Assembly (NCBI RefSeq): GCF_003427025.1
Contig: NZ_QVAI01000026.1
Span: forward strand, 1 to 64,000
Direction of reading: 5' to 3'
Length of the DNA stretch: 64,000 bases
Source: Jiangella endophytica
GTDB taxonomy: Bacteria; Actinomycetota; Actinomycetes; Jiangellales; Jiangellaceae
This document shows, in pieces, positions 1-64,000 of this stretch. Made by a program: the position numbers and the translations under genes. The notes under the pieces are model-generated. The model had not been told where the DNA came from and ran no database searches. It worked only from the letters and a program-made list of their open reading frames with translations. The first letter of the stretch is position 1, and each line of letters starts with the position of its first letter.

Positions 1-57
1 CGGGCGAGGCGGTTCGTGACGCGGGGGCGCGCCCGCACCGCCGGCGCGGGCGGTCAC
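1..57 (-). CDS. Possible start of the next gene of operon A (partial)
   Basis: A GTG at 55-57 overlaps the TGA of the LLM gene (54-56) as GTGA, the same arrangement that joins most genes in this operon. The reading frame stays open to the window edge and would begin VTARAGGAGAPPRH. Only 19 codons are visible, so no function can be given. Support comes from the operon pattern rather than from homology, and it could be untranslated 3' sequence. Confidence 0.35.
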   Translation of the reverse strand, partial: MTARAGGAGAPPRHEPPRP

Positions 58-1436
58 GACGGCCGGCGGTGGGCCGAGCCGGGATGCGTCGGGTCCGGGT
101 ACGGCGAGGCCGCGGCCGGGAAGATCCGCTCGCGCAGCGTCTCGCCCGCGCGGTAGGACTCGCGGACCAGCCCGCGCCGCCGCAGGACCGGCACGACGAG
201 TTCCACGAAGTCGCGCAGCGAGTCGAAGCTGACGTTCTGGCTCAGGTTGAAGCCGTCGATCTCGGCGCGAGCGGCCACCCGTTCCAGGGCGGTCGCGACC
301 TCCTCCGGACCACCGACGATCCGGAAGTCGCTCGGCCCGCTCCGGCGCGGCACCGGCTTCGACTGGAGGTCGCGGACGGTCTGGCCGGGCCGCCAGCCGC
401 GGATGAGCATCCGGTACCCGTGGTCCTTGCGCTTGATGATGTCCTCGACCAGTTCGCCGGGGTCGTAGCGGTCCAGTTCCGGCATGCGGCGGGGCTGGGC
501 CAGCACCTCGCGCGGCGTGCGGTGGCGGTCGTACTCGGATGCCTTCGCGGCCGCTTCGTCCGCCGTCCGGCCCACGACCACGTCGACGCTGGTGACGAAC
601 GCGATGCGGTCGGCCCGGCGGCCGTACTCGCCCGCCTGCTGCCGGACCGCCCGCACGTTCTCGCGCACCTCGTCCGCGGTCCAGCCGCCGACGAACACCA
701 CCTCGGCGTGGCGCGCGGCGAAGCTCAGACCGCGCAGGGATGTCCCGGCCTGGAAGAGGACCGGGAGCCGCTGCGGTGTCGGCGCGACCAGGTGCGGGCC
801 CTTCACCGCGAACCGCGGTCCGCGATGGTCGATGTAGTGCACCTTCGCCGGGTCGGTGAAGACGCGCCGCTCGCGGTCCAGCATGACGGCGCCGTCGTCC
901 CAGGAGCCGAGCAGCAACCGGTACAGGACCTCCAGGTACTCGTCGGCGATCGCGTACCGCTCGTCGTGCTCGATCTGCTCGTCCAAGCCGAAGTTCTCGG
1001 CGGCGTTCTTCAGGTACGAGGTGACGATGTTCCAGCCGATCCGGCCCCGCGAGAGCGCATCGAGCGTGGCGAGACGGCGGGCGAACGGGAACGGCGGCTC
1101 GTAGGTGGTGGAGAACGTTGCGACCAGTCCGAGGTGGTCGGTGACATCGGCGAGCGCGCCGAGCACGATCAGCGGATCGAGCGCCGGCACCTGGAACGCC
1201 TCGCGAACCGCGGTGTCGAGGCCGTCGGCGAAGACGTCGTAGGTACCCAGCACGTCGGCGAGGAACAGCTGGTCGAACGTCCCGTACTCCAGCAACTCGC
1301 CCAGCTCACGCCAGAAGCCGAGGTCGTCGACCCGGTGGCGTTGGTCGTTCGGGTGCGTCCACAGCCCGTGCGCCAGGTGTCCGGGCGTGGCCATCTCGAA
1401 CAGGCTGAGCAGCAGTGGCCGGTCCCGGTCAGCCAT
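54..1436 (-). CDS. LLM-class flavin-dependent monooxygenase (NtaA/SnaA/DszA type)
   Basis: This 460-residue protein has the features of the long (about 430-480 aa) NtaA/SnaA/DszA branch of the bacterial luciferase family. These enzymes use reduced FMN and O2 to oxidise small organic substrates such as sulfones or nitrilotriacetate. Visible landmarks are LFLADVLGTYD near residue 58, SRGRIGWNIVTS at about 129-140 (a flavin-site loop typical of the branch), AENFGLDE near 146, and VLFQAGTSLRG in the second half. The ATG at 1436 lies inside the end of the DszC-like gene (8-base overlap), so the two are translationally coupled. Together with the upstream importer this suggests an oxygenase for an imported organosulfur or similar compound. 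The substrate is not readable from sequence, and no flavin reductase gene is in view. Confidence 0.93.
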   Translation of the reverse strand: MADRDRPLLLSLFEMATPGHLAHGLWTHPNDQRHRVDDLGFWRELGELLEYGTFDQLFLADVLGTYDVFADGLDTAVREAFQVPALDPLIVLGALADVTDHLGLVATFSTTYEPPFPFARRLATLDALSRGRIGWNIVTSYLKNAAENFGLDEQIEHDERYAIADEYLEVLYRLLLGSWDDGAVMLDRERRVFTDPAKVHYIDHRGPRFAVKGPHLVAPTPQRLPVLFQAGTSLRGLSFAARHAEVVFVGGWTADEVRENVRAVRQQAGEYGRRADRIAFVTSVDVVVGRTADEAAAKASEYDRHRTPREVLAQPRRMPELDRYDPGELVEDIIKRKDHGYRMLIRGWRPGQTVRDLQSKPVPRRSGPSDFRIVGGPEEVATALERVAARAEIDGFNLSQNVSFDSLRDFVELVVPVLRRRGLVRESYRAGETLRERIFPAAASPYPDPTHPGSAHRRPS

Positions 1437-2691
1437 CCGCCGTGCCTGTCTCGTCGTCCGTCGTGACGGGCTCGGGCTTCGGGGGGAACGGTGGCGGCAG
1501 CTCGCCGTGCACCTCGAAGTGCCCGATCCCTCGCTGGCGCTGCAGCAGCGGGTTGTGCGTCGCGACGGTGCGGGCGTTGCGCCAGTGCCGGTCCAGCAGC
1601 CGCCCCCGTGCGGTCGTCGACGCGCCGCCGACCTCGAAGATGCGCGTCGTCACCTGCAGCACCAGCGGGATGACGGCGATCTGCGCGCGGTACACGTCGG
1701 CCTCGATGCGCTGGTAGCAGGCCGCGCCGGTCTCGCCGCGCAGCTTCGCCTCGTAGCCGAGGTCGATCCCGGCGGCAGCCTGGAGCACAGCCGCTTCCGC
1801 GGCGTACGCGAGACCGGACGCCTCCCCCAGCACGCTCTGCACCAGCGGGTCGTCCTTCGCGGCCGTCCCGTCGGCCGACACCCGGGTGCGGGCGGCGAGG
1901 TAGGCCGTCGCGTCGTCGACCGCCGCCCGGCCGATGCCGGCGAGGACCACCAGCAGGAACAGCTGGTAGAAGGCGGGCGTGTACCCGGGCTCGCGCTCCC
2001 CCCGGGTGTGCAGGCTGAGGTGCGCCCGGTCGACCGGCACGTCCGCGAACCGGGTGGTGCCGGTGCCGGTCAGCCGCTGGCCGAAGCCGTCCCAGTCGTC
2101 GAGGACGGTCACGCCGGGATCGTCGACGGCGACCGGGAAGTTCGCGTGCCCTTCGCCGTAGCGCGCAGTGGCGTTGATCAGGTCGGCGAAGATCGTGCCG
2201 GTGCTGTAGTACTTCTCGCCGTTCAGCACCAGGCCGCCGTCCGGGGTGTCGGTCAGCTCGCTCTTCGTGTCGAGCCAGTTGGCGTTGCCCACCTCGCTCT
2301 GGGCGTTGCCGACCACGATGCCGGTGACGGCACGTTCGGCCCAGTACCGCCGGGTCTGCTCGTCCGGTCTGGTCAGCCGCACCTCGAGGAAGGCGAAGTG
2401 GCCGCGCCAGATGTGCGCGACGTTGGAGTCGATGCGGGCGAGCTCGGCCAGCAGCCGGAACAGCTCGGCGGCGCTGGCTCCGGCGCCGCCGTACTGCTCC
2501 GGCACCCGCACCGATCCGAAGCCGGCGTCGCGCAGCCAGCGCACCTGCTCGACCGGCAGGGTCCGCTTCTCCTCCCGGTCGAGGACGTTCTCCCCGATCC
2601 GCGCAAACACCGGCCGGAATTGTTCGGCCAGGCGCTGATAGCGGTCCTCGCCCGCGGTGAACCGGTCCGTCGAGACGGTGTCGATCGTCAT
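1429..2691 (-). CDS. Acyl-CoA-dehydrogenase-fold flavin monooxygenase, DszC/SfnB-like
   Basis: The 420-residue product has the acyl-CoA dehydrogenase fold but matches the DszC/SfnB/XiaF-like oxygenase group better than true acyl-CoA dehydrogenases. The N-terminal helical part contains VPEQYGGAGAS (about 58-68). The middle holds NGEKYYSTGTIFAD followed by DDWDGFGQRLTGTGTTRF. The C-terminus carries LLDRHWRNARTVATHNPLL, the R-N-x-R-T motif common in DszC homologues. Such proteins use reduced flavin and O2 for sulfoxidation or N-oxidation, or act as flavin oxidases. The start at 2691 overlaps the ATPase stop as ATGA. Pairing with an LLM is the classic DszA/DszC-like or SfnB-like combination. A desulfonation or desulfurisation role is inferred; ordinary dehydrogenation of a side chain cannot be excluded. 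Confidence 0.9.
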   Translation of the reverse strand: MTIDTVSTDRFTAGEDRYQRLAEQFRPVFARIGENVLDREEKRTLPVEQVRWLRDAGFGSVRVPEQYGGAGASAAELFRLLAELARIDSNVAHIWRGHFAFLEVRLTRPDEQTRRYWAERAVTGIVVGNAQSEVGNANWLDTKSELTDTPDGGLVLNGEKYYSTGTIFADLINATARYGEGHANFPVAVDDPGVTVLDDWDGFGQRLTGTGTTRFADVPVDRAHLSLHTRGEREPGYTPAFYQLFLLVVLAGIGRAAVDDATAYLAARTRVSADGTAAKDDPLVQSVLGEASGLAYAAEAAVLQAAAGIDLGYEAKLRGETGAACYQRIEADVYRAQIAVIPLVLQVTTRIFEVGGASTTARGRLLDRHWRNARTVATHNPLLQRQRGIGHFEVHGELPPPFPPKPEPVTTDDETGTADG

Positions 2692-4337
2692 GTGTCCCTC
2701 CCCGCTGGCGTGCTCACGTGGAGTCGTGGCACGGCCGCCAGCAGTTCCTTCGTGTAGGGCTCGCGTGGTCGTGCGAAGACCTCCTCGGTCGGGCCGCGCT
2801 CGACGGTCCGGCCGTCCTTGAGCACCAGGACGTCGTCGCTCACGTGCCGGATCACCCCGAGGTCGTGTGAGATGAACAGCAGCGCCACGCCGGTCTCGCG
2901 CTGGATGTCGTCGAACAGGTCCAGGACCTGCGCCTGGATCGACACGTCCAACGCCGAGACCGGTTCGTCGCAGACGATGATCCGCGGCTCGAGCGCCAGG
3001 GCGCGGGCGATGGCGACGCGCTGCCGCTGCCCGCCGGACAGCCGGAGCGGGTGCCGGTCGAGGAACGTCGTCGCCAACCCGACCTGGTCGAGGAGCTCGC
3101 GGACCCGTCCGGCCCGGCTGCCACGACCGTCCACGCCCGCGGCGCCGACGGCCTCGGTGAGGATCCGCCTGACCGTGTGGCGCGGGTCGAACGAGCTCAG
3201 CGGATCCTGGTAGACGACCTGGATCTGCCGCCGCAGTTCGGCGGCCTCGCGACGGCCGGCGGTGGCCCAGCTGCGGCCGGCGACGGTGACCGCGCCGGCG
3301 TCCGGCTGCGTGGAGCCGAGCAGGATGCGGCCGGCGGTCGTCTTGCCGGAGCCCGACTCACCGACCAGGCCGAGCGTGCGGCCGGACTCGAGCCGCAGGG
3401 ACAGGTCGTCGACGGCGACCAGCGGCGTCCCGCCCGGCAGCCGGAACGTCTTCGTCACGCCGGCCAGCTCGGCCACCACGGTGCGCGTCGCCGGAGCCGG
3501 CGAGGCGGCGACCGGAGGGCGCCACGACCACAGCCGCTCGCCCTTGGTCCGCTCCGAGGGGACGGAGGCGAGCAGCGTCCTGGTGTAGTCGTGCCGCGGG
3601 TCCGCGAACAGCCGCGCCGTCGGTCCTTCCTCGACGATCCGGCCGTCGTTCATCACCAGGACGCGGTCGGCGATCCGGGCGACCACGGCGAGGTCGTGCG
3701 TGATGAACAGCAGGGTGTGGCCCTCGTCGCGCAGTTGCTCCAGCAGCCGCAGGATCTGCGCCTGGATGGTCACGTCGAGAGCCGTCGTCGGCTCGTCGAG
3801 GATCAGGAACGACGGCTGGGCGGCGATGGCGCTGGCGATGAGCGCGCGTTGCCGCAGCCCGCCGGAGAGCTCGTGCGGGAACTGGTGCCGACGCAGCTCG
3901 GGCTCGGGCACGCCGACGCTGCTCAGGAGCGCCAGGACCTCCTGCTGCCTACGCTCCTTCGGCCAGCCGAAGTGCGCACGGATCGGCTCCTCGATCTCCT
4001 TCGCCACCGTCCGCAGCGGGTCGAGGGAGACCAGCGCGTCCTGCAGCACGAAGCCGATCTCGCGGCCCCGGATCGAGCGCCAGTCCCGGGTGGCCAGCGA
4101 GAGCAGGTCACGGCCGCCGAAGCGCAGGCCGTCGGCCCGCACTTCCGACCGGTCACCGGTCAGCCCGACGATCGTGCGCGCGGTGACGCTCTTCCCCGAG
4201 CCCGACTCGCCGACGATCGCCACCGACTCGCCGCGCTGGACCTGGAACGAGATGCCCTTCACCACCTCGTCGCCGGCACCGCGGCCGAACGAGACCGACA
4301 GGCGCCGGACGTCGAGCAGTGCCTCGGGTGCGTTCAT
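2688..4337 (-). CDS. Dipeptide/nickel-type ABC importer ATPase, fused double domain
   Basis: This 549-residue protein carries two complete ABC ATPase domains in tandem, like a DppD-DppF fusion. Domain 1 has Walker A GESGSGKS at 43-50, signature LSGGLRQR and Walker B LILDEPTTALD. Domain 2 has Walker A GESGSGKT, signature LSGGQRQR and Walker B IIVCDEPVSALD. Each domain ends with the YTRTLLASVP or YTKELLAAVP tail of the oligopeptide family. It would energise the two permeases encoded next to it. I chose ATG 4337 because it overlaps the permease stop as ATGA and directly precedes the conserved N-terminus; the frame is open further upstream but that part runs inside the permease gene and looks non-coding. 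Both domains appear catalytically intact. Confidence 0.95.
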   Translation of the reverse strand: MNAPEALLDVRRLSVSFGRGAGDEVVKGISFQVQRGESVAIVGESGSGKSVTARTIVGLTGDRSEVRADGLRFGGRDLLSLATRDWRSIRGREIGFVLQDALVSLDPLRTVAKEIEEPIRAHFGWPKERRQQEVLALLSSVGVPEPELRRHQFPHELSGGLRQRALIASAIAAQPSFLILDEPTTALDVTIQAQILRLLEQLRDEGHTLLFITHDLAVVARIADRVLVMNDGRIVEEGPTARLFADPRHDYTRTLLASVPSERTKGERLWSWRPPVAASPAPATRTVVAELAGVTKTFRLPGGTPLVAVDDLSLRLESGRTLGLVGESGSGKTTAGRILLGSTQPDAGAVTVAGRSWATAGRREAAELRRQIQVVYQDPLSSFDPRHTVRRILTEAVGAAGVDGRGSRAGRVRELLDQVGLATTFLDRHPLRLSGGQRQRVAIARALALEPRIIVCDEPVSALDVSIQAQVLDLFDDIQRETGVALLFISHDLGVIRHVSDDVLVLKDGRTVERGPTEEVFARPREPYTKELLAAVPRLHVSTPAGRDT

Positions 4338-5245
4338 CCGGTCCGCCCTTCGACCCGGGCCTGCAACTGCCGGCCCATCGTGGTGGTGCTGATGACCAGT
4401 GCCGTGATCGCCAGGCCCGGGAACGCTCCGTACCACCAGGCGAGCTCCAGGTAGTTCCTGGACACCGACAGCATCGAGCCCCATTCCGGTGTCGGCGGCG
4501 AGACCCCGAGACCCAGGAAGCTGAGCCCGGCCCCGGCCAGCGTGGCCGTGCCGATGCCGATCGTGGCCAGCACGATCACCGGCCGGATCGCGTTGGGCAA
4601 CACGTGCCCGGTGACGATGCGCCGGCGGTTCAGTCCGATGCCGCGGGCCGCCTCGACGTACCCGGACCGCCGGACGGCCAGGGTCTGGCCGCGGATCAGC
4701 CGGGCATAGTTGGGGATGCCGGCGATGCCGATGGCCAGGACGACGTTGAGGGTGCCGCCGCCGAACACGGCGATGATCAGCAGGGCGAGCAGCAGCTCCG
4801 GGAAGGCGAGCGACACGTCGGTCAGCCGCATGAGCAGACCGTCGAGCAGGCGGTTCCCGAGTCCGGCGATCACCCCGACGACGCTTCCGACACCGACCGC
4901 GATGGCCGTGGCCCCGACGCCGAGGAGCACCGCGTTCCGGGCGCCGTGCACCAGCCGGCTGGCGATGTCTCGGCCCGACTCGTCGGTGCCGAACACGTGC
5001 TCGGCGCTGGGCGGGGCCAGGACCGCGGCGAGGTCGGTCGCCAGCGGATCATGCGGCGCCAGCAGGCTCGGCGCGACGGCGGCGAGTGCGATCAGGCCGA
5101 GCACCGCGGCCGATACCCAGAACGCCCAGCCGAAGCCGCGACGCGACCCCGCCGTCCACCGGCGTCCCGGGACGGCCACCGTGCCGGCGAGGACCGCCGC
5201 CGGCGGCGGCTCGGCCGCCTCCGTGACCTCCGGGGTCGCGCTCAC
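4334..5245 (-). CDS. Dpp/Opp-type ABC permease (DppC-like)
   Basis: The 303-residue membrane protein belongs to the DppC/OppC permease group. A hydrophilic, proline-rich N-terminal tail of about 30 residues is followed by one membrane segment and then the family motif around VFGTDESGRDIASRLVHGAR. Further membrane segments flank the EAA cytoplasmic loop YVEAARGIGLNRRRIVTGHV, which contacts the ATPase. The protein ends in the usual LSFLGLGVSPPTPEWGSML region. It starts at GTG 5245, overlapping the stop of the partner permease as GTGA, and its own stop overlaps the ATPase start. It forms the membrane channel together with the DppB-like protein. Substrate could be peptides, nickel or another small solute. 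Confidence 0.94.
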   Translation of the reverse strand: MSATPEVTEAAEPPPAAVLAGTVAVPGRRWTAGSRRGFGWAFWVSAAVLGLIALAAVAPSLLAPHDPLATDLAAVLAPPSAEHVFGTDESGRDIASRLVHGARNAVLLGVGATAIAVGVGSVVGVIAGLGNRLLDGLLMRLTDVSLAFPELLLALLIIAVFGGGTLNVVLAIGIAGIPNYARLIRGQTLAVRRSGYVEAARGIGLNRRRIVTGHVLPNAIRPVIVLATIGIGTATLAGAGLSFLGLGVSPPTPEWGSMLSVSRNYLELAWWYGAFPGLAITALVISTTTMGRQLQARVEGRTG

Positions 5246-6210
5246 GCCGTCACCTCGCTCCTGAGCCGAGGGTCGATGAGCGGGTAGACGACATCGACCA
5301 GGAAGTTCACGACGACGTACGCCAGCGCCGCCAGCAGCACCAGCCCCAGGACCAGCGGGACGTCGTTGGCGGTGACCGCGGTGACCAGGACACGGCCCAC
5401 CCCCTGCCGGCTGAACAGCGTCTCCGCGATCACCGCGCCACCCAGCAGCCCGCCGACCAGGAAACCGGTCAGCGTGGTCAGCGGGATGAGGGCGTGACGT
5501 AGCGCGTGCCGCAGCCGGACGGCGGCCTCGCTCAGGCCACGCGTGCGCGCCGTCAGGACGAACGGCTCGTCCAGCGTGTCCTCCAGGCCGTTGCGGAGCA
5601 CCTGGATCAGCGGCGGGGCGGCGCCCACCGCGATGGTCAGCGCGGGCAGGACCAGTGTCTGCCAGCCGCCGCTCCCGATGGCCGGCAGCCAGCCGAGCCG
5701 GAACGAGAACACCGTCAGCAGCACGATCCCCACCCAGAAGCCGGGCGCGGAGATGAAGAACAGCTCGACCACCGAGGAGACACCACGACCGAACCGCCGC
5801 TTCGCCGTGAGCAGCGACACGGCGAACGCCAGCACCAGCGTGGTCGCGAACGCGGCGGCCGCCAGCTGGACCGTGGGGCCGAGCTGATCCGCGATGAGCG
5901 TCGTCACCGGCTGTTGCCGCTGGTACGACGTCCCCAGGTCGCCCCGGACGAGCTGGCCGAGGTACTCCAGGTACTGCTGGTACAGCGGCTGGTCGAAGCC
6001 GTAGGTCTCCCGGATGGCCGCCACCTGCTCCGCACTCAGGCTCACCTGGTCCGGATTCCCGGCGATGGCGTACACGGGATCGCCGGGAAGCACGTACAGC
6101 GCGAGGAAGCCGAGCGTCGCCGCTCCGAAGAGAACGCCGACGCCGGCCAGCGCCCGCGCGCCGATGCGGCGCAGGTACGGCCGCACGGTCCTGCCGCGGG
6201 CCTGCGTCAC
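5242..6210 (-). CDS. Dpp/Opp-type ABC permease (DppB-like)
   Basis: This 322-residue permease has the DppB/OppB pattern. An N-terminal membrane segment ends in LYVLPGDPVYAIAG, then comes the long periplasmic segment with YGFDQPLYQQYLEYLGQLVRGDLGTSYQ. The EAA-loop region is FVLTARTRGLSEAAVRLRHALRHALIP, and the C-terminus is FLVDVVYPLIDPRLR. I place the start at GTG 6210, which overlaps the lipoprotein stop as GTGA. The frame is open for more than 400 codons upstream but that stretch lies inside the lipoprotein gene and is a shadow. It pairs with the DppC-like subunit. Confidence 0.93.
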   Translation of the reverse strand: MTQARGRTVRPYLRRIGARALAGVGVLFGAATLGFLALYVLPGDPVYAIAGNPDQVSLSAEQVAAIRETYGFDQPLYQQYLEYLGQLVRGDLGTSYQRQQPVTTLIADQLGPTVQLAAAAFATTLVLAFAVSLLTAKRRFGRGVSSVVELFFISAPGFWVGIVLLTVFSFRLGWLPAIGSGGWQTLVLPALTIAVGAAPPLIQVLRNGLEDTLDEPFVLTARTRGLSEAAVRLRHALRHALIPLTTLTGFLVGGLLGGAVIAETLFSRQGVGRVLVTAVTANDVPLVLGLVLLAALAYVVVNFLVDVVYPLIDPRLRSEVTA

Positions 6211-7862
6211 CCCGTGGCGTCCTTCCAGGTGTTGTAGAACCACAGATTCCCGTAGGCCCGGTCGAAGGCGATGTCGTGCACGTAGTCGTGGTACGACACC
6301 AGCGATGGCCGGTAGTAGAGCGGGATCGACGGGACGATCTCGGTCAGCCGCTCCTGCGCCTGGGCGTACAGACCGGCCCGCTCCTCGGTGTCGGTGGTGC
6401 TCCGGCCCTGCGAGATCAGCTGGTCCAGCTCGGCGTCGGCGGTGAAGGTCTGGTTGGTGCCACGGCGCTCGGGGGTGGTGATCTCCGACGAGTGGTACTT
6501 GATGAACAGCACGTCGGCGGTGTTCGTCGTCCAGATGCCGGCGCTGAGGTGGTGCCCGCCGTCGGCGACGATCTGCTGCTGCTGGTCGTCGGAGAGGACC
6601 TCGATGACGACCTCCACGCCGACCGCCTTGAGCTGCGACTGCGCCAGCTCGACGATCTGGTTCGCCTGGGTGACGTCGCCAAGTGTCGGGAAGTACAGCG
6701 ACAGGCGCCGGCCGTCCCGCACGCGGTAGCCCTCGGCGTCGCGCTCGGTCCAGCCGGCCTCGTCGAGGAACTCGTTCGCCTGGTCGACGTCGTACGCGAA
6801 CTCGGCGTTGGTGTTCTCGACGTACGCCGGAGTGGACGGCACGAGGAAGCCGTCGGCGACCTCCCACTCGCCGAAGGACACAGTCTCGACGATGGCTTCC
6901 CGGTCGAGTGCGGCGAAGACGCCCTTGCGTACCAGTACGTCGTCCAGCGGCGGGTTCGACTCGTTCAGCCAGAGCGCGTACGGGTGACCCGGCCGGTCGA
7001 ACTTGACGAACTCGAGGTTCTCGCTGTCGCGTACGGACTGCGCGTTCTGCGGCGGCGTCCAGTCGATGAGGTCGACGTCGCCGGCGACCAGCGCGTTGTA
7101 GCGGACGCTGTCCTCGGCGATGAAGTTGATCTCCAGGCCGTCCAGGTAGGCCGGCCCGGTGTGCGTGGCGCCGGACTCGGGCGCCCAGTCGTAGTCGTCG
7201 TAGCGCTCGTAGACGATCTTCTCGCCCTTGGTCCAGCTGACGAACCGGAACGGCCCGGACCCGATGGGGTTCTCCGCGACGGTCTCCGGCGCCTCGGCGA
7301 GCTGCTGGGGCGAGATGATCCCGAGATAGCCCTGGGCAAGCACGCTGAGGAACGCCGAGTAGGGCTCGCTGAGCGTCACCTCGAGCGTGAGATCGTCGAT
7401 CACCTCCGAGCTCTGGTAGGGCGCGAGGTACGAGCCGGCGAGCACGGCCTGGGTCGCCGGGTCGAGGGCATGCTCGAAGTTGAGCTTGAGGCCTTCGGCG
7501 GTCCACTCGGCGCCGTCGTGGAACGTGACGCCGTCGCGCAGGTGGAACGTGTACGTCAACCCGTCGTCGGAGATGTCGGCCGATTCGGCCAGCAGCCCCT
7601 CCAGCTCACCGTCCTCGGTCTGCCAGAACAGCGTGTCGAAGATCGGGCGGAAGATCAGCGGATCGTTGGAGTTTCCCTGCGACTGCGGGTCGAGTTTGGT
7701 CGGTTCCCAGGCGTTGAGCGCGACCTTGAGCACGCCGCCGGACACCGGCTGCGCGTCCGCGCTCTGCTCGCTCGCCGGCGTGGTCGAACCGCCGCAGGCC
7801 GCCGCGGCCGCGACGATCGCCAGGCCGGCCAGGACGCCGCCGGCCCTCTTCAGTGCTGCCAT
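6207..7862 (-). CDS. Extracellular solute-binding lipoprotein, family 5 (DppA-like)
   Basis: The 551-residue protein begins with a lipoprotein signal: basic MAALKR, a hydrophobic stretch, and the lipobox AAAC with the lipidated cysteine at residue 23. The mature part has the family 5 order: GGVLKVALNAWEPTKLDPQ, then LTYTFHLRDGVTFHDGAEWTAEGLKLNFE, then NPIGSGPFRFVSWTKGEKIVYERYDDYDW. It would be anchored outside the membrane and deliver substrate to the permeases. I chose ATG 7862 because it directly precedes the signal peptide; longer in-frame starts up to 7988 would bury the signal and run into the leader region. As the first large gene it is the one whose expression the upstream leader peptide and hairpin would set. 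Confidence 0.94.
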   Translation of the reverse strand: MAALKRAGGVLAGLAIVAAAAACGGSTTPASEQSADAQPVSGGVLKVALNAWEPTKLDPQSQGNSNDPLIFRPIFDTLFWQTEDGELEGLLAESADISDDGLTYTFHLRDGVTFHDGAEWTAEGLKLNFEHALDPATQAVLAGSYLAPYQSSEVIDDLTLEVTLSEPYSAFLSVLAQGYLGIISPQQLAEAPETVAENPIGSGPFRFVSWTKGEKIVYERYDDYDWAPESGATHTGPAYLDGLEINFIAEDSVRYNALVAGDVDLIDWTPPQNAQSVRDSENLEFVKFDRPGHPYALWLNESNPPLDDVLVRKGVFAALDREAIVETVSFGEWEVADGFLVPSTPAYVENTNAEFAYDVDQANEFLDEAGWTERDAEGYRVRDGRRLSLYFPTLGDVTQANQIVELAQSQLKAVGVEVVIEVLSDDQQQQIVADGGHHLSAGIWTTNTADVLFIKYHSSEITTPERRGTNQTFTADAELDQLISQGRSTTDTEERAGLYAQAQERLTEIVPSIPLYYRPSLVSYHDYVHDIAFDRAYGNLWFYNTWKDATG

Positions 7863-7914
7863 GTGGACTCCGTGTGCTCTCGGGTGTGGATGGGGTCGCA
7901 TGCTGACGCCCGGC

Positions 7915-7934
7915 TGCGGGGACCAGGTCCCGCA
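7915..7934 (-). promoter_or_regulatory. Hairpin between leader peptide and lipoprotein gene (candidate attenuator)
   Basis: TGCGGGGACCAGGTCCCGCA on the plus strand is a near-perfect inverted repeat with one extra G, and it folds just as well as RNA from the minus strand. It lies 29 bases after the leader-peptide stop and about 52 bases before the lipoprotein ATG. That is where a transcription- or translation-attenuating structure would be expected. There is no uridine run, so it is not a classical intrinsic terminator. The attenuator role is inferred from position only. Confidence 0.5.
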
Positions 7935-7963
7935 TCCGGCTGAGGTCTGTTCGAAAGAGGAGG

Positions 7964-8059
7964 TCAGACGTCCGTCGGGACCCGACACAGCAGGCTCGCG
8001 ACGCGCATCAGATCGACGTGGCGTCGCTGGGTGAGGAACGGGGCGAGCATGCTGCCCAT
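7964..8059 (-). CDS. Leader peptide with RRHVDLMRVxSxxC motif, upstream of operon A
   Basis: A 31-codon ORF starts at ATG 8059, with an alternative in-frame ATG at 8050. It contains QRRHVDLMRVASLLCR and ends shortly after at TGA 7964-7966. From memory, actinomycete genomes carry many short ORFs with the pattern R-x-H-[VI]-D-L-x-R-V-x-S-x-x-C, annotated as putative leader peptides ahead of sulfur-compound transport and metabolism operons. This one fits the pattern closely. The single cysteine codon (TGT) at residue 25 lies near the end, where ribosome stalling at low cysteinyl-tRNA could alter folding of the downstream hairpin. No strong ribosome site precedes ATG 8059, which sits only 3 bases from the inverted repeat at 8063-8079, so translation could be from a leaderless transcript. 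The peptide match is seen; cysteine-responsive control is inferred. Confidence 0.72.
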   Translation of the reverse strand: MGSMLAPFLTQRRHVDLMRVASLLCRVPTDV

Positions 8060-8062
8060 TTT

Positions 8063-8079
8063 CCTACTGGATCAGTAGG
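8063..8079. promoter_or_regulatory. Inverted repeat CCTACT-N5-AGTAGG, copy 1
   Basis: CCTACTGGATCAGTAGG is a 6+5+6 inverted repeat in AT-rich flanks (TTTT on each side). It lies 3 bases upstream of the leader-peptide ATG of operon A and overlaps the stop codon of the divergent-side flavoenzyme gene (8072-8074). Very similar sites occur at 9285-9301 and 60920-60936. Its position at the likely promoter of the leader peptide suggests an operator. The binding protein is unknown. Confidence 0.6.
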
Positions 8080-9226
8080 TTTTGAATGCCTCGTCTGCGA
8101 TGTGAGACGCGAGCGGCGACCGCGCGTACGGCAGCCTGAACCGAGGCGGCGTACGCGCACTTCCGGTGGCGAGGTCAGCCAGGACCTCCGCGGCCGCGGG
8201 CGCGAACGTGAAGCCGCGGCCGGAGCAGGCCGAGCCGACGACGATCGGACCGGCCCGATCCAGGACGAAGTCGTTGGCAGGTGTCGAGGTGGAGACGCAG
8301 CTCAGATGGCGGCCGGACGTCGCCTCGACACCAGGGACCCACCCTCGGACGTAGTCGCGCAGCTCCGTGGCCAGCCGTGCGTCGGGCAGGAACGTGCGCA
8401 GGTCGGGATCGGCCCGCACCCCGCCGCGGGCCAGCCCGACCTTCAGACCCTCCCCCGGCGTCAGCAGCCCGTAGGCCGCGCGAGCGCCACCGGACGGCTC
8501 ACCCGTGCCCACATGGTGCAGGAAGCTCGGCCAGGCCGCCGAGTCGTCGGCCGGAGCGAAGTGCGCCGGCTGGTCCTGGGTCACGACGAGGTCGGGCAGC
8601 CGGACCACGCCGCCGATCAGGTCCGGCACCCAGGGCCCGGCCGTCACGACGACCCGCCGCGCCCGGATCACCTCCGCATCGGTGCGCACGACCGCGCGGT
8701 CGTCGCCGTCGACGCCGACGTGCCGGACCGGCGTCCGGTACCTCACCTCGGCGCCCCGCTCCACCGCAAGCCGCCGCAGCGCCGCCACGCAGCGGTCGGC
8801 GTGCAGCCGGCCGGCATCGGGCTGATACAGCACCGGCGACTCGAAGCGCAGTCCGGGCCAGCGGTAGCGCGCCTGCGCCGCGGGCAGAACGGCGTAGGGC
8901 ACACGGCGGCTCGACAGCGCCGACGCGACCGCTCGCAGCGCCGCGGCATCACCATGGTCGACACCACCGGTGGTGGTGAGGAGCTCCTGCCCGCACTCCC
9001 CCTCGAGCTGGCGCCACAGCGCGAACGCGTGCTGCGCGAGGCGGACGTAGCCGGCCCGCGGGTGGGCGAGCCGGAAGCCGCGCGACGCCCCGTGCGAGCT
9101 GCCGCGCACATGCTCGGCCTCGAACCGCTCGAGCAGGACGACGTCGACCCCCCGGCGGGCCAGGCGCCAAGCGGTGGCCGACCCCACCACGCCACCGCCG
9201 ACGATGACCACGTCGCGCCGCGTCAT
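8072..9226 (-). CDS. FAD-dependent amine oxidase, sarcosine/N-methyltryptophan-oxidase-like
   Basis: The 384-residue protein is a DAO-family flavoenzyme of the monomeric sarcosine oxidase (MSOX/SolA) type, which oxidises secondary or primary amino acids and yields an aldehyde or imine plus H2O2. The N-terminal dinucleotide fold is VVIVGGGVVGSATAWRLARRG (about 6-26), followed by SSHGASRGFRLAH. The motif HLSCVSTSTPANDFVLD places a cysteine at 310 where MSOX binds FAD covalently. The C-terminal GSACSGRGFTFAPAAAEVLADL is the second flavin-contact motif. It is a single-gene unit between operon A and MarR, on the same strand as operon A, and has its own copy of the inverted repeat 59 bases upstream. 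Substrate is open: glycine derivatives, N-methyl amino acids or an amine released by the neighbouring monooxygenases. Confidence 0.92.
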   Translation of the reverse strand: MTRRDVVIVGGGVVGSATAWRLARRGVDVVLLERFEAEHVRGSSHGASRGFRLAHPRAGYVRLAQHAFALWRQLEGECGQELLTTTGGVDHGDAAALRAVASALSSRRVPYAVLPAAQARYRWPGLRFESPVLYQPDAGRLHADRCVAALRRLAVERGAEVRYRTPVRHVGVDGDDRAVVRTDAEVIRARRVVVTAGPWVPDLIGGVVRLPDLVVTQDQPAHFAPADDSAAWPSFLHHVGTGEPSGGARAAYGLLTPGEGLKVGLARGGVRADPDLRTFLPDARLATELRDYVRGWVPGVEATSGRHLSCVSTSTPANDFVLDRAGPIVVGSACSGRGFTFAPAAAEVLADLATGSARTPPRFRLPYARSPLASHIADEAFKTY

Positions 9227-9284
9227 CGCTCGACCCGGGGGACGGCCGGCGGAGGAACCATGGAACGACGCTACGGAACCAATT

Positions 9285-9301
9285 CCTACTAATCAAGTAG
9301 G
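9285..9301. promoter_or_regulatory. Inverted repeat CCTACT-N5-AGTAGG, copy 2
   Basis: CCTACTAATCAAGTAGG has perfect 6-base arms, flanked by AATT and TAAA. It is centred about 67 bases upstream of the amine-oxidase ATG (9226), a usual place for a promoter-overlapping operator. The adjoining 9302-9518 lies downstream of the MarR stop and holds no gene I recognise. Confidence 0.6.
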
Positions 9302-9518
9302 TAAAGCAAAGGCGTCGATCTCGTCGAGGATGCCCGCTCGACCAGATCGGGAGCGAACGAGGCCCGCACGCCGACGCGCGCCGACTCCGCGCACACCGTG
9401 GCCGGCGAGCTCCGCTCACGCGCGGCCGTGCGCGGCTCCGCGCCGTAGCCGGCCACTGCGGGGCGCCGCGGACCCGGTTCGCCGCACTCGCACCGTCCCG
9501 CCCCAAACATCGCGACTG

Positions 9519-9980
9519 TCACGTGCGCAGGCCGGCCAACACCGCTTGCGAGATCTCCTCCAGCGCGACCACCTGGTCGTCGTCGAGACGGTCGAGCAGC
9601 CAGCGGCGGACATGAGCGGCACGGATGGGTGCCGCCCGCCCGAACGCCGCGCGGCCGGTCGCAGTGATCTCGAAGACCGCCACCCGCCCGTCGACGTCGG
9701 CGGGGCGGGTCAGCAGGCCGCGCTGCACCATCCGGTTGAGGTGATGGTGCAGCCGGGTCTTCTCCATCTGGGCGACCGCGCTGAGCTCGTACGCGCGCAG
9801 CCGCCCACCGGGCGCCTCGCTCAGCACGGTCAGCACGACGAAGTCCGGTTCGGAGAGCCCGGCCTCACGACTGAGCGACTGCGCCATCCGCCGCCAGAAC
9901 AGGTCCTGCATCTCGAAGAAGACCTGCCAGGCATGTTGATCGCGCTCGTCGAGCCAGCCCGCGGTGCCGCTACTGGTCAT
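9519..9980 (-). CDS. MarR-family transcriptional regulator
   Basis: The 153-residue protein has the winged-helix MarR layout. An N-terminal dimerisation helix (WQVFFEMQDLFWRRMAQSL) leads to the DNA-binding helices LRAYELSAVAQMEKTRLHHHLNRMVQRGLLTRPADVDGR (about 79-118). The C-terminal dimer helices contain LLDRLDDDQVVALEEI. The wing has the DGR turn where the family usually has DxRxxxxxLT. It is transcribed away from the seven-gene operon B, and the space between holds two 18-base palindromes that could be its operators. It is therefore likely the local regulator of operon B and of itself, released by the imported substrate or a product. Confidence 0.92.
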   Translation of the reverse strand: MTSSGTAGWLDERDQHAWQVFFEMQDLFWRRMAQSLSREAGLSEPDFVVLTVLSEAPGGRLRAYELSAVAQMEKTRLHHHLNRMVQRGLLTRPADVDGRVAVFEITATGRAAFGRAAPIRAAHVRRWLLDRLDDDQVVALEEISQAVLAGLRT

Positions 9981-9998
9981 GTGCGGAGCCTACGGCAC

Positions 9999-10016
9999 GA
10001 GTTGACATGTCTACTC
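9999..10016. promoter_or_regulatory. Palindromic MarR-type operator, site 1
   Basis: GAGTTGACATGTCTACTC is an 18-base palindrome with a single mismatched pair (GAGTWGACATGTCWACTC). It starts 19 bases upstream of the MarR ATG and contains TTGACA, which could serve as a -35 element for operon B (TACCGT follows 18 bases later). Binding here would block the MarR promoter and probably the operon promoter. Confidence 0.6.
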
Positions 10017-10036
10017 ATATCCGCCTACCGTATCCT

Positions 10037-10054
10037 GAGTTGACACATCAACTC
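10037..10054. promoter_or_regulatory. Palindromic MarR-type operator, site 2
   Basis: GAGTTGACACATCAACTC has perfect 7-base arms (GAGTTGA/TCAACTC) around CACA. It shares GAGTTGACA with site 1 and is centred 38 bases from it. It lies 66 bases upstream of the first permease ATG. CCTAGTAAGTC at 10065-10075 further downstream resembles half of the CCTACT-N5-AGTAGG element, but the second half is not conserved. Confidence 0.6.
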
Positions 10055-10119
10055 GAACGAATTTCCTAGTAAGTCGATCGGCTTCATGTCTATTCCACGG
10101 CGGCGCGGAGGGGGCTCGC

Positions 10120-11085
10120 ATGGCGCGGTACGTCCTGGCCCGCCTGACGCAGGCGGCGTTCGTGCTGTGGGCGGCCTACACCGTGTCGTTCGTGGTGCTG
10201 TTCGCGCTGCCCGGCGACCCGGTCGCACTCATGGTCGGCCCGGACGCGAACGTCACCGAAGAGCAGATGGCTGCGATCCGGTCGCAGTACGGCCTGGACC
10301 GCCCGCTCGCCGTGCAGTACCTGGCCGGTCTGGCCGAGGCCACGCGCGGCGACCTCGGCGACTCGATGCAGGCCAGACAGCCGGTGACCACCGCCATCGC
10401 CGAGTCGTTCGGCCCCACGGCCAAGCTGGCCGGCGCCGCGCTGGTCGTCGGCACCGCCGCCGGGGTCCTGCTGGCGCTGCTTGCCATGCTGGCGCCGCGG
10501 CCGTGGCAACGCACCGCCCTGCTCACCCTGCCGCCGCTCGGTGTCGCGGTTCCGTCGTTCCTGCTAGGGCTGCTCCTGCTGCACCTGTTGTCGTTCCGGT
10601 GGCAGCTGTTCCCGGCCTCGGGCGACGACGGCTGGCGCAGCCTGGTGCTGCCCGCCCTCACCATGGCCGCGCCCGCGGCCGGCGTGATCGCTCAGGTCCT
10701 GGCGGCCGGGCTGCGCCAAGCCGGCCGCGAGGACTACATGGTGACGGCCCGGGCCAAGGGCAACAGCCGGCCACGCGCCTATGCGCGCCACGCCCTGCGC
10801 AACGCCGCGCTGCCGGCGCTGACGATGACCGGCCTCCTGGTCGGTGGTCTGCTGGCCGGTTCGGTCGTGGTCGAGACGGTGTTCGCGCGACCGGGCCTCG
10901 GTCGCCTCACGACCATGGCTGTGAGCGCACAGGACCTCGCGCTCGTGCAGGGACTGGTCCTGGTCGGCGCGGCACTGTTCGTCCTGGTGAACCTGGCCGT
11001 CGATCTGCTCTACCCACTGCTGGACCCACGAGTGGCGACGGCGCCGCGACGGCGGGCCGGCGTTCGGCAGATCACGGCGCTGTAG
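10120..11085 (+). CDS. Dpp/Opp-type ABC permease (DppB-like), first gene of operon B
   Basis: The 321-residue permease shows the DppB pattern: MARYVLARLTQAAFVLWAAYTVSFVVLFALPGDPVALMVG at the N-terminus, YGLDRPLAVQYLAGLAEATRGDLGDSMQ in the periplasmic segment, and the coupling-loop region YMVTARAKGNSRPRAYARHALRNA. It ends in AVDLLYPLLDPR. ATG 10120 is preceded by GGAGGGGG at about 10107-10114, a strong ribosome site, which decides the start. It opens the MarR-controlled operon and is followed two bases later by its partner permease. Confidence 0.95.
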   Translation: MARYVLARLTQAAFVLWAAYTVSFVVLFALPGDPVALMVGPDANVTEEQMAAIRSQYGLDRPLAVQYLAGLAEATRGDLGDSMQARQPVTTAIAESFGPTAKLAGAALVVGTAAGVLLALLAMLAPRPWQRTALLTLPPLGVAVPSFLLGLLLLHLLSFRWQLFPASGDDGWRSLVLPALTMAAPAAGVIAQVLAAGLRQAGREDYMVTARAKGNSRPRAYARHALRNAALPALTMTGLLVGGLLAGSVVVETVFARPGLGRLTTMAVSAQDLALVQGLVLVGAALFVLVNLAVDLLYPLLDPRVATAPRRRAGVRQITAL

Positions 11086-11087
11086 GC

Positions 11088-11888
11088 ATGCGGCTCGTCC
11101 CGAGGCGCGGCGGGTCCGCTCCAGTCATCTCCGTGTTGTGGCTCACGGCCGCAGCCGCAGCGGCGCTGACGCCCGGTCTGCTGGCGCCGGGCGACCCGTC
11201 CGCCGTCGAGCCCGCCAACCGGCTCCGGCCTCCGTCGTGGCAGCACCTCTTCGGCACCGACGAACTCGGCCGCGACCTGTTCACCCGGGTCGTGCACGGC
11301 GCGTCGATCTCACTCACCGCGGCCCTCGTCGCCACGGCCGTCGGCCTGGTGCTGGGCTCCGCACTCGGGCTGCTCGCCGGCTTCGCCCGCGGCTGGACCG
11401 ACACCGGCGTGATGCGCGTGGTCGATGTACTGCTCTCGATCCCGAGCCTGCTGCTGTCACTGGCGCTGATCGCCGCGCTAGGGCCCGGCGTCTGGAACGT
11501 CGCCGTCGCCGTGGGTCTGGCCAGTGTGGCGGCATGCGCCCGCATCATGCGCTCGGAGGTGCTCCGCGTGCGGGAGAGCCTGTTCGTCGAGGCCGCACAC
11601 GCCGGCGGCGCCCGATGGTCCCGCGTGCTGCTGCGGCACGTGCTGCCCAACGCCACCGGCCCGGTCGCAGCGCTGGCCGCGCTGGAGTTCGGTGCCGCGA
11701 TCCTGGCGGTCTCGGCGTTGAGCTTCCTCGGCTACGGAGTTCAGCCGCCCGATCCCGAGTGGGGCTCGCTGGTCGCGACGGGACGCGACTTCCTGCGCGA
11801 GGCATGGTGGCTCGCTCTGCTGCCCGGTTGCACCGTCGCGCTCACCGTGCTGGCCAGCAATCGGCTCGCCCGGGCGGTGCGGCCGTGA
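11088..11888 (+). CDS. Dpp/Opp-type ABC permease (DppC-like)
   Basis: The protein has 266 residues and begins at ATG 11088, two bases after the preceding stop. It is the DppC-type partner: after one membrane segment (SVLWLTAAAAAALTPGLLAPG) it shows HLFGTDELGRDLFTRVVHGASISL. The coupling loop is FVEAAHAGGARWSRVLLRHVLPNATGP, and LSFLGYGVQPPDPEWGSL lies near the end. The N-terminal cytoplasmic tail is short compared with many homologues. Its stop overlaps the ATPase start as GTGA. Confidence 0.94.
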   Translation: MRLVPRRGGSAPVISVLWLTAAAAAALTPGLLAPGDPSAVEPANRLRPPSWQHLFGTDELGRDLFTRVVHGASISLTAALVATAVGLVLGSALGLLAGFARGWTDTGVMRVVDVLLSIPSLLLSLALIAALGPGVWNVAVAVGLASVAACARIMRSEVLRVRESLFVEAAHAGGARWSRVLLRHVLPNATGPVAALAALEFGAAILAVSALSFLGYGVQPPDPEWGSLVATGRDFLREAWWLALLPGCTVALTVLASNRLARAVRP

Positions 11889-13477
11889 CGGCGCCGCTGT
11901 TGCGGGTCAGCGGCCTGGCGGTGCGGTACCGGAGCCGCTCCGGTGACGTGGACGCGCTCCATTCGGCCGGCATCGAGATCGCGCCCGGCCAGACCGTGGC
12001 CGTCGTGGGCGAGTCGGGCTCGGGCAAGTCGACCCTGGCGCACGCGGTGCTGGGCCTGCTGCCCGACGCCGCGCGGATCGTGGCCGGCCGGATCGACTTC
12101 GACGGGATGGACCTCACCCGGCTGCACGAACGTGCGTTCACCACCCTCCGCGGGCGCGAGATCGCGCTCGTGCCACAGGACCCGGGCACCGGGCTGAACC
12201 CGGTACAGCGCATCGGCGACCAGGTGGCCGAGGTGCTGCGCCTGCACGACCTGGCCGGTGCCCGCGACGCCGCCGTCCGCACCGTCGGCCTCCTCGAGGA
12301 GGCCGGTGTGCCGGAGCCGGCACTGCGGGCCCGGCAGTATCCGCACGAACTCTCCGGCGGGCTGCGGCAACGGGCGCTCATCGCGATGGCGCTGGCCGGT
12401 CGGCCCCGGCTCGTGGTCGCCGACGAGCCGACCAGCGCGTTGGACGTCACCGTGCAGCAGCACGTGCTGGACCGGCTGGAGACGCTCACCCGGGCGTCCG
12501 GCACCGCCGTCCTGCTGATCACCCACGACCTCGCTGTGGCCGCCGACCGTGCCGATCACATCGTCGTGCTGTCCGGTGGCCGTGTGGTGGAGGCCCACGA
12601 CCGCGGCGAGGTGCTTTGCGCACCCGCCCGGCGCACCGTTCCGCGCCGGCCGCCGGCACGCTCGGACGGCGACGTCCACGTGCGCGCCGAAGCGCTGGTC
12701 AAGGAGTACCCGCTCCCCCGAGGCTACGAGGGCGACCAGGTGCTCCGGGCGGTGGACGACGTCACTTTCGAGCTGCGGCGAGGCGAGACGTTCGGGCTGG
12801 TCGGCGAGTCCGGATCGGGGAAGTCCACGATCGCCCGGATCCTGCTCGGGCTGACCCCGCCGACCTCGGGCCGGGTGCTGGTCGACGGCCGGGACGTCGC
12901 CGCGCTGAGCAGCCGCGACCGGCGCCAGCTGCGCCGGACCGTCCAGGTCGTCCACCAGAACCCTTATGCCTCGCTGAACCCGCGCATGGATGTCGCCCGG
13001 ATCGTCCAGGAGCCACTCGCGTCGTTCGGTATCGGCACTCGTGCCGAGCGCCGCGCCCGTGCCGCCGAGCTGCTGGACCTCGTCCGGCTCCCGGCCGTCC
13101 TCGCGCGGCGCCGGCCGCACGAGCTCTCCGGTGGGCAGCGGCAGCGGGTCGCGATAGCCAGGGCACTGGCGCTGCGGCCGCTGCTGCTGGTCTGCGACGA
13201 GCCGGTGTCCGCGCTCGACGCCTCCGTGCAAACGCAGCTCGTCGACCTGCTGGTCGACCTGCAGGCGCAGCTCGACGTCACCTACCTGTTCATCACGCAC
13301 GACCTGGCTCTGGTGCGCGACCTCGCCCATCGAGTCGGCGTGCTCGAGCGGGGCCGGCTGGTCGAGCAGGGGCCGGTCGACCGGCTCTTCGCCGACCCCG
13401 GCCACGCCTACACCCGCCGGCTGCTGGCCGCCGTACCCGGCAGCCGGACGCCATCCGCTCCGACACTGCCCACCTGA
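11885..13477 (+). CDS. Dipeptide-type ABC importer ATPase, fused double domain
   Basis: The 530-residue protein is a DppD-DppF fusion. Domain 1 has GESGSGKST (about 43-51), LSGGLRQR and LVVADEPTSALD. Domain 2 has GESGSGKST, LSGGQRQR and LLVCDEPVSALD. Domain 1 lacks the YTRxLLAAVP tail that normally follows the second half of an oligopeptide-family ATPase: after GEVLCAP it passes into a short arginine/proline-rich linker and then domain 2. Domain 2 retains YTRRLLAAVPG. GTG 11885 is chosen because it overlaps the permease stop. It energises the operon B importer. Confidence 0.94.
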   Translation: MTAPLLRVSGLAVRYRSRSGDVDALHSAGIEIAPGQTVAVVGESGSGKSTLAHAVLGLLPDAARIVAGRIDFDGMDLTRLHERAFTTLRGREIALVPQDPGTGLNPVQRIGDQVAEVLRLHDLAGARDAAVRTVGLLEEAGVPEPALRARQYPHELSGGLRQRALIAMALAGRPRLVVADEPTSALDVTVQQHVLDRLETLTRASGTAVLLITHDLAVAADRADHIVVLSGGRVVEAHDRGEVLCAPARRTVPRRPPARSDGDVHVRAEALVKEYPLPRGYEGDQVLRAVDDVTFELRRGETFGLVGESGSGKSTIARILLGLTPPTSGRVLVDGRDVAALSSRDRRQLRRTVQVVHQNPYASLNPRMDVARIVQEPLASFGIGTRAERRARAAELLDLVRLPAVLARRRPHELSGGQRQRVAIARALALRPLLLVCDEPVSALDASVQTQLVDLLVDLQAQLDVTYLFITHDLALVRDLAHRVGVLERGRLVEQGPVDRLFADPGHAYTRRLLAAVPGSRTPSAPTLPT

Positions 13478-13496
13478 CTCTCCGGAGGTCCTTCTC

Positions 13497-15128
13497 GTGT
13501 CCATCCGATCGCGCCGGTTCCCCCGGCTCCTCGTCGCGGCCGCGGCCCTGACCGCGCTCGTCCTCGCCGGCTGCGGCGACGACGCGTCCGACGACGCCGG
13601 CTCCGAACCCGCCGACGTGGCCTCGCCGCGGCCCGGCGGCACACTGACCGTCGCGTTGCAGACCGACCCGCTCAGCGTCGACCCCCGCGCCTACACCTTC
13701 GGCGCCGCCGTCTACGTCACCCGGCAGGTCGTCGACTCGCTGGTCGCGCAGGACCCGGCCGACGGCTCGCTGGTGCCGTGGCTGGCGGAGTCGTGGCAGG
13801 TCAGCCCCGACGCCACCACGTTCACCTTCCACCTGCGCGACGACGTCACGTTCTCCGACGGCACGCCGCTGACGGCGGAGGTGGTCAAGGCGAACTTCGA
13901 CGATCTGACGGCGAACCAGGCCACCGTGAACCCGGTGATCGTCTCGCAGCTGGCCGGGTTCGAAGCGGCGACCGTGACGGATGAGCACACCGTCGAGTTC
14001 ACGTTCACCGAGCACAATGCCGCCTTCCTGCAGGCCACGTCGGAGCCGGGCCTCGGCATCCTGGCCCCGGCGACCCTCGCGCTGCCAGTCCAGGAGCGCA
14101 CCGCCGATGTCGTCGGCACCGGGCCGTTCGTCCTGGAGTCCTACGAGAAGGACGCCGAGGTCTCGCTCGGCCGCCGCGACGGCTACGCCTGGGCGCCGCC
14201 GTTCCGCGAGAACACCGGCGCCGCCTACCTCGACCAGATCGTGTTCACCGTCGTGCCGGAGTCCGCCGTCAGGTCCGGCAGCCTGGAGTCCGACCAGGTC
14301 CTGGCCATCGCCGACGTGCCCGCCCAGGATGTCGCTGCCCTCCGCGACGGCGGGTACGCCATTGTCGACCGGCCCAACCCCGGCGTCGTCTACGGCCTGC
14401 TGCCGGTGTCGACCCCGCGCCAGCCGCTCGACGACGTGGACGTGCGCCGCGCGCTCTCGCACGCCATCGACGGCACGCTGGTCCGCGATACGGTGCTGAG
14501 CCCCGAGTTCGCCCCGGCCACCGGAGTGCTGTCCACGACGACGCCCGGGTACGTCGACCTCGGCGACGAGATCGCCTTCGACCCCGACACCGCGCGCGAG
14601 TTGCTCGACGGCGCGGGCTGGCGCGAGGGCGCTGACGGGACCCGCGAACGCGATGGCCAGCGCCTGCGCCTCGTAGCGGCGTTCCTCGACGACTTCAGCG
14701 CCAACCAACCCGCCCTGGAGCTCATCGCCGCGCAGCTGGCCGATGTGGGGGTCGAGCTGGAGCTGGCCAAGCAGGCGCCCGCCGATCTGCTGGCCGGTTT
14801 GGAGAACGTCACCACAGACCTGCTCTGGAACAGCGTCACGCGGGCCGAGGGCGACATCCTGCGGTCGTTCTCCAGCGCGCCGCCGAACTACTACCACTAC
14901 GACGACCCCGAGCTGGACGCGCTGCTAACCGAACAGCGCGGTATCGGGGACCCCGGCCGGCGCGCCGACCTGCACGCCGAGATCCAGCGGCGCATCATCG
15001 ACCAGGCGCTCATCGTGCCGGTGTTCGAGCAGACCGCCGTGCTCGCGACCAGCGCGTCCGTGCACGGCCTCGCGCTGGGCGCGAACTCGCGGCTCGACCA
15101 GCTCGGCGACGTCTGGCTGTCGGAATGA
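13497..15128 (+). CDS. Extracellular solute-binding lipoprotein, family 5
   Basis: The 543-residue lipoprotein has a basic N-terminus (MSIRSRRFPR), a hydrophobic core and the lipobox LAGC with Cys26. Family 5 landmarks are RPGGTLTVALQTDPLSVDPRA, TTFTFHLRDDVTFSDGTPLTAEVVKANFD and VVGTGPFVLESYEKDAEVSLGRRDGYAW. It starts with GTG 13497 behind GGAGG at about 13482-13486. It is the ligand-binding part of the operon B importer, and its ATGA overlap with the ferredoxin gene ties uptake to the redox genes that follow. Confidence 0.94.
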   Translation: MSIRSRRFPRLLVAAAALTALVLAGCGDDASDDAGSEPADVASPRPGGTLTVALQTDPLSVDPRAYTFGAAVYVTRQVVDSLVAQDPADGSLVPWLAESWQVSPDATTFTFHLRDDVTFSDGTPLTAEVVKANFDDLTANQATVNPVIVSQLAGFEAATVTDEHTVEFTFTEHNAAFLQATSEPGLGILAPATLALPVQERTADVVGTGPFVLESYEKDAEVSLGRRDGYAWAPPFRENTGAAYLDQIVFTVVPESAVRSGSLESDQVLAIADVPAQDVAALRDGGYAIVDRPNPGVVYGLLPVSTPRQPLDDVDVRRALSHAIDGTLVRDTVLSPEFAPATGVLSTTTPGYVDLGDEIAFDPDTARELLDGAGWREGADGTRERDGQRLRLVAAFLDDFSANQPALELIAAQLADVGVELELAKQAPADLLAGLENVTTDLLWNSVTRAEGDILRSFSSAPPNYYHYDDPELDALLTEQRGIGDPGRRADLHAEIQRRIIDQALIVPVFEQTAVLATSASVHGLALGANSRLDQLGDVWLSE

Positions 15129-15478
15129 TCGAGCTGATCAGCGCCGAGCGCTGCATCGGGTGCGACCTGTGCATCCGGGTGTGCCCAACCGATGTGTTCG
15201 ACGCGGCCGCCGGCGGCGGTGTCCCGGTCATCGCGCGGCAGGATGACTGCCAGACGTGCTTCATGTGCGAGTCGCGATGCCCGGTCGACGCGATGTACGT
15301 CGCGCCGCTGCGCACGCCCGCACCGGCGGACTCCGTCCACCGCGACCTCGACCGGCTGGCGGCGGACGGCACGCTTGGCAGCTACCGGGCCCGCCTCGGC
15401 TGGGGCCACGGCCGGCGCCCGCCGCGCACGTCGGAACAGCTGTACGCCATCGCCGGCCTGACCGGGCCGGAGCGATGA
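15125..15478 (+). CDS. 2[4Fe-4S] ferredoxin, AprB-like partner of the following flavoprotein
   Basis: The 117-residue protein has two complete cluster motifs: C10-x2-C13-x2-C16-x3-C20-P and C42-x2-C45-x2-C48-x3-C52-P. These predict two [4Fe-4S] clusters. The last 55 residues are basic and unrelated to the ferredoxin core (YRARLGWGHGRRPPRTSEQLY) and may bind the flavoprotein partner. It overlaps both neighbours by four bases (ATGA), which suggests stoichiometric synthesis with the flavoprotein. A ferredoxin next to a fumarate-reductase-type flavoprotein recalls the AprB/AprA pair of adenylylsulfate reductase. Here it probably carries electrons to or from the flavoprotein, or feeds flavin reduction for the LLM; that role is inferred. 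Confidence 0.93.
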   Translation: MIELISAERCIGCDLCIRVCPTDVFDAAAGGGVPVIARQDDCQTCFMCESRCPVDAMYVAPLRTPAPADSVHRDLDRLAADGTLGSYRARLGWGHGRRPPRTSEQLYAIAGLTGPER

Positions 15479-17082
15479 CGCCGCGCGAGCGCGACCCGCT
15501 GCGGGTGACCACCGACGTGCTGGTCGTCGGCGGCGGGCCGGCGGCCACCTGGGCGGCGCTGGCCGCGCGCGCCGCCGGCGCCGAAGTGCTGCTGGTCGAC
15601 AAGGGCTACTGCGGCACCAGTGGCGTCACCGCGTCCGCGGGTACGACGCACTGGCTGGTCCCGCCGAAACACCGGGCCGCGGCCGCCGCCGAGCGCGACC
15701 GCCGCGGCGCCGGTCTGACCGACCCGGCGTACCTCGACCGCACCATGGACCAGTCGTGGCGGCGCTACCAGCCGGTCGCCGCCGCGATCGGCTACCCGGC
15801 CACAGGCTACTTCCGCGACGTGCTGGGCGAGCGGCACCTGGTGCAGGGCCCGGTCTACATGAAGGAGATGCGCCGGCGCGTCCGTCGAGCGGGCGCGCGG
15901 ATCCTCGACCACGCACCGGCGCTCGGGCTGCTGCGCGACGGCGACGGCCAGGTCCGCGGCGCTCGCGGCGTGCTGCGCCAGGAGGACCGCGCGTGGTCGG
16001 CCACCGCAGGCGGCGTGGTGCTGGCCACCGGCGGCTGCGCCTTCCGCAGCGGCGCCCTCGGCTCGCACGTGAACACCGGCGACGGCCTGCTCATGGCCGC
16101 CGAGGTCGGCGCGGCACTGTCTGGCATGGAGTTCTCGAACTACTACGGGCTCTCCCCGGCCGGCGCCGCCATGGAGAAGAACCTGTACTTCCGCACCGCC
16201 ACGTACACCGACGCCGACGGCGCCGTCGTCGCCGAGGACCCGGACGAGATCGGCGCCATGGTCACCGGCCGGGTCGCGCTGATGCGGGCCCGGCTGGCCG
16301 GGCCGCTCTACGCCGTCCTCGACCGCACGACCCCGGCGCATCGAGCAGATCTGCGAGCCCAGACCGCCAACGCCTTCCTCGTCTTCGACCGGCTCGGCAT
16401 CGACCCGTTCCGCCAGCGGTTCGAGGTCGACTTCGTGCTGGAGGGCACCATCCGCGGCTCCGGCGGCGTGCGGACGCTCGACCCGTCCGGCTGGACCGGC
16501 GTCCCGGGTCTGTGGGCCGCCGGCGACACCGCGTCGCGCGAGCCCCTCGTCGGCGCGTCGAGCGGTGCCGGCGCACCGAACTCGTCCTGGACCGTCGCCT
16601 CCGGCAGCCTCGCCGGGAGCGCCGCCGCCCGGCACGCGCTGGCCTCCGCCACCTGGCCGGCACCTGCTGCCGGAACCGGCACCGCGGGCGTCTCTGCCGG
16701 CCGGACTCGCGGTCGACGGCCGTGGCGAGACGTCGTCGACACCGTGCAGGCCGTCATGCTGCCGATGGCGCCGAACGCGTTCCGGAGCGCCGGCACCCTC
16801 GCCGCCGGGCTGCGCCGCCTCGACGCGACCTGGCGCGAGCTCCGTGAGCTGCCCGCCGGCACCGGCCGACAGCAGGTCGAGGCGCGCGAAGCGGCCGCGA
16901 TGCTGGCCGCCGCCCGATGGGTGCAGCACAGCGCCCTCGCACGCACCGAGTCCCGTGGCCTGCACCGCCGCCTCGACCACCCCGGCACCGACTCGGCGCA
17001 GCGCGGCCACGTGCTCGTCCACGGCGTCGACCACCCCGTCGTCCAACGCATCCCAGCGATCAGGAAGGACCCGGTCCGATGA
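15475..17082 (+). CDS. Fumarate reductase/AprA-like FAD flavoprotein
   Basis: The 535-residue flavoprotein begins with the FAD-binding motif DVLVVGGGPAATWAALAARAAGAEVLLVDKG (about 15-45), followed by GTSGVTASAGTTHWLVPP. The middle contains VVLATGGCAFRSGALGSHVNTGDGLLMAAEVGA and the C-terminal flavin contact is GLWAAGDTASREPLVGASSGAGAPNSSWTVASG. The order matches the succinate dehydrogenase/fumarate reductase flavoprotein superfamily that also contains AprA. The helical tail after about 440 is shorter than in AprA. With the upstream ferredoxin it should form a soluble two-subunit oxidoreductase. It is unlikely to be an assimilatory APS reductase, because no ATP sulfurylase or sulfate importer is nearby. 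Starts at ATG 15475, overlapping the ferredoxin stop. Confidence 0.9.
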   Translation: MTPRERDPLRVTTDVLVVGGGPAATWAALAARAAGAEVLLVDKGYCGTSGVTASAGTTHWLVPPKHRAAAAAERDRRGAGLTDPAYLDRTMDQSWRRYQPVAAAIGYPATGYFRDVLGERHLVQGPVYMKEMRRRVRRAGARILDHAPALGLLRDGDGQVRGARGVLRQEDRAWSATAGGVVLATGGCAFRSGALGSHVNTGDGLLMAAEVGAALSGMEFSNYYGLSPAGAAMEKNLYFRTATYTDADGAVVAEDPDEIGAMVTGRVALMRARLAGPLYAVLDRTTPAHRADLRAQTANAFLVFDRLGIDPFRQRFEVDFVLEGTIRGSGGVRTLDPSGWTGVPGLWAAGDTASREPLVGASSGAGAPNSSWTVASGSLAGSAAARHALASATWPAPAAGTGTAGVSAGRTRGRRPWRDVVDTVQAVMLPMAPNAFRSAGTLAAGLRRLDATWRELRELPAGTGRQQVEAREAAAMLAAARWVQHSALARTESRGLHRRLDHPGTDSAQRGHVLVHGVDHPVVQRIPAIRKDPVR

Positions 17083-18104
17083 AGTTCATCCTCCTCCCCC
17101 ACGTCGCGGACCCCCGCAAGCCCGAGCACGTCCAACTGGCCGAGATCGTGGAGCTCGGCGTCTTCGCCGAACAACTCGGATTCGACGGCTTCGGCGTCGG
17201 CGAGCGGCACGACCGGCCGGCGCTGTCGTCCTCACCGGCCGTCATCCTCAGCAACCTGGCCGCCCGGACGTCGACGATCCGGCTGTTCACCGCGATCACC
17301 GCGCTCGGCCTGCACGACCCGTTGCGCGCCTACGAGGACTACGCGACGCTGGACAACCTCGCCCAGGGCCGCCTCGACCTCATCATCGGCAAGGGCGCCT
17401 ACACCACCACCCAGCGCTTGTTCGGCGTCACCACCGACGACCAGTGGCACCGGCTGCAGGAGAACTACGACTTGTTCCGGCGGCTGTGGACGCAGGATAG
17501 CGTCACGTGGGCGGGCCGCTTCCGGCCCGCGCTGGGGAACGCCGAGGCCCTGCCGCGCCCGTTCCAGCCGCGGCTGCGCATCTGGCATGGCAGCGCCACG
17601 AACCCGCAGAGCGCCGACTTCGCCGCCCGTCACGGCGACCCGATCTTCTCCTCCAACGGCGGCGTCGGGATCAACCGGTACGTCGGCCTGATCGAGCACT
17701 ACCGCGAGCAGTTCGCCGCCTACGGCCACGATCCCGCCGAAGCGCTGGTCGGCATAGGCACCGCCGGCTACTTCGGGGCCCGGACGACGCGCGAGGCGGT
17801 GGAGAAGTACCGCCCGGTCTTCCAAGCCCGGCTCGCCGTGAACCACAAGTACGACGGCGCCACCATCGGCGGCTCGCTGGAGGAGTGGATCGAGCACAGC
17901 TCCGTGCTCGTCGGCACACCCCAGCAGATCATCGAGAAGATCCACGCCCAGCACGAGCGGTTCGGCCACGAGGTCTTCCACATCCACGTCGACGCCGAGA
18001 TCCTCCACCGCCGCGACTACCTGGACACCCTCGAACTGTTCTTCACCGAGATCGCTCCCGTCATCCGCAAGGACCTCCCTGGCCGGACCCTTGACTGGGT
18101 GTGA
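17079..18104 (+). CDS. LLM-class flavin-dependent oxidoreductase (short, luciferase-alpha-like)
   Basis: The 341-residue protein is a member of the shorter LLM branch, unlike the 430-460-residue enzymes of operons A, E and F. Landmarks are FAEQLGFDGFGVGERHD (about 28-44), the sheet RTSTIRLFTAITALGLHDPLRAYEDYATLDNLAQGRLDLIIGKG, and VGTPQQIIEKIHAQHERFG near the C-terminus. It closes operon B and overlaps the flavoprotein stop as ATGA. The association suggests a substrate-specific monooxygenase that receives reducing power from the ferredoxin/flavoprotein pair or from a flavin reductase elsewhere. An F420-dependent role cannot be fully excluded. Confidence 0.92.
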   Translation: MKFILLPHVADPRKPEHVQLAEIVELGVFAEQLGFDGFGVGERHDRPALSSSPAVILSNLAARTSTIRLFTAITALGLHDPLRAYEDYATLDNLAQGRLDLIIGKGAYTTTQRLFGVTTDDQWHRLQENYDLFRRLWTQDSVTWAGRFRPALGNAEALPRPFQPRLRIWHGSATNPQSADFAARHGDPIFSSNGGVGINRYVGLIEHYREQFAAYGHDPAEALVGIGTAGYFGARTTREAVEKYRPVFQARLAVNHKYDGATIGGSLEEWIEHSSVLVGTPQQIIEKIHAQHERFGHEVFHIHVDAEILHRRDYLDTLELFFTEIAPVIRKDLPGRTLDWV

Positions 18105-18454
18105 CGGCCGGCTTGGTCGCGGACCACCAACACCGCCCTACGACGCACGACCGCCCGTCCATCTAGGTCGAGCAGGACTGGTACGCACTGCCGGGGCCGC
18201 CTCGGTGAGGCCTGGCGTCCTTCGGCCAGTATCGGACATGTCGAAGGGGGTCTGCCGAACAAGACCCAAGCTCGATGCGGGGTGCGGGACGGGCTCTACC
18301 CGTCAGTCCGTACGCGTGCACCAGTCGCGCGGCTCGGCCTCGCGGTCCTTCTGGACTGGTGGTAGGCGCGCAAGTGCCCGCACATCTCCACCGCGTCATC
18401 GAGGATGACGTGCCGGGAACTGGTCGCGATGTCGCCTGATAAGAACACGACAGG
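18105..18454. other. Non-coding stretch after operon B
   Basis: About 350 bases follow the LLM stop. I see no convincing gene, no strong terminator hairpin and no leader-peptide motif here. Short open frames exist on both strands but have no recognisable domains. Given the broken genes on its right side, it is probably decayed sequence. Confidence 0.4.
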
Positions 18455-18812
18455 TTGAACAAGATTTGATCTCATCGTCAGCGACCTGCTGGCCGGAGCA
18501 ACACTCCTCCGAGACGCGTTCGGGTTCACTGAAGTCTGTTGTGAAGCAGCATTTGCCGAACTCGTCTCTGGCGACTTCGCAGTAATGCTCAGCCCGAATG
18601 CGAGAATCGACCTTCCCGAAAGCAATGGCATCGTTCTGCACATCGAGGTGGATGATCCTCGCGAGGCAACGCGGATCGCGGTCGCGGCTGGCGCCGAGGT
18701 TCTCCTTGACACGGAGGCGACGGGATGGGGAACGGTGTCCACCCTGCTGAGGGGGCCAGGAAGGACCGTAATTGATCTGTACAAGAACAGTGCAGGACGA
18801 TTGCCGGAGCAC
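18455..18812 (+). pseudogene. VOC (glyoxalase-fold) protein, frameshifted remnant
   Basis: From 18468 a frame reads DLIVSDLLAGATLLRDAFGFTEV, continues through SNGIVLHIEVDDPREAT and ends near TVIDLYKNSAGRLPEH, the full length of a small VOC-superfamily domain. In that frame the codon two before TTT is a TGA stop (18456-18458), and no start precedes it. A TTG at 18455 starts MNKI in another frame and runs into TGA at 18467. Removing one T from the TTT run at 18465-18467 would join the two parts. At the 3' end the frame runs on without a natural stop into sequence of different character. Local GC is lower than in the operons. Likely a decayed gene; an internal start at ATG 18585 would give only half a domain. 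Confidence 0.6.
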
Positions 18813-18979
18813 GGCTCCCCGCCGCCCCGCGCGAGCTGGTCACCGAAGGGGTCCAGCGGCGGCGCCGTGACCGACGAAACTACTCCGAGCAGGTCATCAG
18901 GATCGGCACCGTCGAGAGCGGTCTCGAACTCCTCGACGACCTCGAGACCGGCCCCGTCACGGTCGAACCGATCACCTGA
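18812..18979 (+). pseudogene. 3' end of an unidentified gene (remnant)
   Basis: A frame from about 18812 to TGA 18977-18979 reads like coding sequence (ELVTEGVQRRRRDRRNYSEQ, then GTVESGLELLDDLETGPVTV) with the usual third-position G/C. It has no start and no room for one, because the VOC remnant precedes it in a different frame. The stop converges on the TetR gene with an 8-base overlap. I do not recognise the family. Confidence 0.35.
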
Positions 18980-19649
18980 CGTCCCGCGACCCCGAGAATG
19001 TCGCCGGACGCGAGAGGCGGACCATGGCGCGGTAGAGCGCCGGGGGTGCGGGCGGGTCTGCGAGGGGCAGCAGCGGGGCGCCGGGGGTGGCGAAACCGCG
19101 GATCAGGTGTCCGACGACACGGCGCCAGCTACCGGGTGCGGCGTCGCCGGTGGCGGCGATGACGCCGGCGTTGGCCATCAGCACGAGGACGAGGTCCTCG
19201 GCGACGAAATCGGCGCGCAGGTGACCGGTGGCCTTGGCGCGGGTGATGAGCTCCAGGAACCCGTCGTACGCCTCGGCGCGCCGGGCTTCGAGGCCTTTGG
19301 CGGCGGGGAAGGTCCTGGTCAGGACGTCGGCGAAGCCGCGGTCGGCGGCCTGCATGGCGCAGACGGCCTCGAGGAAACGGGTGAAGCCGTGCCAGGGATC
19401 GGGGTCAGCGAGGGCGTCCGCGGTGGCCGCGGCGTAGGCGTCCATCCGGTCGGAGAACACCGCGGTGACGAGGTCGTCACGGGTGGCGAACCGGCGTGCG
19501 ACGGTGGCCTTGCCGACCCCGGCCTCCCGGGCCACCGCCGCTAGTGAGACGCCCAGGCCTTCGGCTGCGTACAGGCGGCGGGCGGCCACCATGATGCGTT
19601 CGCGGTTGCGTTCGGCGTCGGCGCGCAACCCCGGCTCGGACTCTGTCAT
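18972..19649 (-). CDS. TetR/AcrR-family repressor
   Basis: The 225-residue protein has the TetR DNA-binding domain: RNRERIMVAARRLYAAEGLGVSLAAVAREAGVGKATVARRFATRDDLVTAVF (about 15-66). The effector-binding C-terminal domain contains FTRFLEAVCAMQAADRGFADVL. I prefer ATG 19649; a GTG at 19658 is in frame but adds only three residues. It is divergent from a quinone-oxidoreductase gene, with two GGAA-N5-TTCC palindromes between them, so it most likely represses that gene and itself. In this common actinomycete arrangement the ligand is often an electrophile or drug-like compound. Confidence 0.92.
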   Translation of the reverse strand: MTESEPGLRADAERNRERIMVAARRLYAAEGLGVSLAAVAREAGVGKATVARRFATRDDLVTAVFSDRMDAYAAATADALADPDPWHGFTRFLEAVCAMQAADRGFADVLTRTFPAAKGLEARRAEAYDGFLELITRAKATGHLRADFVAEDLVLVLMANAGVIAATGDAAPGSWRRVVGHLIRGFATPGAPLLPLADPPAPPALYRAMVRLSRPATFSGSRDVR

Positions 19650-19668
19650 GCGCACCACACTACTAAGT

Positions 19669-19681
19669 GGAACACCCTTCC
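19669..19681. promoter_or_regulatory. TetR operator candidate, site 1 (GGAA-N5-TTCC)
   Basis: GGAACACCCTTCC lies 20 bases upstream of the TetR ATG. A second site with the same GGAA-N5-TTCC form lies at 19714-19726. The pair is separated by 32 bases between the divergent genes. Confidence 0.5.
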
Positions 19682-19713
19682 CGATTCTGTTGTTACGCTA
19701 CGGCAGGAAAATG

Positions 19714-19726
19714 GGAAGGCCGTTCC
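19714..19726. promoter_or_regulatory. TetR operator candidate, site 2 (GGAA-N5-TTCC)
   Basis: GGAAGGCCGTTCC lies 23 bases before the oxidoreductase ATG (19749), just upstream of its ribosome site (GAGGAG, about 19737-19742). Extended by one base (GGGAAGG...GTTCC) it is also complementary to site 1, so the two could alternatively base-pair. Confidence 0.5.
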
Positions 19727-19748
19727 AATTAGTCTCGAGGAGATCGTC

Positions 19749-20672
19749 ATGCGCGCTGCCACCCTGGAGTCCGTCCCCTCCAGCCCGTCTGTGTCCGAGG
19801 TCGAAGCCCCGCCGCTGGAGGCGGGCGAACTGCTGGTCCGGGTCGAGTCGGCCTCGGTCAACGGCTTCGACGTCGCCACCGCCGCCGGCTGGCTGCAGGG
19901 GATGATCGAGCACAGGTACCCGCTGGTGGTGGGCAAGGACTTCGCCGGTACGGTCACGGCTCGCGGCGACGGCGCCGACGGGTTCGCAGTGGGCGACGCC
20001 GTCTTCGGCGTGGTGATGAAGCCGTTCCTCGGCGCCGGCTCGCTGGCCGAGTTCGTCACCGTGCCCGCGGCCTACGGCGTCGCGCACATCCCGGACGGGC
20101 TGAGCGTCCGTGACGCCGGCGCGCTCGGCCTGGCCGGCACAGCCGCGCTGGACAGCGTGAACGCCGTCGACCCGAGTGAGGGCGAGACCATCCTGATCTG
20201 CGGCGCCACCGGCGGTGTCGGCAGCCTGGCCGTGCAGCTCGCCGCCGCCCGCGGCGCGCGGGTCATCGCCACCGCCCGGCCGGGCTCGGAGGCCGGCTTC
20301 GTCACCGGTCTCACCGCGGCCGAGATCCATGTGGTCGACCACACAGGTGACCTGGCCGCCCAGGTCCGCGCGGTCGCGCCGGACGGCGTCGACACGGCGC
20401 TGCACCTGGCCGGCGACGCCGACCAGCTCGCGGGTCTGCTGCGGCCGGGCGGGCGCCTCGCCTCCACCCTCGGCGTCACCCCCGACGGCGCCACCGCTGT
20501 CTCGGTGATGGCCGACACCAGCCCGCAGACGCTCGCCCGTTTGGCCGCCGACGCTGCCTCCGGCGCCCTCCGCGTCCCGGTCACCGCCAGCTACCCGCTG
20601 GCGCGGATCGACGAGGCATTCGCCGCCTTCAGAACGGGCGCCCTCGGCAAGATCGCGCTCACCATCGCCTGA
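19749..20672 (+). CDS. NAD(P)H-dependent quinone oxidoreductase-like (medium-chain reductase, zinc-free)
   Basis: The 307-residue protein is an MDR-family reductase. The N-terminal catalytic domain has VSSxxVNxxD-type VESASVNGFDVATAAGWLQG and PLVVGKDFAGTVTARGDG. The Rossmann motif is ETILICGATGGVGSLAVQLAAARGARVIATAR (about 139-170). No zinc-ligand cysteines are present at the usual catalytic site, as in quinone oxidoreductases. It probably reduces quinones or enones with NADPH in the cytosol. The divergent TetR and intervening palindromes suggest induction by such compounds. A short-chain dehydrogenase gene, often its neighbour, follows only as a fragment. Confidence 0.92.
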   Translation: MRAATLESVPSSPSVSEVEAPPLEAGELLVRVESASVNGFDVATAAGWLQGMIEHRYPLVVGKDFAGTVTARGDGADGFAVGDAVFGVVMKPFLGAGSLAEFVTVPAAYGVAHIPDGLSVRDAGALGLAGTAALDSVNAVDPSEGETILICGATGGVGSLAVQLAAARGARVIATARPGSEAGFVTGLTAAEIHVVDHTGDLAAQVRAVAPDGVDTALHLAGDADQLAGLLRPGGRLASTLGVTPDGATAVSVMADTSPQTLARLAADAASGALRVPVTASYPLARIDEAFAAFRTGALGKIALTIA

Positions 20673-20705
20673 CCGCACACCCCACTGATACAGCAAAGGA
20701 TCAAC

Positions 20706-20754
20706 ATACCCAGCATCGCCATCGTCGGTGCGGGTCCCGGCCTGGGCCTGCACA
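20706..20754 (+). pseudogene. N-terminal stub of a short-chain dehydrogenase (SDR)
   Basis: Behind AAAGGA (20695-20700) the frame ATA CCC AGC ... encodes PSIAIVGAGPGLGL, the start of an NAD(P)-binding SDR. The expected ATG at 20706-20708 is ATA, and the homologous sequence stops after about 16 codons. Both the start codon and the rest of the gene are lost. Confidence 0.6.
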
Positions 20755-20811
20755 GGCAGCTCACGCGGCGCCGCAGCTCACCCGGCGTCGCAATGTCCCT
20801 GCCGCGCATCA

Positions 20812-20989
20812 GCGGGTAGGCAGTGAGCAGGCGCTGGCTGATGACGTCGGGACCACAGGCCAGGTCGACGATCGTGCACGCCTCGCCGCGCAGGGCGACG
20901 GTCGTCTCCACCATCACGTCGAAGCGCCGCTCGCGAGTCGGCATGTTGGCCGCCTGCTGGACGTCCCAGCGCTCGATCCACACCGACAC
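20812..20989 (-). pseudogene. N-terminal fragment of a SAM-dependent methyltransferase
   Basis: From GTG 20989 the minus strand encodes WIERWDVQQAANMPTRERRF and then TIVDLACGPDVISQRLL, with the D-x-A-C-G-P motif I of class I methyltransferases. After about 59 residues (LLTAYP) the similarity ends abruptly facing the SDR stub. The frame continues with unrelated residues. The two truncated genes point at each other, as expected from a deletion between them. Confidence 0.55.
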
Positions 20990-21056
20990 ATCTACTGATG
21001 GCGGGAGCAGCCAGACGTGGACGGACTTGGCCGGACGACGACCCGGCGCCGAATGA

Positions 21057-21073
21057 AGCTAACGGTGTTAGCT
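21057..21073. promoter_or_regulatory. Inverted repeat AGCTAAC-GGT-GTTAGCT
   Basis: AGCTAACGGTGTTAGCT has perfect 7-base arms around GGT. It lies about 139 bases upstream of the TetR gene at 21212 and next to the methyltransferase fragment. The form is that of a TetR-type operator. Whether it serves the downstream TetR or is left over from a lost gene is unclear. The rest of 20990-21211 holds no complete gene. Confidence 0.45.
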
Positions 21074-21211
21074 AAGGCATTGGTGGATACCTCGACCGGG
21101 ATCCCTGCGAGGTGTGGGCCCAGCACTTCGAACATCGGGTGAGCCTCGAGCAGCTCCTCGCCCGGTCACCGCCGAGGCCCGCGCCCCGCCGGCAATGAGT
21201 AGCATGATGCA

Positions 21212-21943
21212 GTGTCGCCATCCGAGGCCGCGCAGCGCCGAGCCGAGCGCTTCAGCGCACGACACCACCGGTTCGTGCGCGCGGCGCTGCTGCGGATGCG
21301 CCGCCACGGGTTGTCGGGAGTCAACCTCACCGACTTGGCCGCGGATAGCCCGTACTCGAAGGGCACCTGGTACAACCACTTCAGCTCGGCCGAGGCCCTC
21401 TACCTCGACGTCGCACTCATCAACGCCGAGTTGCACACCAGGTACGTCGACGACATCCGCGACGATCCCACTCTCGATCCGAGCGCCCGACTCGTCTCGG
21501 TGTTCATCAGCTCGGTCGCGCACGCCATCGCGCATCCGGAGATCTGGAACCTCGGCATCAACGCCCGAATGTGGAACAAGAGCCCGGACGACGACGTGAC
21601 CGGGTCGGTGCGCCGGCTCGCCGAGAGCGAGCGAGCCATCTACGGCCACATCCTGGAGTTCGCCTGCGCTGCACAGGTCGACCCTGGCCGCGGCGAGGAG
21701 GAACTGACCCGCGCCCTCGACATGGTGCGTGCCGCCGCCGACGGTCTCTCCGTCCTGACGACCACCAAGCCGGACCATCGCTGGACGCGGGAGGTCACCA
21801 CCCGGCAGACCGGGGCACTGCTGCGCGGCGCGCTCACGGTCGCCGGGTTCAACTGCCCTCCGCCCAACGAGATGGACGCGCTCTGCGCGAAGAGCCGCGA
21901 GCGGGTATCGAAGCTCTCCGGGGAGTGGCTGCTCGACGGTTGA
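21212..21943 (+). CDS. TetR/AcrR-family regulator of operon E
   Basis: The 243-residue protein starts at GTG 21212. Its N-terminal region carries a TetR helix-turn-helix: HHRFVRAALLRMRRHGLSGVNLTDLAADSPYSKGTWYNHFSSAEALYLDVALI (about 18-70). The turn SPYSKGTWYNHF is somewhat unusual. The C-terminal ligand domain begins VSVFISSVAHAIAHPEIWNLG. It is encoded just upstream of the operon E importer on the same strand, and a perfect palindrome sits in the 120-base gap between them. It likely controls operon E and perhaps itself. Confidence 0.9.
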   Translation: MSPSEAAQRRAERFSARHHRFVRAALLRMRRHGLSGVNLTDLAADSPYSKGTWYNHFSSAEALYLDVALINAELHTRYVDDIRDDPTLDPSARLVSVFISSVAHAIAHPEIWNLGINARMWNKSPDDDVTGSVRRLAESERAIYGHILEFACAAQVDPGRGEEELTRALDMVRAAADGLSVLTTTKPDHRWTREVTTRQTGALLRGALTVAGFNCPPPNEMDALCAKSRERVSKLSGEWLLDG

Positions 21944-21994
21944 CCCCGCGCCGCCCAGCTTCTCATGGTGGCCCGTCGCTGCGTTCACAATGCG

Positions 21995-22023
21995 TTAACA
22001 CTGCAGCTTACAGTGCTTTAGAT
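21995..22023 (+). promoter_or_regulatory. Promoter candidate of operon E
   Basis: TTAACA (21995-22000) and TTAGAT (22018-22023) are separated by 17 bases, a good fit to a housekeeping -35/-10 pair. The spacer contains CACTG-N7-CAGTG (21999-22015). The palindrome at 22027-22043 would lie at the transcription start. Confidence 0.5.
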
Positions 22024-22026
22024 CAC

Positions 22027-22043
22027 TTTGACGGATCGTCAAA
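22027..22043. promoter_or_regulatory. Palindromic operator TTTGACG-GAT-CGTCAAA
   Basis: TTTGACGGATCGTCAAA is a perfect 7+3+7 inverted repeat 20 bases upstream of the permease GTG. It directly follows the promoter candidate, so a bound TetR dimer would block initiation. It is the best candidate site for the regulator at 21212-21943. Confidence 0.6.
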
Positions 22044-22063
22044 ATCCCTGGGATGCTCGCCCG

Positions 22064-23059
22064 GTGACGAAACAGCCGACGGGTGCCGACGCGGTCTGGC
22101 CGGTTCTCGGCTATGTGCTGCGGCGGTTCGGCTACTTCGCCGTCGTCGTCCTGGCCGTCTACACGCTGGCCTTCCTGCTTCTGTACGCGCTACCCAGCGA
22201 TCCGGTCGCGGTGATGCTGGACCGGCGTTCGTCCGGAGCCGGCGGAAGCACCCCCGAGCAGATCGCCGAACTACGCGAGCGGTACGGCCTCGACGAGCCG
22301 TTGCTCGTCCGCTACGCCGGCATGTTCGGCCGGCTGCTCGGTGGTGACCTGGGTGTCTCGTTCCAGTCCGGTCAGCCGGTGCGGGACGCGCTGGGCGCCG
22401 TCGCCCCTAACACCCTGGCTCTCGCGGGGGCGGCGCTGCTGATCGCGCTGCCGCTCTCGGCGCTTCTGGCGCTGGTCACGTCCTGGCGCGCGGGCGGCGT
22501 CGTCCACCGCCTTCTGGTCAACGTGCCCGCGTTCATCGCCGCGATCCCGGCGTTCTGGCTGGGCTTGCTCCTGCTCCAGGTGTTCTCCTTCTCCCTGCGC
22601 TGGGTCCCGCCGGCCGGCGGGACCGGGCTGGCCGGGCTCGTGCTGCCTGCCGTTGCACTGGCCCTGCCGGTGTCCGCGGCCCTGACCGCTGTGCTAATGC
22701 GCAGCCTCGACGACGTTCAGCGTGCCCCGTTCGTGACCCTGCTGTCGGCGCGAGGGCTGCGGTGGCGGCGCGTGTACCTGGCCCACGTCGCACGCAACGC
22801 CCTGCTGCCGTTCTTGACCCTCGCCGGCCTCACCGTGGGCGGGGTGATGGCCGGCACCGTCATCACGGAGACCGTGTTCTCCCGTTCCGGGCTGGGCCGG
22901 CTGCTGGTGTCCTCCGTCGAGGTCCAGGACGCACCGGTCGTGCTGGCCATCGCGGTGTTCGGCGCGGTCGTCTTCGCTGGTATGAACCTCGTGATCGATC
23001 TGCTGTATCCACTCCTGGATCCGCGGATTCGCCGCCCGGGCAGTGGGGTGCTCGCATGA
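22064..23059 (+). CDS. Dpp/Opp-type ABC permease (DppB-like), operon E
   Basis: The 331-residue protein has the DppB features: VLRRFGYFAVVVLAVYTLAFLLLYALPSDPVAVML at the N-terminus, YGLDEPLLVRYAGMFGRLLGGDLGVSFQ, and the coupling region FVTLLSARGLRWRRVYLAHVARNALLP. It ends in VIDLLYPLLDPRIR. I prefer GTG 22064 (VTKQPTGADA) because the only earlier in-frame start, TTG 22028, lies inside the palindromic operator. No strong ribosome site is visible (GGGA at about 22049), so the start is uncertain by a few codons. Confidence 0.9.
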   Translation: MTKQPTGADAVWPVLGYVLRRFGYFAVVVLAVYTLAFLLLYALPSDPVAVMLDRRSSGAGGSTPEQIAELRERYGLDEPLLVRYAGMFGRLLGGDLGVSFQSGQPVRDALGAVAPNTLALAGAALLIALPLSALLALVTSWRAGGVVHRLLVNVPAFIAAIPAFWLGLLLLQVFSFSLRWVPPAGGTGLAGLVLPAVALALPVSAALTAVLMRSLDDVQRAPFVTLLSARGLRWRRVYLAHVARNALLPFLTLAGLTVGGVMAGTVITETVFSRSGLGRLLVSSVEVQDAPVVLAIAVFGAVVFAGMNLVIDLLYPLLDPRIRRPGSGVLA

Positions 23060-23892
23060 GCCGGCCCTTCCCGGCTCTGACGCGCGGCGCCTGCGGCGGA
23101 CGCCGGCCCTGGGCGGCGCTGGCCATCCTCGGCGTGGCCGGCGCGGCCGCGGCGCTGCCCGGGCTGGTCGCGCCGCGCGATCCGCTGGCCGAGGACGTGT
23201 CGCGGCGCCTGCTCGCCCCGTCGCTGCACCACCCGTTCGGCACCGACGAGCTCGGGCGGGACCTTTTCAGCCGGGTGATCCACGGCGCTCAGGCGAGCCT
23301 GTCGACGGGGTTGCTGGCGCTGGCCTTCGCCTTCGGGGTCAGCGTCCTCATCGGCCTGCTGGCCGGCTACCTGGGCGGCGCCGTCGATCGCGCGCTCATG
23401 GCCGTCGTGGACGTGCTGCTCGCGCTGCCGTCGTTGCTGATCTCGCTACTGATCGTCGCCAGCCTCGGTACCGGTCCACTCAACCTGGCCGTGGCGGTCG
23501 GGCTCGCGTCCGTCCCGGCGTTCGCCCGGGTGACCCGCGCGGAGGTCATGCGGGTGAGCTCACAACCGTTCGTGGAGGCCGCTGGCGGTTTCGGTCTGGC
23601 CCGCCGGCGGATCCTGGTGCGGCACGTCCTGCCGCACACGCGCGGGCCGATCACGGCGCTGGCCGCTCTGGAGTTGGCGACCATCGTCCTTTCGGTCTCG
23701 GCGCTGAGCTTCCTCGGCTACGGCACCCGGCCACCGGACCCGGAATGGGGGAACCTCATCGCGACCGGACGTGACCACTTCGCGACGGCATGGTGGCTGA
23801 CGAGCCTTCCCGGTGCGGTGCTGGCCGCCGTCGTCGTCGCGCTGCACCGGGTCGGGCGTTCGCCGGGCGACCCGGGAACGAGCCTCGTGTGA
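23056..23892 (+). CDS. Dpp/Opp-type ABC permease (DppC-like), operon E
   Basis: The 278-residue partner permease begins at ATG 23056, overlapping the previous stop as ATGA. It has one membrane segment (AALAILGVAGAAAALPGLVAP), then HPFGTDELGRDLFSRVIHGAQASL. The coupling loop is FVEAAGGFGLARRRILVRHVLPHTRGP, and LSFLGYGTRPPDPEWGNLIA is near the end. The gene order permease-permease-ATPase-lipoprotein-LLM matches operon B minus the redox pair, so both probably derive from a common uptake-plus-oxygenase module. Confidence 0.94.
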   Translation: MSRPFPALTRGACGGRRPWAALAILGVAGAAAALPGLVAPRDPLAEDVSRRLLAPSLHHPFGTDELGRDLFSRVIHGAQASLSTGLLALAFAFGVSVLIGLLAGYLGGAVDRALMAVVDVLLALPSLLISLLIVASLGTGPLNLAVAVGLASVPAFARVTRAEVMRVSSQPFVEAAGGFGLARRRILVRHVLPHTRGPITALAALELATIVLSVSALSFLGYGTRPPDPEWGNLIATGRDHFATAWWLTSLPGAVLAAVVVALHRVGRSPGDPGTSLV

Positions 23893-25568
23893 GCCGCATC
23901 CCGAAGCAGCCGGCGGCCGGCCCGCCGTCGCTACGCATGGAAGGGCTCCGCGTGACGTACGCGGGATCGCGTGGCCGGAGCCAAGGCGGTGTCGTGGCCG
24001 TCGACGACCTCAGCCTCACCGTGCCGGCCGGGTGCACCGTCGCGCTCGTCGGCGAGTCCGGATCAGGCAAGTCCACCACTCTGCACGCGTTGCTCGGCAT
24101 GACCCCGCGCTCCGCGACGGTCGGTTACCGACTGCTGGAGGTCCGCGACCACGCCGGAACCGCCCTCCGGGTCGACGATCCGGCACGGCTGCGAGGCCGG
24201 TCGATCGGGTTGATCCCTCAGGACCCGGTCCGTGCGCTCGACCCCCTGATCCGGGTCGAGAGGCATTTCGCGGAGTTGCACCGCCATCTCCTCGGCATCT
24301 CCGGCCGCGATGAGAGCCGGCAGCGCGCCCTCGACGCGCTGGAGGCCGTGGGTGTCGACCGGGCGCCGCTGCGGCTGCGCCAGTACCCGCACGAGCTCTC
24401 CGGTGGACTGCGCCAGCGGCTGCTGATCTGCCTCGCCCTCGTCGGCGAGCCCCGGCTGCTGCTCGCCGACGAGCCCACCTCGAACCTGGACACCAGCGTG
24501 CAGCGGCGCATCCTGGACCTCCTGGACCACCTGCGGGCCCAGCGCGGGCTGTCCGTGCTGCTCGTCACGCACGACCTCGCCGTCGCCGCGGAACGTTCCG
24601 CCGAACTGGTGGTGATGCGGCACGGGCGGGTGGTCGAGGCGGGCGGCACGGCCACGGTGCTCGGCGACCCGCAGGCGCCCTATACCCGGCAACTGCTGGC
24701 CTCGGCGCCGAGCCGGCTGCCGGCGCGCCCTGTCTTCCGCCCGCACCAGCCGCCCCGGATCCTGCTCGAAGCCCGCGAGGTCGGCAAGTCGTTCTCCGGC
24801 GGGCGGCGCACGGAGCCGGTGCACGCCGTCGCGGACGTCGACCTCCAGTTGCACCACGGGCAGACGGTAGCCGTCGTCGGCGAGTCGGGCGCGGGCAAGT
24901 CGACACTGCTGCGCCTGCTCACCGGACTGGAGCGCGCTGACCGCGGCACGATCCTCGTCGACGGCCGGCCGCTCGGCAGTGGGCGCACCGCCCGCGCCGG
25001 CCTCGCCCGTCGCGTCCAGCTCGTCTACCAGAACCCGGCGAGCAGCCTGAACCCGGCACTGCCGATCGGCCGCATCATCGCCGAGCCCCTCGAAGCGCAC
25101 CGTGTGGGCAGCGCGGCGGCCCGGTCCCGCCGCGCCCGCGCGCTCCTGGAGCAGGTGGAGCTGCCGGAACAGTTCGCCCTGCGCCGCCCGCCTCAACTGT
25201 CCGGCGGCCAGCTCCAGCGCGTCGCGATCGCCCGGGCCCTCGCCCTCGAACCGGAGGTCGTCGTGCTCGACGAGCCGGTCTCCGCGCTCGACCAGGTGGT
25301 GCAGCACGCCCTGCTCCGCCTGCTGCTGTCGCTGCAACGGCGCCTCGGTATGGCGTATCTGCTGGTCTCGCACGACATGGGCGTGGTCCGCGCGATGGCC
25401 GACGAGGCCCTGGTGATGCGCCGGGGACGAGTCGAGGAGCGCGGCGCCACCCACGACGTCTTCACCACTCCCACCAGCCCATACACCCGGGCGTTACTCG
25501 ACGCGGTCCCCACGCTGGACCCCGTCGGTGACCCCGCGCCACAGGAAGAAGGGACGGCACACCGATGA
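23889..25568 (+). CDS. Dipeptide-type ABC importer ATPase, fused double domain, operon E
   Basis: The 559-residue protein starts at GTG 23889, overlapping the permease stop. Domain 1 shows GESGSGKSTT, LSGGLRQR and LLLADEPTSNLD; the usual TSALD is TSNLD here. Its tail YTRQLLASAPS is present. Domain 2 shows GESGAGKSTL, LSGGQLQR and VVVLDEPVSALD, ending YTRALLDAVPTL. Both nucleotide sites look functional. Confidence 0.94.
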   Translation: MSRIPKQPAAGPPSLRMEGLRVTYAGSRGRSQGGVVAVDDLSLTVPAGCTVALVGESGSGKSTTLHALLGMTPRSATVGYRLLEVRDHAGTALRVDDPARLRGRSIGLIPQDPVRALDPLIRVERHFAELHRHLLGISGRDESRQRALDALEAVGVDRAPLRLRQYPHELSGGLRQRLLICLALVGEPRLLLADEPTSNLDTSVQRRILDLLDHLRAQRGLSVLLVTHDLAVAAERSAELVVMRHGRVVEAGGTATVLGDPQAPYTRQLLASAPSRLPARPVFRPHQPPRILLEAREVGKSFSGGRRTEPVHAVADVDLQLHHGQTVAVVGESGAGKSTLLRLLTGLERADRGTILVDGRPLGSGRTARAGLARRVQLVYQNPASSLNPALPIGRIIAEPLEAHRVGSAAARSRRARALLEQVELPEQFALRRPPQLSGGQLQRVAIARALALEPEVVVLDEPVSALDQVVQHALLRLLLSLQRRLGMAYLLVSHDMGVVRAMADEALVMRRGRVEERGATHDVFTTPTSPYTRALLDAVPTLDPVGDPAPQEEGTAHR

Positions 25569-27163
25569 CCCGTGCACCACGGGGCCTGGCCGCCGCGGCA
25601 ACGGCGGCAGCTCTGGTCCTCACCGGCTGCGGCGCCGGCCAGGACAGTGCGTCCTCCGACGACGGCCACCTGACACTCGCCTACGGCTGGTACCCAACCT
25701 GCTTCGACTACGCGCAGTCGAACCCGTTCGCGATCTTCGGACGGCAGGTGCTCGACACCCTGCTGAGCGAGAACCCCGGCACCGGCGCGATCGAGCCCTA
25801 CCTGGCCGAGTCGTGGGAGGTGCTCGACGACGGCCGCGTGTACGAGTTCACCGTGCGCGACAGCGTCACGTTCAGCAACGGCGAGGAACTCACCGCGCAG
25901 GTCGTCGCCGACAACTTCGAGACCCTCGCGCGCCTCGCCGAGCAGGGCGTCTCCCCCACCCCGGGCGCGTACCTGCGCGGTTTCGACCACGCGCAGGCCG
26001 TCGACGAGCGCACCGTTCGGGTCGTCTTCGCCGAGCCCAACGCCGGCTTCCTGCAGGCGAACACCGAGGGCCAGTTCGGCATCATCGCCCCCGAGTCCCT
26101 GGCCAGGACCCCCGAGCAGCGCTGCGCCGAAGGCACTATCGGCTCCGGCCCCTTCGTCGTCGACGAGGCCGTGCAGGACGAGCGCGTCGAGTACGTCAGA
26201 CGCGACGGCTACGACTGGGCGCCGGAGTCGTTCGGCCGCACCGGCGAGGCGGCGCTTGAAGGCGTCACGATCCAGATCGTGCCGGAGGAGAGCGTGCGCG
26301 CGGCCGGCGTGATCGCCGGCGATTACGACCTCGCGTACTCGATCACCCAGAGTGGCCTGAGCCAGGCGGAGGGTCACGACGACATCGCCACCGTGCTGGC
26401 GCCGAACCGCGGCGTCGTGAACAACTTCGTGATCAACACGACCGACCCGATCCTCGCTGACGTCGCCGTGCGTCAGGCGCTCCAGCACGGGATCGACCGC
26501 GAGGAGCTCGTCAGCACGTTCTACGGCGCGGGTGTCGAGCCGGCGACCGGGGTCGTGTCCAGCGGCCACCCCTTCTACACCGACCACGCCGACCTGCTCA
26601 GGTACGACCCCGGTCTGTCCCGGGGCATCCTCGACGACGCCGGCTGGGTCGAGGGCGCCGACGGCATCAGGGTCAAGGATGGCCGGCGCCTCGAGATCGC
26701 TCTCACCTTCGTCGGACTCGACATCGGCACCGCCGCGGCCGGATGGGAGTACGTCCAGAGCCGACTGGCCGACATCGGCGTCGCGCTCGAGCTGAACCAG
26801 GTGTCCGACGCCGAGCAAGTGGACCTGCGCACCGCCGGCGACTGGCAGTTGGCCGTGGTGCAGGGCGCGGCACGTGGTGACGCCGACGGCATCGCGGCGT
26901 TCTACTCGACCGAGCTCACCACCTGGGCCGGGCAGGCGCCGCGCCCCGAGGTCGACGAACTGCTCGCTCTACAGGCCTCCACCGTCGACCCAGACCAGCG
27001 GCGCGCTCTCGTCGACGAGGCGGTCGCCGCCATCCTGGAGCAGGCGTACGGGATCCCTCTGTTCGACTCCGCGCAGGTCCTGCTCGTGCGCGACTCCGTG
27101 GCCGAGCTGACCTTCCCCGTCAACTCGTGGGAGCCGATCCTCTACCGCGTCGAGAAAGGCTGA
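25565..27163 (+). CDS. Extracellular solute-binding lipoprotein, family 5, operon E
   Basis: The 532-residue lipoprotein has a signal with lipobox LTGC (Cys22). Family 5 landmarks are GHLTLAYGWYPTCFDYAQ at the N-terminus of the mature chain, VYEFTVRDSVTFSNGEELTAQVV, and IGSGPFVVDEAVQDERVEYVRRDGYDW. The N-terminal strand is degenerate relative to the more common GGTLxxA start. It overlaps the ATPase by four bases and precedes an LLM gene, so the bound ligand is probably the LLM substrate or its precursor. Confidence 0.93.
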   Translation: MTRAPRGLAAAATAAALVLTGCGAGQDSASSDDGHLTLAYGWYPTCFDYAQSNPFAIFGRQVLDTLLSENPGTGAIEPYLAESWEVLDDGRVYEFTVRDSVTFSNGEELTAQVVADNFETLARLAEQGVSPTPGAYLRGFDHAQAVDERTVRVVFAEPNAGFLQANTEGQFGIIAPESLARTPEQRCAEGTIGSGPFVVDEAVQDERVEYVRRDGYDWAPESFGRTGEAALEGVTIQIVPEESVRAAGVIAGDYDLAYSITQSGLSQAEGHDDIATVLAPNRGVVNNFVINTTDPILADVAVRQALQHGIDREELVSTFYGAGVEPATGVVSSGHPFYTDHADLLRYDPGLSRGILDDAGWVEGADGIRVKDGRRLEIALTFVGLDIGTAAAGWEYVQSRLADIGVALELNQVSDAEQVDLRTAGDWQLAVVQGAARGDADGIAAFYSTELTTWAGQAPRPEVDELLALQASTVDPDQRRALVDEAVAAILEQAYGIPLFDSAQVLLVRDSVAELTFPVNSWEPILYRVEKG

Positions 27164-27165
27164 CG

Positions 27166-28410
27166 GTGCCCACGCTGATCCTCAACTCCCAGTACCTGCC
27201 CTCGAGCCGCGACTGGCGGAGCGACGCCGGCCGGGCCGACACCCCGTTCGACGTGGCCACGTTCATTCGTGAGGCGCAGCGGGCCGAGGCTGCCGGCTTC
27301 GACGCCTTCTTCCACGCCGACTTCTCCGGGGTCGACCGCACCCACCTGCGCTCGGGCCCGCCGTTGAGCGCCTTCGAGCCGTTCCAGCTCGCGGCGCTGG
27401 TGGCCGCTGCGACCTCCCGGATCGCGGTGATGCCGACCATCTCCACCCTGTACACGCATCCGTTCACGTTCGCGCGCAATCTCGCCAGCCTCGACCGGAT
27501 CTCGCAGGGGCGAGCGTGGGTCAACGTCGTCTCGTCGTTCCGTTCCGGCACGGCCATCGGCATGAGACGCGACGTGCCGCGCGGCAGCCGGCACGGCCAG
27601 ACCGAGGAGTTCGTGACCGTGACCCGGCGGCTGTGGGAGAGCTGGCCGCCGCGGGCCAACGTGCCGGACCTCGCCGCCGGCCGGTACATCCGCGATGACC
27701 TGATCATCGACGTCGGCCACGCCGGCGAGTTCTACGAACAGGCCGGACCGATTGACGCGCCCCCGTACTCAGAGCGGTTTCCGTTCGTCCTGCAGGCGAC
27801 CTCGTCGCTGGAGGGATTCCGGCTGGCGGCGCGCACCGCCGACGCGGTGTTCGTCGGGACGCCCACGCTCGGCGCCGCGCGGCAGCTGCGGCGCATCCTG
27901 CGAGCGGAGACGCGCCGCGCCGGCCGCGATCCCGGCAGCGTCACCCTGCTGCCGGGTGCTTTCTGCCGGGTGACCGGATCTCGGCCCGGAACCGACACGG
28001 ACGCACCGGCGCCGCGGCGGTGGCATCGAGCCCGGCCGCGCCCCGACGACTCCACGGTGCAGCGGCTACTGGCGCAGTTCCCCGGTCTGCGGCTGCAGGG
28101 GGCGTCCGCGACCGATCCGCTGCCCGCGGACGTCCTCGCCGACGACCCCGACGACGTCTTCGCCGAGCTCGGCTCGCGCTATCTCCCGTTCTGGGACCTT
28201 GTGCAGACACCGGGGCAGACCGTTGGGGAGTTCGCCGCCGACGCCCTGGCACTCGGTGAGCACGCGTATTTCAGCGGCAGTCCCGAGCAGATCGGCGACG
28301 AGCTGCGCCGCTGGTACGACGAGGAAGGTGTCGACGGGTTCCAGTTCATCCTGGGCGACGACTTCGAGGCGCTGTGCGAACGCGTCGTGCCCCGGCTGCT
28401 CGGGAGGTGA
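27166..28410 (+). CDS. LLM-class flavin-dependent monooxygenase, operon E
   Basis: The 414-residue protein is of the NtaA/SsuD-like LLM type. Landmarks are FIREAQRAEAAGFDAFFHADFSG (about 27-50), SRIAVMPTISTLYTHPFTFARNLASLDRISQGRAWVNVVSSF, and a late GSPEQIGDELRRWYDEEGVDGFQFI. An insertion around 270-320 contains an arginine/proline-rich loop (TDTDAPAPRRWHRARPRPDD). The start is GTG 27166, two bases after the lipoprotein stop, behind GAGAAAGG (27151-27158). It ends three bases from the convergent alcohol dehydrogenase gene of operon D. Confidence 0.92.
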   Translation: MPTLILNSQYLPSSRDWRSDAGRADTPFDVATFIREAQRAEAAGFDAFFHADFSGVDRTHLRSGPPLSAFEPFQLAALVAAATSRIAVMPTISTLYTHPFTFARNLASLDRISQGRAWVNVVSSFRSGTAIGMRRDVPRGSRHGQTEEFVTVTRRLWESWPPRANVPDLAAGRYIRDDLIIDVGHAGEFYEQAGPIDAPPYSERFPFVLQATSSLEGFRLAARTADAVFVGTPTLGAARQLRRILRAETRRAGRDPGSVTLLPGAFCRVTGSRPGTDTDAPAPRRWHRARPRPDDSTVQRLLAQFPGLRLQGASATDPLPADVLADDPDDVFAELGSRYLPFWDLVQTPGQTVGEFAADALALGEHAYFSGSPEQIGDELRRWYDEEGVDGFQFILGDDFEALCERVVPRLLGR

Positions 28411-28413
28411 ACG

Positions 28414-29454
28414 TCAGCCGGCGGCGGGCAGGTCGATGAGGATCTTGCCCACCGCCGTCGCGTCGTCACGCATCGTCCGCAAGGCCGTGTCCAGTTCGGA
28501 CACGGCGAAGCGGTGCGTGATCAGGTCCTGCAGGAGCGCTCGGTGACGGCCGGCGAAGCCGAGTCCTTCGCCGATGAGGTCCAGGCTGTTGCGGCTGCCG
28601 AGCACGTCGAGCTCTTTGAGCGGGACGGTCCGCATAGGCACCTGAGCGGTCCGGTCCGAGATCCCCACGAGCACGACCCTGCCGGTGGGAGCGGCCACCT
28701 CGATCGCGCCGGCGAGCGCGGCGGGCGATCCGGTCGCCTCGATGACCAGGGTGACCGGGCGGCGCGACTCGGACCGCCCGGCGGCCGCCACCGTCTCGCG
28801 AGCGGGAAAGGCACCAGCCGGGTCGATGACCAGAGCGCCGACGGCGCCGAATCGCCGCGCGGTCTGCGTCCGCTCCGCGACGGTGTCGGCGGCGACGACG
28901 TTGACACCACGGTCGGTCAGGTACCGGGTGGCGATCAGGCCGATCGGGCCGCAGCCCAGCACCAGGGCCAGTTCGCCCTCCTCAGGCCGCCCGCGGCGAG
29001 CGGCCTGCATGGCGATGCTCACCGGCTCGCTCAGCGGCGCCAGGTGTGCGGGCAGGCCGGCCGGAACCGGCCACACGCTCCCGCTCGGCACGACGACGTA
29101 CTCGGCGAGCGCGCCGTCCTCGTAGCAGCCCAGCACCGAGATGTCCTCGCACACGTTGTGGCGGCCGGACCGGCAGGCCGGGCAGTTCCGGCAGAAGCGC
29201 ATGGGCGACGGGACGACCCGCTCGCCGACGGCGGCGCCGGCGAAGTCCGGACCGGCCTCGACCACCGTGCCGGTGAACTCGTGTCCCTGCACGATGGGGA
29301 ACGGGTTCAGGTAGTCGCCCTCCCAGATGTGCAGGTCCGTACCGCACAGGGTCACATGCTCGACCCGGACCAGCGCCTCATCCGTGCCGATCGACGGTGC
29401 CGGACGCTGCTGGAGCTCGATGCGCTCCGGGCCGGTGGTGGTGGCGATGAGCAT
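28414..29454 (-). CDS. Zinc-dependent alcohol dehydrogenase (threonine/sorbitol dehydrogenase-like), end of operon D
   Basis: The 346-residue protein has the catalytic zinc ligands Cys37 (LCGTDLH), His58 and Glu59 (QGHEFTG). The structural-zinc set is Cys88, Cys91, Cys94 and Cys102 (CRNCPACRSGRHNVC). The NAD(P) Rossmann motif is ALVLGCGPIGLIATRYL. It should oxidise an alcohol, or reduce the ketone, of the pathway intermediate with NAD(P). It is the last gene of operon D; ATG 29454 touches the stop of the YciI-like gene (TGATG). Confidence 0.93.
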   Translation of the reverse strand: MLIATTTGPERIELQQRPAPSIGTDEALVRVEHVTLCGTDLHIWEGDYLNPFPIVQGHEFTGTVVEAGPDFAGAAVGERVVPSPMRFCRNCPACRSGRHNVCEDISVLGCYEDGALAEYVVVPSGSVWPVPAGLPAHLAPLSEPVSIAMQAARRGRPEEGELALVLGCGPIGLIATRYLTDRGVNVVAADTVAERTQTARRFGAVGALVIDPAGAFPARETVAAAGRSESRRPVTLVIEATGSPAALAGAIEVAAPTGRVVLVGISDRTAQVPMRTVPLKELDVLGSRNSLDLIGEGLGFAGRHRALLQDLITHRFAVSELDTALRTMRDDATAVGKILIDLPAAG

Positions 29455-29750
29455 CAGCCGAGCACCTCGCTCCCGAACACCACGTCCCACGCGATGACGT
29501 CGCGCCGTTCGACGAGGCGGGCCGACCAGAACGGGTCGCCGTCCAGCAGGTCCGTGACCGCCGCGGCGTTGCTGCCGGCCAGGACGAGCAACGCCCCCGC
29601 GCGGTCGTCGTCGTGCAGCCGCCCGCTGACGCGCAGCGACCGCGCCTCGTGCAGCCCGCGCAGGAATGCCACGTGGTCGTCGCGCAGGGCTGCGCGCCGG
29701 TCGTCCGAGCCGTCGGCGTAGCGGTAGACGACGGCGAAGTACTGGGTCAT
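29454..29750 (-). CDS. YciI-like small protein
   Basis: The 98-residue protein matches the YciI/YCII family, a ferredoxin-like fold: MTQYFAVVYRYADG, then DDHVAFLRGLHEARSLRVSGRL and DPFWSARLVERRDVIAWDVVFG. These small proteins often accompany catabolic oxidoreductases and are proposed to help ring opening or isomerisation. The histidine of HVAFLR is the residue usually discussed as functional. ATG 29750 overlaps the amidase stop as ATGA. The reaction here is unknown. Confidence 0.85.
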   Translation of the reverse strand: MTQYFAVVYRYADGSDDRRAALRDDHVAFLRGLHEARSLRVSGRLHDDDRAGALLVLAGSNAAAVTDLLDGDPFWSARLVERRDVIAWDVVFGSEVLG

Positions 29751-31144
29751 CGGCGTTCTCCGTCCTGTGGGAATGTCCAGCGAGTCACCAGGTCGAGCAG
29801 GTGACGGTCGGTGTGTCGGGGCATGGTGAGGTGGATGCCGACGGCCGGCTCGCCGTCCTCCGGTGACACGGGAAGCGACACCGAGGGCAGGCCGGCGAGG
29901 CACCACGGGTAGGTGAAGCGGGTCAGCTCCTCCGTCACGGCTTCGTCGTCATCGCCGGCCGCCGGAGCCTCACGCGGCACCGTGCACGAGACGATCGCAT
30001 CGAACTGGGTGAAGAGCTTCGACAGCGTCGCGATCCACACGCCACGGCGGCTTCGTGCCGCGATATAGTCCCCGGCCGAAAGCGACCGGCCGGCCTCAAC
30101 CCGCCGCAGCACGCGTTCGTCGACCGGGTGCGGACCGGACCCGTCGAGCAGGGCCTGCCAGGCCACGGCAGCCTCGGCCCACACGAGCGTCCTGATCGCG
30201 TCGAAGATCGCCTCCGTCTGGTTCAGTTCCACCGGCTCGATCTCGACGTCATGGCTGCTGACGAGCGTCCGGACGAACCTGTCCCGGCCCGCGCGCACCG
30301 ACGGTGCGACGTCACGGTCGAACCATCCGCCGGCCACCGCCACGCGCATCCGGCGGCGCCGGCCGATCAGGCCGGCGGGCTCCCATGGGGAGGCGCGGTC
30401 ATCATCGGTGACCGTGCCCCACGGCGCGGCGACGCTGGTACGCGAGGTCAGCGCCGCCGCGACATCGCGCAGGTCGGCGCCGTCGCGGCACAGCAGGCCG
30501 GGCGTGTCCAGCGACGTGCTGAACGGCGTCACGCCGTCCGAGGGAAGCCGCCCGGTGGACGGCCGGTAGCCGTAGAGACCGGTCAGCGCCGCCGGGATAA
30601 GCACCGACCCGCCGGTGTCCGACCCCACCCCGAACAGCGCCATGCCCGCGGCGACGGCCGCGGCGGTGCCGCCGCTGGACCCACCGGGGCTCGCCGACGG
30701 GTCACGCGGGTTGCGCGCGGTGCCGAAGTACGGGTTCACCGTAGTGGCCGCCGTGCCGAGCGGAGGCATGTTGCCGCGCCCGACCAGCTGCGCGCCGGCG
30801 CTCAACGCCGCCGAGACGACACCGGCGTGCGTCGCGGCGACCGGCCGGTCGAGCAGCCAGGCACACCCGGCCGTCGTCGGATGACCCGCGACGTCCATGT
30901 TCTCCTTGACGACGAACGGGAGCCCGGCGAGAGCCGCGGAGCTCCGCGCACTCCCCCACCTCACCGGCGGCGTGAAGATGGTGCTGAGGGCCGCGAGCGA
31001 TGCGTTGTGCCGCTCGATGGCCGTGCCCGCCGCCGCGGCGAGATCGGCTGCGTCCACCGCGCCCAGCTCGACCGCCCGCGCGACGCCGCGCGCCCCGCCA
31101 TGGGCGGTCCAGTAGTCGTCGAGCGGTGCCCTGGTCGCGGTCAT
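29747..31144 (-). CDS. Amidase-signature hydrolase 1 of operon D
   Basis: The 465-residue enzyme has the complete Ser-cisSer-Lys triad: Lys80 (FVVKENMDVAG), Ser156 (SPGGSSGG) and Ser180 (GSDTGGSV), with the typical 24-residue spacing between the serines. It hydrolyses an amide, carbamate or related bond in the cytosol. The start at ATG 31144 overlaps the flavoprotein stop. A second amidase-signature gene sits in the same operon, so the substrate may carry two amide bonds, or the two enzymes act on successive intermediates. Confidence 0.93.
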   Translation of the reverse strand: MTATRAPLDDYWTAHGGARGVARAVELGAVDAADLAAAAGTAIERHNASLAALSTIFTPPVRWGSARSSAALAGLPFVVKENMDVAGHPTTAGCAWLLDRPVAATHAGVVSAALSAGAQLVGRGNMPPLGTAATTVNPYFGTARNPRDPSASPGGSSGGTAAAVAAGMALFGVGSDTGGSVLIPAALTGLYGYRPSTGRLPSDGVTPFSTSLDTPGLLCRDGADLRDVAAALTSRTSVAAPWGTVTDDDRASPWEPAGLIGRRRRMRVAVAGGWFDRDVAPSVRAGRDRFVRTLVSSHDVEIEPVELNQTEAIFDAIRTLVWAEAAVAWQALLDGSGPHPVDERVLRRVEAGRSLSAGDYIAARSRRGVWIATLSKLFTQFDAIVSCTVPREAPAAGDDDEAVTEELTRFTYPWCLAGLPSVSLPVSPEDGEPAVGIHLTMPRHTDRHLLDLVTRWTFPQDGERR

Positions 31145-32787
31145 CGCGCCGCCGGGACCACGGCGCTGCGCCGCCGGTCCACGTAGCCGAAGCGACTCGT
31201 CGGGGTCAGTGCGCCGACCCGCGGCCATTCCAGCGGTACGTCGAGCCGGCCGCTCAGATGCTGTTGGAACTCCCCCAACAGGCGGTCGTCGGCGCGGACC
31301 TGGGACGGCTCGGCGCGTCGTGCGACGCAGAACGCGGCCAGCGCCCCGGCCGCTTCACCGATGGACCACTCCACCGGATGCACCCGATAGGCGCCGTTCG
31401 TGATGTGAGTGGTACCGATGTTCTTAGCGGCGGCGAGCAGGTTGCACACACGCTGCGGGAGCAGGGCGCCGAGCGGGATCTGGAACGGCCACGTGTCGAT
31501 GTCGAGCGTGTTCCGTCCTGAGGTGGACGGGTGCAGGTCGATCCGGTAGGCGCCGATCCCGACGGTGTCGTGGAAGACCTCCGAGCCGATCAGCCCGTCG
31601 CGTGCCTCGACGCCCAGGTGCGACTCCGTGACGGTGAACTGCGCCCGGATCCGTCGTGCCTCCCGGACGTAGGGCTCCATCGCAAGGCCGTCGGCGGTGC
31701 CGGTCAGGTCGGGACGGGGACGCACCCCCGGGTAGCCGACCCCGCCGTCGTGGCGCGGCGCCTCGGTCTGGATCCAGTACACCAGCGACAGCGAGAGCTG
31801 CCGGGCTCCTTCCAGCGCGGCGGCCTGCTCGGCGGCGCCGACGCCCAGCAGCGGCCGGTCGAAGTAGTCCATCATCGGCCAGACGGCGGCGGTGAGGTCC
31901 GACTCCCAACTCCCGGCCAACTGTTCGGTCGCCAGGATCCGCCGCGACGACCACAGGTCGTAACGCAGGCCGGACTCGTGGACCTCGTCGGTGAACAGTG
32001 GACGGTGCCTTGGCTCGTGCGTCACGAAGTCCGATACGTCCCAGCCCAGGAACGGGCCGGGCCAGAACTCCGGCCGGTAGTCGCGCCAGAAGTCGTACTG
32101 GGCGGGCCGATCGATGGTGAAGTCCCCGTCGGGCACGTAGCCGAGGATCATCGACCAGGTGACGGCCTGCTGATCCAGCGGGTCGGCGCCGATCGGCGCG
32201 TGCGGCTCGCCGGTCTCGTCGCGGCTCTCGGCGCCGATGACGTGCTCGACGCCGGAGGCCTCGACCAGGTCGCCGAGCTCACTGGCATCGAGGAAGTACG
32301 ATGCCGTGTACTCCTCGACGCGGCCGTCCCGGTGCCGCACGGTCAGCGCGCGGATCCGGTCGTGCTCGACGTCGGCGGCGTCGAGCGTGGCCTGCCTGAC
32401 GATGCGCAGGCGGCCTCGGCTCACCCAAGGGTAGAGCTCGGACTCCAGCACCAGGTGCGCCACGTACGGTTCGTGCGTCAGCGGCCCCACATTGCCCATG
32501 CCGGGGTTCAGCGCGCGCCGCCGCCGCGCCTGGGCGGTGAGCGGATAGTGCCGGCGGTAGAAGGCCCGCACGCCGTCACGGAAGTCGCGGTAGCCGGCCG
32601 AGCACCCGAACGACTCGATCCACGGGTGCTCGTCGGGCGGCACGGCCTGCGACGTCACCTGGCCGCCGACCCATTCGCCGGGGACGACGAGAAGGGTCGA
32701 CGCACCTGTGCGCAAGCTGGCCAGCGCGGCCGCGACGCCGCCCAGCCCGCCGCCGTAGATGACGACGTCGTAGTCGTGAGACGTCAA
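31141..32787 (-). CDS. FAD-dependent oxidoreductase (FAD_oxidored family), operon D
   Basis: The 548-residue flavoprotein begins YDVVIYGGGLGGVAAALASLRTGASTLLV (about 5-33), the FAD-binding fold of the PF12831-type oxidoreductases. Further motifs are GEWVGGQVTSQAVPPDEHPW and the C-terminal NLLAAAKNIGTTHITNGAYRVHPVEWSIGEAAGALAAF. The start is TTG 32787, decided by AAGGAG six bases upstream; no ATG or GTG is placed as well. A related enzyme is encoded in operon C (41692-43077), suggesting both pathways handle similar bonds. Substrate unknown. Confidence 0.9.
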   Translation of the reverse strand: MTSHDYDVVIYGGGLGGVAAALASLRTGASTLLVVPGEWVGGQVTSQAVPPDEHPWIESFGCSAGYRDFRDGVRAFYRRHYPLTAQARRRRALNPGMGNVGPLTHEPYVAHLVLESELYPWVSRGRLRIVRQATLDAADVEHDRIRALTVRHRDGRVEEYTASYFLDASELGDLVEASGVEHVIGAESRDETGEPHAPIGADPLDQQAVTWSMILGYVPDGDFTIDRPAQYDFWRDYRPEFWPGPFLGWDVSDFVTHEPRHRPLFTDEVHESGLRYDLWSSRRILATEQLAGSWESDLTAAVWPMMDYFDRPLLGVGAAEQAAALEGARQLSLSLVYWIQTEAPRHDGGVGYPGVRPRPDLTGTADGLAMEPYVREARRIRAQFTVTESHLGVEARDGLIGSEVFHDTVGIGAYRIDLHPSTSGRNTLDIDTWPFQIPLGALLPQRVCNLLAAAKNIGTTHITNGAYRVHPVEWSIGEAAGALAAFCVARRAEPSQVRADDRLLGEFQQHLSGRLDVPLEWPRVGALTPTSRFGYVDRRRSAVVPAAR

Positions 32788-32816
32788 GCTCTGCTCCTTG
32801 TCCTGCTGTCCCGGCC

Positions 32817-33245
32817 TCAGCCGGCGTCGTGGTAGGCGGCCAGCGCGGCCTGGGCGATCTGGACGTCGGCGGCGCTGCTGGCGCCGCTGACGCCGACTGC
32901 TCCGCAGCAGTGACCGTCCACCACGATCGGGAAGCCGCCATCGAAGGTGGCGATCGGCGAACTGAGCGCGGCGGCCAGACCGTAGAACGGCGCGCCGGGC
33001 ACCACACCGGCGCCGATGTCGCCGGACGGCTTGGCCAGGCCGGCGGCGGCGCGGGCCTTCGCGGCCGCCAGGTCCAGCGACGCGGTGACCGCGTCGTGGT
33101 GCCGGTACGAGGCGATGACGCCGGCCCGGTCGACGACGCAGATCGTGACACGGGCGGACTGCTCGGCCGCGAGGCGGGCGCCGTGGGTGACAGCGGCCAG
33201 CGCGCGGTCGCCGTCCACGACGGGGCGGTCAGTGGGCGTGGACAT
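32817..33245 (-). CDS. GlcG/HbpS-like (DUF336) protein
   Basis: The 142-residue protein is a heme-degrading/GlcG family member: ALAAVTHGARLAAEQSARVTICVVDRAG, a central GDIGAGVVPGAPFYGLAAAL, then DGGFPIVVDGHCCGAVGVSGASSAADVQIAQAAL. Members accompany flavin and alcohol oxidases in many catabolic operons and may bind heme, cobalamin or a pathway intermediate. ATG 33245 lies 17 bases inside the GMC gene end. A 29-base gap separates it from the FAD gene downstream. Confidence 0.88.
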   Translation of the reverse strand: MSTPTDRPVVDGDRALAAVTHGARLAAEQSARVTICVVDRAGVIASYRHHDAVTASLDLAAAKARAAAGLAKPSGDIGAGVVPGAPFYGLAAALSSPIATFDGGFPIVVDGHCCGAVGVSGASSAADVQIAQAALAAYHDAG

Positions 33246-34803
33246 CGTGGCCCACCCCCGCACCAGCGAGGACGAGCCGGTCGCCCAGCAGCAGTTCGGC
33301 CGCCTTCTCGCCGATCATCATGGCCGGCGCGTGCGTGTTGACACTGGGGATCGTCGGCATGATCGAGGCGTCCGCGACGCGCAGCGCCTCGACACCGCGC
33401 ACCGTGAGCTCGGGATCGACGACGGCGTCGTCGTCCACGCCCATCCGGCAGGTGCCGACCTGGTGGTGGTAGGGGATGCAAGTCCGCCTGCCGTACTCCT
33501 CCAGTTCGGCCCGGCCGCGTCGCCCGGGATCCGGCGCCAGGAGGGTCGTGCCGAAGGGGGCGAACGGCGCCGACGAGCCGATGGCCAGCGCGATCTCCAG
33601 GGCGTCGACCAGCGCTTCCCGGTCGTAGCGCTGGGACAGGTAGGCGGGGTCGATCACCGGTGCGTCGAACGGGTCGGCCGAGCGCAGGGTCAGCCGGCCG
33701 CGCGCCTTGGGTCGGACGATCCCGGCGGCGATCGTGAAGCCGTGCTCCGGGACGGGGTAGCCGTCGACCGGCTTGACGAAGTGCATCAGCAGCGGCTGCA
33801 GGTCGGGGACCAGGAGGTCGTCGTGGGTCTTCCAGAACAGCATCGTGTCCATGTTGTTGCCGCCGGGTCGTGGCGGCTCGGCCGTCGTCTCGAACGTCAC
33901 CGGCGACACGAGATGGTCGTGCAGGTTCTCCCCCACGCCGGGTGCGTGGACCACCGGGTCGATGCCCAGTGACCGCAACGCGGCGGCGTCGCCGATCCCC
34001 GACCGCAGCAGGATCGCCGGGCTCTCGATCACACCAGCTGACACGATCACCTCCCGGCGCGCTCTGATGGTGTGCAGCGCGCCGTCGGAGCCGGCGACCT
34101 CGACGCCGACGCAGCGCCCGGCCTCGATCACCAGCCGGTTCACCCGAGTGCCGAGGTGGAGCGAGAGACGCGGGTGGTCGAGGACCGGCCACAGGAAGGC
34201 ACGCGAGGCCGAGACCCGTTCGCCACCGGACGTGGTCGTATCGACGGTTCCGACGCCGAACATGGACGCGCCGTTGAAGTCGGTGTTCTCGGGGATGCCG
34301 ATGGAACGCGCGCCCTCGATGAACGCCTCGGTCAGCGGGTTGCCCCGTTCGACCCGCGACACCGGGAGCGGTCCGGAGTCGCTGTGCCAGGCCGAGCTCC
34401 CCAGCTGGTGGTTCTCGCTGCGCAGGAAGAGCGGGAACACCGAGTCCCAGCCCCACCCGTGGCACCCGTCGTACTCCCAGGCGTCGTAGTCGAGGCGGTG
34501 GCCGCGCACGTAGATCATCCCGTTGATCGAGCTGGTGCCGCCGAGGATCCTGCCGCGCGGCCAGCCGAGCGTGCGCCCGCGCAGGTCCTTCTGGGGCACG
34601 GTCTGGTAGGCCCAGTCGTAGGGCCCGCCCCACAGGCCCCGCCAGTTCTCGGCGCGGCCGATCTCCTCGATGCCGTGGTCCGGGCCGCCGGCCTCGATGA
34701 GCGCCACCCGCCCGACGTCGGAGTCGACGAGGCGTCGCGCGATGACGCTGCCGGCCGACCCCGACCCGATGACGATGTAGTCGTACTCGTTCTGTTCGGA
34801 CAT
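33229..34803 (-). CDS. GMC-family oxidoreductase (choline dehydrogenase-like)
   Basis: The 524-residue protein has the N-terminal FAD motif YIVIGSGSAGSVIARRLVDS, the GMC signature GRTLGWPRGRILGGTSSINGMIYVRGH (about 75-101), and the second signature GVIESPAILLRSGIG. The active-site histidine is in YHHQVGTCRMG and the second active-site position in SVNTHAPAMMIGE is Asn-Thr-His. It should oxidise a primary or secondary alcohol to the carbonyl. Whether O2 or another acceptor takes the electrons is not evident. It is followed directly by the GlcG-like gene. Confidence 0.94.
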   Translation of the reverse strand: MSEQNEYDYIVIGSGSAGSVIARRLVDSDVGRVALIEAGGPDHGIEEIGRAENWRGLWGGPYDWAYQTVPQKDLRGRTLGWPRGRILGGTSSINGMIYVRGHRLDYDAWEYDGCHGWGWDSVFPLFLRSENHQLGSSAWHSDSGPLPVSRVERGNPLTEAFIEGARSIGIPENTDFNGASMFGVGTVDTTTSGGERVSASRAFLWPVLDHPRLSLHLGTRVNRLVIEAGRCVGVEVAGSDGALHTIRARREVIVSAGVIESPAILLRSGIGDAAALRSLGIDPVVHAPGVGENLHDHLVSPVTFETTAEPPRPGGNNMDTMLFWKTHDDLLVPDLQPLLMHFVKPVDGYPVPEHGFTIAAGIVRPKARGRLTLRSADPFDAPVIDPAYLSQRYDREALVDALEIALAIGSSAPFAPFGTTLLAPDPGRRGRAELEEYGRRTCIPYHHQVGTCRMGVDDDAVVDPELTVRGVEALRVADASIMPTIPSVNTHAPAMMIGEKAAELLLGDRLVLAGAGVGHDVHAH

Positions 34804-34810
34804 GATCGGC

Positions 34811-36178
34811 TCACTTCCTGGGGTTGCGGGCGTCGAGGTGCTCGGTCAGATGGGTGGCGAGGGCGTACAGACGCGCCTCGCCGCCGGGTGGGCCCACGAG
34901 CTGGATGCCCGCGGGCAGCCCGTCGGCGTCGTGTCCGGCCGGGACGCTCAGGGCGGGGAACCCGGCCACGGCGGCGACGCTGTTGTAGCGCAGCATTGCC
35001 GGGGAGGAGAGCTCGAACGTCCCCGCCGCCGTCTGCACGGTCTCAACGCCGTGCTCGAGCCGGGTGAACGGGAACACCGGCAGCACGAGGACGCCGTCGG
35101 GCCCGAGCACCGACAGCGATCGCGAGACCACCGCGGCGCGGTCATCGGCGGCCCGTGCGTACTGCTCCGGGGTGATGTCCGCGCCGACGCGGAGCCCGGC
35201 GAGGACGTCGTCGCCGTACTCGGTGGCCCGTGCGTGCAGCCACGGCGCGTGGTAATCGGCGGCTTCCCGCAGGAACATGGTCTCCGCGATAGCGACCGAC
35301 TCCGCGACCCAGCCGGTGTCGGCGGCCCGATCGACCCGGCCGACCCCGTCCAGGGCCGCCAACACCGCCGACATCGTCTCGGCGACCGGCTGGGCCAGCG
35401 CGTCGCCCTCATGAGCCGTCACGAACCGCAGCCCGACGGACGAGGACAGCGGCACGTCCGGCGCCGCCGGCCGGGCCGTGAGCACCTCGAGGACGGCGGC
35501 GTTGTCGGCGATCGTGCGGGTCATGGGCCCGACGGTGTCCAGGGTGGGCGCGAGCGGCACGGTGCCTTCCACGGGGACGGCGCCGAAGGTCGGCCGCAGC
35601 CCGACGGTCCGGGTCAGCGACGCCGGCATCCGCACCGACCCGCAGGTGTCAGTGCCGAGCGCGATCGTGCACAGGCCCGCGGCGACTGCCACCGCGGACC
35701 CGCCCGACGAGCCGCCGGGCGACAGGCCCGGACCTAGCGGGTTGGCCACCGGCCCCCAGTGCGGGTTGTCGCTGGTGCCGCCGAGCGCGAACTCGTGCAT
35801 GTTCGTGCTGCCGACGACGATCGCCCCGGCGGCCGTCAGCCGGGCGACGGCGGGCGCGTCGGCCGCCGGAACCCGATCACGCAGGATCCGGCTCCCGGCG
35901 CTCGTGCGCCGACCGGCGACATCGATGTTGTCCTTGACCCCGACGGTGACGCCGGCCAGCGGCAGCGAGGCGCCGCCGGCGAGCGCCCGGTCGACCCGTC
36001 GCGCCGCGTCGAGGGCAGCCTGGTGGTCGACCCGGACGAACGCGCGCAGCTCGTCGTTGGCCGCGTCGATGGCCGCGAGCGAGCGCTCCACCTCCGCGAC
36101 GGCCGACGTGACCCCCGTGCGTATCCGCTCGGGCAGTTCGCGGACGCCCGGCAGCGCCGCGGTCGAGAATCCGGTCAT
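34811..36178 (-). CDS. Amidase-signature hydrolase 2 of operon D
   Basis: The 455-residue enzyme has Lys82 (VGVKDNIDVAG), Ser157 (SPGGSSGGS) and Ser181 (GTDTCGSV), an intact amidase triad. It differs clearly from amidase 1 in N-terminal helices and C-terminal half (DHAPWLHARATEYGDDVLAGLR against a shorter equivalent), so it is not a recent duplication. ATG 36178 overlaps the ribose-type permease stop as ATGA. It sits directly after the importer, so it may act first on the imported compound. Confidence 0.93.
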   Translation of the reverse strand: MTGFSTAALPGVRELPERIRTGVTSAVAEVERSLAAIDAANDELRAFVRVDHQAALDAARRVDRALAGGASLPLAGVTVGVKDNIDVAGRRTSAGSRILRDRVPAADAPAVARLTAAGAIVVGSTNMHEFALGGTSDNPHWGPVANPLGPGLSPGGSSGGSAVAVAAGLCTIALGTDTCGSVRMPASLTRTVGLRPTFGAVPVEGTVPLAPTLDTVGPMTRTIADNAAVLEVLTARPAAPDVPLSSSVGLRFVTAHEGDALAQPVAETMSAVLAALDGVGRVDRAADTGWVAESVAIAETMFLREAADYHAPWLHARATEYGDDVLAGLRVGADITPEQYARAADDRAAVVSRSLSVLGPDGVLVLPVFPFTRLEHGVETVQTAAGTFELSSPAMLRYNSVAAVAGFPALSVPAGHDADGLPAGIQLVGPPGGEARLYALATHLTEHLDARNPRK

Positions 36179-37182
36179 CGTGACGATGGCCTCCTCGTGA
36201 GACGACGGGACTGATCGAAGGCGACCGCCAAGATGAGCAGCGCCCCCTGTGCCACGCCCTGCCAGAACGAACCGACGTTCGTCAGGACCAGGCCGTTGCT
36301 CATCACGCCCACGATCAGCAGTCCGAACAGTGTGCCGAGAATCGTGCCGCGGCCGCCCTGCAGGCTCGTACCGCCGAGGACCACGGCCGTCAGGACGGCG
36401 AGCTCCAGGCCGCTGCCGCCGCCCGGCTCGTAGCCGCGCACCTGCGAGAGGAACAGGACGGTGCCCACGAGCACGCCCAGCCCGACCAGGAGGTAGGCCA
36501 CGAGCGTCACCCGGCCGACGCGGATGCCGTTCAGCCGGGCGGCCGCCTCGTTGGCCCCGACCGCGTACAGGTCGCGGCCGAAGACCGTCGAGCTGAGCAG
36601 CACGTGGCACAGCACCATGACGCCGAGGAGGATCACCACCGACAACGGGATGTCTCCGGGCAGCCGGGTGGCCGCCAGCTCGCTGAACGCGGCGGCCGGC
36701 ACCGACTGGCCGTCGGCGGCGACCTGCGCGAGCCCGCCGAAGATCGCCATCATGCCGAGGGTCGTCACCAGCGAGTTGACGCGGATCACGGTCACGAAGA
36801 ATGCGTTCAGCAGTCCGACCAGCAGCGCCACGCCGCCCGCGGCCGCCAGCGCCCCGGCGGCCTGACCGGTGTCGCGGGCGATCACCGCGAAGGTCGCGGT
36901 GGCGAACGCCAATGAGGAACCCACCGACAGGTCGAACCTGCTGGAGATCATCAGCATCGTGACGGGTGCGGCGATGATGCCGGTGACCGCGATCGAGTCG
37001 ACGACGTTGAGCAGGTTCGACACCGTCAGGAAGTAGGGCGACGCCAGGGAGAAGAACACGCTCAACGCGATCAACAGCGACCCCAGCGCCCACGCCTGTG
37101 GCAGCCGCCTGGGTGCCCGCTGCGGTGCCCGCGTCGTCGCCGGAGCCCGGTTCTCGGGCTCGGCCGTGAGTCTCGTGGTCAT
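36175..37182 (-). CDS. Ribose/sugar-type ABC permease (RbsC-like)
   Basis: The 335-residue membrane protein is of the BPD-type 2 (RbsC/AraH) group. It has about eight to ten hydrophobic segments, with FLTVSNLLNVVDSIAVTGIIAAPVTMLMISSRFDLSVGSSLA (about 51-92) and the cytoplasmic loop VGANEAAARLNGIRVGRVTLVAYLL. The C-terminus contains GGTSLQGGRGTILGTLFGLLIVGVMSNGLVL. It forms a homodimer channel in this importer class, so a single permease gene is enough. Confidence 0.94.
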   Translation of the reverse strand: MTTRLTAEPENRAPATTRAPQRAPRRLPQAWALGSLLIALSVFFSLASPYFLTVSNLLNVVDSIAVTGIIAAPVTMLMISSRFDLSVGSSLAFATATFAVIARDTGQAAGALAAAGGVALLVGLLNAFFVTVIRVNSLVTTLGMMAIFGGLAQVAADGQSVPAAAFSELAATRLPGDIPLSVVILLGVMVLCHVLLSSTVFGRDLYAVGANEAAARLNGIRVGRVTLVAYLLVGLGVLVGTVLFLSQVRGYEPGGGSGLELAVLTAVVLGGTSLQGGRGTILGTLFGLLIVGVMSNGLVLTNVGSFWQGVAQGALLILAVAFDQSRRLTRRPSSR

Positions 37183-37183
37183 G

Positions 37184-38701
37184 TCACGTCACCGCCAATC
37201 TCGTGAGCGCCTCGGCGCAGATGTCGTCACCGCGCAACTCGCCGACGACTCGTCCACGGTTCATGACGAGCACCCGGTCGGCGCAGGAGACGGCCTCATC
37301 GACGTCGCTCGTCGCGGCGAGAACCCCGCGGCCGCCGTCGACGAACCCGCGCAGGGCCGTGTAGATATCCCGGCGCGAGGCGACGTCCACGCCGCGGGTG
37401 GGCTCGAGCAGGGCGAGCACGTCCACGCCGTACTCCAGCCACCGGCCGAGCAGGATCTTCTGCTGGTTGCCCCCGGACAGCTGGGCGACCTCGATCTCCG
37501 GTGAGGCGACGTTCTTCAGGAACAGCGGTTCCTTCCACCGCCCGTAGACCCCGCGTTCGGCGCCGGACCGGATGAGCCGCGACCAGTGCGCGAGGCGGCG
37601 CCACGACGGCACCGCGAGGTTCCGCGCCGCGGACAACGGCGAGAAGAGTCCCTCTGCCTTGCGGTCGAGGGCGACCAGGCCGACACCGCGCGCGATGAGA
37701 CGGCTCGGCGTCGCCCGCTGCACGACCTGGTCCCGGACCCGGAGGATCCCGGACGTCAACGAAATGTCGCCGGCCGCGGCCCGGACCGCCTCGACCGCCC
37801 CGGAGCCGAGCTTGCCGTAAAGCATGACCGCCTCGCCGGCCGCGACCCGCAGATCCAGAGCGTCGAACGCTCCGGCGACACCAGCCTGCGACAGCGAGAG
37901 CAACGGCGCGGAGTCGTTGTCCGCGCCGCGGGATGCGGTGCGCCCGCCGGTGCCGGCGTCCGCACCGCGCGAACGTTCCGCGCCGACCATGGCAGTCACG
38001 ATCCTGGCGGTGTCGCAGCTCGCCGTCGCCGCCTGCAGGGTGGTCCTGCCGTCACGCAGGACCTGGACCCGGTCGGCGATCTGCGCGACCTCGTCGAGCC
38101 GGTGGGTGATGTAGATCATCGCGACGTCGCGCGCCCGCAGCCGCCGCAGCAGGTCGAACAGGCGTTGCGTCTCGTACTCCGACAGCGCCGCGGTCGGCTC
38201 GTCGAGGATGAGCACCGTCACCTCGCGCGAGATCGCGCGAGCGATCTCGACAAGCTGCCGCTCCCCCAGACTGAGCTGCTCGACCGGGACGCTGACGTCG
38301 ATGACCTCGGCCATGTCCAACTCGGCCAGCGCCTCGCGGGCCCGGCGGCGCACCGCCGGCCAGTCCACGAGGCCGGCACGATGCGCGAGCCGGCCGAGCG
38401 CGATGTTCTCCGCCACCGACAGCGACCCCGCGTCGGTGATCTCCTGCGAGATGTAGCCGATGCGGTGGTCCCGGGAGTCCTGCGGAGTGAGGGCGCCGGT
38501 CGTCGTGCCATCGATCTCGATGACACCGGCGTCGGGCGCCTCTACCCCGGCAATGATCTTGACCAGGGTGGACTTGCCCGCGCCGTTCTCGCCCAGCAGC
38601 GCCAGCACCTCACCCCGGCCGACCTGCAGGTCGATGCCATGGAGTACCGGCACGCCGGCGAAGCCTTTAAGGATGCCCCTCAGGGCCAGCTGTGCGCACA
38701 T
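37184..38701 (-). CDS. Ribose/sugar-type ABC ATPase (RbsA-like, double domain)
   Basis: The 505-residue protein has two ABC domains. Domain 1 is canonical: GENGAGKST (about 37-45), LSLGERQ signature region and VLILDEPTAALSEYE. Domain 2 is degenerate: the Walker A region reads MLYGKLGSGAVEAVRAAAG, lacking the lysine of the GKS/T core, and the Walker B region reads VLALLEPTRGVDV with leucine in place of the usual aspartate. The signature LSGGNQQK is intact. Degenerate second domains are normal in this class, but loss of the Walker B aspartate goes further than usual. I use ATG 38701; a TTG two codons earlier is possible. Confidence 0.93.
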   Translation of the reverse strand: MCAQLALRGILKGFAGVPVLHGIDLQVGRGEVLALLGENGAGKSTLVKIIAGVEAPDAGVIEIDGTTTGALTPQDSRDHRIGYISQEITDAGSLSVAENIALGRLAHRAGLVDWPAVRRRAREALAELDMAEVIDVSVPVEQLSLGERQLVEIARAISREVTVLILDEPTAALSEYETQRLFDLLRRLRARDVAMIYITHRLDEVAQIADRVQVLRDGRTTLQAATASCDTARIVTAMVGAERSRGADAGTGGRTASRGADNDSAPLLSLSQAGVAGAFDALDLRVAAGEAVMLYGKLGSGAVEAVRAAAGDISLTSGILRVRDQVVQRATPSRLIARGVGLVALDRKAEGLFSPLSAARNLAVPSWRRLAHWSRLIRSGAERGVYGRWKEPLFLKNVASPEIEVAQLSGGNQQKILLGRWLEYGVDVLALLEPTRGVDVASRRDIYTALRGFVDGGRGVLAATSDVDEAVSCADRVLVMNRGRVVGELRGDDICAEALTRLAVT

Positions 38702-38703
38702 CG

Positions 38704-39738
38704 TCAACAGCCCGTCGTGTCGTACAGATCGCCGACGTTGGCGGCGTTCGCGACCTCGACCGGCGTACCCAGCACCGCGCCCGGAAGCTCCTCACCGTCC
38801 AGGACCTGGAGCAGGTACGGGATCGCGACCTCGCCCAGCCGCTCGGGGAAATAGGCGACGCTGGTGATGAAGTTCGGGTTGGTGGCCAGCTCGCACACGG
38901 CCGAGGAGTCCAGCGCCTGACCGGCGAAGAACACGTCGTCCTCGCGGGAGGCGGCCTGCGCGGCGCTGTGGGCGCCGAGCACGGCATAGTCGGCGACACC
39001 GACGACCATGATGCGCTCTGCCGTGGGCACGGAGCTGAGCAGGTCCCGAAACGCGTCTCGCGCCTCGGTCGGCGTCAGAGCCTCGAACGTGCGCTCGTCG
39101 GTGATCTCACCACACACCGATGCGAAGCCCTCCCGGAATCCGCCCATGCGCTGGGTGTTCGCGTCACCCAGCATGCTCAGCTCGATCGACACGTACAGGT
39201 CGTACTCGCAGTCGAAGCTCTCCTCGATGTGACGGCCCAGGGCCTCTCCGCCCAGCCGCCCGGCCTCGAAGTTGTCAACCCTGATGTTGACCTCCTCGCA
39301 GGGCTTCTGCGGGAAGTTCAGACCGATCACCGGGACGTCCGGACCGGCCGCGCAGATCGACTCCGCTGCCGACACGGTAAGCTGGTAGAGGAAGTACGCG
39401 TCGAGGTCGAGCGCGCTGAATCGGCGGGCGCAGTCCAGCGCCGTCGACGCCTGGCCCTCCGCGTCGCACACGACCAGCTCGATGCCGGCGATGCCTGCGT
39501 ATTCGCGCACGCTCTCGGTGTACTGGTGGTTGACGGGGACGGCCTCGTTGGCCGAGATGTAGCCGACCCGCAGGCCCTCGCCACTGCCCGGCTCGACGGT
39601 GAGGAAGTCCACCGGAACGGGGGTCTCCTCCGCCGACGCCGCCTCGACGTCGGTGTCGGCGGCCGGCTGCTCGCTGCACGCCGCCAGCACGAGGGCGGCG
39701 AGGACGGCCAGGCCGGCGCCGAAGGTGATTCTGGCCAT
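38704..39738 (-). CDS. Periplasmic-binding-protein type 1 lipoprotein (sugar-type), first gene of operon D
   Basis: The 344-residue lipoprotein has lipobox LAAC with Cys21. The mature chain has the type 1 binding fold: LRVGYISANEAVPVNHQYTESVREYAGIAGIELVVCDAEG, PVIGLNFPQKPCEEVNIRVDNFEAGRLGGEALGRHI and the hinge TPTEARDAFRDLLSSVP. Several cysteines in the mature chain (for example DCARRF, SICAAG, KPCEEV, DCEYD) could form disulfides outside the cell. ATG 39738 precedes the signal peptide; the longer frame upstream lacks one. Despite the sugar-type family, the pathway genes point to an amide or alcohol ligand. Confidence 0.93.
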   Translation of the reverse strand: MARITFGAGLAVLAALVLAACSEQPAADTDVEAASAEETPVPVDFLTVEPGSGEGLRVGYISANEAVPVNHQYTESVREYAGIAGIELVVCDAEGQASTALDCARRFSALDLDAYFLYQLTVSAAESICAAGPDVPVIGLNFPQKPCEEVNIRVDNFEAGRLGGEALGRHIEESFDCEYDLYVSIELSMLGDANTQRMGGFREGFASVCGEITDERTFEALTPTEARDAFRDLLSSVPTAERIMVVGVADYAVLGAHSAAQAASREDDVFFAGQALDSSAVCELATNPNFITSVAYFPERLGEVAIPYLLQVLDGEELPGAVLGTPVEVANAANVGDLYDTTGC

Positions 39739-39840
39739 GCTGGTTCCCTTCACGATTGATAAGCCCCGATCATGGCTTCGTCGACGATGTCCGCGACGCT
39801 TCACGGCGGATGACCCGCCTTCACCCTGCTAGCCCACGAC

Positions 39841-39857
39841 CTTGGAGCAATTCCAAG
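39841..39857. promoter_or_regulatory. Inverted repeat CTTGGA-N5-TCCAAG upstream of operon D
   Basis: CTTGGAGCAATTCCAAG has perfect 6-base arms and lies about 103 bases upstream of the lipoprotein ATG. A third half site TCCAAG follows at about 39864-39869. It may be an operator for operon D; no regulator gene is adjacent. Confidence 0.45.
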
Positions 39858-39902
39858 CCGGTGTCCAAGTCCGATCCGAGACGTACTCATAACGTGACGT
39901 GA

Positions 39903-41654
39903 TCACGATGCGTAGTCCTCACCCAAGGCGTGCCGGACCGCGAGATGGGCGAACACCACGGCAGGGCCCAGGGTGATGCCCGGACCCGGATACCGGCCGC
40001 CCATGATCGAGCGCATGTCGCTGCCAAGGATGTACAGCCGGCCGATCGGCCGCCCACCGGCGTCGAGAGCCCGTGCCCGCTCGTCGGTCGCGAAGCCCGA
40101 CGCCGAGCCGATGTCGCCCGGATACAGCCGGACCGCGTAGTAGGGCGGAGTGCGCAGCGGGCCGAGCGACGGGTTCGGCTCCCTGCCGCGAGCTCCCAAG
40201 TTGCGTTGGTACGGCGTCTCGCCCCGGCAGAACTGCGTGTCCAGGCCTCGCTCGGCGTCGGCGTTGAAGCGTTCGATCGTCTGCCGCAGCACGTCGTTGT
40301 CGACGCCCAGGGCGTCGGCCAGCCGGGCCGGGTCACCGGCCTGCACCACGTAGCCCTCCCGGAGTCGCCGGCGCAGCCCCCACCCACCCGGCCGCACCGC
40401 GCCGATGCCGTACCGGCGCACCGCGGCGGCATCGGCGATCAGAAAGGCCGGCGGGACGACGTCGTGGGCGATCATCGTCTCGCCGAAGGTGTGGTAGGCC
40501 TGGGACTCGTCCAGGTACCGGCGTCCCCCGCTGTCGACCACGAGGAATCCGGGCTTGCCCCGGTCCAGCGCGAAGTGCGGATAGACGCCCTGGCTGCCGT
40601 CGCGGCGGGCCGGCAGCGACACCGGCGCCCAGAACGCGTCGCTGCCCTGGCGGACGAACGCGGCGCCGGCCCCCTCGAGCAGCCGGTGGGCCCGGCCGCG
40701 GTTGCCGTCGGCCACGGCGCTCCACCGCTCCGGCGTCGTGCCCAGCAGCTCGGCGCGGCGTGCGCCGTCGCGGTTGAACCCGCCGGTAGCCGATATCAGC
40801 GCGCTCCGGACTGTGAGCGTCCGCCCCACGGTGCCCGATCGCAGCCGGACACCGGTGACCCCGGAGTCACCGGTGACCAGCTCCGTCGCCTCGGTGTGCA
40901 GGAGCACCGTGGCCGTCGGCCGGGACAGGAGCGTGTACAGCAGCCGCCCGACGAGCGCATTGCCCATCGTCAGGTGCGAGGAGCGGCGGCCGCGCACCCG
41001 GTCGCCGACGTGCCGGATCATCCGTGGCGCGGCCTGCAACGCGGCGCGGAACGAGCCGGCACTGAGCGGGTCGGTCGCGATTACGCTGTACGCCGCGGTC
41101 TCGTCCCGGTTCGGGGCGAACCCGCCGAGCACCGTGAACTCCTTCAGGGGCGGCCGGATCAGCGCGAGGGCCGGCCCGAGGAGCCGGCCGTCGAAGTCGA
41201 CGGCCTCGATGGCGCGTCCCTGGATCGCGGCGCCGTCGACGTCACCGACGTAGTCCGGGTGGTGCGAGCGCTGGACGAACCGCGCCGCCGTGGTGCGCTC
41301 GATGAGCTCGATGGCGGCACCCGCCTCGTCGAGGAACGTCTCACGCAGCGCCGCCAGGTCGTCGGCCCCGATCAGCTGCTCCAGGTACCGTCCGGCCCGC
41401 ACCCGGTCCTCCGCAGGCGAGAGACCGTCGCTCCCGTACCGGCCGGGCGCCCAGAGCGTTCCCGCCGTCAGGGCGCTGGTACCGCCGACGAGCCCGGCCG
41501 CCTCGACGATCAGCACCCGAGCACCGGCGCCGGCGGCCAGCGCACCGGCGGTCAGGCCGGCCGCGCCGGCCCCGAGCACGATGACGTCGAACGCGTCGCC
41601 CTCCTCGAGGGTGTCGAGCCGGGCCACGAGCTCGTGCTGTCGCGTGCCTGCCAT
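39903..41654 (-). CDS. FAD-dependent dehydrogenase, 3-ketosteroid-dehydrogenase/fumarate-reductase-like
   Basis: The 583-residue flavoprotein is of the FAD_binding_2 type. The N-terminal motif is FDVIVLGAGAAGLTAGALAAGAGARVLIVEAA, followed by VGGTSALTAGTLWAPG, as in KstD-like dehydrogenases. It has GRRYLDESQAYHTFGETM and the C-terminal YPGDIGSASGFATDERARALDAGGRPIGRLYILGSDMRSIMGGRYPGPGITLGPAVVFAHLA. Such enzymes introduce or remove a C=C bond next to a carbonyl. GGGAGGA about 8-14 bases upstream supports ATG 41654. It is the last gene of operon C, after a 37-base gap. Confidence 0.91.
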   Translation of the reverse strand: MAGTRQHELVARLDTLEEGDAFDVIVLGAGAAGLTAGALAAGAGARVLIVEAAGLVGGTSALTAGTLWAPGRYGSDGLSPAEDRVRAGRYLEQLIGADDLAALRETFLDEAGAAIELIERTTAARFVQRSHHPDYVGDVDGAAIQGRAIEAVDFDGRLLGPALALIRPPLKEFTVLGGFAPNRDETAAYSVIATDPLSAGSFRAALQAAPRMIRHVGDRVRGRRSSHLTMGNALVGRLLYTLLSRPTATVLLHTEATELVTGDSGVTGVRLRSGTVGRTLTVRSALISATGGFNRDGARRAELLGTTPERWSAVADGNRGRAHRLLEGAGAAFVRQGSDAFWAPVSLPARRDGSQGVYPHFALDRGKPGFLVVDSGGRRYLDESQAYHTFGETMIAHDVVPPAFLIADAAAVRRYGIGAVRPGGWGLRRRLREGYVVQAGDPARLADALGVDNDVLRQTIERFNADAERGLDTQFCRGETPYQRNLGARGREPNPSLGPLRTPPYYAVRLYPGDIGSASGFATDERARALDAGGRPIGRLYILGSDMRSIMGGRYPGPGITLGPAVVFAHLAVRHALGEDYAS

Positions 41655-41691
41655 ACTCCGTTCCTCCCTTGGTCTGCGCTGAGGCTGGGAC

Positions 41692-43077
41692 TCAGCTGCC
41701 GGTGAACGGCCGGCTCCGCGCCGGATCGAGGATCGCCCCGGCGTGTTCGAGGCGCGCGCGGAGCACCTCGGGATCGAGATCGGCCGGCCGCGTCCGCGCC
41801 GCGACGCTGAGCGCGGCGGCCGTGCCGGCGGCCTCGCCCAGCGCCATCACGGTCCCCATGTGCCGGATCCCGGCCATGGCCTCGCTGGTCGCCGAGATGC
41901 ACCGCCCGGTCACGAGCATCCCCTCGACACCCGCCGGCACGAGGGCGCGGTAGGGGATCTGGAACGGCTGCCGCGGCACCACGAGAGACAGCCCCGAGCC
42001 GTCGGCGTGATGGGTGTCGATGGGGCCGCCGCCGAGCGCGATCGTGTCGGCGAAGGACGTCCCTGTGTGCACGTCGTCCCCGTCCACCACGTACCGGCCG
42101 ATGACCCGCCAGGTCTCGCGCACCCCGATCCAGGAGGCGAGGGTGCCGAGCCGGGCGTTCTCGAACCCCGGCAGCTCCGTGCGCAGGAACGGGATCAGCC
42201 GGTCGACCATCCGGCGCCCGTCGATCTCCGCGAGGGCCAGTTGCGCCTCGTCCGTCCCGTCACGCCCGGAGACCCGGGTCATCAGTACGATCGCGTCGTC
42301 GCCGTGCGGGGAGCTGACGATGGACAGCAGCTTCTGCGCGAGCACTCCGCGCCGCAGGCCCTCCTCGGCGATCCGGTGCTTGTCCTCGCGTGGCAGCGAC
42401 CGGAAACGCGCCACGTCGACACCGACGACGCGTGCGATCTGGGTCATCGGCTGCCGCTTGCGCGGGTCGGCACGTTCGCCCTCGCGGGCGGCTCCGGCCT
42501 GGACCGCGATGGTGCCGTTCGCGCTCGCCTCGACGACGACGCCGGCGCGCAGCGCCTTGCGCTCGACGACGCCCTGATACACGACGCCGGCGCACACCCC
42601 GTCCTCCATGAGCGGGGCGACCGCCTGCGCATGCAGGTACGGCTGGACCCCGGCGTCGACGAGCATGTCGTCGAGGACGATCTTCAGGAGTTCCGGGTCG
42701 AACGGGAACGTGATGACGTCGAGCGGGTCGTCGCTCGCCTCGGCGAGGACGTAGCGGCCGAAGCCGGGCGACGCACCGCGCTGCTCCAGGCGATGCGTGA
42801 CCTCGAGGGGCAGGCCGCCGACGACACGACGGTCCCGCCAGAAGAAGCCCATGAGACTGGCGACCATGGCGCCGGTCGCGGTGCCGCCGAGGAACGCCGC
42901 GCGCTCGACGAGCGCGGTCCGGGCGCCCGTCCGGGCGGCGGCGATCGCGGCGCACACGCCGGACGGCCCACCGCCGACGACCACCACATCGAACCGTCCG
43001 GCGACGCGGACCGAGGCGCCGTCCTGCCAGACCTCGTCGCTGCCGGAGGACCCGGTCACCGGCGCCACCGGCCGCAC
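41692..43077 (-). CDS. FAD-dependent oxidoreductase (FAD_oxidored family), operon C
   Basis: The 461-residue protein has FDVVVVGGGPSGVCAAIAAARTGARTALVER (about 29-59) and then FLGGTATGAMVASLMGFFW. The C-terminal MLVTGRCISATSEAMAGIRHMGTVMALGEAAGTAAAL matches the layout of the operon D flavoprotein at 31141-32787. The first 25 residues before the flavin fold are extra, and the start is GTG 43077, four bases from the stop of the binding-protein gene. Shared presence of this family in operons C and D is notable. Reaction unknown. Confidence 0.9.
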   Translation of the reverse strand: MRPVAPVTGSSGSDEVWQDGASVRVAGRFDVVVVGGGPSGVCAAIAAARTGARTALVERAAFLGGTATGAMVASLMGFFWRDRRVVGGLPLEVTHRLEQRGASPGFGRYVLAEASDDPLDVITFPFDPELLKIVLDDMLVDAGVQPYLHAQAVAPLMEDGVCAGVVYQGVVERKALRAGVVVEASANGTIAVQAGAAREGERADPRKRQPMTQIARVVGVDVARFRSLPREDKHRIAEEGLRRGVLAQKLLSIVSSPHGDDAIVLMTRVSGRDGTDEAQLALAEIDGRRMVDRLIPFLRTELPGFENARLGTLASWIGVRETWRVIGRYVVDGDDVHTGTSFADTIALGGGPIDTHHADGSGLSLVVPRQPFQIPYRALVPAGVEGMLVTGRCISATSEAMAGIRHMGTVMALGEAAGTAAALSVAARTRPADLDPEVLRARLEHAGAILDPARSRPFTGS

Positions 43078-43081
43078 CTGG

Positions 43082-44035
43082 TCACGGGAGCAGTCCGTCG
43101 ATGTCGGCCGGGTTCTCGATCCAGCCCTCGAGCTCCAGCAGTTCGCCGACCCGCACGAGCGGATCCCGCGGCACCTCGGTGTCGTAGACGTCGAGATCGA
43201 GCCGCGCGACGATGTCCGGATCGAGCTCGCTGAGCACCGTCGGGACGTGTGCGCGGACGTCGTCGGGATGCTCGCCGACGTAGGCCAGCGTCTTCTCCAG
43301 AGCCCGGGTCATCGCCGCCACCAGTTCGGGGTCGCTCTCGATCAGACCGCCCGAGGTGAAGATGAGCTGGGTCGGCATCTGGGGCACCGCGTCGGAGTTG
43401 TTGGTGCCCTCGACGGCGTGATGGCCCTCGGCGATCAAGCTGCTGATGAACGGCTCGGCCGTCCACACACCGTCGACGTTCCCCTGCGCGAGCGCGGCCG
43501 GCATGTCCGCGAAGCCCATCTCCACGAACGTCACGCCGTCCGGGTCGCCACCGGCCTGCCGCACGGCCTCTCGGATGGTCAGGTCGCCCACGCTGGTGAG
43601 GGCGTTGATGGCGACCGTCCGGCCGTCCAGGTCGGCCGCGCCGCGGATCGCGGGGTCGGCGGCGAGCACCACGTTCGCGGACGCCACCGTGCCCTCGGCC
43701 GCGGTGCCGTCACCGGTCCACGGCGCGATGACGCGCACGTCCAGGCCACGATCGCGGGCCAGCAGCAGCGACACCGGCGTGCTGGAGGCGAACTCCATCT
43801 GGCCGGACGACACCGCCGGCAGCAGCGCGGCGCCGCCCTGGCCGGTCTCGACCGACAGGTCGAGTCCTTCCTCCTCGAAGAAGCCCTGGTCGATGCCGAC
43901 ATGGATGGCGGCGGTGACCGACGCCGGCAGCAGCCCGATGGTCACGTCCCGCACCCCGTCGTCGTCCTCTCCCTCGCCGCAGGCCGCGGTCACGGCCAGG
44001 ACGACGACGGCGACGATCACTGCAATGCGCCTCAT
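43082..44035 (-). CDS. Sulfonate/nitrate/taurine-type binding lipoprotein (NMT1/SsuA-like)
   Basis: The 317-residue lipoprotein has a signal with lipobox TAAC (Cys19). The mature chain DVTIGLLPASVTAAIHVGIDQGFFEEEGLDLSVETGQGGAALLPAVSSGQMEFA is the classic N-terminus of SsuA/TauA/ThiY/NMT1 proteins. LDGRTVAINALTSVGDLTIREAVRQAGGDPDGVTFVEM follows. It serves the two permeases and ATPase encoded just upstream in the transcript. The family also imports aromatic acids, pyrimidines and amines, and with the amine-handling enzymes here an amine or N-acyl amine ligand is at least as likely as a sulfonate. The overlap with the ATPase is ATGA. Confidence 0.93.
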   Translation of the reverse strand: MRRIAVIVAVVVLAVTAACGEGEDDDGVRDVTIGLLPASVTAAIHVGIDQGFFEEEGLDLSVETGQGGAALLPAVSSGQMEFASSTPVSLLLARDRGLDVRVIAPWTGDGTAAEGTVASANVVLAADPAIRGAADLDGRTVAINALTSVGDLTIREAVRQAGGDPDGVTFVEMGFADMPAALAQGNVDGVWTAEPFISSLIAEGHHAVEGTNNSDAVPQMPTQLIFTSGGLIESDPELVAAMTRALEKTLAYVGEHPDDVRAHVPTVLSELDPDIVARLDLDVYDTEVPRDPLVRVGELLELEGWIENPADIDGLLP

Positions 44036-44880
44036 GTGGTCCTCCCTTCGTAGACGTTCGGTCGGCCGATGGCCGTGGGGTCCGCCATGACCGTGCGTGC
44101 GCCCCGCTTGGCCTGCTGGACGAGGCCGTAGACGTGAGCGCGCAGCTCGGCGAACCGGGGCAGCGCGCGGGTGCTGAGCTGATCGCGCGCCGCGGGCAGG
44201 TCGACGGCGACGTCCTCGAGGACGACGGTCGGCGAGTTGGACAGGACGAGCACGCGTTGGCCGAGGTAGACGGCCTCGTCGATGTCGTGGGTGACGAAGA
44301 GGACGGTCACGCCGAGCCGCGACCACAGCGCGCGCACGAGATCCTCGAGGTCGGCCCGGGTCTGCGCGTCGACGGCGGCGAACGGCTCGTCCATCAGCAG
44401 CACGTGCGGCCCGTAGGCGACCGCCCTGGCGATCGCGACACGCTGCTGCATGCCCCCGGAGAGCTGCCACGGATACGCGTCGTGGACGTCGTCGAGGCCG
44501 ACCGTGGCGAGCGCATCGCGCACCAGGACCGCGCGGCGCTCGCGCGGGACCCTCTTCTCCTTTAGCGGGAGCTCGACGTTCGCCCGCACCGTCATCCAGG
44601 GGAAGAGGCTGCGCCCGTACTCCTGGAAGACCACAGCCATCCCGCGCGGCGGCCCGTCGATGGGCGCGCCCTCGAAGCGCACCTCTCCGCCGGTGACGTC
44701 GAGCAGTCCCGCGATGCAGCGCAGCAACGTCGTCTTGCCCGCGCCGGACGGGCCGACGACGCACACCAGTTCGCCGGCGGTGACCTCGAAGTGCAGGTCC
44801 CGCACGGCCTCGACCCGGCGGTCCCCGCCGGCGTAGATCTTCCGGACGTGGTCGACCGCGAGTACGGGTGCTGTGGTCAT
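44032..44880 (-). CDS. Sulfonate/nitrate/taurine-type ABC ATPase (SsuB/TauB-like)
   Basis: The 282-residue single-domain ATPase has GPSGAGKTT (about 43-51), the Q-loop MAVVFQEYGRSLFPWMTVRANVELPL, signature LSGGMQQRVAIARAV and Walker B VLLMDEPFAAVDAQTR, with switch His in FVTHDIDEAVYLG. About 40 residues after the ATPase core are basic. It overlaps the binding-protein gene by four bases. Confidence 0.94.
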   Translation of the reverse strand: MTTAPVLAVDHVRKIYAGGDRRVEAVRDLHFEVTAGELVCVVGPSGAGKTTLLRCIAGLLDVTGGEVRFEGAPIDGPPRGMAVVFQEYGRSLFPWMTVRANVELPLKEKRVPRERRAVLVRDALATVGLDDVHDAYPWQLSGGMQQRVAIARAVAYGPHVLLMDEPFAAVDAQTRADLEDLVRALWSRLGVTVLFVTHDIDEAVYLGQRVLVLSNSPTVVLEDVAVDLPAARDQLSTRALPRFAELRAHVYGLVQQAKRGARTVMADPTAIGRPNVYEGRTT

Positions 44881-44890
44881 GGATGCCCTC

Positions 44891-45655
44891 TCATTGGTGC
44901 CGCCGGAGGCCGAAGTACCAGGCCAGAACCCGGTTCTCGACGAGCTTGAAGGCCAGCGCGAGGGTCACGCCGATGACGCCGAGCAGGAGGATCCCCGACC
45001 ACATCTGCGGGATCGCGAAGGACCTCTGGAACTGCACGGTCGCGAAACCCAGGCCGTTGCTCGCGGCGAACATCTCGCTGATGACCATGAGGATGATGGC
45101 GATCGACAGCGCCTGCCGGGCGCCGGTCACGATGTGCGGACTGGCGCCGCGCAGCAGGAGGTGCCGGAATCTGGCCGCCGGGCGCAGGCGGTACACGCGG
45201 GCGGTGTCCCGCAGCACCTCGTCGATCGCCCGGGCGCCCTCGGCGGTGTTGAGCAGGACCGGCCAGACGCACCCGGAGACGATCACGATCACCTTCATCT
45301 GGTCGCCGATGCCGGCGAACAACATGATGATCGGGATCAGCACCGGCGGCGGGATGGAACGGCAGAACTCCAGGACGGGCTCGCAGTACTGCCGCAGCCT
45401 GGCCGACAGTCCGATCGCCAGACCGGCCAGGATCCCGGCGGCCAACGCCAGGGCGTAGCCCGTGGCCAGGCGCAGCAGCGACGGCACGACGTCGGCCCGC
45501 AGCCGCTCGCCGAGCCAGGTCGGGCGCAGTTCAGCGACGATGTCGCTCAGCGGCGGCCAGAAGAAGCTCTGGCTGCCACGGGAGATCAGCCACCAGGCCG
45601 TCACGAGCGCGACCGGCAAGGCGGCGGCGGTGAGCGTCGAGCGGAGCAGTCTCAT
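44891..45655 (-). CDS. Sulfonate/nitrate/taurine-type ABC permease 2 (SsuC-like)
   Basis: The 254-residue permease has PPLSDIVAELRPTWLGERLRADVVPSLLRLATGYALALAAGILAGLAIGLS and the cytoplasmic coupling region VLRDTARVYRLRPAARFRHLLLRGASPHIVTGARQALSIAIILMVISEM. ATG 45655 overlaps the stop of permease 1 as ATGA. Having two different permease genes, rather than one forming a homodimer, is less common in the Ssu/Tau class. Confidence 0.93.
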   Translation of the reverse strand: MRLLRSTLTAAALPVALVTAWWLISRGSQSFFWPPLSDIVAELRPTWLGERLRADVVPSLLRLATGYALALAAGILAGLAIGLSARLRQYCEPVLEFCRSIPPPVLIPIIMLFAGIGDQMKVIVIVSGCVWPVLLNTAEGARAIDEVLRDTARVYRLRPAARFRHLLLRGASPHIVTGARQALSIAIILMVISEMFAASNGLGFATVQFQRSFAIPQMWSGILLLGVIGVTLALAFKLVENRVLAWYFGLRRHQ

Positions 45656-46422
45656 GCGGCGGCCTCTCGCCGCACCGACACGTGCCATCGCAGCGTACGG
45701 CGTTCGACGGCGCGGATCGACAGGTTCACCGCGACCCCGAGCAGGCCGGCCACGACCACCAGCGCGTACATCGTCTCCACCGCCCCGGCGGACTGAGCGA
45801 GCGCGATCTGCCGGCCGAGCCCGGGCGATCCGATCACCAGCTCGCCGGTGATGGCGAGGACGAGCGCGACGGTCGCGGCGAGCCGCAGCCCGGTCAGCAC
45901 ATAGGGCAGCGCCGTGGGCCACACGACGGTCCGGATCCGCGTGCGCAGCCCGAACCGGTAGCTGCGGGCGGTCTCGGCGGCCACCGGATCGACGTCGCGG
46001 ACGCCGTCGAGCACCTGCACGAGGACCTGCCAGAAGCTCGCGTAGACGATCAGCAGCACGGTCGAGCGCATACCGGTGCCGTACAGCAGGACCGCCAGCG
46101 GGATCAGCGCCACCGACGGGATGGGACGCAGGAACTCGATCGTCGACGCGGTCAGGGAGCGCAGAGGGGGAACGACGCCGATGGCCACCCCGAGGACGAG
46201 CCCGGCGACGGCGGCTATGCCCAGGCCGGCCGACCAGCCGCGCAGGGTGTCCAGGAGCGCAGACCAGAACGCCGGCTCGCCCACCTGACGGCCCAGCGCC
46301 GACACGATGGAGCTGAAGGGCGGCAGGTAGCCCCGCCCGACGACGTCGGTGCGCGGGAAGACCTCCAGCACGGCCACGAAGACGCCGAGCCCGGTCAGGC
46401 CACGCCGCAGGGCCGGGTTCAC
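45652..46422 (-). CDS. Sulfonate/nitrate/taurine-type ABC permease 1 (SsuC-like)
   Basis: The 256-residue permease has LPPFSSIVSALGRQVGEPAFWSALLDTLRGWSAGLGIAAVAGLVLGVAIG and the coupling region DPVAAETARSYRFGLRTRIRTVVWPTALPYVLTGLRLAATVALVLAITGEL. It starts at GTG 46422, overlapping the amidohydrolase stop as GTGA. With permease 2 it should form a heterodimeric channel. Confidence 0.93.
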   Translation of the reverse strand: MNPALRRGLTGLGVFVAVLEVFPRTDVVGRGYLPPFSSIVSALGRQVGEPAFWSALLDTLRGWSAGLGIAAVAGLVLGVAIGVVPPLRSLTASTIEFLRPIPSVALIPLAVLLYGTGMRSTVLLIVYASFWQVLVQVLDGVRDVDPVAAETARSYRFGLRTRIRTVVWPTALPYVLTGLRLAATVALVLAITGELVIGSPGLGRQIALAQSAGAVETMYALVVVAGLLGVAVNLSIRAVERRTLRWHVSVRREAAA

Positions 46423-47537
46423 GGCGCCACCGCCTCGTCCAGGACGGCCTCCAGGCGGTCGATGACGCGCGCCTGCTCCGGGGTGAGGTCCTGGAACGGG
46501 TTCGTCTCCACGATGAACCCGGCCGGGTCGCCGATCCCGGTGTCCTCACCGGCGAGCGTCTCGACGACGGCGAGCGTGCAGTACGGGACGTAGGACGGCG
46601 AGTACCCGCCCTCATGAGCCACGACGAGCCGGCCCTGGCAGACCTCGGCCGCGAGCTCCGCCACCTGCCCGGCCAGCCACCGGTAGTCCCCGACGCCCAG
46701 CAGCATGTGCCCGTTCGGATCGAAGAACGACGCGTCGTAGCCGCTGGCCACCAGGATCAGCTCCGGCGCGAACGCCCGGACCCGCGGCGCCACGATCCGA
46801 GTGAACGCCTCCCGGTACGCCTGCGAGCCCGAACCCGGCGGCAGCGGGACGTTCAGGCAGGCGCCGAGCGCGTCCGGACCGCCGACCTCTTCGACGTCGC
46901 CGGTACTGAGCTGCAGGAGCCGGTCCTGGTGCATCGAGACGGTGAGCACGTGCGGGTCGTCCCAGAAGATCTCCTGCGTGCCGTTGCCGTGGTGGACGTC
47001 CCAGTCGATCACCGCCACCCGGCCCACGCCGTGCTCTTGACGTGCCGCCTCGGCCGCGACGGCCACGTTCGCGAAGACGCACAGCCCCATGCCACGGTCG
47101 GGCAGCGCATGGTGACCGGGCGGGCGCACCAGCGCGTACGCGTTCGACACCGCGCCGTCGAGCACCGCCTTCGTCGCCGCCACGACGCCGCCCGCGCTGA
47201 GCCGGGCGATCTCCAGGTTCCCGTGCCCGAACGGGCTGCGCCAGAGCCCCCGGTCGGCGTAGCCGCCCTTGGGCAGGGCGTCCTGGCCGATCAGGAAGTC
47301 GAGGTAGTCGGGCGTGTGCACGCGCAGCAACTGCTCGTCGGTCGCCGCCGTCGCCGGCACCGGAGTCAGGCGGTCGGCCAGGCCGCTCACCCTGATCAAC
47401 GACGCGGCCCGCTGCCGGGTCGCGGGCTGGTCCAGGTGATCGCCGGGCTCCACGTACCGCCCGGGCGGGATCAGCCCTGGGCTGTGCCCCATGTCGTACC
47501 AGCTGTAGTCGTCCCGCCAGACCCATCCCGTGCTCAT
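46419..47537 (-). CDS. Histone-deacetylase-superfamily amidohydrolase (acetylpolyamine deacetylase-like)
   Basis: The 372-residue enzyme has the full zinc deacetylase set: the His-His pair 142-143 in VRPPGHHALPD, zinc ligands Asp180 and His182 in IDWDVHHGNGT, a further Asp in ASGYDASFFDPNGHML, and the catalytic Tyr region HEGGYSPSYV. Bacterial class II members remove acetyl or other acyl groups from polyamines and small amines in the cytosol. It sits in one transcript with a copper amine oxidase and an ABC importer, which suggests import of an N-acyl amine, deacylation here, and oxidation of the free amine. ATG 47537 overlaps the small membrane-protein gene by four bases. Confidence 0.93.
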   Translation of the reverse strand: MSTGWVWRDDYSWYDMGHSPGLIPPGRYVEPGDHLDQPATRQRAASLIRVSGLADRLTPVPATAATDEQLLRVHTPDYLDFLIGQDALPKGGYADRGLWRSPFGHGNLEIARLSAGGVVAATKAVLDGAVSNAYALVRPPGHHALPDRGMGLCVFANVAVAAEAARQEHGVGRVAVIDWDVHHGNGTQEIFWDDPHVLTVSMHQDRLLQLSTGDVEEVGGPDALGACLNVPLPPGSGSQAYREAFTRIVAPRVRAFAPELILVASGYDASFFDPNGHMLLGVGDYRWLAGQVAELAAEVCQGRLVVAHEGGYSPSYVPYCTLAVVETLAGEDTGIGDPAGFIVETNPFQDLTPEQARVIDRLEAVLDEAVAP

Positions 47538-47953
47538 CGGTTCCGTCCTCTCCGGCCGAGCAGGGCGGCCGACGCCAGCACCATCTCCGCGACCGCCAGC
47601 CACAGCGCGACGCTCATGAACAGGCCGCCGGGCGTGCCCGGCGCCGTGTGCGCGTGCTGCCCCACGGCGACGGCGCCGGAACTGGCGGCGCCATGGCCGA
47701 ACACGGCGTGTGCCAGGACCATCGCCGCGCTGAAGACAAGCATCATCGTCCAGGCCCGCTGCTCCGGCCGGCGCCACACGTCGGCCGCGCAGCCGGCGCA
47801 CGCCAGCGCCAGGACCGTCATGACAACGGCGCCCGAGGCGTCCGACGACCAGGCCGTCAGCACGTGCAGCACCGCCGAGAGGACCGCGCATGCCGCGGCG
47901 ATCGCGGGCAACGCGGGCCCGCGCACGACCACCTGCCGGGGTTCGGCCGTCAT
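47534..47953 (-). CDS. Small integral membrane protein of unknown function
   Basis: The 139-residue protein has about four hydrophobic segments: ALPAIAAACAVLSAVLHVLTAW, AVVMTVLALACAGCAADVW, MMLVFSAAMVLAHAVF and GGLFMSVALWLAVAEMVLASAALL. Histidines occur next to several segments (HVLTAW, LAHAVFGHGAA, GQHAH), so metal or heme contact is possible. It lies three bases after the copper amine oxidase stop and overlaps the deacetylase start, so it belongs to the pathway. A role in copper delivery is an attractive guess without direct support. I do not recognise a named family. Confidence 0.8.
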   Translation of the reverse strand: MTAEPRQVVVRGPALPAIAAACAVLSAVLHVLTAWSSDASGAVVMTVLALACAGCAADVWRRPEQRAWTMMLVFSAAMVLAHAVFGHGAASSGAVAVGQHAHTAPGTPGGLFMSVALWLAVAEMVLASAALLGRRGRNR

Positions 47954-47956
47954 CGG

Positions 47957-49942
47957 TCAGCTCCCGTGCCGGCCGTCGGCATGACACGACGGCGCCGCGC
48001 CATGGCCGGCGTGACCGCCCTCCGGCGGCAGGTCGAGCATCGGGTTGCCGTCGAAGAAGCCGTGCGGCCTGAGGTGCAGCCCGACCGTCGCCACCGGCAT
48101 GACCGGCCAGTCCTCGGGACGGACCACGTGGTGGGCGCACAGCACCGGCCACAGCACCAGGTCCGCGCCGGCCAGCGATCGGTCCTGACCGGTGTACGCC
48201 GGCAGCCCGCCTCCGCCGGGATGCTGCGCGACGTATTCGCCGGCCGCGTAGCGCTCGCGCGGACTGTACGGCGTGGCCCACAGGTGCTTCGTCGCGAACC
48301 CTCCGCGTTCGGCCTGCTGCGATCCGGGCCTGGCGAGGGGCAGCGTCAGCGAGCCGCCCAACTCCAGCTTGTACCCGATGAGCGAGCCCAGCGCGCTGCG
48401 CCGGTCGGCGTTCGCGACGAGCCAGGACTTGCCGATGGCCGGGTCGGCGAGCTGCCGGGCGGCGTGCTCGGTGTCCAGGTGCGTGTACACCTGCCGCCAC
48501 GCGTTGCCCCGCGGGTCGGTCTCGTCGTCGGCGGCCTCGGCGTGCACGGAGTAGAGGTCGTTCCGGTCGCCGTCGACGGCCATGTCGAGCCGAAGGCCGA
48601 AGAAGTGCTGGTGGTTCGGCCCGTAGAGGCCGGGCGCCACCAGTGCGCCGAACCGCGGCTCGGACCCGTCGTCGACCGCGCCGGTCGACAGCACGCCGGT
48701 GAGCTTCGACTCGAACTCGATCGTCCCGTCCAGGTACAGGTACCAGTAGAAGCCGTAGTCGTAGTTGCCCACGGTCGTGAACACGGAGATGACCAGCCGG
48801 CGGTTGCGCCGCACCTCGGCCGCGCCGCTCGAGTCGGTGTGCTTCCAGCCGATGCCGGCGTCCTCCTCGTGAACGCAGATCGCGTTCTCGATCCGCACCG
48901 GCTGGCCGTCCTGATCGGCGACGTACGCGTCGAGGTAGCTGATCTCACCCAGACAGTCGCAGCCGAGCACCAGGCTGTTGGCCATGGCGCCCAGGCCGTA
49001 CTCGCCCTCGTCGAAGACGTTCTTGTTCCAGTGCGTGTCGCCCGGGTCGGCGTAGGGCACGTACATCTCCGCCAACGAGGCGCGATGAATGACGGGCCGC
49101 TCGACGCCGCGGTCGACGTAGGTGATCTGGTGGAGCACGAGGCCCTCGCGCGGCGTGTAGCCGACGCGCAGCCGCCAGTTCGCCCAGCTCACGGCGTGAC
49201 CGTCCAGCGTGAACGACGGTCCGTCCGGCTGGGCGATGACGATCGGCTTCAGCGGTTCGCGCACCCCGGGAAACGCCGGCGTGTTGTCCGGGTCGGCGAT
49301 CCGGTCCGGGGTGTAGTTGCCCCGCCTGGGTGGGAGCGCCACCACACCGGTGTCGACCACCTCGACGACCTCACGAGCGTCCAGGTCGACCGTGACCACC
49401 AGGTTCTCCACCGGCTTGGCGTAGCCGTTGCCGTCCGGCGAGTCCTTGACGAACGTCAGCGGCCGAGCGATGCGCCGACGGTCCGGAGCGTCCTGCGGAC
49501 CGGTGTACCCGCCGGCCCACTTGTCCACGACGGCCAGCGAGAAGTCGGTGACGCCCCGGTCGCGCATCGCCTGCTGCCAGCGCGGATCCTGCCGGACCAG
49601 CCCTTCGCAGAGCCGCAGCTCCTCCTTCGTCATGGGCGCCTGGATCCCCGACACCTCGACGAGGCTGACGACCCGGCCCGCGGTGAGGTCGACGACCGCT
49701 TCCAGGGCCCGGCGGGCCGCGCGGTCGTGCAGGACCACGAACGCCTGCCGCGTCCAGGTGTCGCCCGGGCGGAACCCGGCGACGACGTCCTTGGGCGGCT
49801 CGCACAGCTCGACGTAGACGAACCGGTGATCCGGGCCCAGGCCGTGCTCACGCACGAGGATCGCCGACGCCGCCCTGATCTCCTCGGGCGTCAGCGGCTC
49901 GAGCGGATGCGCGACGGCGGCTGGGGTCTCGGGGCCGGTCAC
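47957..49942 (-). CDS. Copper amine oxidase (TPQ-dependent primary-amine oxidase)
   Basis: The 661-residue enzyme carries all hallmarks of bacterial copper amine oxidases. Residues (from GTG 49942) are the cofactor-precursor Tyr394 in VGNYDYGFYW, the catalytic-base Asp311 in NVFDEGEYGLG, the copper ligands His444 and His446 in GPNHQHFFGLRLD, and a third His in LRPHGFFDGNP near the end. It converts R-CH2-NH2 to the aldehyde with release of NH3 and H2O2. The length and residue spacing closely follow the Arthrobacter globiformis enzyme (638 aa, Asp298, Tyr382, His431/433 from memory). The frame is open further upstream to 50140, but GTG 49942 has GGGGGTGG at a good distance and begins just before the conserved part. 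No signal peptide, so probably cytosolic. Confidence 0.93.
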   Translation of the reverse strand: MTGPETPAAVAHPLEPLTPEEIRAASAILVREHGLGPDHRFVYVELCEPPKDVVAGFRPGDTWTRQAFVVLHDRAARRALEAVVDLTAGRVVSLVEVSGIQAPMTKEELRLCEGLVRQDPRWQQAMRDRGVTDFSLAVVDKWAGGYTGPQDAPDRRRIARPLTFVKDSPDGNGYAKPVENLVVTVDLDAREVVEVVDTGVVALPPRRGNYTPDRIADPDNTPAFPGVREPLKPIVIAQPDGPSFTLDGHAVSWANWRLRVGYTPREGLVLHQITYVDRGVERPVIHRASLAEMYVPYADPGDTHWNKNVFDEGEYGLGAMANSLVLGCDCLGEISYLDAYVADQDGQPVRIENAICVHEEDAGIGWKHTDSSGAAEVRRNRRLVISVFTTVGNYDYGFYWYLYLDGTIEFESKLTGVLSTGAVDDGSEPRFGALVAPGLYGPNHQHFFGLRLDMAVDGDRNDLYSVHAEAADDETDPRGNAWRQVYTHLDTEHAARQLADPAIGKSWLVANADRRSALGSLIGYKLELGGSLTLPLARPGSQQAERGGFATKHLWATPYSPRERYAAGEYVAQHPGGGGLPAYTGQDRSLAGADLVLWPVLCAHHVVRPEDWPVMPVATVGLHLRPHGFFDGNPMLDLPPEGGHAGHGAAPSCHADGRHGS

Positions 49943-50100
49943 GCCGTCCACCCCCGCCAGGACCGGTGGGGCGCGCTGCTGTGCTCTGAGGTCAGGAACA
50001 AGTAACCGAAGTCCTCTCTGCTTATTGACGATGGGCCGTGAAGGTCGGCTCATCCGCCGATGAAGGGCCCGCACCAAGCGCTGAAGATCGCGATTTACGC

Positions 50101-50110
50101 TGGTTAACCA
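50101..50110. promoter_or_regulatory. Palindrome TGGTTAACCA in the LysR/amine-oxidase divergent region
   Basis: The perfect 10-base palindrome TGGTTAACCA lies 78 bases upstream of the LysR ATG and about 160 upstream of the amine-oxidase start. LysR-type proteins usually bind T-N11-A sites near such positions, so this is a possible contact. Nothing else stands out in 49943-50187. Confidence 0.35.
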
Positions 50111-50187
50111 ACTGGGCAGAGCGATCGTGACACGCCTCACAGCGACACGTCCAAGTCCGTCTGGTGAACTGCCGATAACTTGCCCTT

Positions 50188-51087
50188 ATGGAGTCGTCGG
50201 CAATCCGGGTCGGATTCGACCTGCGCCTGCTGGAGACCTTCGTCGTCGTCGCGCGCGAACTGAACTACCGCCGGGCCGCCGAGTTGCTCTACGTCTCGCA
50301 GCCCGCGGTCAGCCAGCAGATCAAGAAGCTGGAGCAACAGCTCCGATTCGCGCTCTTCGAACGGTCCACCGCCGGGGTCAAGCTCACCGCGGACGGTGCG
50401 ACCCTGTACGTGGCCACGCAGCAGGCGCTTGGCACCCTTGACGCGGCCGTGCGCTCGCTGCGGTCCGCTCAGGAGCTGGAGTCACGCCGGATCAAGGTGG
50501 GCTACCTGACGACATGGGCGCGTGCGGAGATCCCTAGGCTGATGACCGCCATCGAGCGGCAGCTGCCCGACCTCACCATGACGCTGGAGTCGTTCATCCT
50601 CGACGACCTGCTGACCGCGATCCGCGGCCAGGAGCTTGATCTGGCGATCTTCCATCTGCCGGACGTCATCGAGATCGACACCAGCGACCTCACCCTGACC
50701 CACGTCGGCACCACGGCCCGTTTCGTCGCCGTGCCGGTCGGGCATCGGTTCTCCGCTCGCCGGACGGTGGCGCTCACAGAGCTTGCGAACGAGACCTGGA
50801 TCGCGTCGACCGGACTGTACGCCGAGAACTTCGCCGCGCTCTGCCGGCTGAACGGGTTCACCCCGAACGTCACCGTCACCGCGGCGAACGCCGAGACCAT
50901 GCTCGGTCTCGTCCGCGCGGGGCTGGGCGTCACCGTCGTCCCGAACGTGCCCGTCGGCTGGAAGGACCTGGCGTTCGTCCCCATCGCCGACGAAGAGCTG
51001 GAGGTCGTCGTAGCACGGCACCACACGAACACCAGCGCGCTGGCCCGCCAGATCACCGACATCATCGTCAGCACCTTCGACGCCTGA
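50188..51087 (+). CDS. LysR-family transcriptional regulator
   Basis: The 299-residue protein has an N-terminal helix-turn-helix (LRLLETFVVVARELNYRRAAELLYVSQPAVSQQIKKLEQQLRFALFERS, about 11-60). The C-terminal ligand-binding domain spans RRIKVGYLTTWARAEIP to the end. The latter has ELDLAIFHLPDVIEID and AGLGVTVVPNVPVGWKDL. It is divergent from the nine-gene operon C and most likely activates it in response to the imported amine or a product. Plain ATG 50188 has only a weak ribosome site. Confidence 0.93.
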   Translation: MESSAIRVGFDLRLLETFVVVARELNYRRAAELLYVSQPAVSQQIKKLEQQLRFALFERSTAGVKLTADGATLYVATQQALGTLDAAVRSLRSAQELESRRIKVGYLTTWARAEIPRLMTAIERQLPDLTMTLESFILDDLLTAIRGQELDLAIFHLPDVIEIDTSDLTLTHVGTTARFVAVPVGHRFSARRTVALTELANETWIASTGLYAENFAALCRLNGFTPNVTVTAANAETMLGLVRAGLGVTVVPNVPVGWKDLAFVPIADEELEVVVARHHTNTSALARQITDIIVSTFDA

Positions 51088-51109
51088 TCCCGAGGCGTGG
51101 GCTCGTGGC

Positions 51110-51362
51110 TCAGATCTGAGCGTGATTGGGCGGCTCGGCGCCGTCCACGATCCACCGTCCAAGATGCTTCAGTTTCCAGGTGGCCGGGTCGTGCAGGGTG
51201 TGGGTGCGGGCGTTGCGCCAGCGCCGGTCCAGGCCGAGCGCCCGCCAGCGCCGAGCGGGTGCCCGCAAGCTCGAACAACCTGGTCCCGACCTCGACCGAC
51301 GCGAGCGTCGAGGAGGCGCGGACGGCGGCGACCGCCAGGCTGGCGTCGCGGGCCGCCCGCGC
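51110..51362 (-). pseudogene. C-terminal remnant of a DszC-like acyl-CoA-dehydrogenase-fold gene
   Basis: Two reading frames join to a typical DszC-family C-terminus. From about 51362 one frame reads ARAARDASLAVAAVRASST and then EVGTRLFELAGTRSAL. At about 51245 the similarity shifts to another frame with LGLDRRWRNARTHTLHDPAT, then WIVDGAEPP, and the stop at 51110-51112. The N-terminal three quarters are missing. It abuts an esterase fragment on the other strand, so the region is a rearrangement scar. Confidence 0.7.
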
Positions 51363-51380
51363 GGTGGGGTCCGCGTCGTC

Positions 51381-51689
51381 ATGACCCGAGCCATGTACCG
51401 CTGGGCGCACCTGCAGACGCGGACCGGCGACGTGCCCGCCTACCTCTATCACTTCACCCGCACCCCGCCAGAGGACGGCCTCGAGAACTTCCGCGCCTAC
51501 CACGGCGCGGAAGTGATGTACGCCTACGACAACCTCGGCCAGGACAGCGACGCCAGCTACGAGAAGGCCGACTACAGGCTGCGCGACCAGATGAGCGCCT
51601 ACTGGGTCAACTTCGTGCGCAACGCGGACCCGAACGCACCGGGCCGGCCGATCTCGCCGACGGTGGCCCGATCCCTTGGCGGACGGTGA
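51381..51689 (+). pseudogene. C-terminal remnant of a type B carboxylesterase
   Basis: The frame from 51381 reads MYRWAHLQTRTGDVPAYLYHF, FRAYHGAEVMYAYDNLG and MSAYWVNFVRNADPNAPG, the C-terminal fifth of para-nitrobenzyl-esterase-like carboxylesterases, including the catalytic-His segment YHGAE. Nothing of the nucleophile-elbow domain precedes it. The normal ending is replaced by a short unrelated tail and TGA 51687-51689. It is therefore non-functional. Confidence 0.65.
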
Positions 51690-51702
51690 CGGGACGCTCC
51701 AC

Positions 51703-53001
51703 TCAGTACCGCAGACCCAGCCGCTCCTTGAGGGTGCGTCCCGGCGGCGGGTCGCCCACGAGACCGCGGCGCCGCAGCTCCGGGACGACGAGGTCCAGGA
51801 CGTTCGGGCCGCTGCTCTGGGTGACCTGAGGAAGGATCGTGAAGCCGTCCGCCGCTCCCTCGGCGAACCATTCCTCGAGATGGTCGGCCACGTCGCCGGG
51901 ATCCCCGGTGATGCTCGACACCCCCTGGCCGCCGTCGAGGCGCTCGATGAGGTCCTGCGCCGTCCGGACCTCGCCGTGCTCCACGAGCGCGCGGACCATC
52001 ACGAGCTGGGTCTGGAACCGGTGGCCGTCCCGCGGAGCGGGCAGCGGCGGCAGCGGGTCGTCCGGGGCCAACGTGGTCAGGTCGACCTCCAGGATGCGCG
52101 AGATGCCGGCCAGTTTGTGCTCGTAGGGCAGCAGGTCGTTCAGCTCGGCGGCCTTGGCCCGCGCGGCCGCACGTTCCGGTTCCACCAGCACCCGGACGCC
52201 GAGCAGGATCTTCACCTGGCCGGGATCGCGCCCGGCGCCTGCGGCCCGGCCCTTGACGTCGCGGTAGAACTCCTGCGCGGTGTCGAGCGACTGGCTGATG
52301 GTGTAGACGACGTCGGCGTGGCGGGCGGCGAAGTCGCGGCCGTCCTCAGATGAGCCGGCTTGGACGATCACCGGCCGGCCCTGCGGCGAACGCGGAGAGT
52401 TGAGCGGGCCGTCGATGCGGTAGAACTCGCCCACGTGGTCGATCGGGCGGACGGCGCCGTCGCGGACGAACCGGTTCGCCGCCGCGTCGGGCGCCAGCGC
52501 GTCGGCGTCCCACGACCTCCAGAGGTCCACCAGCACCCGGGTGAACTCGTGGGCGCGCCGGTACCGCGTCGGGTGATCGGGCAGCGCGTCCAGACCGTAG
52601 TTGCGGGCCGCGGCGTCCGAGGTGGTGGTCACGATGTTCATGCCCGAGCGGCCGCCGCTGAGGTGTTCCAGCGAGGCGAACTGCCGGGCCACCGTGTACG
52701 GCGGCGAGAAGGTTGAGGACACCGTGAGGATCAGCCCGATCCGGTTGGTCCGCGCAGCGAGCCCGCTGAACAGCGTGAACGGCTCGAATCCGAGCACCGG
52801 GTTCCAGGTGTCGCCGGCCCGGTGGGACAGCCCGTCGGCGATGAACACGGCGTCGACACCGGCATCCTCGGCGTGGGTGGTGAGCCGGGCGTAGTACTCG
52901 AAGTCGGTGGCTAGGCGCGGGTCGGTGTCGGGGTGCCGCCAGGCGGCGTGGTGGTGCCCGATGGGGTCGATGTTGAAGTTCAGCAGCAACCGCCGGGTCA
53001 C
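51703..53001 (-). CDS. LLM-class flavin-dependent monooxygenase (NtaA/SnaA/DszA type), end of operon F
   Basis: The 432-residue protein belongs to the long LLM branch: MTRRLLLNFNIDPIGHHHAAWRHPD at the N-terminus (the usual strand plus HxAAWR), VDAVFIADGLSH, then FASLEHLSGGRSGMNIVTTTSDAAARNYGL and GRPVIVQAGSSEDGRDFAARHADVVYT. It ends in GRTLKERLGLRY. GTG 53001 overlaps the rhodanese stop as GTGA. It is the third LLM of the operon and the closest to a canonical DszA/NtaA-type sulfone or nitrilotriacetate oxygenase. Confidence 0.93.
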   Translation of the reverse strand: MTRRLLLNFNIDPIGHHHAAWRHPDTDPRLATDFEYYARLTTHAEDAGVDAVFIADGLSHRAGDTWNPVLGFEPFTLFSGLAARTNRIGLILTVSSTFSPPYTVARQFASLEHLSGGRSGMNIVTTTSDAAARNYGLDALPDHPTRYRRAHEFTRVLVDLWRSWDADALAPDAAANRFVRDGAVRPIDHVGEFYRIDGPLNSPRSPQGRPVIVQAGSSEDGRDFAARHADVVYTISQSLDTAQEFYRDVKGRAAGAGRDPGQVKILLGVRVLVEPERAAARAKAAELNDLLPYEHKLAGISRILEVDLTTLAPDDPLPPLPAPRDGHRFQTQLVMVRALVEHGEVRTAQDLIERLDGGQGVSSITGDPGDVADHLEEWFAEGAADGFTILPQVTQSSGPNVLDLVVPELRRRGLVGDPPPGRTLKERLGLRY

Positions 53002-53852
53002 CGCGGGTCGCCGCCGGTCACGAGCGGCTCGTCGTGCCAGGCCCAGTCGGCGAGCGACCCGTCGTACAGCAGACCCGGCTCACGTCCGGCCTCGTGCAGG
53101 GCGAGCAGCACGAGGGTCGCGGAGATCCCGCTGCCGCAGTAGGCGACGGCCGGCTCGGGCCCGGCCGCGTCGAGGAGCCGGCGCCGCGCCCGCGGCCCGG
53201 CGTCCAGCGTGCCGTCGGCCGCGAGGAGCGACTGCCACGGCACGTTCACCGCGCCCGCGATATGCCCGCCAGAGTACGACTCGTGGTCCAGCGCGTGGAC
53301 GAGGACGCCGGCCCGCCGGCCGTCGCTGGCCTCCCTGACCTGCTCCCGGGTGGCGTAGACGTCCTGCTCGTCGATAGCCCCGTACCGCTGCGCTGGCGTC
53401 CAGTCGCCCGTGCCACGTTCGAGCGGCAGTCCGGCGCGCACCCAGGCGTCCCGGCCGCCGTCGAGCACCCGGACATCGGGGTGGCCGATGCCGCGCAGCA
53501 GCCACCACAGGCGTGCGGCCCAGCGGGTCTCCCCGGTGTCGTAGGCGACCACGGTGGTCTCGCGGGTGATCCCGAGGGCGGCCAGTGCCGCGGCGAGCCG
53601 GGCCGGCGCCGGCCGGGTGAACGCCGTCGCGCCGTCCGGGTCGGAGAGATCGCCGAGCAGATCGGCGAACCGCGCGCCGGGCAGGTGCCCGATGTCGCCG
53701 AACGACGGACGGCCGGACAGCCACACCCGCCGTCCGCCGTCCTCGCTGCGCAGCACCGTGGCGTCGACGATGACCAGGGCGGGGTCGTGACGGCGGGCGT
53801 CGACCCAGCCCGCCGTCACCAGTGCGTGGCGCTCATCGGCCGGCGTTGTCAT
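52998..53852 (-). CDS. Sulfurtransferase (two-domain rhodanese)
   Basis: The 284-residue protein has two rhodanese domains. The first (about 15-145) has Asp105 in YDTGETRWAARLWW where the active cysteine would be and is structural. The second (about 160-280) has the active loop YCGSGISA with Cys239. It transfers sulfane sulfur, for example from thiosulfate or 3-mercaptopyruvate, to an acceptor. Its place between an importer and monooxygenases suggests it handles sulfite, thiosulfate or persulfide released by the oxygenases. It overlaps the ATPase gene by 20 bases and the LLM by four. Confidence 0.93.
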   Translation of the reverse strand: MTTPADERHALVTAGWVDARRHDPALVIVDATVLRSEDGGRRVWLSGRPSFGDIGHLPGARFADLLGDLSDPDGATAFTRPAPARLAAALAALGITRETTVVAYDTGETRWAARLWWLLRGIGHPDVRVLDGGRDAWVRAGLPLERGTGDWTPAQRYGAIDEQDVYATREQVREASDGRRAGVLVHALDHESYSGGHIAGAVNVPWQSLLAADGTLDAGPRARRRLLDAAGPEPAVAYCGSGISATLVLLALHEAGREPGLLYDGSLADWAWHDEPLVTGGDPR

Positions 53853-54630
53853 GGGTGTCTCCTCCGGAGTCGAACAGGGCAGGAAAGATCTCGACGCGGG
53901 ATCCGCTGGGGCGGACCACGACGTCGATGCCGTAGAGGTCGGAGATGCGCTCGGCCGACAGGGCCGCGTCCGGTGCGCCTGCGGCGGCCACCCGGCCCTG
54001 GTCGAGCAACACCACCTGGTTGCAGAAGAAGTGAGCGTGGGTGAGTTCGTGGATGGCGATCAACGAGATGATCTGGCGGCTGGCCGTGATCTCCTGGATG
54101 AGCTGCAACGTCTCGATCTGATAGCGCAGGTCCAGCGCGCTGGTCGGCTCGTCGAGCATCAGGATCCGCGGCTCCTGCGCCAGCGCGCGGGCGATCAGCA
54201 CCCGCTGGGCCTGCCCTCCGGACAGCGAGGCGACGCTCCGGTCAGCCAGGTCGCCGAGCCGCAGCAGGTCGAGCGCCGACTCCACGACCTCCCAGTCGCG
54301 TGCCGCCGGCTGGACCCGGATGTGCGGGTTGCGGCCCAGGAGGACCGCGTCGCGCACGCTCAGGTCGAAGGCGACCTCACTGCTCTGCGGGACGTAGGCG
54401 ATGAGGCGGGCGGCCTCGCGGCGAGACATGCCCAGGACGTCGGCACCGTCGTAGGTCACCGCGCCGCACTCGGGCCGGTACACGCGGGCGAGGATCTTGG
54501 CCAGCGTCGACTTGCCCGAGCCGTTGGGCCCGAGCAGCCCGCAGAAGTCGCCCCGGTTCAGGTCGAAGCCGACGCCGTGCAGGATGGTGGTGCGCCCGTG
54601 GCGGAAGGTGACGTCGCGTACGGAGAGCAT
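53833..54630 (-). CDS. FecE/BtuD-type ABC ATPase, operon F
   Basis: The 265-residue ATPase of the iron-siderophore/cobalamin class has GPNGSGKST (about 34-42), the Q-loop IAYVPQSSEVAFDLSVRDAVLLGRNPHI, signature LSGGQAQRVLIARAL and Walker B ILMLDEPTSALD. The switch region reads IAIHELTHAHFFCNQVVLL, with His-Glu where the family usually has His-Asp. It should power the single FecCD permease encoded one base upstream in the transcript. Confidence 0.94.
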   Translation of the reverse strand: MLSVRDVTFRHGRTTILHGVGFDLNRGDFCGLLGPNGSGKSTLAKILARVYRPECGAVTYDGADVLGMSRREAARLIAYVPQSSEVAFDLSVRDAVLLGRNPHIRVQPAARDWEVVESALDLLRLGDLADRSVASLSGGQAQRVLIARALAQEPRILMLDEPTSALDLRYQIETLQLIQEITASRQIISLIAIHELTHAHFFCNQVVLLDQGRVAAAGAPDAALSAERISDLYGIDVVVRPSGSRVEIFPALFDSGGDTHDNAGR

Positions 54631-54631
54631 C

Positions 54632-55744
54632 TCAGCGCCCCGTCCGGCGGGACAGGATGAGGTAGATGAACAGCGGCGCGCCCACCACCGCGATCACGAT
54701 CCCCACCGGCACGACGATCGGCGAGATGATCGTGCGGCCGACGGTGTCCGCCGTCGCCAGCAGGATGGCACCGGTCACCACGGAGAACGGGATCAGGTAG
54801 CGGTGGTCCGCTCCGATGATCATCCGGGCGATGTGCGGCCCGACCAGTCCGACGAACCCGATCACCCCGCACAGGCTCACCACGACAGACGCCAGCAGCA
54901 CGCTGACCCCGATGAGCCCGAACCGGATCGCCGTGACGTTCGCCCCCAAGCTGCGGGCGGCGTCCTCGCCCGCGAAGGCGATCGCGTTGAGGTGTTTGGC
55001 GTTCGGCAGGATGACCAGCAGGCTCGCGACCAGCACGACCCCGATCAGCGAGAAGTCCGACCAGTTGGCGTCGTTGACCGAGCCGAACGTCCACCGGACG
55101 ATCGCGGAGAGCGTGTCCTCGTCGGCGATGAACTGCAGCGCCGACGTCGCCGCCTCGAACAGCTGGGTCAGCGCGATGCCGAGCAGCAGCACGGTCGCGG
55201 TGATCTGGCCGGACGACTTCGAGTGCGCGAGCCCGAGCACCAGCACCGACGCCACCGTGGCCGTGACGAACGCGGCCGCTGTCACGAGCACCGCGTTGCC
55301 CGCGCCACCCGTCGTCAGGATCACCAGGGCCGCGCCGAAGGCGGCCGCCGGCGAGACGCCGAGCGTGAACGGGCTCACCAGCGGGTTGCGCAGGATCGCC
55401 TGCATGACGACTCCGGCCAGGGACAGCGACGCCCCCGCCACGGCGGCGACCAGGATGCGCGGCAGCCGGAGTCCCTGCACGATGGTGAACGTGCTCTGGA
55501 AGTCCTCCGGGACGGCGGCACCGGTGACGGTGAACCGCAGGACGCGCACCACGTCGCCGAACGTCACGTCGGCGGTGCCGATCGGGACGTACCAGATCAG
55601 CAGCGCGGCCGCGAGGACGTAGCTGACGACGACGATGAGCGCCTTGAAGCGGCGCGGTGGCCGGCGGCCGGGACGGCCGGACGGTCGCGGAGCCGGCCGC
55701 GACGGCGTTGCGTCGGCCGCGACCTCGTTGGACGGTGTGGTCAT
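54632..55744 (-). CDS. FecCD-family ABC permease, operon F
   Basis: The 370-residue membrane protein has about ten hydrophobic segments typical of FecC/FecD/BtuC: LRLPRILVAAVAGASLSLAGVVMQAILRNPLVSPFTLGVSPAAAFGAALV (about 93-143), GVIGFVGLVGPHIARMIIGADHRYLIPFSVVTGAILLATADTVGR, and VPVGIVIAVVGAPLFIYLILSRR. The N-terminal 35 residues are hydrophilic and proline/arginine-rich. ATG 55744 overlaps the LLM stop as ATGA; ATG 55750 is a nearby alternative. A homodimer with the FecE ATPase would be expected. Confidence 0.93.
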   Translation of the reverse strand: MTTPSNEVAADATPSRPAPRPSGRPGRRPPRRFKALIVVVSYVLAAALLIWYVPIGTADVTFGDVVRVLRFTVTGAAVPEDFQSTFTIVQGLRLPRILVAAVAGASLSLAGVVMQAILRNPLVSPFTLGVSPAAAFGAALVILTTGGAGNAVLVTAAAFVTATVASVLVLGLAHSKSSGQITATVLLLGIALTQLFEAATSALQFIADEDTLSAIVRWTFGSVNDANWSDFSLIGVVLVASLLVILPNAKHLNAIAFAGEDAARSLGANVTAIRFGLIGVSVLLASVVVSLCGVIGFVGLVGPHIARMIIGADHRYLIPFSVVTGAILLATADTVGRTIISPIVVPVGIVIAVVGAPLFIYLILSRRTGR

Positions 55745-57033
55745 GGCCATGGCAACCCGATGTTCTCCCGGAGGCTCCGCCCCGCGTAGCCGCGCGGATA
55801 GGCGCCCGCGGCCTGGAGCAGGGGGACGACATGGTCGACCACGTCGTCAAGGTTCGTCGCGTCGTCCTTGTCGCCGGGGACGGTGTTGACGGTGAACCCG
55901 TCGGCCGCGCCGTCCCGCCACCACTCGACCAGGTGTGCCGCGATGGTCTCCGGTGTGCCGACGAGCGTGCCCGTCGCCAGGACGAGGAGCTCCTTGACCG
56001 ACGGCGTCCGTGTCCGCACGAGTTCCAGGAGGCTGTTACGAATCCCGTCCGGCACGGGGGCGGCGGGCAGCCGGGGCTCCAGCCGCTCGATGCGCAGGGG
56101 CGCCTCGAGGTCGCCCGCGGGCAGGTGGCGGCCGAGCCGGTCCTCCAGTCCGGCGATCTGCTCGCCGAGGTCGCCGGAGGCATCGATGAGCTCGTCGAGC
56201 ACCCGGTCCCGGTCCGCCTCCGCGGCGACGACGACGGGGTTGACCAGCGGCGCGACGAGAACGGCCGCCGGGTCCCGCCCGTGGGCGCGCGCGGCGGCGC
56301 GGACCCGGTCGCGGTAAGCCGCCGTGTAGGCCTTCTCGTGGCCGATCGCATAGACCAGGTCGGCGAAGCGCCCGGCCAGCTCCACCCCCTGGTCCGACCC
56401 ACCCGCCTGGACCTGCACCGGCGGGCCCCAAGGCGGCAGGGGGACATTGAGCGGCCCGGCCACGGAGAAGTACCGTCCGCTCCAGTCCAGCGGCTCGGCA
56501 CTCCCCCAGCCGGTGGCGTCGCTCCACGGGTACCGCCAGCTCCCGTACAGCCGGTGCACCACGTCCAGGAACTCCGCCGCGCGGTCGTAGCGGTGGTCGT
56601 GGTGTACGACCGGGCCGCCGTAGTTGGCCCCGACGCCCGGGTCGAGGGACGCCACGGCGTTCCAGCCGATCCGCCCGCCGGAGAGGAGGTTCACGCTGGC
56701 GAACTGACGGGCCAGGGTGTACGGCAGGTTGTAGTTCGCCGACGCGGTCGCCACAACCGCGATCTCGGGCACCCGCGCCGTCAAGGCCGCGGCGAGGACG
56801 ACCGGGTCGAGGGTGGACTCTGGGAGCCGGCCGTCACGCAGCCGGAGCTGGGGCTGGTCGGCGAGGAACACGGCGGCGAACAGGCCACGCCGCGCGCTCT
56901 CGGCCCGGCCCACCCAGTGGTCGAGCTCGAACAGCGCCGCGGCCCGGGCCGGCGCGTGCTCGACCGCGCGGTCCTGCAGGCCGCCCGCGGGGTTGATCCG
57001 CGCGGTGAGGAACAGCGGACGGCGCCCGCTCAT
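55741..57033 (-). CDS. LLM-class flavin-dependent monooxygenase 2 of operon F
   Basis: The 430-residue LLM has RPLFLTARINPAGG at the N-terminus, AVFLADQPQLR, then FASVNLLSGGRIGWNAVASLDPGVGANYGG and VQVQAGGSDQGVELAGRFADLVYA. It ends GRSLRENIGLPWP. It lies between another LLM and the permease, and overlaps both by four bases. It differs clearly from the other two LLMs of the operon, so they probably have different substrates or act in sequence. ATG 57033 is chosen because it overlaps the preceding stop. Confidence 0.92.
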   Translation of the reverse strand: MSGRRPLFLTARINPAGGLQDRAVEHAPARAAALFELDHWVGRAESARRGLFAAVFLADQPQLRLRDGRLPESTLDPVVLAAALTARVPEIAVVATASANYNLPYTLARQFASVNLLSGGRIGWNAVASLDPGVGANYGGPVVHHDHRYDRAAEFLDVVHRLYGSWRYPWSDATGWGSAEPLDWSGRYFSVAGPLNVPLPPWGPPVQVQAGGSDQGVELAGRFADLVYAIGHEKAYTAAYRDRVRAAARAHGRDPAAVLVAPLVNPVVVAAEADRDRVLDELIDASGDLGEQIAGLEDRLGRHLPAGDLEAPLRIERLEPRLPAAPVPDGIRNSLLELVRTRTPSVKELLVLATGTLVGTPETIAAHLVEWWRDGAADGFTVNTVPGDKDDATNLDDVVDHVVPLLQAAGAYPRGYAGRSLRENIGLPWP

Positions 57034-58355
57034 CCGGCCACCTTCAGGCCGAGGTGGCCGCGCAGCGTGCTGGCCTCGTACTCGGTCCGGAAGATCCCCC
57101 GCTCCCGCAGCAGCGGGACGACGGAGCCGGTGAAACCGGCGACGGCGTGGATGGTCGGCGGGATGATGTTGAAACCGTCCGCAGCGCCGGATCGCCACCA
57201 CCCCTCCAGCTCGTCGGCGAGCTGCTCGGGCGTCCCGACGAACACGTGGTGCCCGACGCCGATGGTCACCGCCCGCACGAAGTCCTCCAGGGTGCGCCCG
57301 CCCTCCAGCGCGAGCCGCCGCAGTACCTGCGGCCGGCTCTGCCGGTAGAACAGCTGGTCAACGGGCGTGGTGAACCGCTCCGCGGGGATCGGCCGGTCGC
57401 GCCGCAGACCGGTCAGGTCGACCTCGCCGAGCTCCCGCCCCACCCGGTCGAGCTCGGCGTCCCAGTCGTGGATGTCGGCTAGCTCCTCGTAACGTGCCCG
57501 GGCCTGCGCCTCGGTGGCACCGAGGATCGGCTTGATCCCCGGCAGGACGCGCACGGACTCGCGCCGCCGGCCGTGCTGTTCGAGCCGCAGGGCGAGGTCG
57601 TCGGAGTACTCGCGAACGCCGCGCAGGTCGTGGGCGGCGACGAACACCAGCTCGGCGTGCTTGGCGGCGAAGTCCTTGCCGCTGTCCGACGCACCGGCCT
57701 GTGCGAGCACCGGCCACACCTGGGGCGAGCGCGGCAGCGGGAACGGCCCCTCCACCGCGAAGTGCTCGCCGTCGTGGCCGATGGCATGGATCCGCTCCGG
57801 CCGGGCGTAGACGCCGTCGTCGCGGTCGTACACCAGGGCATTGGCGTCCCAGCTGGTCCACAGGCGCTTGGCGACGGTGACGTACTCGTCCGCGCGCCGG
57901 TACCGGCTGTCCTGGTTCCCGTAGTCGAAGGTCCTGCCGAAGTTGCGCTCGCCACCCTTCGACGTGACGATGTTCCAGCCCACCCGCCCGCCGCTGACGT
58001 GGTCGAGCGTGGCGAGCTGCCGGGCGGTGCCGAACGGCTCGCTGAAGCTCGTCGAGGCAGTCACCACCAGGCCGATCCGGCTCGTGGTCGCGGCCACGGC
58101 GGCCAGCTGCACGATCGAGTCCGGCCGGGCGAACGGCTTGAGCCTCAGCTCGTGGGGCAGGTGCAGCCCGTCGGCGCGGAAGACCGCGTCGAACGTCGCA
58201 GCCTCCGCCAGCTCGGCGAGCTCGCGGTAGAGGTCGAGGCCGTACAGCTCCTCCACCCGGCTGCCGGGCTCACGCCAGCCGCCGGCGCCGAAGTCGCCGC
58301 CGATCAGCAGGGCCAGGTGCAGCATGCGGGGAGCCGTCTCGTCGCGTCCGGACAC
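57030..58355 (-). CDS. LLM-class flavin-dependent monooxygenase 1 of operon F
   Basis: The 441-residue LLM has MLHLALLIGGDFGAGGWREPGS (about 11-32), TFDAVFRADGLHL, LATLDHVSGGRVGWNIVTSKGGERNFG and VWPVLAQAGASDSGKDFAAKHAELVF. Its C-terminus is STLRGHLGLKVAG. GTG 58355 lies three bases from the binding-protein stop. As the first enzyme after the FecB-type lipoprotein it may act on the imported compound directly. Confidence 0.92.
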   Translation of the reverse strand: MSGRDETAPRMLHLALLIGGDFGAGGWREPGSRVEELYGLDLYRELAELAEAATFDAVFRADGLHLPHELRLKPFARPDSIVQLAAVAATTSRIGLVVTASTSFSEPFGTARQLATLDHVSGGRVGWNIVTSKGGERNFGRTFDYGNQDSRYRRADEYVTVAKRLWTSWDANALVYDRDDGVYARPERIHAIGHDGEHFAVEGPFPLPRSPQVWPVLAQAGASDSGKDFAAKHAELVFVAAHDLRGVREYSDDLALRLEQHGRRRESVRVLPGIKPILGATEAQARARYEELADIHDWDAELDRVGRELGEVDLTGLRRDRPIPAERFTTPVDQLFYRQSRPQVLRRLALEGGRTLEDFVRAVTIGVGHHVFVGTPEQLADELEGWWRSGAADGFNIIPPTIHAVAGFTGSVVPLLRERGIFRTEYEASTLRGHLGLKVAG

Positions 58356-58358
58356 CGG

Positions 58359-59429
58359 TCAGTCACCCGGCGTCTGGACGTAGCCGGTGGTGGCGTCGAA
58401 GTCGCTCCCCAGGAACTCCTGCGCCCACTGCCGCACGTACTCGTCGGGGTCGACGTCCGCGAACGCCTCCGGGTGGATCCACGCGCCGAAGTACAGCGAC
58501 GAGAACGTGCGGCCGGCGGCGTCCAGGGGTCCGGCGTTGTAGACGACGACCCGGCCCGACCGCACCGCGGACAACTGCGACCAGCCCTCGCGGGCGAGCA
58601 ACTCGTCGACGGAGGCCCGCAGCGAGTCCTGCTCGTACGGCGGGAACTGGCTGATGTCCTCGCGCAGGATGACCGCCGGGTCGGCCGCGATGACGTCGAC
58701 CGGGTCGACGGTGATCACGAGGCCGTCGTTGATGCCAACGTCCTCGAAGATGTTGCGTCCTCCAGCGTCCGCGATGGCCACGGTCTTGCCGGAGTTCGAG
58801 CCCGCGCTACTGAACGCCTCGCCGTCTTCGTAGTAGACCGGCACCCTTTCCAGACCCTCGACCCGCTCCGCCACCAGGGCGTGCACCCCGTCGGTGAACT
58901 CGAGGATCTCGTCGGCCCGCTCCGGCGCGCCGACGATCTCAGCGACAAGCTCGACGTTCTCCGTCCATATGGTCGGGTCCCATACCGTGAGCACGACGAC
59001 CGGGATGTCGAACTGCTCGAGCGTCGAGGCGGCGTCCTCCCATACGCCGTTGCGCGGGATGAACACGACGTCGGGGTCGGCCTCGACGATCTTCTCGTAG
59101 TTCAGCGACTCGAAGTCGACGCCGACCACGTCGTCGTCGGTGAAACCGCCGTAGGGGGCGCGGAAGACGCTGCGGTCGTCCACCCCGACGATGGTCTCGC
59201 CCGCGCCGAGTGCGACCAGGAGCTCGGTGTTGTAGCTGTTGATCGACACCACCCGATCGACCTCGGCCGGCAGGACCACCTCACGATCCTGTTCATCGGT
59301 GATCGTGATGGTCTCCCCGGCGCCGTCCGCTGCTCGCGGCTCGGCGTCGTCCGTCGAGGAACAGCCCGCGACCACCGCCGCCGTGGCGACGAGGGACACG
59401 GTGAGAAAGCTCGTCCTGCTGGCGGACAT
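58359..59429 (-). CDS. FecB-type substrate-binding lipoprotein, first gene of operon F
   Basis: The 356-residue protein has a lipoprotein signal with lipobox VAGC (Cys23). The mature chain has the helical-backbone fold of siderophore and cobalamin binding proteins: TITITDEQDREVVLPAEVDRVVSINSYNTELLVALGAGETIVGVDD, ESLNYEKIVEADPDVVFIPRNGVW, and a late SQLSAVRSGRVVVYNAG. Such proteins usually bind iron chelates, heme or cobalamin. No siderophore, ferric reductase or Fur-like gene lies nearby; instead three oxygenases and a rhodanese follow. A different ligand, or a metal-thiol complex, is therefore possible. Confidence 0.93.
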   Translation of the reverse strand: MSASRTSFLTVSLVATAAVVAGCSSTDDAEPRAADGAGETITITDEQDREVVLPAEVDRVVSINSYNTELLVALGAGETIVGVDDRSVFRAPYGGFTDDDVVGVDFESLNYEKIVEADPDVVFIPRNGVWEDAASTLEQFDIPVVVLTVWDPTIWTENVELVAEIVGAPERADEILEFTDGVHALVAERVEGLERVPVYYEDGEAFSSAGSNSGKTVAIADAGGRNIFEDVGINDGLVITVDPVDVIAADPAVILREDISQFPPYEQDSLRASVDELLAREGWSQLSAVRSGRVVVYNAGPLDAAGRTFSSLYFGAWIHPEAFADVDPDEYVRQWAQEFLGSDFDATTGYVQTPGD

Positions 59430-59493
59430 GTGCGGCGCCTTTCTCGCGAACGGGTGGTCAGCGTGGAGTCAACCAGCGGAAACACAAAACCGT

Positions 59494-59505
59494 CCAACCG
59501 GTTGG
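59494..59505. promoter_or_regulatory. Palindrome CCAACCGGTTGG between operon F and its TetR gene
   Basis: CCAACCGGTTGG is a perfect 12-base palindrome in an AT-richer stretch. It lies 65 bases upstream of the FecB-type ATG and 96 upstream of the TetR ATG. The form and place fit the operator of the divergent TetR regulator. Confidence 0.6.
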
Positions 59506-59600
59506 TAATGTTCGGTAACAGTCCGGGCCGACGGCTCCGCAGGCGATAGAGTCGGCCGCGACCTGGACCTCCGCGCTACGAGACGGGACCACGCACCCCG

Positions 59601-60293
59601 ATGACCACGACGCGCCACCGCGCCAAGGGCGAACGCACGCGCAATGCCGTCCTCGACGCCGCGGTGGAGCTGTTCTCGTCCGGCGGCTACCGCGGGATCT
59701 CGCTCGAGTCGATCGCCACGGAGGCCGGGCTGTCGAAGGCCGGGGTGCTGCACTACTTCTCCACCAAGGAGGAGATCCTCTTCGCCGTCCTCCGCGAACG
59801 GATCGGCATGGACGGCACGGAGATGCAGGAGCTGAGCCGTCCCGACGCCGGCTACGAGAACCTCGACCGCTACGTCACGCTGATCGAGCGCCGGTTCGGC
59901 GAGCCGGGCTGGGTCCGCCTCTACACCGTGCTGCTGGCCGAGAGCCTCGACGTCACCCATCCGGCCAGCGAGTACATGAAGTCGCGCATCACCCGCCTCC
60001 GGTCGGTGGTCGCGCGCGCCCTCAGCGCCGGCATCGACGAAGGCGTCATCAGGCCGGACGCCGACAAGGAGAACATCGCCGCCACCATCGTCGGCGTCGT
60101 CGACGGGCTGCGCATCCAGTTGCTCCTGGTGCCGTCGTTCGACGCCGCGAAGGCATTCCGAGCGCTCGTCGACGCACTCCTGGCGCCCCTCAGGACCGGA
60201 CCGGCGACTCAGCCGGCCGCGGCCCGCGTCGCGCCGGACGACCCGCCAGCATCGGCGACCACCCGCACGCCCGGGCGTCCGTCGAACCGATAG
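59601..60293 (+). CDS. TetR/AcrR-family regulator of operon F
   Basis: The 230-residue protein has a textbook TetR head: GERTRNAVLDAAVELFSSGGYRGISLESIATEAGLSKAGVLHYFSTKEEILFAVL (about 10-64). The C-terminal ligand domain includes RDxxTLIERRFGEPGWVRLYTVLLAESLDVTHPASEYM-like sequence and ends in a proline/threonine-rich tail. It is divergent from operon F with one clear palindrome between them. Its last 85 bases overlap the 3' end of the convergent winged-helix gene, which is unusual and could link their expression. Confidence 0.92.
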   Translation: MTTTRHRAKGERTRNAVLDAAVELFSSGGYRGISLESIATEAGLSKAGVLHYFSTKEEILFAVLRERIGMDGTEMQELSRPDAGYENLDRYVTLIERRFGEPGWVRLYTVLLAESLDVTHPASEYMKSRITRLRSVVARALSAGIDEGVIRPDADKENIAATIVGVVDGLRIQLLLVPSFDAAKAFRALVDALLAPLRTGPATQPAAARVAPDDPPASATTRTPGRPSNR

Positions 60294-60796
60294 CCGGAGC
60301 CGCGCACCGTCCGGACGACGTCCTTGAACGAACCCAGCTTGACGCGCAGCCGGCGCACGCGCACGTCGATGGCACGATGGTTGGGCCCGCCCCCAGTCGT
60401 GGGCACCCGCAGGCCGGCGACCAACTCGGCCCGGCCGATGGTGCGCCCCTCGCGCAACGCCAGGTACTGCAGCAGCTCGAACTCGGGGAACGAGATCCCG
60501 GCCGATTCACCGTCGATCAGCACCCGCTTGCGCGGCACGTCGACGACCAGGCTCCTGGCCGTCCCGTCCGGGGGCGCCGGGCGCGGGGCGAGCACGATCG
60601 TGCCGCGGACGTCGGCGTCCGGCACGAGCTGCATCGCCGTGCGGCGCAGTGCCTCGATGACGCGCTGGACGCTGGCGGCGCCGGCGCCGTCGAGGTCGAC
60701 CTGCAGGAGGAAACCCCGGATCTGCGCACCGTCGGACGTCGTGCGCGCCGCCCCTGGCAGACGACTGGGACGCGGTGGCGACGAGGAGGTGACCAT
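60209..60796 (-). CDS. Winged-helix (OmpR/PhoB-type) DNA-binding regulator without receiver domain
   Basis: From ATG 60796 the 195-residue protein has an N-terminal part IRGFLLQVDLDGAGAASVQRVIEALRRTAMQLVPDADVRGTIVLAP that is not a phosphorylatable receiver. The winged helix is LVVDVPRKRVLIDGESAGISFPEFELLQYLALREGRTIGRAELVAGL and then HRAIDVRVRRLRVKLGSFKDVVRTVRGSGYRFDG (about 84-170). A GTG at 60871 would extend it by 25 residues, but that part overlaps the cysteine-containing upstream ORF. Actinomycetes have many such stand-alone regulators; the family's signal is unknown to me. One CCTACT-N5-AGTAGG-like element lies 124 bases upstream. Confidence 0.85.
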   Translation of the reverse strand: MVTSSSPPRPSRLPGAARTTSDGAQIRGFLLQVDLDGAGAASVQRVIEALRRTAMQLVPDADVRGTIVLAPRPAPPDGTARSLVVDVPRKRVLIDGESAGISFPEFELLQYLALREGRTIGRAELVAGLRVPTTGGGPNHRAIDVRVRRLRVKLGSFKDVVRTVRGSGYRFDGRPGVRVVADAGGSSGATRAAAG

Positions 60797-60839
60797 GTGG
60801 ACCCTTCGGCCTGATGACGTGGGCGGGCGCAGAGGTGTC

Positions 60840-60917
60840 TCAACGACAAGCCGCGGGACGGCAGCCGTCACCCACGAGACACCCGAACCGGACCGTAGTT
60901 CTCACCCGACCAACCAT
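60840..60917 (-). CDS. Short upstream ORF with three cysteine codons (leader-peptide candidate)
   Basis: ATG 60917 starts a 25-codon frame MVGRVRTTVRFGC... that ends at TGA 60840-60842, 43 bases before the regulator ATG. It contains cysteines at 13, 19 and 23, two of them next to arginine near the stop. Its ATG lies two bases from the inverted repeat at 60920-60936, just as the leader peptide of operon A begins three bases from its copy. It lacks the HVDLxR motif. Three cysteines in 25 residues could arise by chance in GC-rich DNA, so translation and function are uncertain. Confidence 0.35.
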   Translation of the reverse strand: MVGRVRTTVRFGCLVGDGCRPAACR

Positions 60918-60919
60918 AT

Positions 60920-60936
60920 CCTAGTAAATCAGTAGG
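60920..60936. promoter_or_regulatory. Inverted repeat CCTAGT-N5-AGTAGG, copy 3
   Basis: CCTAGTAAATCAGTAGG matches copies 1 and 2 at 13-14 of 17 positions, with one changed base in the left arm. It is again embedded in an AT-rich patch (ATAT before, AATAG after). It lies at the start of the short cysteine-containing ORF and upstream of the winged-helix regulator. Confidence 0.55.
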
Positions 60937-61088
60937 AATAGAGTTCGGGCCCATACTCCGAGACGGCCAGCTGCCGACCGGACGTGCTTCAGGTGATGGC
61001 CCGGGCGTCGGTGGCGCGTTCGTGCATCGGCTGTGCCGGCGTCGAGTCGAGCAGTTGCCGGGGCTAGGGGTACGCGGGCCGGGTGAAC

Positions 61089-61221
61089 GGCTGCTCGGCA
61101 GGGGCGACTTCGACGAGGCGGCCGCGGTGAGCGTCGGCTGCGTGACCTGGTCCGCGACCACGGCCACAACGTCACGGTCGCCTCGGCCCACGACGCCGCC
61201 GAACGGGTACCCCCGATCTGA
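61089..61221 (+). pseudogene. Possible metallo-beta-lactamase-fold hydrolase remnant
   Basis: One frame reads RLLGRGDFDEAAAVSV (from about 61089) and, after a one-base shift near 61135, another reads RLRDLVRDHGHNVTVASAHDAAERVPPI up to TGA 61219-61221. The joined sequence resembles the C-terminal end of MBL-fold hydrolases (SxRRLRxL...V..xxHD). No other part of the gene is visible. The rest of 60937-61264 holds nothing I recognise. Confidence 0.3.
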
Positions 61222-61264
61222 CCAGATCCGGCCGGGACGAGGTTGAGTCGATCGAGCTCGCGGA

Positions 61265-61610
61265 TCAGCTCGTAGCCCGCTCGGCCGGGCGCCAGCCGAT
61301 CGCCGGTCCGATCCTGCCGGCCAGGACGTCGATGCGTGCCCGCACGTCATCGGCATCGAATTCGCCGGCGTGGGAGAAGTTCGCTACGAAATCGGTCGCA
61401 CCAGCCGCGATTGCCGGATCGGCCCGGACACGCTCGGCGATATCGTCCGATGAACCGTAGAACGGCACCAGGTCCAGATAGTCGCGGACGGTCAGCCCCC
61501 GCAACGACTCGTTCCCGCTGCGCGCCGCCCGCTCGGCCAGCAGCGTCAGCCGCGACCCTAGCACCGGCTCGACCTCATCGACGACAGCCTTCAGGCGCCC
61601 GCGACCGGCG
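61265..61610 (-). pseudogene. C-terminal remnant of an LLM-class monooxygenase
   Basis: The frame reads RLKAVVDEVEPVLGSRLTLL, then GLTVRDYLDLVPFYGSSDDI, and closes with GATDFVANFSHAGEFDADD and TGA at 61265. This looks like the last fifth of an LLM protein with its substrate-loop/dimer region. In-frame starts such as GTG 61564 would give only 99 residues without the flavin-binding barrel. It directly follows the DszC-like gene, where a complete LLM would be expected in the operon. Confidence 0.55.
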
Positions 61611-61616
61611 CCCGTC

Positions 61617-62870
61617 TCATGACGTCGTCCCGGTCGCCGGCGCGGTGGTCTCCGGCGTCGTGCCGAACCGCAGTGGCGCCGGGAGCGTACCGGTCAGGTG
61701 GTAGTCGCCGATCTCCCGCTGCCGGTAGGCGACGGGGTCGTGCACGGTGTGGGTGCGCAGGTTGCGCCAGTAGATATCCAGGCCGAACGAGTTCGCCGTC
61801 GAGCGTGCACCGGTCGCGGCGAAGAGCTGGTGCGCGACGTCCAGCGATGCCTCGGTCGCCACGGACTTCGCCTGGTCGACGCGCAGTGCCAGCAGGCCCC
61901 AGTCCTCGCGCCTGAGCGCCGCTCCCGCGGCCAGCGCATCCTCGAACAACCGGGTCGCCTGTTCGGCCAGCGCGATGCCCGCCGCAACGTTCGCCGACAG
62001 CCGCCCGAACAGCTGGCGATGGTAGGGATCGGCGACGGCGGTCTCCACTCCGGCCTCGAACCAGGGCCGGCCGTGCTCGCGGACGTAGGCAGCGGCGGCC
62101 GACAGCGCACCCTCGGCGATGCCGAGATACAGGTTGACGAAGACGAGCTGGCTGAACTGCCCGCGCAGCCCGTCGCGCAGGGCGGTGTCGCCGGTGAACT
62201 CGGCGAGCCCGCCGAGCACCTCGTCAGGGCGCACCTCCACATTGTCGAAGGTGACGCTGCCGCTGGCGGTGAGCCGCTGGCCGAGGTTGTCCCAGTCGTC
62301 GCCGAAGGCGAGACCGGGCCGGTCCGGCGGGACGACCACGTTGACGGCATGGTCGCCGTAGAACAACACGGTGATGTAGTCCGCGACGGCCACGCCCGTG
62401 GCGAAGGTCCGGCTGCCGTTGATGCGGTAGCCGTCGCCGTCGCGGTCCAGTCGCACGCCCGGGTCGCGCGGGTTGCTCACGCTGCCCTGGAACCAGCCCC
62501 GTTCACCCACGCCTCGAGCGATGTACTCCCACTGCCGTGCCGTGCCGAGGAGGTAGGTCCACAGGCCGTTGGAGTAGTGGTAGGTGACGAGCTGGCCGAT
62601 CGATCCGTCCGCCGCGGCGACGACCCTGCTGAGCTCGAGCGCCTGGGCCAGGCTGCCGCCGGCCCCGCCGAACTCCGCCGGCGTGGCGAAGCCGAGCAGC
62701 CCGCTCTCGCGCAGCAGCGCCACCTCGGCCACCGGAGTCGCGTTGGCGCGATCCCGTTCCAGCGCCGTGGCCGCGAGCTTCGCCGCCACGTCGTCGGCGA
62801 TCCGGCGCCAGCGGGCGAACTCCTCGGCGGAGACACCCGGGTAGGGCGCCACCGCGGTCGTCGTCGTCAT
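61617..62870 (-). CDS. DszC/SfnB-like acyl-CoA-dehydrogenase-fold flavin monooxygenase, operon G
   Basis: The 417-residue protein has the same layout as the operon A homologue: FATPAEFGGAGGSLAQALELSRVVAAADGSIGQLVTYHYSN in the N-terminal half, INGSRTFATGVAVADYITVLF, and DDWDNLGQRLTASGSVTFDNVEV in the middle. The C-terminus has SFGLDIYWRNLRTHTVHDPVAYRQREIGDYHLTG, the R-N-x-R-T-H-T motif shared by DszC-type oxygenases. A flavin-dependent sulfur or nitrogen oxidation of a small substrate is likely. A 41-base gap separates it from the LLM gene upstream in the transcript. Confidence 0.92.
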   Translation of the reverse strand: MTTTTAVAPYPGVSAEEFARWRRIADDVAAKLAATALERDRANATPVAEVALLRESGLLGFATPAEFGGAGGSLAQALELSRVVAAADGSIGQLVTYHYSNGLWTYLLGTARQWEYIARGVGERGWFQGSVSNPRDPGVRLDRDGDGYRINGSRTFATGVAVADYITVLFYGDHAVNVVVPPDRPGLAFGDDWDNLGQRLTASGSVTFDNVEVRPDEVLGGLAEFTGDTALRDGLRGQFSQLVFVNLYLGIAEGALSAAAAYVREHGRPWFEAGVETAVADPYHRQLFGRLSANVAAGIALAEQATRLFEDALAAGAALRREDWGLLALRVDQAKSVATEASLDVAHQLFAATGARSTANSFGLDIYWRNLRTHTVHDPVAYRQREIGDYHLTGTLPAPLRFGTTPETTAPATGTTS

Positions 62871-62911
62871 TGCGTACTCCCTCGGTCGGTGTGAGCCTGT
62901 CGATGTGCGTG

Positions 62912-63979
62912 CTACGGCCGGAGCGCCGGTTGCGGCTCGGGGGCGGGAAACGCGGGTCGCGCACCGTCGAGCAGCCGGGCCGGCACCGGGAGCGCCAGGC
63001 GCTCACGCAGCGTCGCCGCCGGGGCCGTCCGCACCAGCCCACCGGCCAGCAACGCGGGCAGTCCGGCCTCGACGAACCGGACGAGGTCGTCCGCCGTGCG
63101 ACCGGGGCGCACCAGCACACCGTCGACGTCGCCGGACACCGATCGCACGGCGCTCTCGAGGACACCCGGTTCGTCGCCGGCGTGGTGCGGAAGCTCGGCG
63201 AAGAGCAGCGGCCGCCGGGACGGGTCGGCGAACCGGCCCGAGTCGCCGGAGCTCAACGCGGCGGCGGCGGTCGCCGTCGCGCCGGGCTCGGTGGCGCTCA
63301 GGATCACCAGGTCGGCGACCTCGCGGGCCGCCTCGACCTCGTCCGCGGTTCTCGCGTACCACGCCAGGACCGGTGAGCCCTGCGGCGTCGACGGCACCGT
63401 CAGGGGGCCGGCGATGTCGAAGACGCCCTGGTGGTCGATGTGCACGATCTGCTCGGCGCGGACGAAGATGCGGGTCCGGCGGTCGGCCACGATCGACTCG
63501 TAGGGCCAGCTCTGCCACAGCTTCTCGATGGCGATAGCGGCATCGCGCGTCGTGTCGACGCCCAGCGGCGCGCCTGCGGTCAGCCCGGCGCCGCCCCATG
63601 CTTCGTGACCGGCCGGGCCGCGTGGTGCGTAGCCGTCGCGGATGCCGAGCACCAGTCCGGACCGTCCTCGTGAGAGGTGGTCGGCCGAGGCGACCCGCCG
63701 GGCGAGGTTGTAGGGATGGTCGCGGTGCGGCGCGGCCGCGGCGAGCACGGCTGTGTGCGGCGCCCTTCTCGCCAGGAAAGTCGCGGCCACGGTCGGCTCG
63801 AGCGTCTGGTCGTCGGGGATGGAGCCGTCGATCCGGTCGACGCCCGCGACGACGAAGGCCGGCGCTGCGTCGTCGACGTGCGAGCGCAGCTCCGCGTCGG
63901 CTGCCAGGGCCACGAGCTGTTGCCCGGACAGGCCGACGCCGAGGTGCACAGCGGTGGCGGGATGCTGGTGGTCGCCCAT
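62912..63979 (-). CDS. LLM-class flavin-dependent monooxygenase, operon G
   Basis: The 355-residue protein is an LLM with VHLGVGLSGQQLVALAADAELRSHVDDAAPAFVVAGVDRID at the N-terminus, NLARRVASADHLSRGRSGLVLGIRDGY (about 90-116) and GSPVLAWYARTADEVEAAREVADLVIL. It is shorter than the NtaA group, and the second half contains an alanine-rich segment (ATATAAAALSSGDSG). GAAAGGA 8-14 bases upstream supports ATG 63979. Its promoter and any upstream genes lie outside the window. Confidence 0.9.
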   Translation of the reverse strand: MGDHQHPATAVHLGVGLSGQQLVALAADAELRSHVDDAAPAFVVAGVDRIDGSIPDDQTLEPTVAATFLARRAPHTAVLAAAAPHRDHPYNLARRVASADHLSRGRSGLVLGIRDGYAPRGPAGHEAWGGAGLTAGAPLGVDTTRDAAIAIEKLWQSWPYESIVADRRTRIFVRAEQIVHIDHQGVFDIAGPLTVPSTPQGSPVLAWYARTADEVEAAREVADLVILSATEPGATATAAAALSSGDSGRFADPSRRPLLFAELPHHAGDEPGVLESAVRSVSGDVDGVLVRPGRTADDLVRFVEAGLPALLAGGLVRTAPAATLRERLALPVPARLLDGARPAFPAPEPQPALRP

Positions 63980-64000
63980 GGGTTGGGTCCTTTCGGCGAG

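Follow-up and report, generated by a model that had tools for sequence, protein, structure and literature searches.

Cysteine leader peptide and palindromic operator in front of a putative sulfur-scavenging operon of Jiangella endophytica: a likely case of two-layer control

Described cysteine leaders and the layout of the locus

In mycobacteria, leaderless short ORFs carrying polycysteine tracts were described by Canestrari et al. (2020, as cited in PMC13236596 and PMC9094748), and translation attenuation of the cysteine genes of M. smegmatis is also cited in PMC13236596. In 2005, Rho-dependent control had already been suspected and predicted for the cysteine leaders of Mycobacterium and Propionibacterium (PMC1262725). 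In Firmicutes, cysteine metabolism is repressed by CymR, a regulator of the Rrf2 family (PMC3828012, PMC9338935).

The locus considered here lies in a window of 64,000 nucleotides, by which the whole stretch of analysed DNA is meant. As far as the mycobacterial polycysteine ORFs are described in the citing papers, it shares with them a short cysteine-bearing ORF, probably leaderless, placed before sulfur genes; however, those ORFs contain a run of cysteine codons, whereas the window leader has only one, and this difference counts against the model proposed below. The leaders of PMC1262725 resemble it in the cysteine codon close to the stop, the lack of a conserved terminator and the pyrimidine-rich RNA that follows, while the C-rich bias is here quantified over 104 leaders and the operator layer is outside that earlier prediction. 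With the NF042934 family of putative leader peptides are shared a score above the cut-off, the position before a sulfur operon and a key cysteine near the stop codon; the peptide itself is no different, and what is added here is a palindromic operator at a fixed spacing. Judged by gene context, the locus also resembles the CymR regulon, since a palindromic operator precedes sulfur uptake and cysteine genes and a cysteine-free, CymR-like Rrf2 protein is encoded, and a Streptomyces operator for an Rrf2 protein (NsrR) likewise has 23 bp. In contrast to that regulon, the protein found here is below the NCBIfam CymR cut-off, its binding is predicted only, and it is combined with a leader peptide. 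As in Rho-dependent leaders of the tna type, the RNA after the leader stop is C-rich and G-poor (0.22 in the window leader), whereas the intrinsic terminator with a U-run that belongs to a classical trp-type attenuator is lacking behind the window leader on the minus strand.

The elements of the locus follow each other on the minus strand in the order oxidase gene (9226-8072), palindrome (8060-8082), leader ORF, about 100 nt, and six-gene operon (7862-54). The coordinates that a first-pass annotation had assigned to the inverted repeat, the leader ORF, the hairpin and the lipoprotein gene were all borne out on re-inspection. The genes are as follows:

6207..7862, minus strand: substrate-binding lipoprotein, TIGR04028-like, first structural gene (NCBIfam, 244.8 bits, below the cut-off of 468.5)
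5242..6204, minus strand: ABC permease, Opp2B/NikB-like (profile search)
4334..5245, minus strand: ABC permease, Opp2C/NikC-like (profile search)
2688..4340, minus strand: double ABC ATPase (profile search)
1429..2691, minus strand: SfnB/DszC-like flavin monooxygenase (TIGR04022, 247.7 bits, below the cut-off of 430.9)
54..1436, minus strand: NtaA/DmoA-family FMN-dependent monooxygenase (TIGR03860, 456.1 bits, cut-off 279.7)
8072..9226, minus strand: sarcosine/N-methyltryptophan oxidase-like gene, with its own operator at 9282-9304 and without leader, its stop codon lying inside the 8060 operator

From its predicted products, the six-gene operon behind the leader looks like one of the sulfur-scavenging type. 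The same function had been proposed for it (as operon A) in the first-pass annotation, and it is supported by the TIGR04028-like binding protein, the permeases, the double ATPase, the SfnB-like flavoenzyme and the NtaA/DmoA monooxygenase. Lipoprotein paralogues are found elsewhere in the window on the plus strand (13542-15077 and 25583-27118), and several SfnB-like and luciferase-like genes are also present, such as those at 61617-62870 and 62912-63979 on the minus strand; the 64-kb window looks like a sulfur-scavenging island.

It is likely that this operon is controlled in two layers, by a repressor acting on the palindrome and by the cysteine leader, with the regulator, the sign of control and the leader mechanism being those that we infer below. 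Orthologues of the lipoprotein were found only in Microbacterium relatives (66% identity), without leader and without palindrome, and within the genus neither a close lipoprotein orthologue nor an orthologous leader-bearing locus was found. The conservation of the intergenic region that had been expected before homologous lipoprotein genes thus held only in part: the Microbacterium orthologues lack both elements, which counts against the two-layer model, whereas leader and inverted repeat are conserved together before other sulfur genes of the genus.

The palindromic operator

In CCTACTGATCCAGTAGG (8063-8079), two 7-bp arms form a perfect inverted repeat around a centre of 3 nt. It extends to a 23-bp near-palindrome (8060-8082) that overlaps the oxidase gene upstream at its stop codon. 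The window was scanned with an operator matrix built from 17 sites, all of them outside the window, and 100 simulated windows served as the null. Exactly four strong sites (20-34 bits) were returned, the next best match having 8.2 bits and the null maximum being 13.4:

8060..8082, unstranded: 23-bp palindromic operator before the leader, core 8063-8079, CCTA-N9-TAGG (27.6 bits, matrix from 17 sites outside the window)
9282..9304, unstranded: second operator, before the oxidase gene 9226-8072 (minus strand), without leader (32.2 bits)
10062..10084, unstranded: third, weaker operator, before the permease of operon B (start 10120, plus strand), without leader (20.3 bits)
60917..60939, unstranded: fourth operator, before a cysteine-bearing short ORF and a winged-helix gene (60796-60209) (33.8 bits)

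Because the site at 8060 reaches 27.6 bits against a null maximum of 13.4, the repeat is more than chance, and on its sequence it is an operator common to the sulfur genes of the genome, not a local accident. About 14-17 copies of the palindrome TTTCCTA-N9-TAGGAAA lie near leaders and sulfur genes of the same genome, where the pattern counts were 15+12 matches versus 3+4 for the reversed control, and most of the leaders of this genome are preceded by the operator. In the genus, an in-frame ATG or GTG was found 8-10 nt after the 23-bp site in 10 of 10 close cases, and palindrome and leader occur together in G001, G002, G004, G005, G008, G009 and G010, the palindrome preceding the matched motif by about 20 nt. 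All 12 genus genomes carry the leader ahead of sulfite reductase. In 11 of them the palindrome stands there at the same position, with inner bases that vary between species, and in G006 it is degenerate. Outside the genus the palindrome is rare (it reaches at least 15 bits with 4 of 85 leaders, 0.25 being expected).

Both elements also occur singly, as symporter-type leaders lack the operator and the operators at 9282 and 10062 lack a leader; the operator-free leaders count against the two-layer model. The reading of the inverted repeat as an operator, already made in the first-pass annotation, is supported by its recurrence before other leaders and sulfur genes and by its score relative to the null. 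The dual control suggested along with it is well supported as an architecture by the leader's family membership and the recurring operator, and this architectural conclusion is sound because the operator recurs before other leaders and sulfur genes.

The operator at 8060-8082 probably overlaps the leader promoter. The palindrome overlaps TAGGAA/T, a candidate -10 element, and a sigma-70 consensus scan found no promoter in the 8060-8082 region; the leader transcript would be leaderless.

The leader peptide and its cysteine codon

The following features belong to the leader:

7964..8050, minus strand: cysteine leader ORF MLAPFLTQRRHVDLMRVASLLCRVPTDV, 28 codons, starting 9 nt after the operator as in sister leaders (NF042934, 30.2 bits, cut-off 27)
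7985..7987, minus strand: key cysteine codon UGU, with six codons between it and the stop (UGU in 110 of 110 leaders, genome background 10.6%)

A longer in-frame version, MGSMLAPFLTQRRHVDLMRVASLLCRVPTDV, runs on the minus strand from an ATG at 8059 to the stop at 7964 (31 codons), and the second in-frame ATG, at 8050, appears the likelier start because related leaders begin 8-10 nt after the operator. Compared with NF042934 ('putative leader peptide', cis_reg_atten), the leader obtained 30.2 bits, and 29.4 bits (E 9e-6) in the whole-genome search, the curated cut-off being 27. Since the profile score exceeds the NCBIfam cut-off, the window leader is, on its predicted peptide, a new member of this known, actinomycete-wide family, and its position ahead of SfnB-like and NtaA/DmoA-family genes agrees with the placement of the family ahead of sulfur or cysteine genes. 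With NF042933, the Ms5788A leader family, it scored 28.3 bits, under the cut-off of 45, and no known riboswitch or other Rfam family was found at the locus.

NF042934 was detected in 88 of 148 genomes of the class, representing 44 of 70 genera (E 1e-5), and in none of 14 control genomes. The genome studied here contains eight matches at E <0.001, six of them above the cut-off, and at least three further leaders recognized by motif pattern (two on contig C25 and one on C5). The genes that follow these sister leaders include a sulfite reductase and a cysteine dioxygenase (Pfam), and the other loci, assigned mainly by reading sequences, comprise a sulfate ABC operon, a sulfonate ABC/monooxygenase operon and SBP/SfnB operons. 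The first-pass assignment of the peptide to a short actinomycete leader pattern near sulfur-compound operons is supported, the peptide scoring above the NF042934 cut-off and the sister leaders preceding sulfur genes.

Several arrangements were observed beside these. Two leaders with the identical peptide MAAASVELTIRRVVDYMRVASTRCR lie on opposite strands of contig C25 (L075, about 1700-2400), each near an operator and ahead of SfnB-like and binding-protein genes. On contig C89 (L029, 243385-243657), one operator is common to two divergent leaders; a sulfate ABC locus that includes a winged-helix gene lies on one side, and another transcription unit on the other. In the window, a 25-codon ORF, MVGRVRTTVRFGCLVGDGCRPAACR (60840-60917, minus strand), comes directly after the 60917 operator and ahead of a winged-helix gene; it is without the VDLxR motif, yet it ends in UGU-CGU-UGA like NF042934 leaders, and it is possibly a divergent cysteine leader. 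The sulfite reductase leader (L284-L295) shows, over 12 species, no synonymous change in twelve consecutive codons up to and including UGU, and in the same 12 species a GC-rich inverted repeat, CCGGGCGCGCGGTCGCGCCGG, placed shortly after the stop, is nearly invariant. A comparison of these codons with those of the sulfite reductase gene itself could be shifted by gaps in two genomes, and no conclusion here draws on it.

The cysteine located six residues after the conserved arginine is encoded by UGU in all 110 distinct leaders (25 from the genus and 85 from outside), and UGU is rare in this high-GC genome, accounting for 22 of 207 cysteine codons (10.6%). The cysteine that forms part of the DL-C-R motif provides an internal control within this leader set, being UGC in 38 of 40 cases. 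The leaders were collected by protein search, so that codon identity was not selected for; they are related by descent, so that p-values overstate the significance. The absence of UGC at the key position points to selection, as judged from these codon counts, because base composition favours the one transition that would turn UGU into UGC, and it is absent across dozens of genera. A pyrimidine (C or U) follows the key codon in 109 of the 110 leaders, and the stop is reached within five codons of UGU in 90% of them, the window leader having six codons between. Among class-wide leaders, 69 of 73 use AGC or AGT for the serine three codons upstream of the key cysteine, and the serine one codon earlier is mostly TCC; the AGC/AGT bias may reflect an RNA-level constraint or ancestry, and it is not used here as evidence because AGC and TCN are two changes apart and the bias could stem from ancestry.

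Proposed mechanism and competing explanations

Three features of the RNA bear on how the leader may act:

7864..7963, minus strand: C-rich, G-poor stretch, candidate Rho-entry region (C 41, G 26; skew 0.22)
7910..7939, minus strand: hairpin CCGGATGCGGGACCTGGTCCCCGCAGCCGG, without U-run, competing with pairing to the Cys region of the leader (-18.3 kcal/mol)
7976..8005, minus strand: 3' half of the leader ORF, a possible partner of 7932-7897 in competition with the hairpin (first of 104 leaders by predicted fold and duplex, nominal p 0.005, about half of one such value being expected by chance in that number of leaders)

Over the 100 nt after the stop, the skew of C over G averages 0.22 in the family (104 leaders), equals 0.22 in the window and is 0.05 in control upstream regions (p 3.5e-19), reaching 0.25 when only the leaders of the genus are taken. 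This C-rich, G-poor composition fits Rho-dependent or translation-coupled control, for which it is suggestive only.

In the mechanism that we propose, a dimeric repressor would bind the palindrome 8060-8082 and keep the operon off at plentiful sulfur, this repressor most likely being the single typical, CymR-like Rrf2 protein of the genome. In the second layer, transcription would begin at or just before the leader start codon, nine bases after the operator. When cysteinyl-tRNA runs short, the ribosome would slow or stop at the single UGU codon of the leader, where it would cover the stop codon or sit just before the C-rich stretch, so that Rho could not load (or downstream initiation would be freed) and the operon would be expressed. 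With ample cysteine, the ribosome would complete the leader and leave, and transcription or initiation would be cut off. Stated at its most specific, one invariant UGU read slowly by the single tRNA-Cys would form a one-codon attenuator without terminator hairpin in actinomycete cysteine leaders, and within this genus the hard-wiring of the leader to a CymR-like repressor operator at nine-base spacing would make an AND gate for sulfur starvation; this fuller version is put forward tentatively, as a reading that falls somewhat short of probable.

Translation attenuation has a real but smaller chance of being the correct description of the leader. By this account, structure in the RNA after the leader would conceal the place where ribosomes bind ahead of the lipoprotein gene, a ribosome stalled on the leader would keep that place open, and Rho would play no role. 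The M. smegmatis cysteine genes, as cited in PMC13236596, provide a precedent, the Cys region of the window leader pairs strongly with downstream RNA (the nominal p of 0.005 given above), the start region of the lipoprotein gene is paired in the predicted fold, and structure is modestly enriched in the family 0-75 nt after leader stops. However, the predicted pairing over the lipoprotein start was the same in the ribosome-free and ribosome-occupied folds tried, and pairing between leader and downstream RNA is absent on average (mean z -0.09, 104 leaders).

It is unlikely that the leader works as an arrest peptide, in which the nascent chain R-x-VDL-x-R-x-A-S-x-x-C would stall the ribosome as a response to some metabolite, making the peptide the sensor instead of tRNA-Cys charging. 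The strongly conserved residues before the cysteine, the C or U after the codon in 109 of 110 leaders and the single cysteine of the window leader would agree with such an arrest, but a purely peptide-based mechanism leaves unexplained why the codon is UGU and never UGC in 110 leaders.

Returning to the first layer of the two-layer model, the likeliest binder of the palindrome would be the cysteine-free, CymR-like Rrf2 protein. The genome encodes one clear member of this family (C10:49853), whose sequence contains no cysteines and aligns with CymR of S. aureus and B. subtilis (E 7e-18 and 1e-15; PDB), and which is present in 12 of 12 genus genomes; in the NCBIfam CymR comparison it is under the cut-off (80.2 bits versus 195). 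IscR and NsrR carry a cysteine-ligated cluster, and the Rrf2 protein, unlike these, cannot hold one because it has no cysteine in its sequence. In G014, which belongs to another genus of the family, rrf2 comes last in a sulfonate ABC operon that has the palindrome at its head. The gene is not adjacent to the window operon, and no operator indicating autoregulation was found at rrf2 loci; this distance, the lack of an own operator and the CymR score below the cut-off point against Rrf2 as the repressor. Binding by an orphan winged-helix (Trans_reg_C) protein is a rather improbable alternative: such genes do stand behind two operators, one at 60917 and one at the sulfate locus of contig C89, but the protein is absent (E 1e-20) from five genus genomes, of which G001, G007, G003 and G011 have the operator.

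A classical attenuator, in which the hairpin at 7939-7910 would be an intrinsic terminator and leader pairing with its left arm the antiterminator, is very unlikely. From the leader stop to the inner stem (7934-7915) there are 29 nt, and with its CCGG flanks the hairpin spans 7939-7910. The 30-mer, chosen as the best of about 100 nt, gave z -2.9 (p 0.006 versus shuffles), and 0.6% of the 30-mers of the window fold equally well; by this folding model the hairpin is weakly beyond chance. The hairpin and the competing pairing are both present, but there is no U-run, the terminator scan found no intrinsic terminator with a U-run on the minus strand, and the fold of the whole UTR is ordinary (z -0.28). 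Moreover, a ribosome on the Cys codon would mask the leader arm and let the hairpin form, which is the wrong way round for a terminator. The hairpin attenuator or terminator of the first-pass annotation was not sustained on these grounds, the leader pairing being strong here (nominal p 0.005) but not general.

That the 8060 repeat is a transcription terminator or a chance palindrome is scarcely credible: it is terminator-like with TTTT on the plus strand and takes in the oxidase stop codon, but no plus-strand gene appears to end at it, and the palindrome recurs, flanked by A/T on either side, at fixed spacing before leaders across the genus.

We found no description of the fixed coupling between leader and operator, or of the invariant UGU, in the papers searched, which include few subscription papers, and the novelty of both is provisional. 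Cysteine leaders of the NF042934 type, whose first prediction dates from 2005, are widespread in actinomycetes. With its internal UGC control, the invariant UGU, together with the C-rich stretch after the stop, turns a 'putative leader peptide' into a specific prediction, and the operator defines a genus-wide sulfur regulon with a named candidate repressor.
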